A stretch of 29,697 nucleotides of DNA from a virus. A program made the translations under genes and the position numbers. The notes under the pieces were generated by a model. The model saw only the letters and a program-made list of their open reading frames with translations, searched no databases and was not told the DNA's origin. The DNA lies in IMG/VR virus record IMGVR_UViG_3300025646_000223, positions 1 through 29,697 of that record; one strand, written 5' to 3'. Positions 1 through 29,697 of the stretch are shown here, in pieces (within the stretch, counting starts at the first letter, position 1; the number at the start of each line of letters is the position of its first letter).

Positions 1-1
1 G

Positions 2-319
2 CCCGCGTTGATGTTTACAGCAGAGCGTCTGCTTGAAACAACTCAGCGTGTTGCTACAGCAGATAATGATATCAACGCAATCCGCAACATGGGTGCAATC
101 CCCGGCGGATACTCAGTCAACCACTACCTGACTGATAGCAATGCGTTCTTCCTCATTACTGACGTACCAAACGGCATGAAGCACTTCCAGCGTACTGCGA
201 TGGAAACTTCAATGGATGGAGACTTCGACACTGGCAACGTTCGCTACAAAGCTCGCGAGCGTTACAGCTTCGGTGTTTCAGATCCTCTCGGCATCTACGG
301 ATCGCCCGGAGCATCCTAA
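2..319 (+). CDS. Major capsid protein, C-terminal part (5' truncated)
   Basis: The frame is open from the left edge (first full codon at base 2) and stops at TAA 317-319, so about 106 C-terminal residues are visible. Leu and Met codons at 8 and 11 could be misread as starts, but no ribosome-binding site can be seen and the frame runs off the edge. The segment has the pattern TGNVRYKARERYSFGVSDP near its end, which I recognise from C-termini of marine phage major capsid proteins, followed by a short GIYGSPGAS tail. A strong terminator-like hairpin directly follows, and small structural genes come next, both usual after an abundantly made coat protein. The role would be the icosahedral shell subunit. 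Family identity is from memory, not a search; another head protein remains possible. Confidence 0.68.
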   Translation, partial: PALMFTAERLLETTQRVATADNDINAIRNMGAIPGGYSVNHYLTDSNAFFLITDVPNGMKHFQRTAMETSMDGDFDTGNVRYKARERYSFGVSDPLGIYGSPGAS

Positions 320-325
320 TCTAGA

Positions 326-346
326 GGGGGCGCAAGCCCCCTTTTT
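326..346 (+). terminator. Rho-independent terminator after the capsid gene
   Basis: A 6-bp GGGGGC/GCCCCC stem (326-331 and 336-341) closes a GCAA tetraloop (332-335) of the stable GNRA class and is followed by five T (342-346). It lies 7 bases after the capsid stop codon, where it may terminate or attenuate capsid transcription or protect its 3' end. Confidence 0.85.
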
Positions 347-400
347 CTTGTATTCCCCTGACAGCAATTATGCTGACTAACCCACGACAGGAGAACTAAA

Positions 401-676
401 ATGGGTACTACTACTTTTACTGGCCCCGTTGTTTCAAACAATGGTTTCACTGGAAATGTAACTGGTGATATAACTGGTGATGTAACTGGAGACGTTACAG
501 TTTCTGATTTTGTTGCATTCACTGCAATTACTACCGCAGAGCTTCCTGCTGCCGCAGCTGGGAACGCTGGTCAAGTTCGATTGATCTCGGATAATGGCGC
601 TGGCGATAACGAGTATTGTCTCGTTGTTAGCACAGGAGCTGCTTGGGTAACCGCTGTAGGTGCAGCATTAAGTTAA
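401..676 (+). CDS. Small head-decoration/fibre-like structural protein
   Basis: A 91-residue protein with a good AGGAGA ribosome-binding site (389-394) in front of the ATG. The N-terminal third is built from short Thr/Gly/Val/Asp repeats (variants of GNVTGD, GDITGD, GDVTGD at residues about 19-33), the sort of beta-rich low-complexity stalk found in phage decoration and fibre proteins. The remainder is Ala/Gly-rich and ends in a compact beta-like segment (YCLVVSTGAAWVTAVG). It sits alone between two terminators directly after the capsid gene, which suggests a separately dosed capsid accessory such as a decoration or head-fibre protein. No family is recognised with certainty, and the functional call is an inference from position and composition. 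Confidence 0.6.
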   Translation: MGTTTFTGPVVSNNGFTGNVTGDITGDVTGDVTVSDFVAFTAITTAELPAAAAGNAGQVRLISDNGAGDNEYCLVVSTGAAWVTAVGAALS

Positions 677-681
677 TGATT

Positions 682-699
682 GGGGCGCAAGCCCCTTTT
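682..699 (+). terminator. Second GCAA-loop terminator
   Basis: A 5-bp GGGGC/GCCCC stem (682-686 and 691-695) closes a GCAA loop and is followed by TTTT (696-699). The design is almost the same as that of the hairpin at 326-346. The run of T leads directly into the AGGAG (700-704) ribosome-binding site of the next gene, so the hairpin could also act as a 5' mRNA stabiliser for that gene. Confidence 0.75.
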
Positions 700-710
700 A
701 GGAGATTATT

Positions 711-1118
711 ATGGCTGATGCAGTAGCTACACAAACAATACAGGAAGACGGAAAAACGGCGATCTTTCGGTTTTCCAATACATCAGATGGCACAGGTGAA
801 TCAGCGGTAACCAAGATTGATGTATCAACTTTAACTCCTGATCCGGTAACAGGGAAGGCATGCACGGGCGTAAGAATAGAATACATCTGGTATGTCACTG
901 TTGGTATGGGTGTTAAGATTTTATTTGATGCCACCTCTGATGTCGTGGCTTGGGAGATCAATGCTGACTGGGGAGATTCTATAGACTTCACCAGTTTTAG
1001 TGGAATTCCCAACAATGCCGGGGCAGGTAAGACTGGAGACATAGCATTTACAACTGTTGGTGCTACAAACAATGATACCTACAATATCATTATGAGAGTT
1101 AAAAAAGTCTATGACTAA
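711..1118 (+). CDS. Small virion structural protein, beta-rich
   Basis: 135 residues, ATG at 711 with AGGAG at 700-704. The sequence alternates hydrophobic and polar residues (for example VRIEYIWYVTVGMGVKILF at about 53-71, then a long Thr/Asn/Gly-rich part and a final NIIMRVKKVYD strand), as expected for an all-beta jelly-roll or immunoglobulin-like virion protein. No signal peptide, membrane segment or catalytic motif is visible. Its stop overlaps the start of the first lysine-rich gene (1111), so it leads that operon. Proteins of this kind occur beside capsid genes in marine phages, so a minor capsid or decoration role is plausible but unproven. Confidence 0.6.
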   Translation: MADAVATQTIQEDGKTAIFRFSNTSDGTGESAVTKIDVSTLTPDPVTGKACTGVRIEYIWYVTVGMGVKILFDATSDVVAWEINADWGDSIDFTSFSGIPNNAGAGKTGDIAFTTVGATNNDTYNIIMRVKKVYD

Positions 1119-1311
1119 AGCCAAAAAGCCAGCTCAAAAAAAATCGACAGTTAACAAGGCTGGCAATTACACAAAGCCAACCATGAGGAAGGCTTTGTTT
1201 AACAAGATAAAGGCTGGTGGAAAAGGCGGAAAACCGGGTCAATGGTCTGCCAGAAAAGCTCAAATGCTGGCAAAAGAATATAAAGCCAAAGGCGGCGGGT
1301 ATAAAGACTGA
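1111..1311 (+). CDS. Lysine-rich small protein 1
   Basis: 66 residues, of which 17 are Lys and 2 Arg against only 2 acidic residues, so the protein is strongly basic. The middle and C-terminus carry the pattern GGKGGKPGQWSARKAQMLAK and end KAKGGGYKD. This pattern is one I associate with small basic proteins encoded beside capsid genes in marine phages. The ATG overlaps the end of the preceding gene by 8 bases and the stop TGA shares its last base with the next ATG, indicating translational coupling. No globular fold is obvious. A packaged, DNA-contacting or capsid-lining role is inferred from charge and location only. Confidence 0.65.
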   Translation: MTKAKKPAQKKSTVNKAGNYTKPTMRKALFNKIKAGGKGGKPGQWSARKAQMLAKEYKAKGGGYKD

Positions 1312-1565
1312 TGGCCCTGAAGAAACCACAGAAAAGCCTTAAGAAGTGGACTGACCAGAAGTGGACAACAAAGTCTGGCAAACCATCAACCCAAGGTTCA
1401 GAGGCAACTGGCGAAAGATATCTGCCAAAGAAGGCTATTAAGTCTTTATCTTCTTCTGAGTACGCAGCAACAACAAAGAAGAAAAGAGAAGACACCAAGA
1501 AGGGCAAGCAGCATTCGTCTCAGCCAAAGAAGGTTGCAAAGAAAACAGCGAGGCATAGAAAGTAA
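1311..1565 (+). CDS. Lysine-rich small protein 2 (DUF5872-like)
   Basis: 84 residues with 22 Lys. A conserved-looking core (SLKKWTDQKWTTKSGKPS, then GERYLPKKAIKSLSSSEYAA) is followed by a Lys-rich tail (KKKREDTKKGKQ). I recognise the core from proteins called DUF5872 in marine phages and some bacteria; function unknown. Start and stop both share one base with neighbouring genes (TGATG, TAATG). The KW..QKWTTKSGK pattern suggests a small folded domain and not only a basic tail. A virion-associated nucleic-acid-binding protein is the simplest reading, but nothing catalytic is seen. Confidence 0.68.
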   Translation: MALKKPQKSLKKWTDQKWTTKSGKPSTQGSEATGERYLPKKAIKSLSSSEYAATTKKKREDTKKGKQHSSQPKKVAKKTARHRK

Positions 1566-1855
1566 TGGCCGAGAAAAAAGATCCAAGACTTGCTCGCGCT
1601 GGAGTTAGTGGATACAACAAACCCAAGAGAACACCAAACCATCCTAAAAAGTCTCATGTTGTTGTAGCCAAAGAAGGCGACAAGGTGAAGACCATTCGTT
1701 TTGGTGAGCAAGGTGCCAAGACAGCTGGCAAGCCAAAAGCTGGTGAGTCAGACAAGATGAAAAAGAAACGAGCATCATTTAAAGCTAGACACGCAAAGAA
1801 CATCAAGAAAGGAAAGATGAGCGCTGCGTACTGGGCTGATAAGGCGAAATGGTAA
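1565..1855 (+). CDS. Lysine-rich small protein 3 (DUF6321-like)
   Basis: 96 residues with 23 Lys and 6 Arg. It begins MAEKKDPRLARAGVSGYNKP, then has a beta-like stretch SHVVVAKEGDKVKTIRFGEQ at about 50-70 in the middle and ends in an Arg/Lys/Ala helix plus GKMSAAYWADKAKW. This order (GVSGYNKPKRTP, HVVVAKEGD, IRFGEQG, FKARHAKNI, AYWADK) matches my memory of the DUF6321 type in marine phages; function unknown. The start codon shares a base with the previous stop, and the stop TAA (1853-1855) shares its last base with the next likely start. It is the most conserved-looking member of the basic-protein run. Confidence 0.7.
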   Translation: MAEKKDPRLARAGVSGYNKPKRTPNHPKKSHVVVAKEGDKVKTIRFGEQGAKTAGKPKAGESDKMKKKRASFKARHAKNIKKGKMSAAYWADKAKW

Positions 1856-2067
1856 TGATTAGCAGAGCGCAAACTGGAAAAGAAATTAGCAAGGCTCCGG
1901 GGTCAAGAAAAAAAACCAAGGTGTCTAAGGTGATGAAAGAGTTTAAGCAGGGCAAGTTAAAGTCTGGCGGATCTGGTAAGACCGTAAAGAAAAAAGATCA
2001 AGCTATTGCAATAGCGTTGTCAGAGGCAGGCATTTCAAAACGAGGAAAGCGTAATGGGAAAAAATGA
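1855..2067 (+). CDS. Lysine-rich small protein 4 (DUF6496-like)
   Basis: 70 residues, 18 Lys and 4 Arg. I place the start at ATG 1855, which makes the same TAATG one-base overlap used by the neighbouring genes; an ATG at 1849 in the same frame would add two residues. The pattern VMKEFKQGKLKSG followed by KKKDQAIAIALSEAGISK is characteristic of the small DUF6496 family (a lysine-rich turn followed by an Ala/Ile amphipathic helix), found in many bacteria and phages without known function. It overlaps the next gene by 14 bases. A DNA-associated virion or host-directed role is speculative. Confidence 0.68.
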   Translation: MISRAQTGKEISKAPGSRKKTKVSKVMKEFKQGKLKSGGSGKTVKKKDQAIAIALSEAGISKRGKRNGKK

Positions 2068-2320
2068 AAAAAAATTATTGAGCGCGATTAGCCCTCTTTA
2101 TGCAGCGAGCCAAGGGAATATACCCGGAATACTTGGTGTTGGCATGTCTGTTATGGAAGATAGAGAAGACAAGAAAGAAGAAGAAAAAATGCTTAGAGGT
2201 CAGACAACATCTCAAGAGCGCAATGCAGCTGGTCAAGCTGTGCAGATGAAAAAGGGCGGTCGAGTTAAGTCTATTGACGGCTGTGCTACCAGAGGCAAAA
2301 CAAAAGGTAGAGTTCGCTAA
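2054..2320 (+). CDS. Small virion-associated protein with C-terminal GG-V tag
   Basis: 88 residues. The N-terminal part is helical (LLSAISPLYAASQGNIPGIL), the middle is highly charged (EDREDKKEEEKMLRG), and the C-terminus carries MKKGGRVKSIDGCATRGKTK (residues 65-84). I recognise that tail as widespread in marine phage proteins of this region. It contains the M-x2-GG-x-V pattern also present in two ejection-type proteins downstream. The ATG lies inside the 3' end of the previous gene in the +1 frame, and the stop shares a base with the next gene. A head-neck or scaffold-like function is possible; nothing firm can be said. Confidence 0.62.
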   Translation: MGKNEKKLLSAISPLYAASQGNIPGILGVGMSVMEDREDKKEEEKMLRGQTTSQERNAAGQAVQMKKGGRVKSIDGCATRGKTKGRVR

Positions 2321-3012
2321 TGGCAACCAGTGGGACATATGCATTCAACCTAGATCTTTCAGAAGCCATAGAAGAGGCTTTTGAAAGAGCTGGCCTTGAG
2401 CTTCGTAGTGGATATGATTACAAGACGGCTCGGCGCAGCATTGATCTATTAATGCTTGAGTGGCAAAACAAAGGTTTAAACTTGTGGACTGTAAAAGAGG
2501 GAACTCAGGTTCTCACCCCCGGCACAGGTAACTATGACCTTGATCCTCAAGTATTTGATATCGTTGATGCATACCTAAGAACAGATGCTGGCGACACTAA
2601 CGGTCAGTTTGACCAGAGCATGAGCCGAATCTCTGTTAGCCAATACGCGCACCTATCAAACAAGCTAACGCAGTCTAAGCCCCTTGAGTATTACGTTGAG
2701 CGTAAACCTACGGGAATCACAATCAAGCTGTGGCCAGTGCCTGACAGCCAAGAGACCTACACGTTTGGCTTCTATTACATGGAGCGAGTTGAAGATTCGG
2801 GCAAGCCTGCGTCAAACAACATGGATGTTCCTGCTCGGTTCTTGCCATGCCTTGTTGCCGGACTGGCGTATAACCTAGCAAAGAAATACCCGCAGGCGGC
2901 TGATAGGGTTCAGCTTCTTAAAGCAGACTATGATGAACAGTGGGAAATGGCGGCAGATGCGGCTAGAGAAAAAGCCTCTCTGTTTGTGTCTCCGGGAGGG
3001 TATACCTTTTGA
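2320..3012 (+). CDS. Head-to-tail connector/adaptor (P22 gp4 / T7 gp11-like)
   Basis: 230 residues. The protein opens with an amphipathic helix (LSEAIEEAFERAGLELRSG), then a helix-turn with SIDLLMLEWQNKGLNLW, a YDLDPQVFDIVDAYLR strand pair, and a C-terminal helical part (AGLAYNLAKKYPQAADRVQL). This helix/beta/helix plan is typical of adaptor proteins that form a ring below the portal (P22 gp4, T7 gp11, SPP1 gp15-like). A conserved feature is the PLEYYVERKPTGITIKLWPV beta segment near the middle. It is followed by a second adaptor-like gene at 3352. Role: closing the filled head and joining it to the tail. Which of the two is the first-layer adaptor cannot be told from sequence. Confidence 0.72.
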   Translation: MATSGTYAFNLDLSEAIEEAFERAGLELRSGYDYKTARRSIDLLMLEWQNKGLNLWTVKEGTQVLTPGTGNYDLDPQVFDIVDAYLRTDAGDTNGQFDQSMSRISVSQYAHLSNKLTQSKPLEYYVERKPTGITIKLWPVPDSQETYTFGFYYMERVEDSGKPASNNMDVPARFLPCLVAGLAYNLAKKYPQAADRVQLLKADYDEQWEMAADAAREKASLFVSPGGYTF

Positions 3013-3350
3013 GTTATGCCAGTGGAAAGCATGCGTTTGGTTATTGCGACCGCACTGGGTTTAGATACCCTAAAAAAGATTTAGTTCCGCAGATTGTCAA
3101 TCTTAGGAAGACGGGGCTTCTTGTTGGTCGAGATGTTGTTGACCCAGATCAGCCACAGCTTCAGCTTGGTCGTGTCCGCACAAACGATCCGCAGGCTCTG
3201 AGAAATCCAAGGCCAGATCAGTCCTTGGAGGAAAGCAGAAGGCAGTTTGCTTGGAACCCTGTGGGCGGTGGCGTAACAGAGCTTGGAAGCAGAACGGTTG
3301 CTTTAGACATATCGGCACAGGTTGGCCGGGTTTCGGTAGAGGTAAGTTAA
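3009..3350 (+). CDS. Small structural protein, degenerate zinc-ribbon-like N-terminus
   Basis: 113 residues starting at a TTG (3009) that overlaps the preceding TGA stop by two bases; the protein then begins SYASGKHAFGYCDRTGFRYP. Related marine-phage proteins, as I remember them, often have paired cysteines here (CDRCGF..., CP.C). In this copy only one Cys is left and the second pair is replaced (LVGRDVVDPDQPQL), so zinc binding is unlikely. The DPDQPQLQLGRVRTNDPQAL stretch is the most conserved-looking part, followed by NPRPD and a Gly/Val-rich tail. It lies between two connector-like genes, suggesting a neck or small head-completion protein. There is no ATG upstream in this frame. Confidence 0.62.
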   Translation: MSYASGKHAFGYCDRTGFRYPKKDLVPQIVNLRKTGLLVGRDVVDPDQPQLQLGRVRTNDPQALRNPRPDQSLEESRRQFAWNPVGGGVTELGSRTVALDISAQVGRVSVEVS

Positions 3351-3351
3351 G

Positions 3352-3993
3352 ATGGCTCTGACATACACCACATTGAAGCAGGCAATACAGGATTACACAG
3401 AGTCTAGCGAAACAACATTTGTAAACAACCTAGACTTAATCATAAAGCAGGCTGAAGATAGAATACTAAAGTCAGTTCAACTACCAGACTTTCGAGTCAA
3501 TAAGACGGGTACGATGACATCTGGCAATCAGTATCTCACTATGCCAACAGACTTTCTTGCTCCGTATTCATTGGCAGTAGATGATTCTGGCTATGAGTAT
3601 CTAATATTTAAAGATGTCAACTTCATTAGAGAGGCTTACCCAGCGTCTTCTACTAGTGGCACTCCAAAGTATTATGCGATCTTTGATGAAAATACATTTA
3701 TTGTTGGGCCAACGCCGGATGAAAACTTTACCGTAGAGTTGCATTACTTCTATAAACCAACATCTATTACGGCATCTGGTGATGGAACAAGCTGGCTCGG
3801 AACCAATGCAGAGAGCGTTCTTCTTTATGGCTGCTTGGTAGAGGCGTATACCTTTCTTAAAGGCGACACAGATCTTCTTCAGCTTTACTCTGTTAGATAT
3901 GAAGATGCCTTGGCAGACCTTAAGAGTCTTGGTGAGGGCTACAGCACAACCGATAGTTACCGCTCAGGAACAGTTAGAGGAGCTAGAAGCTAA
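3352..3993 (+). CDS. Second head-tail adaptor / tail tubular A-like protein
   Basis: 213 residues beginning LTYTTLKQAIQDYTESSETT and then NNLDLIIKQAEDRILKSVQL, a helical N-terminus typical of T7 gp11/P22 gp4-like adaptors. A beta-rich middle follows (GNQYLTMPTDFLAPYSLAV, YYAIFDENTFIVGPTPDEN, FTVELHYFYKP), then a C-terminal helix pair (SVLLYGCLVEAYTFLKGDTD, LQLYSVRYEDALADLKSL). A ribosome-binding site AGAGG lies at 3338-3342. The domain order is close to that of the gene at 2320, so the pair may be paralogous layers of the neck or tail tube. The TAATG junction couples it to the next small ORF. Confidence 0.72.
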   Translation: MALTYTTLKQAIQDYTESSETTFVNNLDLIIKQAEDRILKSVQLPDFRVNKTGTMTSGNQYLTMPTDFLAPYSLAVDDSGYEYLIFKDVNFIREAYPASSTSGTPKYYAIFDENTFIVGPTPDENFTVELHYFYKPTSITASGDGTSWLGTNAESVLLYGCLVEAYTFLKGDTDLLQLYSVRYEDALADLKSLGEGYSTTDSYRSGTVRGARS

Positions 3994-4142
3994 TGATGAA
4001 TATCAATGTTTGTACGGTTGGCACTGTTGTAGTTAAGACCACCAATAACAAAGATTTACTTAAAGAAACAAGCACTCAAGAGGTTAGCGCCACAAAAGAC
4101 CTCGAGACTAAAGACTCAGAATCAACACCGAGGAAATTATAA
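3993..4142 (+). CDS. 49-aa hypothetical protein
   Basis: A short ORF opening with tandem ATGs (3993 and 3996) that shares one base with the upstream TAA stop, and whose own TAA (4140-4142) shares one base with the next ATG. This perfect fit into the stop/start chain is the main evidence that it is translated. The N-terminal 14 residues are hydrophobic (MMNINVCTVGTVVV); the rest is Lys/Thr/Glu/Ser-rich and probably disordered (KETSTQEVSATKDLETKD). No family is recognised. It also supplies the AGGA (4131-4134) ribosome-binding site for the next gene, so it may serve partly to couple translation. Confidence 0.55.
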   Translation: MMNINVCTVGTVVVKTTNNKDLLKETSTQEVSATKDLETKDSESTPRKL

Positions 4143-4576
4143 TGGCTATTACACAAGCAGTTTGCACATCGTTTAAAGTTGCTCTTCTTGATGGAGAGAT
4201 GGACTTTAGCAGCGATACAACCGATGTATTCAAGATTGCGCTATATACTTCTAGCGCAACTCTTGGTGCGGCAACTACGGCTTATACAGTAACAAATGAA
4301 GTAAGCGGGACTGGTTACTCAGCTGGCGGAAACACGCTAACAATATCAACAAATCCAACATCATCTGGCACGACAGCGTACTTGGACTTTGCTGATACCA
4401 CATGGTCATCATCAACGATCACTGCTCGTGGTGCTTTGATTTATAAAGCAGATGGCGGTACTAACCCAGCCGTTGCTGTGCTTGATTTTGGAGCAGATAA
4501 GTCTTCAACATCTGGCGACTTTACTATTGTCTTCCCAACTGCTGATGCAAGCAACGCTATCATTAGGATTGCGTAA
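4142..4576 (+). CDS. Beta-rich structural protein, tail/baseplate type
   Basis: 144 residues. It opens with a short helix-like AVCTSFKVALLDGEMDF, then KIALYTSSATLGAATTAY, and ends with IVFPTADASNAIIRIA; strands such as TARGALIYKADGG and AVAVLDFGADKS dominate. The pattern FKIALYTSSATL...GYSAGG is common in small proteins encoded just before tail fibres in marine phages, in my memory of such genomes. No enzyme motif is present. The start is supported by AGGA at 4131-4134. It shares a base with the first fibre gene (4576), so it probably belongs to the distal tail complex. Confidence 0.62.
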   Translation: MAITQAVCTSFKVALLDGEMDFSSDTTDVFKIALYTSSATLGAATTAYTVTNEVSGTGYSAGGNTLTISTNPTSSGTTAYLDFADTTWSSSTITARGALIYKADGGTNPAVAVLDFGADKSSTSGDFTIVFPTADASNAIIRIA

Positions 4577-5451
4577 TGGCTTTGGTTCTTGCTGATCGTG
4601 TAAAAGAAACCACCACCACGACTGGCACGGGCGATATATCTCTTGGTGGAGCAGAGACCAACTTTGTTGCGTTTGGCACCGCTTTGGCAGATTCAGATAC
4701 AACTTACTACGCTATTGTAGATGATGTTAACGCTGACTTTGAAATAGGTATAGGTACATACACCGCTGGTACAGACACGCTGTCTAGAGACACAATTTTA
4801 GACAGCACCAACGGCGGAGCTGCCGTTAACCTCGGTGCTGGAGTTAAAACTGTATTCATTACATACCCAGCTGACAAGGCGTTGCGTGTTGGTAGTGATA
4901 TCTCTGACCTAACCAATGACTCTGGCTTTATAACGTCTGCCACAACAATAGGCACAACAGCGCCTGTGTCTCCGTCTACTGGAGACTTATGGTGGAATAG
5001 CGAGAGTGGTCAGCTAAAAATTTACTACACTGATGTTGATGGATCGCAGTGGGTTGATGCGGCAGCTGGTGCGGCTCTTCAAAGCATATCTTTAAACGAG
5101 TTAAGTGATGTAAGTTTAACCTCTGTTTCCTCTGGAGACTCTCTCCACTACAACGGCTCAAACTGGGTTAACAAGCTAACAGACTTTCAGGTATCAACAA
5201 CAGCAACAAGCCTGACAGCAAGCTCTTGGGATTATGTCATTGTGACAGCAGCAACTCAGACAATCACACTGCCAGCTTCGCCAGCAAATGGAGACTCTAT
5301 TGGTGTTTCTGTTGGTGACTTTACGGATACTGTAGTTGGAAGAAATGGCAACACGATCTCTGGCCTCGCTGAAGATCTAACTATTGATGTTGCTAATATG
5401 GGTCTTGTGTTTGTTTATTCCAGCTCTACTACGGATTGGAGATTATCGTGA
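4576..5451 (+). CDS. Tail fibre stalk protein, cassette 1
   Basis: 291 residues in at least four modules. Residues about 1-105 form a fibre module I recognise from marine phages (LADRVKETTTTTGTGDISLG at the start, VFITYPADKAL at its end). A linker ISDLTNDSGFIT follows, then a module with STGDLWWNSESGQLKIYY and SQWVDAA. The next part (SLNELSDVSLTSVSSGDSL, HYNGSNWVN) and the C-terminal 80 residues (TQTITLPASPANGDSI, GDFTDTVVGRNGNTISGLAE) are clearly related to the whole of the shorter fibre gene at 6850. The protein has no catalytic motif and should be a trimeric stalk carrying the tip encoded next. Its TGA overlaps the GTG start of that tip gene. Confidence 0.75.
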   Translation: MALVLADRVKETTTTTGTGDISLGGAETNFVAFGTALADSDTTYYAIVDDVNADFEIGIGTYTAGTDTLSRDTILDSTNGGAAVNLGAGVKTVFITYPADKALRVGSDISDLTNDSGFITSATTIGTTAPVSPSTGDLWWNSESGQLKIYYTDVDGSQWVDAAAGAALQSISLNELSDVSLTSVSSGDSLHYNGSNWVNKLTDFQVSTTATSLTASSWDYVIVTAATQTITLPASPANGDSIGVSVGDFTDTVVGRNGNTISGLAEDLTIDVANMGLVFVYSSSTTDWRLS

Positions 5452-6554
5452 GTACATTAACAGGCTTAATTAGTGCGGGTGGCAGTTTAAATCCTACAAG
5501 CTCTGCAAGTGGAATATCTTTTGGAAAAGACGGTTTTATAGTGACCGCATCTCAAACTTTGACAATGCCTGCGGCAGCAACAATTACCGCCATATGTGTT
5601 GGTGGAGGCGGTGGAGGAGCAGCGGCAAGCCAATCAACCGCTTATTGCGCAACAGGCGGTGGAGCGGGTGGATACTGTCAAAAAACTTTTAATGTTTCTT
5701 TAAATGAAGATTTAACAATTGTCATCGGCTCCGGCGGAGCTGTAATAAGACAAACTGGCTCAGGGAAAGTAGACGGAAACAATGGCGGAAATACGACTCT
5801 TACTAATGGCGACAGCAGCGTAACATTGACGGCAAACGGAGGAAGTGGAGGTGTTGGGGCGCTTTCTGCGGGCGTTTTGTCTGGCGGAGCTGGTGGAACA
5901 GCAACTGGCGGAGACGCAAACTATACGGGCGGCGCTGGCGGATCAATTAGCAGCACAACATCTACTGGTGCGACCGGAGGTGGCGCAGTCAACTCACAAG
6001 GAACGAATGATTGCGATGGGGGTGATATATCGACCGGAGACAGCACAACTAACATAGCAACAGGAGGCGGAAGCCCATTTAATCGTGCTGGGGATGTTAC
6101 CACTAACCCTGTTACGGTAAGGAGCACCGGGGGGGGTGGTTTTTACGATACTGTAGACGACAGTTTGACAGGTTCTTTGGGAGTAAATATAGATTTAGAT
6201 GTTCCATTTGCAGACGTATTTAACTCAAAATTTGCAATTAGTTCTGTTGGCTCTGATTCTCTTGCGTTTGGATCGGGAGGAAATGCTGGAAACGGTGGGA
6301 GTGGTACAGCGGCAACCGCACTTGGTGGTGGAGGCGGTGTAAGATCAACCGCAGGAGGCGTTATTTATGGGGTTGGGGGCGGAATGTTTGGAGGCGGCGG
6401 GGGCATGACCTCAAGTAGCCAGCGAGGGATTGGCGGATCCGGTGGACTGGGCGCGGGAGGGGGAGCAGCAATAAATACTAATGCTTCTGATTTTTCAGAT
6501 TCAGGAGCTGGTGGATCGGGTGTTGTTTTTATATTTATTGAGGAGATATTATAA
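5448..6554 (+). CDS. Glycine-rich distal tail-fibre tip/adhesin
   Basis: I place the start at GTG 5448, which forms a GTGA overlap with the previous stop exactly as the related tip gene at 7371 forms ATGA; an ATG at 5436 would add four residues. 368 residues. After the N-terminal MSTLTGLISAGGS tag comes a stretch ending in TITAICVGGGGGG, followed by a very long Gly-rich region with runs such as GGGGGMTSSSQRGIGGSGGL, closing with SGVVFIFIEEIL. This is the architecture of polyglycine adhesins in which packed glycine helices present variable receptor-binding loops (as in T4-like gp38 adhesins). It probably determines host receptor specificity. Next genes: an assembly chaperone, immediately adjacent. 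Confidence 0.72.
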   Translation: MSTLTGLISAGGSLNPTSSASGISFGKDGFIVTASQTLTMPAAATITAICVGGGGGGAAASQSTAYCATGGGAGGYCQKTFNVSLNEDLTIVIGSGGAVIRQTGSGKVDGNNGGNTTLTNGDSSVTLTANGGSGGVGALSAGVLSGGAGGTATGGDANYTGGAGGSISSTTSTGATGGGAVNSQGTNDCDGGDISTGDSTTNIATGGGSPFNRAGDVTTNPVTVRSTGGGGFYDTVDDSLTGSLGVNIDLDVPFADVFNSKFAISSVGSDSLAFGSGGNAGNGGSGTAATALGGGGGVRSTAGGVIYGVGGGMFGGGGGMTSSSQRGIGGSGGLGAGGGAAINTNASDFSDSGAGGSGVVFIFIEEIL

Positions 6555-6848
6555 ATGTCTCAAACCTATTTGATAAAAAACAAAGCCGGAGATGTGATAA
6601 ATACCGTTATCGCAGATGAGGATTTTGTTAAAAATAATTTCGATTATTTTGAAAAACAAAAGCCTAGCAATTTTGAATTAGAGCAAGATGCCAGAAAATG
6701 GAGAGATGAAGAATTGGTATCGACTGATAACATTGCAATAATTCCAGATTGGCCGAACCGAGCTTCATATTTAATATACCGACAAACATTACGAGACTGG
6801 CCTGCTACACCAGATTTTCCAGACATTAGACCAACTTTAGGAGTCTAA
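6555..6848 (+). CDS. Tail fibre assembly chaperone, copy 1 (Phage_tail_APC-like)
   Basis: 97 residues, with a strong GAGGAG ribosome-binding site (from 6540). The N-terminal half is a beta-like domain (TYLIKNKAGDVINTVIADED). The C-terminal half has the motif ARKWRDEELVSTDNI, then SYLIYRQTLRDWPATPDFPD, typical of the phage tail assembly chaperone family (WR..EL..TDW ... YRQALRD.P). Such chaperones help fold or attach the fibre encoded next to them. A second copy lies at 8468; the last 18 residues of the two proteins are identical, while the N-terminal halves are unrelated in sequence. That fits an N-terminal half matched to a specific fibre and a common C-terminal half. Confidence 0.75.
   Translation: MSQTYLIKNKAGDVINTVIADEDFVKNNFDYFEKQKPSNFELEQDARKWRDEELVSTDNIAIIPDWPNRASYLIYRQTLRDWPATPDFPDIRPTLGV
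6793..6841 (+). repeat. 49-bp perfect direct repeat, left copy
   Basis: Identical to 8712-8760; counting one mismatch, the match extends to 55 bp (6787-6841 against 8706-8760). It covers the 3' end of the chaperone gene and the TTTAGG start of the ribosome-binding site (6836-6843) of the fibre gene at 6850. Both copies lie in the same codon phase of their genes. Confidence 0.95.
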
Positions 6849-6849
6849 T

Positions 6850-7374
6850 ATGGCGGCTTTAAATTTCCCAACATCTCCAACTATTGGCGATCAATATGCA
6901 GCTAACGGCAGAACATGGGAGTGGGACGGTGCGTCTTGGAATATAGTTCCGCCTGACGCTCTGTTAAGTACGCTTGGTGATGTATCTATCACATCAGTTT
7001 CTGCTAATGAGGTTTTTAGATACGATGGGTCTAACTGGGTTAATACAGATGCGATGACTATTGATAGCACCTATAGAATTACAGCATCATCTGGCGCTGC
7101 GTTTGTATATAACACCACAACGACATCAACATCAAAAACTTTAGTTAATGGCGAGCAGTGCTTTGTTGATACTGCAACTCAGACACTTACACTTCCTGCA
7201 AGCCCCATTGCTGGAGATAATGTAAGGGTTTTAGTTGGAAACTTTACAGACACAGTTGTCGCAAGAAATGGTTCTAATATCATGGGGCTTGCTGAAGACT
7301 TAACTATTGATGTTGCATACTTAGGAATAACATTGGTTTACGCTGACGCTACAAATGGATGGACAATGATATGA
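6850..7374 (+). CDS. Tail fibre stalk protein, cassette 2 (short)
   Basis: 174 residues; ribosome-binding site TAGGAG at 6838-6843. It opens with a module I know from many phage fibres (LNFPTSPTIGDQYAANGRTW, then EWDGASWNIVPP), followed by LSTLGDVSITSVSANEVFR, DGSNWVN and a C-terminal domain with TQTLTLPASPIAGDNV, GNFTDTVVARNGSNIMGLAE and DLTIDVAYLG. The last roughly 75 residues align without large gaps to the C-terminus of the fibre at 4576, so the two genes share a common origin; this one lacks the first module of that protein. Its TGA overlaps the next ATG. Inferred role: alternative or additional stalk that carries the second tip protein. Confidence 0.72.
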   Translation: MAALNFPTSPTIGDQYAANGRTWEWDGASWNIVPPDALLSTLGDVSITSVSANEVFRYDGSNWVNTDAMTIDSTYRITASSGAAFVYNTTTTSTSKTLVNGEQCFVDTATQTLTLPASPIAGDNVRVLVGNFTDTVVARNGSNIMGLAEDLTIDVAYLGITLVYADATNGWTMI

Positions 7375-7880
7375 GCACAGTAACTGGGTTTTTAAGTAGC
7401 GGTGGCGGAGCGACTCCCCCCACTACATTGTTTTCCAAAATAAATAGACTTGATGGAAGTAGAGACCCTTCGTTGCTTGCGGCGTATTTTGGATTACAAA
7501 CAAGTTCAGTAACAACGACTGGTACTTATCAAAACATAGTAAGCGTTACGGGTTCTGGCACTATTACTTTCTTGCTCGCTGGAGTAGATGGCACCCCGTC
7601 AAACGATTTAGACTTTAAAGTTATTGTTGACGGTACAACCGTGTTGACACAAGAAGGCAACACTACATCACAAGATGAATGTTATGCTGTAGTTGGATCT
7701 GCACACTGGCAACTTGTTACAAACGCTAGTTCAGGTCAGGACCGCTATGATTCGAGAGAACCAGCAGCCATTTCACTTGGCGCTGTGCCATTTACAACAG
7801 GTTTCAGTGTTCAAGTTAAAAGCGCAGGTGCTTCCGCGTTAGCGGCCGAACTTGCATATGATTATTATTTAACATCGTAA
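7371..7880 (+). CDS. Distal tail-fibre tip, cassette 2 (beta-sandwich type)
   Basis: I choose ATG 7371, which gives an ATGA overlap with the preceding stop; the ATG at 7359 in frame adds four residues. 169 residues. The first dozen residues (MSTVTGFLSSGGG) match the start of the Gly-rich tip at 5448 (MSTLTGLISAGGS), but the rest is different: a single beta-sandwich-like domain with QNIVSVTGSGTITFLLAGVD, DFKVIVDGTTVLTQEG and FSVQVKSAGASALAAELAYD. It looks like a receptor-binding head built on the same docking tag. It ends 16 bases before the oxygenase gene. No database relative is claimed. Confidence 0.66.
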   Translation: MSTVTGFLSSGGGATPPTTLFSKINRLDGSRDPSLLAAYFGLQTSSVTTTGTYQNIVSVTGSGTITFLLAGVDGTPSNDLDFKVIVDGTTVLTQEGNTTSQDECYAVVGSAHWQLVTNASSGQDRYDSREPAAISLGAVPFTTGFSVQVKSAGASALAAELAYDYYLTS

Positions 7881-7896
7881 TTAATATTATATTATT

Positions 7897-8445
7897 GTGA
7901 ATAGTAATTATAGTATTGAAACAATTATTACAGAACAAGATAGAAAGGAATTAAAAAAATTATTCGATAATTTATCATTTATGAATTTGCAGCAAGGATG
8001 TCACCTATTCAATATAGAACGGCGAGATGTTAAGGACGAAAAAAACGTTTACACAGAAAAAATTCGTAAATACGGTGAAAGTAAAGGATACCAATTACAA
8101 CAAAATTATTTTTTAAAATATAGGGAGAATTCTTTTACCAGAGTCCACGCTGACGATTGCCATAGCGACAGCGTAAAATTGACAATAGTTACTGTGGTAG
8201 AGACGCAAGATTTGATTGGTGGCGAGTGTTTAGTTTTCGATGAGTACCAAAAAACTTTAGATAATCGTGGCGATTACATAATGTTAAGCGGTGATGATAA
8301 TGGTGTACCTTATGGTAAAAACATTATTCCCGTTTTTGTTAAACTGAATTGCGGACAATCAGTAGTGTATGATGGTGGGGTCGAACATGGTGTTACTAGG
8401 GTCGAACAAGGACATCGAGTAGTTTTGGTGAGCTGGTTTAATTAA
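7897..8445 (+). CDS. 2-oxoglutarate/Fe(II)-dependent oxygenase
   Basis: 182 residues from GTG 7897; there is no earlier start because an in-frame TAA lies at 7882, and the next in-frame Met is residue 29. The C-terminal half carries the full signature of the double-stranded beta-helix oxygenases: HAD (H84-x-D86) after a FLKYRENSFTRV strand, a GGECLVFDEY strand, VYDGGVEHGVT with the distal His H164, and GHRVVLVSWF with R174 as likely 2-oxoglutarate ligand. These enzymes hydroxylate proteins, nucleobases or small molecules; the substrate here is unknown. The gene sits between a tip gene and its chaperone, has no visible Shine-Dalgarno, and is about 35% G+C (183 of 525 bases counted, 7921-8445) against 42-45% in sampled neighbours. 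That suggests recent acquisition. Confidence 0.85.
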   Translation: MNSNYSIETIITEQDRKELKKLFDNLSFMNLQQGCHLFNIERRDVKDEKNVYTEKIRKYGESKGYQLQQNYFLKYRENSFTRVHADDCHSDSVKLTIVTVVETQDLIGGECLVFDEYQKTLDNRGDYIMLSGDDNGVPYGKNIIPVFVKLNCGQSVVYDGGVEHGVTRVEQGHRVVLVSWFN

Positions 8446-8467
8446 TAAAATTGTAAAGAGCAAATTT

Positions 8468-8767
8468 ATGGAAATATTAAATCTAACAAGGTCAGGAGAG
8501 CAGCCACAGACGGGGGACAAGATCCGAAAGGTCTTTGCTAATGGCTCATATGAAGAATCATTTTACGTTGACCTTTCAAAAAAAACCATCGGTGTGGTTG
8601 AACTTAACGGCAGAGAATGGCGAGACGCAGAGCTTAAACAAACGGACTGGATTGTTTCTGTAACAGATCATCCACAACACGCTGCGTATCTTGCGTATCG
8701 TCAAGCATTAAGAGACTGGCCTGCTACACCAGATTTTCCAGACATTAGACCAACTTTAGGCGTGTAA
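8468..8767 (+). CDS. Tail fibre assembly chaperone, copy 2 (Phage_tail_APC-like)
   Basis: 99 residues, with a weak AAAGAG ribosome-binding site (8455-8460). The N-terminal half (NLTRSGEQPQTGDKIRKVFA, then SYEESFYVDLSK) differs from copy 1. The C-terminal half (GREWRDAELKQTDWIVSVTD, AAYLAYRQALRDWPAT) is the better match to the tail assembly chaperone pattern, with the TDW kept that copy 1 has as TDN. The last 18 residues are identical to copy 1 and are encoded by the 49-bp repeat. It closes the second receptor cassette and probably serves the fibre/tip at 6850-7880; whether the oxygenase contacts the same complex is unknown. Confidence 0.78.
   Translation: MEILNLTRSGEQPQTGDKIRKVFANGSYEESFYVDLSKKTIGVVELNGREWRDAELKQTDWIVSVTDHPQHAAYLAYRQALRDWPATPDFPDIRPTLGV
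8712..8760 (+). repeat. 49-bp perfect direct repeat, right copy
   Basis: Identical to 6793-6841, 1919 bases downstream. It covers the last codons of chaperone copy 2, and its end (TTTAGG, 8755-8760) acts as the only ribosome-binding site candidate for the gene at 8769. Confidence 0.95.
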
Positions 8768-8768
8768 A

Positions 8769-9458
8769 ATGTTTTCATCTGGCGCATTTAGTACAGCACC
8801 GTTTGCGTCAGAGTCTGCAATAAATGTAGATGTATCTGTAACAGGTTTATCATCAACATCTTTTATTGGTGATGAATCCATCATCATAGATGTTTCTTTT
8901 CAGGTATCTGGCAACACAATAACGTCCACGGTTGGCGATGTAGCTGTAATAAACCCTGTTGCAGTAACCGGGGTTAGCGCATCAGCATCTGTTGGGGATG
9001 TTGTTGTCTCAGGCGCTGCAACAGTAGATGTTACCGGAAGCTCAATAACGGTAACACTTGGTGACGAAACCATTGTTATTAATGTTGGCGTTGATGTAAC
9101 TGGTGATGCTGCAACAGCAATTGCCGGATCTGTTGATATCAATACAGAGGCAAATGTCGATGTTACCGGGCAAGAAGTTTCGGTAGATCTAGGCACGGCA
9201 ACTGTATCTATAAGCATACAGGCAAATGTTACAGGTCAGTCTGTAACTGCGAGCTTAGGATCGGTAGCTGTCGAGGGTGATGCAAACGTAAGCCTTTCTG
9301 GTGTAGAGCTAAACATATTTACAAACAATGTTCTAATTTGGAGCAGGGTTATTGATGATCAAACTCCAGACTGGCAGCTTGTAAGTGATTCTCAAACTCC
9401 GGCATGGATTTTAGTTAGTGACTCCCAGACTCCAAACTGGAATAATGTAATAGATTAA
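8769..9458 (+). CDS. Repeat-built fibre protein (VTG repeats, QTPxW tail)
   Basis: 229 residues. After a short SSGAFSTAPFASESA leader, residues about 17-180 are about eight degenerate repeats of roughly 22 residues with a V-x-V-[TS]-G-x5-6-G-[DST]-x-x-V core (for example ANVDVTGQEVSVDLGTATVS). This is a regular beta-helix or beta-solenoid pattern. The C-terminus is three tandem copies of D-[DS]-QTP-x-W-x2-V (DDQTPDWQLV, DSQTPAWILV, DSQTPNWNNV), a motif I have seen at the ends of marine phage fibre-like proteins. It probably forms an extended stalk or connector between fibre assemblies. Dispensable-length repeats suggest copy-number variation between relatives. Confidence 0.7.
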   Translation: MFSSGAFSTAPFASESAINVDVSVTGLSSTSFIGDESIIIDVSFQVSGNTITSTVGDVAVINPVAVTGVSASASVGDVVVSGAATVDVTGSSITVTLGDETIVINVGVDVTGDAATAIAGSVDINTEANVDVTGQEVSVDLGTATVSISIQANVTGQSVTASLGSVAVEGDANVSLSGVELNIFTNNVLIWSRVIDDQTPDWQLVSDSQTPAWILVSDSQTPNWNNVID

Positions 9459-9470
9459 AGAGGTTATTAA

Positions 9471-10703
9471 ATGGCAACTCAATATACAAGCATACTAAAG
9501 CTGGCGTTACCAACGACTGGCGAGCTTGATGGCACATGGGGTGACGTTGTTAACAACAACATTACTTCTATGGTCGAAGAGGCTATTGCCGGGCTTTCGA
9601 CAATTAATACTTGGTCTACCAACTCTCATACCCTTACTACAGCAAACGGAACTACATCTGAGTCACGAGCGGCAATGTTGATACTGACAGATTCTGGCGG
9701 CGCTCTGACTGGATCTGGTGAAGTTATTTGCCCAGACCAAACCAAAATCTATCTTGTGTATAACAATACCGGGGAACAGATTACGGTAAAAACTTCAGCC
9801 GGGACGGGAGTTGATATTCCAGACGGCATTACACTTTTTGTATATTGCGATGGCACTAATGTAGAGAAGGCAAATACAGATACCTCTGTACTGCTTTCAA
9901 ACTATTCAGTGGGGTCTAATAACGCGGCTGTTGGCTTATCGGCATTGGCTTCATTAACATCAGGCTCAAACAACTCAGCATTTGGATCTAGCTCGTTAAC
10001 TGCATTAACATCTGGAGCCAGCTCGGCAGCGTTTGGAAAAGATTCAATGGTTTCAGCAACAACCGGAAATTTTAACGTGGCGTTTGGGGCAACTTCTGGG
10101 GAGTCAATAACAACAGGATCAAACAACACAGCTATTGGTGATGATGCTTTATCAAATGTTTCCACTTCTGGATATAATACCGCTCTTGGCATTGCTGCTG
10201 GCGGAAGCATAACTTCTGGTGCAAACAATACAGCAATAGGTGGAGACGCAATGTCGTTTTTTGGTTCACCTATTACTGGGTCTAATCTGACATGCCTTGG
10301 ATATCAAGCTAACCCTTCAGCAGCGAGTGCAACAAACGAAATAACTTTTGGAAACTCAAGTATATCAACTCTTCGATCTAACACCACAACCATATCAAGC
10401 CTGTCTGATCGGCGCGATAAAAAGGATATTGTTGATAGCCCATATGGTCTTAATGTTATAGAGAAAGTAAAACCTCGTCAGTTTGTTTGGGAAAGTCGTA
10501 GAGGTAACATAAAAGATGGAACCGTTGAGATTGGCTTTGTTGCTCAAGAATTGCAGGAAGTTGGGGATAATGAGATTCTCAGATTAGTGATGGATGAAAA
10601 CCCAGAGTTTTTAGAAGCAAAACCCGGTAGTTTAATTCCGATTTTAGTGAAGGCAGTCCAAGAGCTTTCCGAAAAGGTTAAAGATCTGGAGAGCAAGTTA
10701 TGA
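9471..10703 (+). CDS. Tail fibre/spike with YadA-like repeats and S74 autoproteolytic chaperone
   Basis: 410 residues; ribosome-binding site AAAGAGG at 9457-9463. Residues about 1-140 form a fibre N-terminal module frequent in marine phages (LKLALPTTGELDGTWGDVVN; NTWSTNSHTLTTANGTTSES). Residues about 149-285 contain eight repeats of about 15-20 residues with the N-x-A-[VIF]-G-x3-[AL] pattern of trimeric YadA-type adhesin heads (GSNNTAIGDDAL, GANNTAIGGDAM). From Ser312-Asp313 the C-terminus is an intramolecular chaperone of the Peptidase_S74 family (SDRRDKKDIVDSPYGLNVIE, FVAQELQE, SLIPILVKAVQEL) ending in a coiled coil. In this family the chaperone trimerises the fibre and then cuts itself off just before the Ser; that is expected near residue 312. 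Its TGA overlaps the next ATG. Confidence 0.82.
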   Translation: MATQYTSILKLALPTTGELDGTWGDVVNNNITSMVEEAIAGLSTINTWSTNSHTLTTANGTTSESRAAMLILTDSGGALTGSGEVICPDQTKIYLVYNNTGEQITVKTSAGTGVDIPDGITLFVYCDGTNVEKANTDTSVLLSNYSVGSNNAAVGLSALASLTSGSNNSAFGSSSLTALTSGASSAAFGKDSMVSATTGNFNVAFGATSGESITTGSNNTAIGDDALSNVSTSGYNTALGIAAGGSITSGANNTAIGGDAMSFFGSPITGSNLTCLGYQANPSAASATNEITFGNSSISTLRSNTTTISSLSDRRDKKDIVDSPYGLNVIEKVKPRQFVWESRRGNIKDGTVEIGFVAQELQEVGDNEILRLVMDENPEFLEAKPGSLIPILVKAVQELSEKVKDLESKL

Positions 10704-10945
10704 ACATTAGGCTAGAGTCTTGGTCAAATCTAACCGAACAGCAAAAGATAGAAAAACATTATTTAATTTCCTTGGAGAGCGCAAGTTTGATTGATGCTTT
10801 GGTCGCATCTGGTGGCGACAAACAAGAAGTTAAAAGAAATGTAGATCATTTAAAGATTATGGTACTAAAAGATTTTTGGAACGGTCAGGATTTGGCTCCA
10901 CTAAACGAAGCCATTTCTGCTGGAGAGGAGTATGTAAATGAATAA
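10700..10945 (+). CDS. Hypothetical 81-aa helical protein
   Basis: 81 residues in ATGA overlap with the S74 fibre gene. The sequence is mostly helical (LTEQQKIEKHYLISLESASL, KRNVDHLKIMVLKDFWNGQD, LNEAISAGEEYV) with no signal peptide or membrane segment. It could be an accessory of the fibre, but it shows none of the motifs of the assembly chaperones at 6555 and 8468. No family is recognised. Its 3' end contains GGAGAGGAG (10922-10930), an unusually strong ribosome-binding site for the holin gene that starts inside it at 10938, so its translation probably primes the lysis genes. Confidence 0.55.
   Translation: MNIRLESWSNLTEQQKIEKHYLISLESASLIDALVASGGDKQEVKRNVDHLKIMVLKDFWNGQDLAPLNEAISAGEEYVNE
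10922..10930 (+). promoter_or_regulatory. Strong ribosome-binding site of the holin-like gene
   Basis: GGAGAGGAG lies 7 bases before the ATG at 10938, the best Shine-Dalgarno match I noticed in the window. It lies within the coding end of the upstream gene and should give high, coupled translation of the first lysis gene. Confidence 0.7.
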
Positions 10946-11132
10946 TGTTAAGCAAGCATTTAAATCTCGCACAGTACAATTTGGCGTTGCGTTAGCATGC
11001 TTGTCTGTTCTTCAAGGATTTGTTGGATTTGTCCCAGCCAGTCCAGCGGTGCAGGCATTAATAGGGTGTGGCATTGCAAGTGCAATAGTTGTTCTCCGCT
11101 TTATAACTACGCAGCCGATAAGTGAGAAATAA
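10938..11132 (+). CDS. Holin-like protein, two transmembrane segments
   Basis: 64 residues with two hydrophobic segments, about 13-31 (VQFGVALACLSVLQGFVGF) and 37-55 (AVQALIGCGIASAIVVLRF), separated by a short VPASP turn, with basic residues at the N-terminus (KQAFKSR) and a short polar C-terminus. Small two-segment proteins of this kind next to an endolysin are typical class II holins, and TVQFGVAL / VVLRFITTQPI resembles phage proteins I know as holins. It would sit in the inner membrane and time lysis. The two-helix topology is visible; holin activity is inferred from topology and position. Confidence 0.7.
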   Translation: MNNVKQAFKSRTVQFGVALACLSVLQGFVGFVPASPAVQALIGCGIASAIVVLRFITTQPISEK

Positions 11133-11134
11133 TC

Positions 11135-11386
11135 ATGGAGCAGTCCTTTATCAATATGCTCGCAGGGGCAGTCTCAGTCTTGTTTGGTTGGATACTTAAG
11201 ACTGTGTGGGACGCTGTTAAAGACCTTCAACAAGCTGATGATGAGTTAATTGATAAGGTGAACAAGATCGAAGTTTTGGTTGCTGGAGAGTACGTCAAGC
11301 GCGAAGACTTCAGGGCTGATATGGATCGGCTTTTTGATAAGCTGGACAAGATAGACAAGAAGCTAGATTTAAAGGCCGACAAGTGA
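11135..11386 (+). CDS. Membrane-anchored coiled-coil protein of the lysis cluster
   Basis: 83 residues: an N-terminal hydrophobic segment (FINMLAGAVSVLFGWILK, about residues 5-22) followed by a long charged heptad region (VKDLQQADDELIDKVNKIEV, MDRLFDKLDKIDKKLDLK). One membrane anchor plus coiled coil resembles inner-membrane spanin subunits or haemolysin XhlA-like lysis accessories, but no lipobox partner is seen nearby. The stop overlaps the GTG of the next gene. Function in lysis is inferred from position alone. Confidence 0.6.
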   Translation: MEQSFINMLAGAVSVLFGWILKTVWDAVKDLQQADDELIDKVNKIEVLVAGEYVKREDFRADMDRLFDKLDKIDKKLDLKADK

Positions 11387-11814
11387 TTGCAGAGCTTGCC
11401 GCGTTTAATGCCGCTTACTCGGTAGTTAAAGAGTTTGTAGCCAACGGCAAGGATTTGACCGACTGTTTTAGTTTTATTGGTCAGATGACTACAGCGAAAG
11501 AAGACCTGAAGCTACGGCAAGCAAAGAAGAATGGCTTTACCAGTGACGCTGAAGAGTTTGCGGCACTTGAGCAGATTAAACAGGCTGAAGACGAACTAAG
11601 AGAATTGATGCAGTATTACGGTAGAGCAGGTTTATGGGATGACTTTGTTAAGTTCCAAGCAGAGGCTCGCAAGGCTAGGCTTTTAGAGCGTAACGAGAGG
11701 ATCAAAAAGATCAATAAACGCTGGCAGTATGTAAGTATTATCGTTGCTGGCTGTCTTGGACTCATAGGCTCTTACGCTATTTTCGTGATAGCCAGTGCGG
11801 TTTTAGGGATCTGA
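11383..11814 (+). CDS. Coiled-coil protein with C-terminal membrane segment
   Basis: 143 residues; the start is GTG 11383, which overlaps the previous TGA by GTGA. The N-terminal 110 residues are helical and charged (FAALEQIKQAEDELRELMQY, AEARKARLLERNERIKKINK); a hydrophobic segment occupies about 114-140 (YVSIIVAGCLGLIGSYAIF). I recognise the pattern AEL..FNAAYSVVKE, EEFAALEQIKQAEDEL, YGRAGLWDDFVKFQAEARK from marine phage proteins encoded beside lysis genes; function unknown. It may pair with the coiled-coil protein at 11135, whose membrane anchor is at the other end. Confidence 0.62.
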   Translation: MIAELAAFNAAYSVVKEFVANGKDLTDCFSFIGQMTTAKEDLKLRQAKKNGFTSDAEEFAALEQIKQAEDELRELMQYYGRAGLWDDFVKFQAEARKARLLERNERIKKINKRWQYVSIIVAGCLGLIGSYAIFVIASAVLGI

Positions 11815-11815
11815 T

Positions 11816-12157
11816 ATGTGGCAGTTATTAATCGGCTCGGTAACTGAACTAGTCGGTGGACACTTCAAGCGTAAATCTGAAGAGAGGCAAGCACAGCATG
11901 AGCGTAAGCTGGAAGTTATCAAGCATGAGAGTAACTGGGATAACATACAAGCCAGTAATTCCGGCTCGTCTTGGAAGGACGAATGGTTTACTTTGCTGTT
12001 CTCAGTGCCGCTAGTTATGGCTTTTATACCAGAAGCAGTCCCAGTCGTTCAGGAAGGATTCAAAGTTTTAGAGTCAATGCCAGATTTTTACAAAGCATTC
12101 TTAGGTGCGGCGGTCGCGGCATCTTTTGGCATCCGGGCACTGTCTAAATGGAAATGA
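11816..12157 (+). CDS. Holin of the 3-TM (GTA_holin-like) type
   Basis: 113 residues. An N-terminal amphipathic or membrane segment (MWQLLIGSVTELVGG), a charged stretch (KRKSEERQAQHERKLEVIKH), then a WKDEWFTLLFSVPLVMAFIP segment (about 53-72) and a final hydrophobic helix before LSKWK. The Trp-Lys-Asp-Glu-Trp/..P.V..FIP pattern and total length fit the three-segment holin family found in gene-transfer agents and marine phages. It directly overlaps the endolysin gene, so it is a second candidate for the pore-former. Which of the two holin-like proteins is primary cannot be told. Confidence 0.7.
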   Translation: MWQLLIGSVTELVGGHFKRKSEERQAQHERKLEVIKHESNWDNIQASNSGSSWKDEWFTLLFSVPLVMAFIPEAVPVVQEGFKVLESMPDFYKAFLGAAVAASFGIRALSKWK

Positions 12158-12510
12158 ACTATTTTTCTGACGATGAGTTACGGTGCCAGTGCGGTTGTAA
12201 TGAGTTAATCTTTAACTCTGCTGTCAGGGTCGCTCTTAATACAATACGAATGGAGTATGGCAAGCCAATGGTTGTAACCAGCGGCTACCGATGCCCAAGC
12301 CATCCAATTGAAGCTAAGAAGTCTAATCCCGGTGAGCATACCACTGGCATGTGTGTAGACATAGCCTGCTCTGGATTTGATGCGGCGGTTATAACAAGTT
12401 TGGCGCTAAAGTATGGCGCAACAAGAATAGGCTGGAACCAAAAAGGAACTGGCAGGTTTGTCCATTTAGGGTGGTCAACCGATTATCCCAAAGGAACGTG
12501 GACATATTAG
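12154..12510 (+). CDS. Endolysin, M15-family peptidase
   Basis: I place the start at ATG 12154, which forms ATGA with the preceding stop and gives the N-terminus MNYFSDDELRCQCGC usual in this family; an in-frame ATG at 12148 adds two residues. In the longer numbering, VTSGYRCP (residues 43-50) is followed by GEHTTGMCVDI with zinc ligands H64 and D71, and FVHLGW with H106, the complete His-Asp-His set of M15 D-Ala-D-Ala carboxypeptidase-like endolysins. The enzyme would cleave peptidoglycan cross-bridges or stem peptides. There is no signal peptide, so export depends on the holin. Four Cys in the N-terminal RCQCGC region and CPSH are typical of the family. Confidence 0.88.
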   Translation: MNYFSDDELRCQCGCNELIFNSAVRVALNTIRMEYGKPMVVTSGYRCPSHPIEAKKSNPGEHTTGMCVDIACSGFDAAVITSLALKYGATRIGWNQKGTGRFVHLGWSTDYPKGTWTY

Positions 12511-12519
12511 GAGATCAAG

Positions 12520-14019
12520 ATGAGTCAAGGCCCGATGTCAAACAGCCCATCTAAGGGTGGAACAATGAGAAGCCAAGCACCAACAAGCTATCAGTCACCG
12601 TTTGGCGATCAGAATTACAGAACCCAGACAAGCCCATCAAAGGGTGGTCAGCCATCATTCGGCGGCCCCGCGTATCAACAGCCGGGTCAGTTTGGTGGGC
12701 AGATAATGAACAGGCCTATGCAGTCACCCGGTGGCAAGGGTGGCCAGTCGAGACCTCCTCTTGAGATTCAGCCATACCCAATGCCATCGCCCGGCGGTAA
12801 AGGTGGGAGCTATCAAAGACCTCCAACCCCGTTTGGGTATGGTCAACCAACATTTGCGCCACAACAGTTTTCTGGATACGGACAGCCATCAAATATCTTT
12901 TCGTTTAACAATCCGCATTACCAGCCATACATGCCACCAACATACGGTTCGGGACAGACAGGCCAGTCACCAGATATTGGCAATAACCCAATGACTCCTC
13001 AACCAGAAGTTATGGCCCAACCCGTAGACCAGTCAGCTGCTATGCGAGAACAGATTAAAAACCTTGGTCAGGAAGGCATTCAAAGCGGGGCCGTTACTCG
13101 TGATATGTTGATTCAAGCGGGTTACTCAAACCCTGATCAAATACTGGGTGGGGCTTCCGGAAATCAAAGCGCAGTTCAGGTTGAGCCAACTCCACAGCAA
13201 GTTATTAATCCTATGCCAGCCGGGTCTCAAGATCGAATAGTAGATCCAAAAACAGCATTTACGCCACCCGGCGGATACAATCCAATAATGCCTTTTTTTG
13301 GTGGGAAGGGTGGAACAAGAACTGCTGGTGATGAATTTAGAGTGTTTGATCCATATGGTGAAGGCGGAGCTTATGAGGGTCAGCCTCGCCCCACATTCTC
13401 TGCGAATGATGTAACTCAGCAGCAAATGCCACAAGGTACTGTACAGGGTGCCCCGATGAACATACCAAACCTTGGTGGGAAAGGTGGTGGTGCTAGGATA
13501 GAGCAGGCACCTATTCAGTACGGGAGCATGATACCGACCCGAGACCCCGGAATAGACGTGAATCAACAAGCACTAACAAATAAAATAATGGCTGACGCAC
13601 AGGCTGCTCAATCTAGGTATGCTCTTGAGCAGCTTAGGAATCCGGATGTGCCTTTGTCTCGGGCCGGGCAAGAGCAGAATTATCTGTCTCAGTTTAGCGA
13701 TGCAGACCGTCAAAGGCTTGGTGCTCAGTCAATTGATGGAAGGGGAGCTGGTGATTTTGGCCCCGTATCAGGTCAGGGTTCAACAGCCAATATGGTAAAT
13801 CGTGGTATTGGGTCTGGTATTGGGTCTCTGTTTAATTCACAGCAACTTGCCCAAAGAATGCAGGGCATGGTCGGTGGCCCTTCGCCAATGCAGTCGCCTG
13901 ATTTGATTGCCCGGGATCGTGCAGCATATGCCGCAAATCGAGGTGGCTACAATATAGCGGGACAATATGATCCAAATATGCCGCCCGGATATGGGACTAC
14001 ATACCAAACCCTTATTTAG
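12520..14019 (+). CDS. Low-complexity KGG-motif protein
   Basis: 499 residues, rich in Gly, Pro, Gln, Ser and Tyr and poor in hydrophobic residues. Its first half is mostly disordered; a short motif recurs, SPSKGG twice near the start and GGKGG four times afterwards (SPGGKGG twice, FGGKGG, LGGKGG). The second half has more Ala/Gln/Arg (MADAQAAQSRYALEQLRNPD, QFSDADRQRLGAQS) and could be helical. The ribosome-binding site is AGGAG at 12509-12513, which overlaps the endolysin stop. The same GGKGG word occurs in the ejection-type protein at 16403. I recognise no family; by position between lysis and tail-hub genes, it is probably a virion protein. Confidence 0.6.
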   Translation: MSQGPMSNSPSKGGTMRSQAPTSYQSPFGDQNYRTQTSPSKGGQPSFGGPAYQQPGQFGGQIMNRPMQSPGGKGGQSRPPLEIQPYPMPSPGGKGGSYQRPPTPFGYGQPTFAPQQFSGYGQPSNIFSFNNPHYQPYMPPTYGSGQTGQSPDIGNNPMTPQPEVMAQPVDQSAAMREQIKNLGQEGIQSGAVTRDMLIQAGYSNPDQILGGASGNQSAVQVEPTPQQVINPMPAGSQDRIVDPKTAFTPPGGYNPIMPFFGGKGGTRTAGDEFRVFDPYGEGGAYEGQPRPTFSANDVTQQQMPQGTVQGAPMNIPNLGGKGGGARIEQAPIQYGSMIPTRDPGIDVNQQALTNKIMADAQAAQSRYALEQLRNPDVPLSRAGQEQNYLSQFSDADRQRLGAQSIDGRGAGDFGPVSGQGSTANMVNRGIGSGIGSLFNSQQLAQRMQGMVGGPSPMQSPDLIARDRAAYAANRGGYNIAGQYDPNMPPGYGTTYQTLI

Positions 14020-14028
14020 GATTTAGCT

Positions 14029-15879
14029 ATGCCTTTATCAAAGATACGGTTTAACCCCGGGATAGACAAAGAGGGCACCGAGTACACAGCAGATGCTGGC
14101 TGGTATGACGGAGACAAAGTTCGCTTCAGAAAAGGCCGCCCAGAAAAAATAGGTGGCTGGAGAAAGTTTTCTCAAAGCCCATTCTTGGGTGTGTGTCGAT
14201 CTTTGTTTGATTGGGCATCTCTTGAGTTTCTAAGATTTATTGGTGTAGGAACTAACCTAAAGTTCTATGTTACTGAGGGCACCAACTACTCAGACATAAC
14301 ACCGATAAGAGATACAACAGCTGCCGGGGACGTAACCTTTGCCGCAACGGATGGGTCTTCTACCATCACTGTGTCGGATACATCTCATGGCGCTGTGCTT
14401 AATGACTTTGTTACATTCTCTGGCGCTGTCAGCCTTGGCGGTAACATAACCGCTGATGTCCTAAATCAAGAGTATGAGGTCACTGGTGTTCCAACGGCAG
14501 ACACATACACCATTACAGCTAAAGACACAGGCGGCGCTACTGTTACAGCAAACTCCAGTGATACTGGGAATGGTGGTGCTAGTGTAGTTGGAGAATACCA
14601 GATTAATACAGGCCTAAATGCTTATGTTGCTGGATCGGGTTGGGGCGCAAGTGCTTGGGGTGCCAGTACATGGGGTAGCGCAAGCCCTCTGTCGGCATCG
14701 GGTCAGCTTAGGCTGTACAGTCAAGACAACTTTGGTGAAGATCTAATATTCAATGTTCGAGCTGGCGGGATCTATTACTGGGATGAGTCATCCGGGGCAT
14801 CGGCTAGGGCGGTTGCTTTAGAAGATTTGGCAGGGGCATCTAATGCACCTACTGTAGCACTTCAAATTATGGTGTCAGATACAGACCGACATGTTATCGC
14901 TTTCGGATGTAACCCTATTGGGAGTTCAGCGATTGACCCTTTGTTTGTTAGATTCTCAGACCAAGAGAATGCAGCAGACTGGACACCAACGGCAACCAAT
15001 ACAGCTGGCGGTGTTAGAATAAACTCAGGCTCAATCATTGTTGGTGCGCTACAGACTCGTCAGGAAATACTGATATGGACTGATGCAAGTTTGCACTCAA
15101 TGCGGTTTGTTGGCTCTCCGTTCGTGTTTCAGTTTGATCGAATCACCTCTGACGCATCTATGATATCGCCAAATGCTGCTGTCGATGTGGGCGGCGTTGT
15201 GTACTTCATGGATAGAGGAAACTTCTTCCTTTACAACGGCTCAGTTCAAGTTGTTCCATGTACTGTAAAAGATTATGTTTTCTCGAATTTAAACCAAGGT
15301 CAGGCATACAAAGTGTTTGCCGCAGAGAACCGTAGGTTTAGCGAAGTAACATGGTTCTATCCTGTGGGTCAGGACAACACCGAGATTACAAACTACGTTA
15401 CATACAATTATTCTGAAGGTGTCTGGTCTATCGGAACGCTTGGTCGCGGTGCTTGGATATCAAGCGGGACAAGGGATTACCCTATTGCATCAAGTGTGAT
15501 TGATGACGGCAACAACTACTTGTATGAGCACGAAGTTGGCTTTGATGATGACGGAGAGCCAATGACAGCTTACATTGAGTCTGGTGGTATTGAGCTTGCC
15601 GATGGCGAGCAGTTTGCGTTTATGAAAAGAATCATCCCAGACTTTGAGTTTAGTGGAGATGAAGATTTTGCAACCCTTGATATCGTTGTTAAAGGCGCAG
15701 ACTTTCCGTTGCAAAACAAATCTACACTATCAACATCTACAGTGACACCTAACTCAACCCAGCTCTATGTAAGAAACAGAGCTAGAGAAATTGTAGTAAG
15801 GCTTGAAAGTGATGAAGCTGGATATGGCTGGAGATCGGGTGATTTAAGATTCGACCTAAGAACGGATGGTAAGAGATAA
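14029..15879 (+). CDS. P22 gp10-like tail hub / packaged DNA stabilisation protein
   Basis: 616 residues. The N-terminus KIRFNPGIDKEGTEYTADAG, followed by WYDGDKVRFRKGRPEKIGGW, is the signature of the large hub proteins of the P22 gp10 / phage stabilisation group in marine phages. The next part is beta-rich with an inserted domain at about residues 98-190 (VTFAATDGSSTITVSDTSHG). The middle contains a triple WGAS-type repeat (GWGASAWGASTWGSAS, about 204-219) and a conserved SDQENAADWTPTATNTAGG stretch. Role: plugs and seals the tail tube below the connectors. Its relatives normally follow the adaptor genes; here the fibres and lysis genes separate them. Its TAA shares a base with the next ATG. 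Confidence 0.72.
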   Translation: MPLSKIRFNPGIDKEGTEYTADAGWYDGDKVRFRKGRPEKIGGWRKFSQSPFLGVCRSLFDWASLEFLRFIGVGTNLKFYVTEGTNYSDITPIRDTTAAGDVTFAATDGSSTITVSDTSHGAVLNDFVTFSGAVSLGGNITADVLNQEYEVTGVPTADTYTITAKDTGGATVTANSSDTGNGGASVVGEYQINTGLNAYVAGSGWGASAWGASTWGSASPLSASGQLRLYSQDNFGEDLIFNVRAGGIYYWDESSGASARAVALEDLAGASNAPTVALQIMVSDTDRHVIAFGCNPIGSSAIDPLFVRFSDQENAADWTPTATNTAGGVRINSGSIIVGALQTRQEILIWTDASLHSMRFVGSPFVFQFDRITSDASMISPNAAVDVGGVVYFMDRGNFFLYNGSVQVVPCTVKDYVFSNLNQGQAYKVFAAENRRFSEVTWFYPVGQDNTEITNYVTYNYSEGVWSIGTLGRGAWISSGTRDYPIASSVIDDGNNYLYEHEVGFDDDGEPMTAYIESGGIELADGEQFAFMKRIIPDFEFSGDEDFATLDIVVKGADFPLQNKSTLSTSTVTPNSTQLYVRNRAREIVVRLESDEAGYGWRSGDLRFDLRTDGKR

Positions 15880-16073
15880 TGTCATTAAAGAGATCGGAGC
15901 CATTACCAGTAGCACCTCCCGGGTACGATAGAGCGAATGAAGATCTTACCCGGCGAATTCTTCAGAACAGTGTGTTAGAGCTTCGTATTGACCTTGAGGG
16001 TGTCCGAGGGCAAACAGATAAGGACACAACTTTAGCCATGCGAAGAAACCAATTCTTACTGATGGGCGCTTAA
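15879..16073 (+). CDS. Small helical protein following the hub
   Basis: 64 residues, start overlapping the hub stop by one base. It begins with a Pro-rich stretch (EPLPVAPPGYDRANEDL) and continues as one long amphipathic helix (RILQNSVLELRIDLEGVRGQ). Proteins like this, short with a single central helix, follow the hub gene in related marine phages and may form a trimeric needle or plug, but no family is identified. The next gene follows without a gap. Confidence 0.55.
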   Translation: MSLKRSEPLPVAPPGYDRANEDLTRRILQNSVLELRIDLEGVRGQTDKDTTLAMRRNQFLLMGA

Positions 16074-16403
16074 ATGACAGACGTTATTAAAGTTTTAGGT
16101 CAGGTAGATGTAGACGCAACAACCACAACAGTTTTATACACCACCCCAAACCTTACTCAGACAACGGTTAGCTCTCTTGTTATTTGTAACAGAGGTGGTA
16201 GTGCTGGCACATTTAGAGTAAGTATTCATGTCAACGATGCCTCGGCTGATAACAGTCAGTATCTATTTTATGATCAATCCCTAGCAGCAAACACAACGCA
16301 AACCGTGGTGATTGGTATCTGCTTAGGGCAGAATGATGTTGTTAAAGTTTACGCAAGCTCAACAGACTTTTCGTTTAACCTCTTCGGAGTGGAGACAAGC
16401 TAA
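16074..16403 (+). CDS. Small beta-sandwich virion protein
   Basis: 109 residues, starting at the base after the previous stop. Strands such as TVLYTTPNLTQTTVSSLVIC, GTFRVSIHVND, YLFYDQSLAANTTQTVVIG and VVKVYASSTDFSFNLFGVE indicate a single all-beta domain. This domain (a V..TTVLYT.P....T.VS.LVICNR pattern) is common in marine phages near tail genes; function is structural by inference. Its TAA overlaps the next ATG by one base. It resembles the distal tail or fibre-binding proteins rather than enzymes. Confidence 0.62.
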   Translation: MTDVIKVLGQVDVDATTTTVLYTTPNLTQTTVSSLVICNRGGSAGTFRVSIHVNDASADNSQYLFYDQSLAANTTQTVVIGICLGQNDVVKVYASSTDFSFNLFGVETS

Positions 16404-18397
16404 TGATGTACCCTAATAACCAAGCGCCAATGCAGGGCGTAGCAAATCAAATGGCCCAGCATGGACGCTATGGCGATAGCATGCTGGTGCACATGAATCC
16501 GATAGAGGTGCGAGGTCTTGCCTCCCTATCACCAACAGGCTCCCTCACTGTAAACCCTGTGACGGGGCAGCCAGAAGCATTCTTGCCGTTCTTGGCTCCA
16601 TTACTTGGTAGCTTGGCCGGGTCTAGTCTTTTAACTGGTGTTGGTGCTAACGCTCTTGGCGGCTTAATTGGTGCTGGGGGTCTTAGCTCTGCGGCGGCTG
16701 GTGCCATAGGATCTGGACTTGCTACAGCGGCGAGCACTGGAGACCTAAAGCAGGGAATACTAGCGGGACTAACAGGGTATGGACTTGGAAGCGCACTAGG
16801 TGGCGCTGCTGATGCAATTAATCCACAGATTGCTGGGGCGGAGCAGGCTCTTGCAGGCGTTGGTGAGCAGGCAGCAACAGCAGCATCAGATCTTGCTAGG
16901 TCTCAAGCTGCACAGTCAGCAGGACAAAGCGCCCAGCAATCTACAATAGGCGGAAAAGGTGGAGTTTCTGCGGCAGGTCAAGGAGGTACGCCGTTAAATA
17001 TTGCACAGCAACAAGCAAACTTGACTGGCCTTCAGGGTCAACAAACCGCACTGCAAAGTCAAATCGACACAGCTCGACAAGCAATGACTCCGATGGATAG
17101 ACTGTCTGCTCCATTCCAACAGCCCGGCGCTCTTGGTTCTGCAATGATGTCTCCTAGCACTCTAGTCCCAATAGCATTGGGCGAAGGCAAAAGAGAAGAG
17201 CTTCGCATGCAAGATGAGATGGACTCTCTTGGTCGGCAAGAAAAAAGAAAAAGACAAGAAGATTTAGAGCGGAGTCGCCAGCAAATGTTTGGGGGCTTTG
17301 GTCAGGTAAGTAAAGATTACGATTACTCAGGATACGAAGTTCCGATGAATTATGCCAGAGCTGGCGGGATTACATCTGTTAACCCTCAAAATTACATGCA
17401 AAATCTGCAAGGTCTTCAGCGATTAGCTGGTGGAGGACAAACAAATTATAGCCCAGTAATCAATCCTGCTGGAGCGGCACAGAGACAGGCTAATATCCGT
17501 GGATCTGAAGTAATATCTCCAGCAGAACTGCAAGGCTATCGACCCGGGTTTAGCCCAGAGATTCAATACTTTAGACGACCAGAGCCAGCAACTGGCACCC
17601 CGCAAGCTGATGATGCAGTAATGGGTGGCCAAGGTTCGGGTCAGTTAAGCGCAAGCCAGCAGCAAGCAATAAACATGGCATTGTCAGGGAAGGGCGGCAT
17701 GGGTGCTGGCGGCCCTAACTTCGATGCAATGTCTTTTAATTATGGAGCAAATGAACCTCTTAGTGGAATGAACGCAGGTTCTGCATTCACTGCTGATGGA
17801 GTTGGAACGGTAGGTATTGATGCGGCAGCAAGAAGAGGATTTAGAGGCGACTACTCAAACCCTCGCGGGAACATCTACTCAAGATACACCAAACAAATGC
17901 AAGAAGGTGGTGAGGTAGAGGTTGATGTCGAGATGATGGAAGAGATGCCAGATGAGTCTATGGCAGAAACAATGGATGCAAATGGAAGTCGCTTGATTGA
18001 GATGGCAGCCCTAGCATTACTTGGAAGGTTGCCAAAAGAAGAATCAAAGGTTGTTATTCAGCAGTTTGTTTCTGAGTTTGGCGAAGAAGCTCTTCAGATG
18101 TTGCGTACCAGAGTGCTAAAAGAAATGTCTCCTGACGCTCAAATTGAGGGTAAAATAGAAGGCAACGGCAAAGGGATGGATGATCAGGTTCCCGGCATGA
18201 TAGGCGATCAGCAGCCAGTCGCTGTAAGCCCCGGCGAGTTCATTGTTCCTGCTGATGTAGTATCAGGTCTTGGTGATGGCGATACAGATGCTGGAGCCAA
18301 CGAGCTTGAGAGAATGATGGAGAAGGTTCGACAAGAAAGAACCGGAACAGATCAGCAGCCTCGACCAGTTAATACTCAAAGGGTAATGCCAGTATGA
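16403..18397 (+). CDS. Large Ala/Gly-rich ejection or tape-measure-like protein
   Basis: 664 residues. The N-terminus carries GRYGDSMLVHMNPIEVRGLA, then SLTVNPVTGQPEAFLPFLAP, a motif pair I recognise from large virion proteins of marine phages. Residues about 62-135 are an Ala/Gly/Leu-rich hydrophobic region (LLGSLAGSSLLTGVGANALG), able to interact with membranes. A Gln/Ala-rich helical part and a basic stretch (KRKRQEDLERSRQQ) follow. The C-terminus has DDQVPGMIGDQQPVAVSPGE followed by FIVPADVVSGLG, a conserved ending. The motif M-x2-GG-x-V is at residues 499-505 and GGKGG near 185. Inferred role: one of the proteins ejected with or lining the path of the DNA. Confidence 0.68.
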   Translation: MMYPNNQAPMQGVANQMAQHGRYGDSMLVHMNPIEVRGLASLSPTGSLTVNPVTGQPEAFLPFLAPLLGSLAGSSLLTGVGANALGGLIGAGGLSSAAAGAIGSGLATAASTGDLKQGILAGLTGYGLGSALGGAADAINPQIAGAEQALAGVGEQAATAASDLARSQAAQSAGQSAQQSTIGGKGGVSAAGQGGTPLNIAQQQANLTGLQGQQTALQSQIDTARQAMTPMDRLSAPFQQPGALGSAMMSPSTLVPIALGEGKREELRMQDEMDSLGRQEKRKRQEDLERSRQQMFGGFGQVSKDYDYSGYEVPMNYARAGGITSVNPQNYMQNLQGLQRLAGGGQTNYSPVINPAGAAQRQANIRGSEVISPAELQGYRPGFSPEIQYFRRPEPATGTPQADDAVMGGQGSGQLSASQQQAINMALSGKGGMGAGGPNFDAMSFNYGANEPLSGMNAGSAFTADGVGTVGIDAAARRGFRGDYSNPRGNIYSRYTKQMQEGGEVEVDVEMMEEMPDESMAETMDANGSRLIEMAALALLGRLPKEESKVVIQQFVSEFGEEALQMLRTRVLKEMSPDAQIEGKIEGNGKGMDDQVPGMIGDQQPVAVSPGEFIVPADVVSGLGDGDTDAGANELERMMEKVRQERTGTDQQPRPVNTQRVMPV

Positions 18398-18909
18398 GTC
18401 AACCAGCAAGAAAGGAAAACGTAACCCGTATTAGAGACATCTCTAAAGAGCCAAGGGTTAAGCCTAAATCTGCAAAGCGCGAGGCTACACACACTATCGC
18501 TTTGGTACCGCCAAACTTTATTAACTCACTGTGGCCAGATGTTCGAGAAGAACTTATGCGAGCAGTAGATCGGTCACACGGGCGGTGGACGATAGAGGCA
18601 TTGTTTTCCTGTATTGCTAATGGTCAGCAGCATTTATGGGTGGCGTTCGATGCCGACAAGAATATTGATGGCGTAGGAACAACAGAGATCGTTACATACC
18701 CCGGCAAGAGAATGCTTGTCATCCAGTTTTTGGGCGGCAAAAATTTTAATGACTGGGTCTGGGATATGCTTGAAAAGTTTAACGACTGGGGAAGAGATAA
18801 CCATTGTCACGGCATAGAGGCCACAGCAAGAATGGGTTTCTGGGAATGGTTAAAGCAAGATGACTTCCAAAGATCGTATGTCGTTTATGAAAAGAGGATT
18901 GAGAAATGA
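18394..18909 (+). CDS. GNAT-like internal virion protein (T7 gp13-like)
   Basis: 171 residues, ATGA overlap on both sides. After a basic N-terminus, residues about 36-160 follow the acetyltransferase-like pattern seen in short-tailed phage internal proteins: HTIALVPPNFINSLWPDVRE, HGRWTIEALFSCIANGQQHL, then VAFDADKNIDGVGTTEIVTY strands and MLVIQFLGGKNFNDWVWDML, GIEATARMGFWEWLKQ. T7 gp13 and its relatives have this fold and are needed for virion maturation. The acetyl-CoA-binding R/Q-x-x-G-x-G/A loop is not clearly kept, so enzymatic activity is doubtful. Location between two large ejection-type genes fits. Confidence 0.68.
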   Translation: MSQPARKENVTRIRDISKEPRVKPKSAKREATHTIALVPPNFINSLWPDVREELMRAVDRSHGRWTIEALFSCIANGQQHLWVAFDADKNIDGVGTTEIVTYPGKRMLVIQFLGGKNFNDWVWDMLEKFNDWGRDNHCHGIEATARMGFWEWLKQDDFQRSYVVYEKRIEK

Positions 18910-20948
18910 GTAAAGGCGGCGGCGGCAGCAGCGGAACACAGCAGGTAGAACAGACAACCAGTAACCTACCAGAATACGCTCGCCCGTATTTTGAAGAGCT
19001 GCTAGGAAGAACAGCATACGAGTCTACCAGACCCTATGAGGCATACCCCGGCCAGCGTATAGCTGACTTTACTCCGTATGAACAGATGGGTATGCGGGGT
19101 ATGTATGACATGGCTGCTCAGGGCGCACCAGCACAGCTCGGTATGGCATCAGATATTGCTGCACAAATGGGATATCAGCCATCTAATATGGGTCTGCAAA
19201 TCGCAGGTGGATTTCAACCTCAACAGGTACAGTCATACTATGCGCCGGGTCAATTTCAAACTGGGTTTCAAGCTGGGCAAATATCTCCCCAGTATCAAGC
19301 AGGTCAGTATTACTCTCAGCTAGGCGAACGTCAGTTTGATCCCGGCTATCAGGCAGGCGTTAGAGATTCACAGTTTCAGATGGGCGATTACGCCTCTGGA
19401 TATCAAGCTGGTCAGTTTGATCCCGGTTATACAGCTGGGGATATTAATCAGGGTTACACCGCTCGTGAGTTACAAAGCGGTTACCAAGCTGGTCAGTTTG
19501 ATCCCGGCTATGTTGCCAGAGAGCTAGGCCAAGATTACACGGCTCGTGATCTAGAAAGTCAGTATCAAGCTGGAAGTATAGCTGCTGACCCAGAGACGTT
19601 GCAGCAGTACATGAACCCATATCAACAGCTTGTAACCGACATACAAAAAAGGGAAGCGCAAAAGCAGTCTGATATTATGGGTAGTCAGATTGAGCAGCAA
19701 GCATCTCAGGCAGGCGGTCTTGGTGGATACCGAGAGGCTATCATGCAGGCAGAGCGCCAGCGTAACCTTGGCGAACAGCTGCAAGACATACAGGCAACTG
19801 GAGATCAGGCTGCGTATCAGCAGGCGCTTCAGGCATTCGAGCAGGATCGTGCGGCAAGGGGTCAGCAAGAACAGTTCCGTCAGCAAGCGTTTGGTACAAC
19901 AGAAGAAGCAAGGCAGGCCCAGCAGCGCATGGCTATCGACTCATTCCAAGCTGGAGAGAATGCTCGACAACAAGCTGCAAACTTAGGAATGACTGCACAA
20001 CAGCAAGAAGATGCAGCAAGGCAAGCGCAAGAACAATTCTCTCAATCTGCCTTTTCTCAGACGGAAGCGGGAAGACAGCAGCAACAACAGTTTGAAATAC
20101 AAACTTATCAAGCCGGAGAGCAAGCAAGACAGCAAGCCGCCGCGATGGGTCTTGACGCACAGGGCCAAGAAGATGCAGCAAGGCAAGCGCAAGAGCAATT
20201 TCAGCAGCAGGCTTTTGGTCAAACATTGGATGCAAGAACAACTAAAGAGCAGCTTAATCAGGCTGCATTTAATGAGGGCGAAAGAGCTAGACAGGAAGCA
20301 GCAAGACTTGGATTGTCTGCTCAAGAGCAGGAGCAGAGAGCCGCTGAAGCGGCAGAACAGTTTAGACAGTCTGCCTTTCAGTCAAATGAAGCCGCTCGAC
20401 AACAACAAGCGCAGATACAAAACCAAGCATTCCAGATCCAAGAGCAAGCCAGACAGGAGGCTATGCGCTTGGGGCTTGATGAGCGACAGGCTGAAGAGCT
20501 TGCCCGTCAGAGAGCCAATGAGTTTATGATGCAGGCGCAACAGTTTAATGTTGGCAGCGCACAGGATCAGGCTCGGTTAATGCTTGAAGGCTACGGCATG
20601 GATCAGGCGACAAGAGCACAGCAGCTTGATGCGGCTAGACTGCTTGGTCAACTTGGCGGTCAAGAACAGCAAATGGCTATTGACCGCTTATTAAACTTGC
20701 AGGCTGCTGGTCAGATACAGCGAGATATGAGTCAGCGCGGCATGGATATGGGCTACGAGGATTTCTTGCGTCAGCAAGCATTCCCAAGAGAGCAGCTTGG
20801 ATTTTTCAGCCAGATGCTTCGCGGTCTGCCAATACAGCCCGGGCAAACAACAACATCATTCGGAGCATCACCTAGCGCATATCAACAAGCACTTGGCGCT
20901 GGCATAGGTGGAGTAGGGTTATATAGAGCACTAGGGCAGGGTGGCTAA
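18906..20948 (+). CDS. Gln-rich internal virion protein with tandem repeats
   Basis: 680 residues. A short Gly/Ser leader and a conserved N-terminus (TSNLPEYARPYFEELLGRTA, PYEAYPGQRIADFTPYE) are known to me from marine phage structural proteins. Residues about 98-225 are a Tyr/Gln-rich region with repeated words QAGQFDPGY and YTARELQ. Residues 322-537 are four uninterrupted copies of a 54-residue Gln/Ala/Glu/Arg-rich helical unit (E-[QN]-F-x2-[QS]-[AQ]-F... RQxxARxLG). The C-terminus returns to QQAFPREQLGFFSQMLRGLP and a Gly-rich end. Length and coiled-coil build suit a proteinaceous DNA-delivery tube or an ejected, trans-periplasmic protein. No lytic transglycosylase motif is seen. Confidence 0.7.
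   Translation: MSKGGGGSSGTQQVEQTTSNLPEYARPYFEELLGRTAYESTRPYEAYPGQRIADFTPYEQMGMRGMYDMAAQGAPAQLGMASDIAAQMGYQPSNMGLQIAGGFQPQQVQSYYAPGQFQTGFQAGQISPQYQAGQYYSQLGERQFDPGYQAGVRDSQFQMGDYASGYQAGQFDPGYTAGDINQGYTARELQSGYQAGQFDPGYVARELGQDYTARDLESQYQAGSIAADPETLQQYMNPYQQLVTDIQKREAQKQSDIMGSQIEQQASQAGGLGGYREAIMQAERQRNLGEQLQDIQATGDQAAYQQALQAFEQDRAARGQQEQFRQQAFGTTEEARQAQQRMAIDSFQAGENARQQAANLGMTAQQQEDAARQAQEQFSQSAFSQTEAGRQQQQQFEIQTYQAGEQARQQAAAMGLDAQGQEDAARQAQEQFQQQAFGQTLDARTTKEQLNQAAFNEGERARQEAARLGLSAQEQEQRAAEAAEQFRQSAFQSNEAARQQQAQIQNQAFQIQEQARQEAMRLGLDERQAEELARQRANEFMMQAQQFNVGSAQDQARLMLEGYGMDQATRAQQLDAARLLGQLGGQEQQMAIDRLLNLQAAGQIQRDMSQRGMDMGYEDFLRQQAFPREQLGFFSQMLRGLPIQPGQTTTSFGASPSAYQQALGAGIGGVGLYRALGQGG
19250..19580 (+). 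repeat. Tyr/Gln-rich coding repeat region (QAGQFDPGY words)
   Basis: Within the 18906 gene, words such as YQAGQFDPGY recur. A 23-base stretch is identical at 19404-19426 and 19485-19507, exactly 81 bases (27 codons) apart. A third, degenerate copy of the QFDPGYQAG word starts near 19329. Confidence 0.75.
19869..20516 (+). repeat. Four tandem 162-bp coding repeats (54 residues each)
   Basis: Units begin at 19869, 20031, 20193 and 20355 with no spacer and no length variation. Each starts EQF at the protein level and ends in A-rich helix. Units 1 and 2 are the most similar to each other; units 3 and 4 have drifted. The pattern is recent-to-old duplication of a helical hairpin. Confidence 0.9.
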
Positions 20949-22669
20949 TGAACATATTAGAGATTGAAGATGTAATCAAAGGGTTGCCAGATCAGGCTTT
21001 GATGCAAGAAGCTCAGGCACCATCTGGCCAGATGCCACAGTTTCTTGTTGTCTCTGAGATACAGCGCAGAGCTGATATGCGTAAGCGGTTCCAAAACCAA
21101 CAACAAGAGATGCCACAAGGAACTATTGCACAGCAGATAGTTCAAGGTGGTATTGCGTCTATGGGTAACCAGCAGCCAATACAGCCTATGCCACAACAAG
21201 GTATGCCACCACAAGGCATGCCTCCTATGCCGCCACAGGGAATGCCTCCTGCCATGCAGCAGCAACCCCCTATGTCACCCCCTATGTCACCCCCTATGAT
21301 GGGTCAACCTCCTATGCAACCTCAAGGAATGGCGGCTGGTGGTGTAGTTAGAATGCAGAAGGGTGAGCTGGTGCCGTATACTGGTGGGACTGGACTGACA
21401 GAGTATGGTCAAAATTTATTTAGTCAGGGGTTACAGGAAGGGCAAACTGTTGAGGAGATTGTACGCAATATTTACAATTATCGACCATCAACTATAGCCA
21501 CCGCTAGAGGATCTAGACGCGACCCAGACCAACCAAGCACTGAAGAATATATTAAGAGTGTATATGGAGATGATTTCTCAACTCCCGGTCTGTATAGCGG
21601 TATGTTCCGTGGCCCCGGTGCAGAATCTTTATACATGGAAGAGGTAATGGATAGAATTGGTGGCAGCGTTCCAGTAACAGAATCACCAATTCCCAGCCCC
21701 TTAGCAACAGATGATCAGGGTGGCTCAGAGGAAACTCTGCCAACAGGAGAAACGCCCAGCCTAGAGTCTTTATTGCAATATAAACCACCACTAAGTTTTG
21801 GTGATAACTATAATATTGAAAACCCTCTTGATATGGACTCAGATAGATTTTATGAAACTACGATTAATAAAGACCCAAAATATTTAGCCCCAATAATTAG
21901 CTTGGGGTTAAGCGACAGAACTACAGAAGATAAAGTTGCCGAGGACATGATGAAGCGCCCGCAAGGCCCAGACTATAGCGCCGCTAAATCAATATTAGAT
22001 GAGCTTCAGGCAGTTGATTACTCTGCGTTCAAGCCAGATTATGCTGGACTAATCACAGAGCAAGAGCGCCGAGCACAGAAGATCAGAGACGATGCATCTA
22101 AGGACGCATCAGCTCAAGCGTTGATTCAGCTTGGTGCCGGACTAGCGGCTGGCGATATTTCTAAAGGACTATCTGCGGCAGGTCAATCTGTGGCAGACAT
22201 TAAGCGTCAGGCTAGAGCCGAGGCAAGAGAAGAAGAAGGTCTGGCAAGAAAGCTACAGTTAGCTCAAGATGAGGCTGCTATGCAGATCGGACTCAAACAG
22301 GCTGAAGCTGAGAGATCGATTCAGTTACAAAGAGCTGGCATGGCTAAAGATGAGGCAGATGCCAGATCTAAGGCAGAGGTTGGAGCCTATGAGTTTGAGA
22401 AGACCTTCGGCTTAAGCGAAAACAAATTGCTTGCCGAGGTCATGACCGAGCTTGGTAGATCAGAGAGAGCATCATTAAGTGCGGCTATCGAGCAGTGGAA
22501 GTCATTGTCTGATGCTGCAACAGAGGAAGATGTTGCCACTAGAAATGCCCTTAGATCTCAAATAAACTCTATGCTTGGCAATCTCGAGCAGAGCCGAGGT
22601 CAATTAAGAAGTAAGTTTAAGATTGATTCGACAGAAAAAAATAAAGACCCATTAGAACTGGGAGTTTAA
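20948..22669 (+). CDS. Pro-rich / coiled-coil virion protein
   Basis: 573 residues, start overlapping the previous stop by one base. The N-terminus (NILEIEDVIKGLPDQALMQE, GQMPQFLVVSEIQRRADM) is a helical domain I recognise from marine phage internal proteins. Next is a Met/Pro/Gln-rich linker with PMSPP and QGMPP repeats (about 78-125), then GMAAGGVVRMQKGELVPYTG with the M-x2-GG-x-V motif (residues 128-134). A disordered acidic middle follows, then a long charged coiled-coil region from about residue 345 (QAVDYSAFKPDYAGLITEQE, ADIKRQARAEAREEEGLARK). Likely an ejection or scaffold-like partner of the neighbouring large proteins; no enzymatic motif is visible. Confidence 0.65.
   Translation: MNILEIEDVIKGLPDQALMQEAQAPSGQMPQFLVVSEIQRRADMRKRFQNQQQEMPQGTIAQQIVQGGIASMGNQQPIQPMPQQGMPPQGMPPMPPQGMPPAMQQQPPMSPPMSPPMMGQPPMQPQGMAAGGVVRMQKGELVPYTGGTGLTEYGQNLFSQGLQEGQTVEEIVRNIYNYRPSTIATARGSRRDPDQPSTEEYIKSVYGDDFSTPGLYSGMFRGPGAESLYMEEVMDRIGGSVPVTESPIPSPLATDDQGGSEETLPTGETPSLESLLQYKPPLSFGDNYNIENPLDMDSDRFYETTINKDPKYLAPIISLGLSDRTTEDKVAEDMMKRPQGPDYSAAKSILDELQAVDYSAFKPDYAGLITEQERRAQKIRDDASKDASAQALIQLGAGLAAGDISKGLSAAGQSVADIKRQARAEAREEEGLARKLQLAQDEAAMQIGLKQAEAERSIQLQRAGMAKDEADARSKAEVGAYEFEKTFGLSENKLLAEVMTELGRSERASLSAAIEQWKSLSDAATEEDVATRNALRSQINSMLGNLEQSRGQLRSKFKIDSTEKNKDPLELGV
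21266..21301 (+). repeat. Three 12-bp tandem repeats in the Pro-rich linker
   Basis: CCCCCTATGTCA occurs twice in tandem (21266-21277, 21278-21289), followed by a third copy changed at its end (21290-21301). It is in frame and encodes the PMSP-type repeats, so copy-number changes would keep the reading frame. Confidence 0.85.
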
Positions 22670-22673
22670 GTAA

Positions 22674-25600
22674 ATGAAGTCATTGTCAGATGTACGGGCT
22701 ATGTACCCAGAATATGAACGCGTTCCTGACAAAGAGCTTGCCGATGCAATTTACAATAAATTCTATTCTGATCGCCTAGATCTAGATGATTACTATTCTA
22801 GGATAGGGTTTACCTCTGAGCCAACACAAGAAGTTGCACCACCACCAGAAGAAAAACCATTTGGTGTTGCTGAGTATGCACAGGCACCTCTTGAGAGTGT
22901 CAAGGCGATCACTCGCTCGCTTGGTGGTTCTCTTCTATCTTCTGCCGCTGGTCTTGCTGAATTGGCAGACATTGCCACAGATAGAATAGGTCTAGAAGAT
23001 CTCATCGACAGTGGTGAAGAGAACGAGTTAATACGTCTTGCCAACGCTGGACAAGAAGCGCTTCAAGAAAATCTGGGCGCATCAGATGCTTACAAGGATT
23101 TGTGGTTTACCAAATTTAATGAGGGCGTTGGCTCGATAGGCGCGTTCTTTTTGCCTACCGGACTTATTGGTGCGGCTGGAAGGGCAGCAGGCTTGGCCGC
23201 AAAAACAACAACAGGCTTGCAGACAGCTGGTGCTATTACAGCTGGTGGCGGCATGATGGTAGATGATTCGGTTAATAGGGTTGCCGATGCAAGACTTAGG
23301 GGTATTGAAGTAACAAAAGACCAAGAGGATGCAGCTGCTGCTCTTAGTTTTTTGGTTGGTGGACTAGAGGCATTTACACCATTACAAGTTCTTAAAAAAA
23401 TCAGAGGCCTAAAAGACCCAGAGCTGGCGAAGCAACAGTTTGACACAATAAGAAGCGCTATAAAAACTGGTACTGGAGAAGGAATTCAAGAGGTTACCAG
23501 TGGACTCTTAATGGACGCTATCCAGTATGGCATATACGATGAGAATGTTCCGTTTGGCGAAAGCATGTGGGATGACTTCACTATCGGTGCCGCCTCTGGT
23601 GCCCTTGTTGATGCCATCACCACTGGAATGTTTAACCGAAGATCTAGGCTATCTAGAGAGATAGAGCTTGATCGAGAAAAACTCATCCGTGAAGAGGAAG
23701 AGCGCCAGAGAGAAGACTACTACAATAAGGTAGCTTTAACAGAAGACTTTTTAAAAGAAAGAGACATACAAAGTCAGCTTGCTGCAATAGCGGCACAAGA
23801 AGACGCAGAGCTTGCGGCAGCAGATGCTCTTAACTATCAAGTTGAGCAGAGCGAACAGGAAGCATTGCTTGGCCTGATAGCACCATATCAGCCTTCTCAA
23901 GAAGCTCTTCGCCAGCCTAAGGGTGATATAGAAGGCAGGGATATAGAGTCCACCGTCACCAAGCAAGGCCGAGAGTACGCTCGGCAGATTGCAAGAAACG
24001 CTTCCAAGAGGGCAGGACTATTCCCATCGACCGGACGCTTTGAAATACGAGAAGAGCAAGGCGGACCATCTGGTACAAACTATGTTGTTTATAATACGGC
24101 AGATGGCAGGCAGTATGGTCAAGCAACAAAAGACCTAGAGTTTGCCAAGCATTTTAGTCTCGGTCTAAACAACGAGATGATCAACAAGAGCGTGAACGAA
24201 AGCATCATTGATGCAATGGACATGTCTCCAGAGGCTTACGATCCAAAGACAGCCGAGTCAATCTTCATGATTGGCCAGCGTCTAAACAGACCTAAGAGTT
24301 ACACCATCTCTGAGGCAACCCTTAATGAAGCGGCTGGCACTGTCGCGTCAAAAGATAAACCCTTCCTAGAAAACCTTACCCTAGATCAAATCCACCAGAT
24401 ACAGTATGGCGTTCCTCCGTTTCAGGACGGCAAGAAGAAACTGTATAAAGATCTCAGCAACCTTACCGCGTCTCAGCAGATAAACTTTGAGAGAGCCAAG
24501 AAGGGTCTTCCTCCCCTAAAAGAATTCACGCTGCAAGAAGCTAAGGATGCGCTTGGAAACAAGTACGATAAAGTCTTTGATGTGCTTCTTGATGTTCAGC
24601 AACCAGATTTAGCTGCAATACGGCAAGAGTTTGGTGAGGCAGGCGTTAACGTCCAAGGCGGTCGTCAGCGTTACCAAGATGAGATCAACACTCTGAAAGA
24701 GGTGAAGGACACCCTTGCCAGCAAGAACATTGTGTCTGACATCGGATCTAAAGAATTATCTTACGTCTTCAAGAAGATCACAGGCGAGTCAAGTGTTAGC
24801 AAGATGACTCCGTCACAGCGGATGTTCTTGGTTGGTGAGCTTAAGAAGTTGCCAGCACTGGACAAGCCATCCAAGTTACCAGATCTATCACCCAAGCCTT
24901 ACACTCGAGCAGACTTCAACAATGCCATGAACTATGTTATCTCAACTGGTGATGGCACCGTTGATAACATCAAGGCTGTTCTTCCAGAAGATCTAAGTGA
25001 GAAAAGAAAATCTGTGGCAGCAGGGCAGATTAGGGCAGAGCTTCTATCTCGTGGCGTTATCAATAAAGATAACACCGTATCAGAGTTGACGGCGCTTCCT
25101 GCACCAGAGCCTCGCAAGCCAACAGAAGTTACCGAGAAAGACTTTACAACAGAGCAGTCTGTTGAGGCGTTAGATTTCCAAAAGAAACTGTCTGAGGCAC
25201 TTAAAGGTTTCGGTCTTGATGATATACGGGTAAGCATACTTGATCAGATGAAAACCAAGCCTGAAGTTACCCGAGATGGTAGGCTTGTTGATATTGGTAG
25301 CACCAGAGATTTTAGCGCAGCCGAGGGTCTTTTTGATCCGAGATCAAGAACAATATTCTTGGGCCTCGATTCTGCCAGAACAAACGCTAGAGACCAAAGC
25401 CCAGAAGCTTTTGACTTCGCGCTGTCCGAGGTTATGGATCACGAGATGGTTCATGCCATGCGCAATCTAGACTTGTGGACGCAAAAGGAATGGTCTCTGC
25501 TAGAGAACTCTGCAAGGAAGTTTAAAGTCCCCGGCACTAACAAGACATTTTATCAGGATGCTATAGAGCGATATGTTACCCAGCAGCCAGCAGGGAGCAA

Positions 25601-28600
25601 ATTAAGTCCGGTTCAGGCTATGGAAGAAGCTGTTGCAGAGCTGGTCAGGTACTCTAAGAAGGACAGAAAGCTGGTTGGCGGCAAGCCTAGAAATCTTATC
25701 GACAGAGTCTTTGAATTCTTTAGGCGGCTTGGTAGTGCAATGCAGGGCACTGGCTTCAACAGCATGAACGACTTGATCAACGACATCGAGTCAGGCGCTC
25801 TTGGTGCTCGTGAGCGTGGCGTTGTTAGAACCGCTAGAGGTATGGAGGCTGCAAGACGGGCTGTGCCAGAGAGAGGCATAGGTTTGGCAAGAGATGTTAA
25901 ATCTGAGTTCACTAGCAGAACGGAAGTAACCGGCAGGGATGGTTCAAGAGCAACAACTACAGTGACAAGAAACATTCCTGTTGCCGGAGAGGATGAACAG
26001 CCTGTAGAGGGTGGTGTTCAGATGTCTATAAACAGGATTATCGGTCGCAATGGAACCGAACTTAATCAAGCGCCAGATGGTAAAACCGCGCATGGACTAC
26101 CATCAGAGCTTCTTGTTGATGGGCCAAAACAAGAAGCAAAAAGCATCGTTGTCCAAAACTTTACGCCCCAAAACACAGATCAAGTTTTATCCAATATTCA
26201 GACCGTAAAATCAAACAATCCAGACGCACTAGGATCTACTGAGAACTGGATAGCAATGGAGGACGATGCCTTCGGTGGGGATTTTGTTCCAATCCCTCCA
26301 TTAAAAGCAATTCAATACGCTCAGTCACCAGAGCTTTTAGCTGAAAAACTTAAACAACTGACCCCTGATCTTAAAGCTGGTGTTGATGAGGGCTTTAAGT
26401 ATGTTCAGCAAATCAAAAACCTATACAACACGCAACCAACATCGCCTGATCTAACTGGCCGATTGTTCATGTGGGGTCTTCTTTCTAGAGGAGCTGGCCC
26501 TGTTCAGCAAGAGTTTGCATTCCTTAACTTACTTGAATCTGCAACGCCATATATCAAGAAAGCATCAGAAGGAAAAATGACGCAAGCAGATGTTATAAAG
26601 TGGAAAAGGTTGGTTGGGAAGTCTATTCCTTCCAGCTCTCCAGCAAAGTCTGCGACCATGAACGCCAATGATATTGGTAAGTTGTTATTTGAACTTGGCA
26701 AGGTTCCAGATGGGTCTAGTCAAACTGTTATGCAGACCTTGCATAATATGCTGGCAGATCCAAATGTTAGTGGAAGAGAATTCCGTAACGAATTTTTTAG
26801 ACTAACAAACAAGCCCGGAGTAGATAACAAGGTGGTTTCGTTTATCGCTCTTGTCGCTGGCAAGGATGACGTTCTGGTTATGGATCGCATTCAAGGAAGA
26901 CATCTTTGGAACGATGGAAGATTTGGCGATAAAAATATTTATAACGGACTTAAGAAAGGGAAAGTAAAAAGCGGTCTTAATGCAATCTTTGCTGGACCGA
27001 GAGGTCTGCTTGTTACTGAATCACTAGAAGACGGCCTTTCTACCGTGGTACAACAGGCATATGATATGATTGGCCGACCCCAAGATGCAAGCGTTGGCCG
27101 GATGCACTGGGAGACTTGGGTAATTGATGGCAATCAGGCTGTATCACACAGCACCCTTGAGGCTGTTAGGACAGGAAGCGGGATAGGCGGCTCGGTAACT
27201 GAAGGCAAGCGAGGAACTTTTTCGTCCGGCACAACATATAGACAAACTGCCAATGGGCCAATTACTGAGTATCCGCTTTCCGATGGAACTGTTGCGCGGA
27301 TGACATTGGATCAACAGAAAGAATTTGAAGCGTTTATAAAAAACCCAAAGAATGGTATTGTCCCCAAAGGGTTCTTAGTTGGAAGGTCAAAAGATCGCCC
27401 GTGGTTTGAATTGCCAGAAGTAAATAGGGAGAAATTAGATGAAACAGCAAGACGATTTGAAAACGCAAACCCAGACGGAAGTATTAGATCAGGCAATGCT
27501 CGGTCTATTCAGGCTGGGGCTTCCGATGCAGGCAGACGAAGAGCCGCAGCAGGACCAGTCGGATCAGTCGCGCCAGCAACAGACGAAATAAGTTTATCGC
27601 TTAAGCGCTTGGATGGAATGCCTGAATCGTTTGATGTCAACGGTCAGGCAGTAGAGTTTGGTTACTTTGAGCCTGCTGTAACTGCGGCTAAAAAATATAC
27701 AGAAAGAAGCGGAAGGGTCTACGAGCCGCTAACAGAGTACGCTCCTATCAATGAAGATGTAGCAAGAAAAATTGCTGCGGAATTTGAAATAATGGAGCAT
27801 AGGCCTGATGACCCAGAGGTTATGGCGGCCTACGATGCCATGATCGAAGAAACAAAAGATCAGTACCGAGATATACTTAATAGTGGTCTTAAGGTTCAAT
27901 TTATAAAGGGTGAAGACCCATACGGTAATCCAAGGAACGTAATCCTAGATGTGGTGAACAATAATCACATGTGGGTATTTTCAACTGTAGACGGCTTTGG
28001 ATCTGATGCCGATCTGGATGTATCAGACAATCCGTTACTGCAAGCAACAGAGTTTGAAACAGCAGATGGAGATCCGATGCTGGCAAACGATGTGTTCAGG
28101 GTAGTGCATGATTACTTTGGGCACATTAAAAACGGAGTTGGTTTCCGTGCAAGGGGTGAAGAGAATGCGTGGCAGGCACATGCTGCTATGTACAGCCCCT
28201 TGGCAAGAAGAGCGATGACCACAGAGACAAGAGGTCAGAACTCATATGTAAACTTTGGACCAAACAGAGATTTTAATTTAACAGCAAATGGTGCTGACAC
28301 GGTTTACGCAGACCAGAAGGTTGGACTGCTACCATTGTGGGTATCAGAGGAGGCAAGACTAAGTGACCCTAGAAGAAGAGATGGGAGAATTTTTCAGGAA
28401 GGGCTTCAGGGAGCAATCCGAGATGATGGAAAGGTATCCCTTACACACTACAGCCGAGGGAAAATCAACCGAACAAATCCATCGCTGGCTGGAAGGGGAC
28501 TGGACAGGAGTAGAAGGTACTCACCAAAAGGCACCTACTTCGGGATCACAGAGGCTGTTGATGACAGGTATCGGAAGGAGGCGGGTCTCGGACCAGTAGA

Positions 28601-29697
28601 GAATAAGTTCTCTGTAGACCCTGTTCTTTTATATCCTTTAGCTAAGGATCATCTCGGTCTTGTTGAGCGCTATCCTGCGGGCAACATGGACTATGATGCA
28701 ACAATACAAAACCTAAAAGATAATGGCTTTATTGGTTTCTGGAACAACAGCACCTATGGAAAGGCTGCATTTATATTTGAGCCATTGATTGCCGACAAGG
28801 CTGCATCAAAAATCATGGGTGTAGATCAAGATGGTGGCATTAAAGAGTCCATCAAAGCTTACCATGCATCGCCTTATAGGTTTAAAGAATTTGATATAAC
28901 AAAGATTGGTACTGGCACTGGGTCTCAGCTCTATGGTTATGGTTTTAATTTTACCGACTCAATAGATATTGCCAGAGGTTACAAGTACGACCTTTCAGAA
29001 AGCACCAGTCCAACTGAAGATGATATTTCTTTTGATGTTGAGGCATACCCGGGTGAAGATATACAAGATTATGCTTCAAGCAGGGCAGAGGTAACCAAGT
29101 TTGATCGTGGAACCTACAAGTATATATTTGAAGACGGGTCGAGAGGATATCTAGATCAGAATGGCGAGTTCGTTGCTGAAGGAAAGCCAACATCCGTAAT
29201 CTACTCTGTTGATATTAACGTCAAACCAGAAGAGCTTCTTGAGTGGGACAAGCCGCTGATTGAACAACCTTCTAGAGTATTAAACGCGATTAGAAAAAAC
29301 AAAGATTTAATACGAGAAAGGCTGTACTTAAGCAAAGGTATCAGCTTTGATGACTTCTTAAATGCTCAGACAGGTAAATCTTTTTATGAAAAGGTTTCAA
29401 CTGAGCTAAGAGGATCTGAAGAAGCATCACAATTCTTAAACTCTTTAGGGGTAAAAGGGGTTAAGTTTAAGACTGGAACAATCTCTCCCGAAGACACTAC
29501 GGCTAGTAACTACACCATCTTTGACCCAAGCTCCGTTAGCATAAATGAGATAGCCGAGTCCCTTAAACGCGTTGACGGTATCATAGAAAGAAACCCAGCG
29601 GAGTCTATCACTAGGATCTATGATGAGTCTGCCACCAGACCATTCCTAGAAGAGCAAGAGATCAATGGTTACCCACCATTCTCATGGCAGGCTAAGA
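22674..29697 (+). CDS. Giant polyvalent ejection protein with zincin and ART-like domains (3' truncated)
   Basis: The frame opens at ATG 22674 (GGGAG before it) and I found no stop in the stretches I read codon by codon; it runs off the edge after 2341 residues. Domains, in order: a short N-terminal helical motif (YPEYERVPDKELADAIYNKF); a helical, partly hydrophobic region to about 330; a coiled coil; a zincin metallopeptidase region with HEMVH (923-927) and the downstream EEAVAE (984-989) as likely third ligand; a domain from M1117 to about 1495 with DRIQGRHLW and HWETW/SHSTLEAV; a domain with HDYFGH (1812-1817), EENAWQAH (to H1836) and TTETRGQNSYVNFG; a THYS...YFG domain (H1925, Y1955); and an ART-PolyVal-like domain with YHAS (2063) and GYGFNFTDS (2088-2096). 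This is the architecture of phage polyvalent proteins, thought to be injected to disarm hosts. No single function is proven. Confidence 0.85.
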   Translation, partial: MKSLSDVRAMYPEYERVPDKELADAIYNKFYSDRLDLDDYYSRIGFTSEPTQEVAPPPEEKPFGVAEYAQAPLESVKAITRSLGGSLLSSAAGLAELADIATDRIGLEDLIDSGEENELIRLANAGQEALQENLGASDAYKDLWFTKFNEGVGSIGAFFLPTGLIGAAGRAAGLAAKTTTGLQTAGAITAGGGMMVDDSVNRVADARLRGIEVTKDQEDAAAALSFLVGGLEAFTPLQVLKKIRGLKDPELAKQQFDTIRSAIKTGTGEGIQEVTSGLLMDAIQYGIYDENVPFGESMWDDFTIGAASGALVDAITTGMFNRRSRLSREIELDREKLIREEEERQREDYYNKVALTEDFLKERDIQSQLAAIAAQEDAELAAADALNYQVEQSEQEALLGLIAPYQPSQEALRQPKGDIEGRDIESTVTKQGREYARQIARNASKRAGLFPSTGRFEIREEQGGPSGTNYVVYNTADGRQYGQATKDLEFAKHFSLGLNNEMINKSVNESIIDAMDMSPEAYDPKTAESIFMIGQRLNRPKSYTISEATLNEAAGTVASKDKPFLENLTLDQIHQIQYGVPPFQDGKKKLYKDLSNLTASQQINFERAKKGLPPLKEFTLQEAKDALGNKYDKVFDVLLDVQQPDLAAIRQEFGEAGVNVQGGRQRYQDEINTLKEVKDTLASKNIVSDIGSKELSYVFKKITGESSVSKMTPSQRMFLVGELKKLPALDKPSKLPDLSPKPYTRADFNNAMNYVISTGDGTVDNIKAVLPEDLSEKRKSVAAGQIRAELLSRGVINKDNTVSELTALPAPEPRKPTEVTEKDFTTEQSVEALDFQKKLSEALKGFGLDDIRVSILDQMKTKPEVTRDGRLVDIGSTRDFSAAEGLFDPRSRTIFLGLDSARTNARDQSPEAFDFALSEVMDHEMVHAMRNLDLWTQKEWSLLENSARKFKVPGTNKTFYQDAIERYVTQQPAGSKLSPVQAMEEAVAELVRYSKKDRKLVGGKPRNLIDRVFEFFRRLGSAMQGTGFNSMNDLINDIESGALGARERGVVRTARGMEAARRAVPERGIGLARDVKSEFTSRTEVTGRDGSRATTTVTRNIPVAGEDEQPVEGGVQMSINRIIGRNGTELNQAPDGKTAHGLPSELLVDGPKQEAKSIVVQNFTPQNTDQVLSNIQTVKSNNPDALGSTENWIAMEDDAFGGDFVPIPPLKAIQYAQSPELLAEKLKQLTPDLKAGVDEGFKYVQQIKNLYNTQPTSPDLTGRLFMWGLLSRGAGPVQQEFAFLNLLESATPYIKKASEGKMTQADVIKWKRLVGKSIPSSSPAKSATMNANDIGKLLFELGKVPDGSSQTVMQTLHNMLADPNVSGREFRNEFFRLTNKPGVDNKVVSFIALVAGKDDVLVMDRIQGRHLWNDGRFGDKNIYNGLKKGKVKSGLNAIFAGPRGLLVTESLEDGLSTVVQQAYDMIGRPQDASVGRMHWETWVIDGNQAVSHSTLEAVRTGSGIGGSVTEGKRGTFSSGTTYRQTANGPITEYPLSDGTVARMTLDQQKEFEAFIKNPKNGIVPKGFLVGRSKDRPWFELPEVNREKLDETARRFENANPDGSIRSGNARSIQAGASDAGRRRAAAGPVGSVAPATDEISLSLKRLDGMPESFDVNGQAVEFGYFEPAVTAAKKYTERSGRVYEPLTEYAPINEDVARKIAAEFEIMEHRPDDPEVMAAYDAMIEETKDQYRDILNSGLKVQFIKGEDPYGNPRNVILDVVNNNHMWVFSTVDGFGSDADLDVSDNPLLQATEFETADGDPMLANDVFRVVHDYFGHIKNGVGFRARGEENAWQAHAAMYSPLARRAMTTETRGQNSYVNFGPNRDFNLTANGADTVYADQKVGLLPLWVSEEARLSDPRRRDGRIFQEGLQGAIRDDGKVSLTHYSRGKINRTNPSLAGRGLDRSRRYSPKGTYFGITEAVDDRYRKEAGLGPVENKFSVDPVLLYPLAKDHLGLVERYPAGNMDYDATIQNLKDNGFIGFWNNSTYGKAAFIFEPLIADKAASKIMGVDQDGGIKESIKAYHASPYRFKEFDITKIGTGTGSQLYGYGFNFTDSIDIARGYKYDLSESTSPTEDDISFDVEAYPGEDIQDYASSRAEVTKFDRGTYKYIFEDGSRGYLDQNGEFVAEGKPTSVIYSVDINVKPEELLEWDKPLIEQPSRVLNAIRKNKDLIRERLYLSKGISFDDFLNAQTGKSFYEKVSTELRGSEEASQFLNSLGVKGVKFKTGTISPEDTTASNYTIFDPSSVSINEIAESLKRVDGIIERNPAESITRIYDESATRPFLEEQEINGYPPFSWQAK

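Follow-up and report, generated by a model that had tools for sequence, protein, structure and literature searches.

Two chaperone genes of different classes, 46% identical overall, end in the same 49 bp in the genome of an uncultivated virus of bacteria, raising the question of what made their ends alike. The window analyzed here is the whole IMG/VR record (29,697 bp), marked linear and probably a fragment, and all sequences compared are contigs known from sequence alone. According to the original prediction, the repeats flank a complete receptor cassette, and recombination between them would delete it as a simple host-range switch.

The genes concerned, all on the + strand, lie in an island between a phrog_644 protein gene (4142..4576), its left anchor, and a conserved gene (8769..9458), its right anchor, which occupies the same place in the related contigs L008, L155, L156, L158, L177 and L193. 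From left to right the island holds stalk 1, a tail-fibre-like gene (4576..5451; phrog_9729 tail fiber, E 9e-16), the glycine-rich tip 1 (5448..6554; PF21722 Gly_rich_2, E 2e-11), chaperone 1 (6555..6848; Phage_tail_APC, PF16778, E 5e-8), the short stalk 2 (6850..7374; phrog_31104, E 1e-12; phrog_892 tail fiber, E 2e-5), tip 2, which is not glycine-rich (7371..7880), a 2OG-Fe(II) oxygenase-like gene with a GTG start (7897..8445; phrog_61, E 2e-7; PF13640, E 2e-5, just below the curated cut-off) and chaperone 2 (8468..8767; Phage_tail_APC, PF16778, E 5e-11). The PF16778 bit scores of chaperones 1 and 2 (33.0 and 42.8) are both above the curated cut-off of 26.6. Among cultured phage records, only weak matches were obtained for chaperone 1, to phage tail assembly proteins (Pseudomonas phages included), and none at E 1e-5 for chaperone 2. 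Tip 2 is 11% glycine and by profile matches the tips found upstream of class B chaperones (probability 88%), a remote match and its only one; a pattern scan of IMG/VR found no relatives of it beyond L001. Its low-confidence structure model is a beta-sandwich, and a search with that model returned no significant match, the best ones including the TNF-like BC2L-C lectin domain. Just 3′ of the cassettes, a third fibre-like gene (9471-10703) carries a C-terminal Peptidase_S74 (endosialidase chaperone) domain, so that a fibre with a built-in chaperone stands beside two with separate chaperones. Elsewhere in the window, the nearest cultured-phage relatives of the protein at 11383-11814 are mostly Roseobacter phages (~41-51% identity in the better matches), which hints at what hosts this group infects; the gene at 18906-20948 encodes a 680-residue protein with internal 81-bp and 162-bp direct repeats, and a single ORF of >2341 residues (22674-29696) runs off the record end.

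An exact-match search of the window confirmed the perfect direct repeats: copy 1 (6793..6841, +) and copy 2 (8712..8760, +) form a maximal exact match of 49 nt with an offset of 1919, a length that no other exact repeat in the record approaches. The sequence, GAGACTGG...TTTAGG, has the same reading phase in both copies (GAC TGG CCT ... TTA GG) and supplies the codons for RDWPATPDFPDIRPTLG at the 3′ ends of the chaperone 1 and chaperone 2 genes. It was also expected to cover the ribosome-binding site of the following gene, but only the first part of that site falls inside: the repeat ends in TTTAGG, 5′ of the stop codon, and the Shine-Dalgarno-like stretch continues beyond its TTAGG with AG in copy 1 and CG in copy 2. 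In chaperone 3′ ends (for example, window 6837-6841), TTA is the usual codon for the final Leu preceding Gly despite being rare here; TTAGG probably also forms part of the ribosome-binding site of the following gene.

The two copies agree even at synonymous sites, which rules out peptide selection alone as the cause of the repeat; at the codon usage of this genome, the 16 repeat residues, if encoded twice independently, would receive identical codons with p ~2e-7. Both copies also carry ATT (Ile) at a position where L008 and L063 have Thr codons and where Thr is usual in the other listed copies, and this common ATT points to exchange within the window lineage. A 33-bp core, GAGACTGGCCTGCTACACCAGATTTTCCAGACA, is letter-identical in both window copies, L008 and L063-L065, and the adjoining sequence is mostly unlike. 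Since the core is common to two other genome types with mostly unlike flanks, inter-phage exchange appears to be involved, not solely intragenomic exchange, although the low divergence of the tract in the window, L008 and L063 could partly reflect shared ancestry with unusual constraint. The exact repeat peptide was absent from the cellular genomes searched. With class-different chaperones that nevertheless match at synonymous sites and at ATT, the prediction of exchange or gene conversion is supported over shared ancestry alone, and we read the repeat as a homogenised cassette border of the window genome.

The chaperones divide into halves with different histories. Those of the window and its relatives were sorted by N-half with two profiles, and tips were sorted by glycine content. 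Chaperone 1 has a class A N-half (6555-6698), the class paired with glycine-rich tips, followed by its C-half (6699-6848); chaperone 2 has a class B N-half (8468-8617), paired with non-glycine tips, and a C-half at 8618-8767. N-half class followed the type of the upstream tip in 52 of 53 classified copies (35 A/glycine-rich, 1 A/other, 0 B/glycine-rich and 17 B/other; Fisher 5.6e-13), a count in which the profile seeds are included and to which 12 copies matching neither class do not contribute. The lone exception, L158, is a scoring artefact: the ORF scored was the oxygenase between its glycine-rich tip and its chaperone. Window chaperone 2 was likewise scored on the oxygenase; its class stands because the real tip 2 is 11% glycine and its profile match is to the other non-glycine tips. 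By contrast, DHPQ, the C-half type seen most often, occurred with both tip types (24 and 22 copies). Placing tip type on the trees requires 14 changes for C-halves (shuffled mean 18), in a tree of 49 columns with many forks lacking resolution, vs 2 for N-halves. Three cellular-genome loci fetched later (L203-L205) obey the pairing rule by inspection (n=3). These comparisons suggest that the two halves evolve separately, the N-half tracking tip type and the C-half being common across types.

Breakpoints between related genomes fall where this division would place them. L026 and L027 share 92% identity up to a point inside stalk 1; their tips then differ (glycine-rich vs non-glycine), with N-halves to match, and 98.4% identity over 1650 bp begins inside the chaperone C-end. 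L022 and L027 pass from roughly half-to-two-thirds identity to near-identity at the LRDW codons, which is also where the window repeat starts. In both pairs, tips and N-halves differ and ~90-98% identity holds from the C-half onward, bearing out the expectation of cassette exchange at the repeat site. Among pairs with a right flank common at ≥80% identity, breaks in the C-half were found in 5/5 class-different pairs vs 4/27 same-class pairs (Fisher 6e-4, a p-value that, like others from these pairs, is too small because the pairs are related and not independent). Six more C-half breaks involve a copy of neither assigned class. Similarity between window chaperone 2 and L008, which differ in N class, sets in at 8614, adjacent to the N/C boundary. 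As a pattern in the sequences, the swap of tip plus chaperone N-half via a common C-half is well supported.

We consider it likely that the repeat is the common right-hand border of two adhesin cassettes, in which tip and N-half are swapped through the shared C-half. Each cassette would comprise a stalk end, a receptor-binding tip and the N-half of a dedicated folding chaperone, and would be closed by the C-half. The N-half would belong to the tip and travel with it, and the common C-half would provide the homology for recombination between phages, by which cassettes would be exchanged, gained or lost. The window would then hold two cassettes of unlike type in tandem, their last 49 bp homogenised by recent recombination, either gene conversion or import of a cassette through the border; in cis, the same homology would permit loss of cassette 2 with the chaperone 1 protein intact. 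By analogy, the N-half may grip its own tip and the C-half trimerise; the tips presumably bind receptors, and cassette swaps may change host range.

The analogy is with cyanophage Pam3, in which the tip of the tail fibre gp24 has TNF-like and glycine-rich parts; the non-conserved N-domain of the chaperone gp25 binds these tip domains and its conserved C-domain trimerises (PMC9608196). The same source states the modular organization of the chaperone, related to Tfa of phage Mu (PMC9608196). As in the window, the Pam3 chaperone adjoins its tip and joins a variable beta N-terminal domain to a more conserved helical C-terminal domain (PMC9608196). An AlphaFold2 model of chaperone 2 (pLDDT 89) has its strands within residues 2-32 and its helices within 41-86, the beta N-half and helical C-half layout of Pam3 gp25 and Tfa-like fibre chaperones. 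A chaperone of this kind would also be absent from the virion. Foldseek returned no match to this model at E 0.001, so the comparison with Pam3 gp25 is one of layout; gp25 was not matched by sequence either, a PDB-sequence profile search giving only 2kz6 and two weak matches. The window chaperones are also shorter (97-99 vs 162 residues), and, unlike Pam3, the genomes compared here have cassettes in tandem and natural breakpoints of recombination within the C-half.

The original prediction can be taken further: the 49-bp copies might recombine regularly and delete cassette 2, giving a population of one- and two-cassette forms with differing host range. We regard this as unlikely. The copies are direct, in phase and 1919 bp apart, and a crossover would remove exactly the predicted 1919 bp (6842-8760); lost with them would be stalk 2 and tip 2, the oxygenase-like gene, and the portion that distinguishes chaperone 2. 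Their 49 bp exceed the 23-27 bp needed by RecA/RecBC in E. coli and fall within the 44-90 bp range for RecA/RecF (quoted in PMC12074656), making deletion in cis possible by repeat length, though unobserved. The hybrid chaperone that was foreseen would not arise; both genes finish with GV-stop, and recombination would therefore yield a gene for an unchanged chaperone 1 protein. No contig carried the deletion junction in a degenerate scan of 2.9 million IMG/VR contigs. A scan of IMG/VR with the repeat peptide gave five contigs: L001 carries both copies, and the remaining four hold one cassette each and belong to other genotypes. The window's deletion product is not among the five. L001, which retains both copies, has 6 differences from the window in 18.4 kb and zero in the cassettes; with only six bases differing, it is not independent evidence of stability. 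Deletion is moreover one-way, and would be no switch unless cassettes were regained from other phages.

Single-cassette relatives do exist. Bounded by the phrog_644 gene and the gene at 8769, the island differs in content among close relatives: tip-chaperone in L008, tip-chaperone-oxygenase in L156, tip-oxygenase-chaperone in L158 and L177, tip-chaperone-tip-chaperone-oxygenase in L193 (L155 in part), and tip-chaperone 1-stalk 2-tip 2-oxygenase-chaperone 2 in the window and L001. One cassette (L008, L156, L158, L177) is thus the commoner state in this small set of syntenic islands, and window/L001 and L193/L155 have two. The relatives with one cassette have diverged from the window, with flanks ~75-90% identical and other tips, and are not isogenic deletion products. 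The equivalent locus in relatives therefore offers the one-cassette arrangement and C-half tip swaps but not the product of deletion from the window, and with no junction contig in IMG/VR, a simple host-range switch in cis was not demonstrated. 2OG-Fe(II) oxygenase-like genes recur in the island at varying positions (window 7897-8445, L193:4647-5213, L158:6462-7034); BLAST detected no relation of the window gene to those of L193 and L158, so it seems that more than one kind of oxygenase was recruited to this place.

It is improbable that the tract is instead a functional DNA or RNA element, such as a promoter, terminator, recombinase site or processing site, kept by selection. This would account for a 33-bp core that stays the same in four contexts although the flanks differ, and for the unusual constancy of the rare TTA codon, itself probably part of the ribosome-binding site. 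Across 39 distinct chaperone C-ends from related phages, however, the same-codon rate was 0.41 in the motif vs 0.43 in the preceding 35 codons, showing no general rule that preserves the motif bases and ruling out general nucleotide constraint on the repeat; equal conservation in distant relatives, which would have spoken against exchange, is in general not what these copies display. No promoter or terminator match lies inside the tract, its RNA structure is not beyond chance (z -1.2), and the shared runs of other genomes are located elsewhere.

Those runs bear on how often cassettes recombine. Tandem tip-chaperone cassettes are common in related contigs, and in most multi-cassette relatives the longest run shared between cassettes is 8-21 bp. 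Longer runs (46 bp in L058, 29 in L036, 28 in L155/L193) lie elsewhere in or beside the chaperone gene; their presence in few relatives, at differing places, suggests that recombination is episodic. The L058 run is an exact repeat between two chaperones (L058:3083-3128 and 4529-4574), in a part of the gene unlike that of the window repeat. In the tandem cassette of L193 (L193:2829-3182 and 4303-4638), the second has a tip and chaperone without a stalk.

That one cassette was recently duplicated in tandem and the copies then diverged is very improbable for the window. The two cassettes are equal in layout and the 3′ end of stalk 2 is 71% like that of stalk 1, and L193, whose two tips and two chaperones are ~70% alike, could be such a duplicate; the window tips, by contrast, belong to different families, the chaperones differ in both N- and C-half types, each with closer kin in other phages, and agreement is confined to the last 49 bp. 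Whole-cassette duplication was rejected for the window on class pairing, the tip 2 profile match and the half trees. Least probable of all is an assembly artefact joining cassettes of two phages via the repeat: 49 bp can mislead short-read assembly, but the second record, L001, has the identical arrangement with zero differences in the cassette region, and many contigs have cassettes in tandem, as do two cellular-genome records, L203 (from assembly AG-333-E20) and L205.

Exchange through a common C-half resembles known adhesin systems and departs from each. In the Alteromonas phage A5/V22 modules, fibre and cognate chaperone likewise travel together between marine phages, but the whole module is common to distant families (PMC10579305); here the unit would run from the stalk end through the tip to the N-half of the chaperone, whose gene would contain the border. 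Repeats near adhesin sequences are shared with T4 and Xanthomonas phages OP1, Xp10 and Xop411, in which duplication or loss of tail-fibre domains is linked to host range (PMC2248197 and references therein); those duplications lie within one fibre gene, whereas here whole gene cassettes are bordered by chaperone ends. The Mu/P1 G-segment adhesin switch uses inverted crossover sites, in contrast to the direct repeats here; no inverted repeat bounding the cassettes was found in the window, and no invertase or recombinase gene among its Pfam-scanned proteins (a subset of the ORFs of a fragmentary record). We found no report of a chaperone C-half as an exchange border in the open-licence literature, a weak negative.

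Phage adhesin exchange is known, its borders usually vague; here the sequence by itself suggests a border within a chaperone gene. The pairing of N-half type with tip type offers a means of annotating the adhesin tips of uncultivated phages. More tentatively, and with rather less confidence than doubt, split chaperones may be a plug-in standard, with tip and N-half as the swappable part and the C-half as both socket and recombination border, present once per cassette. If so, phages could stack, swap and shed adhesins with chaperone function kept.
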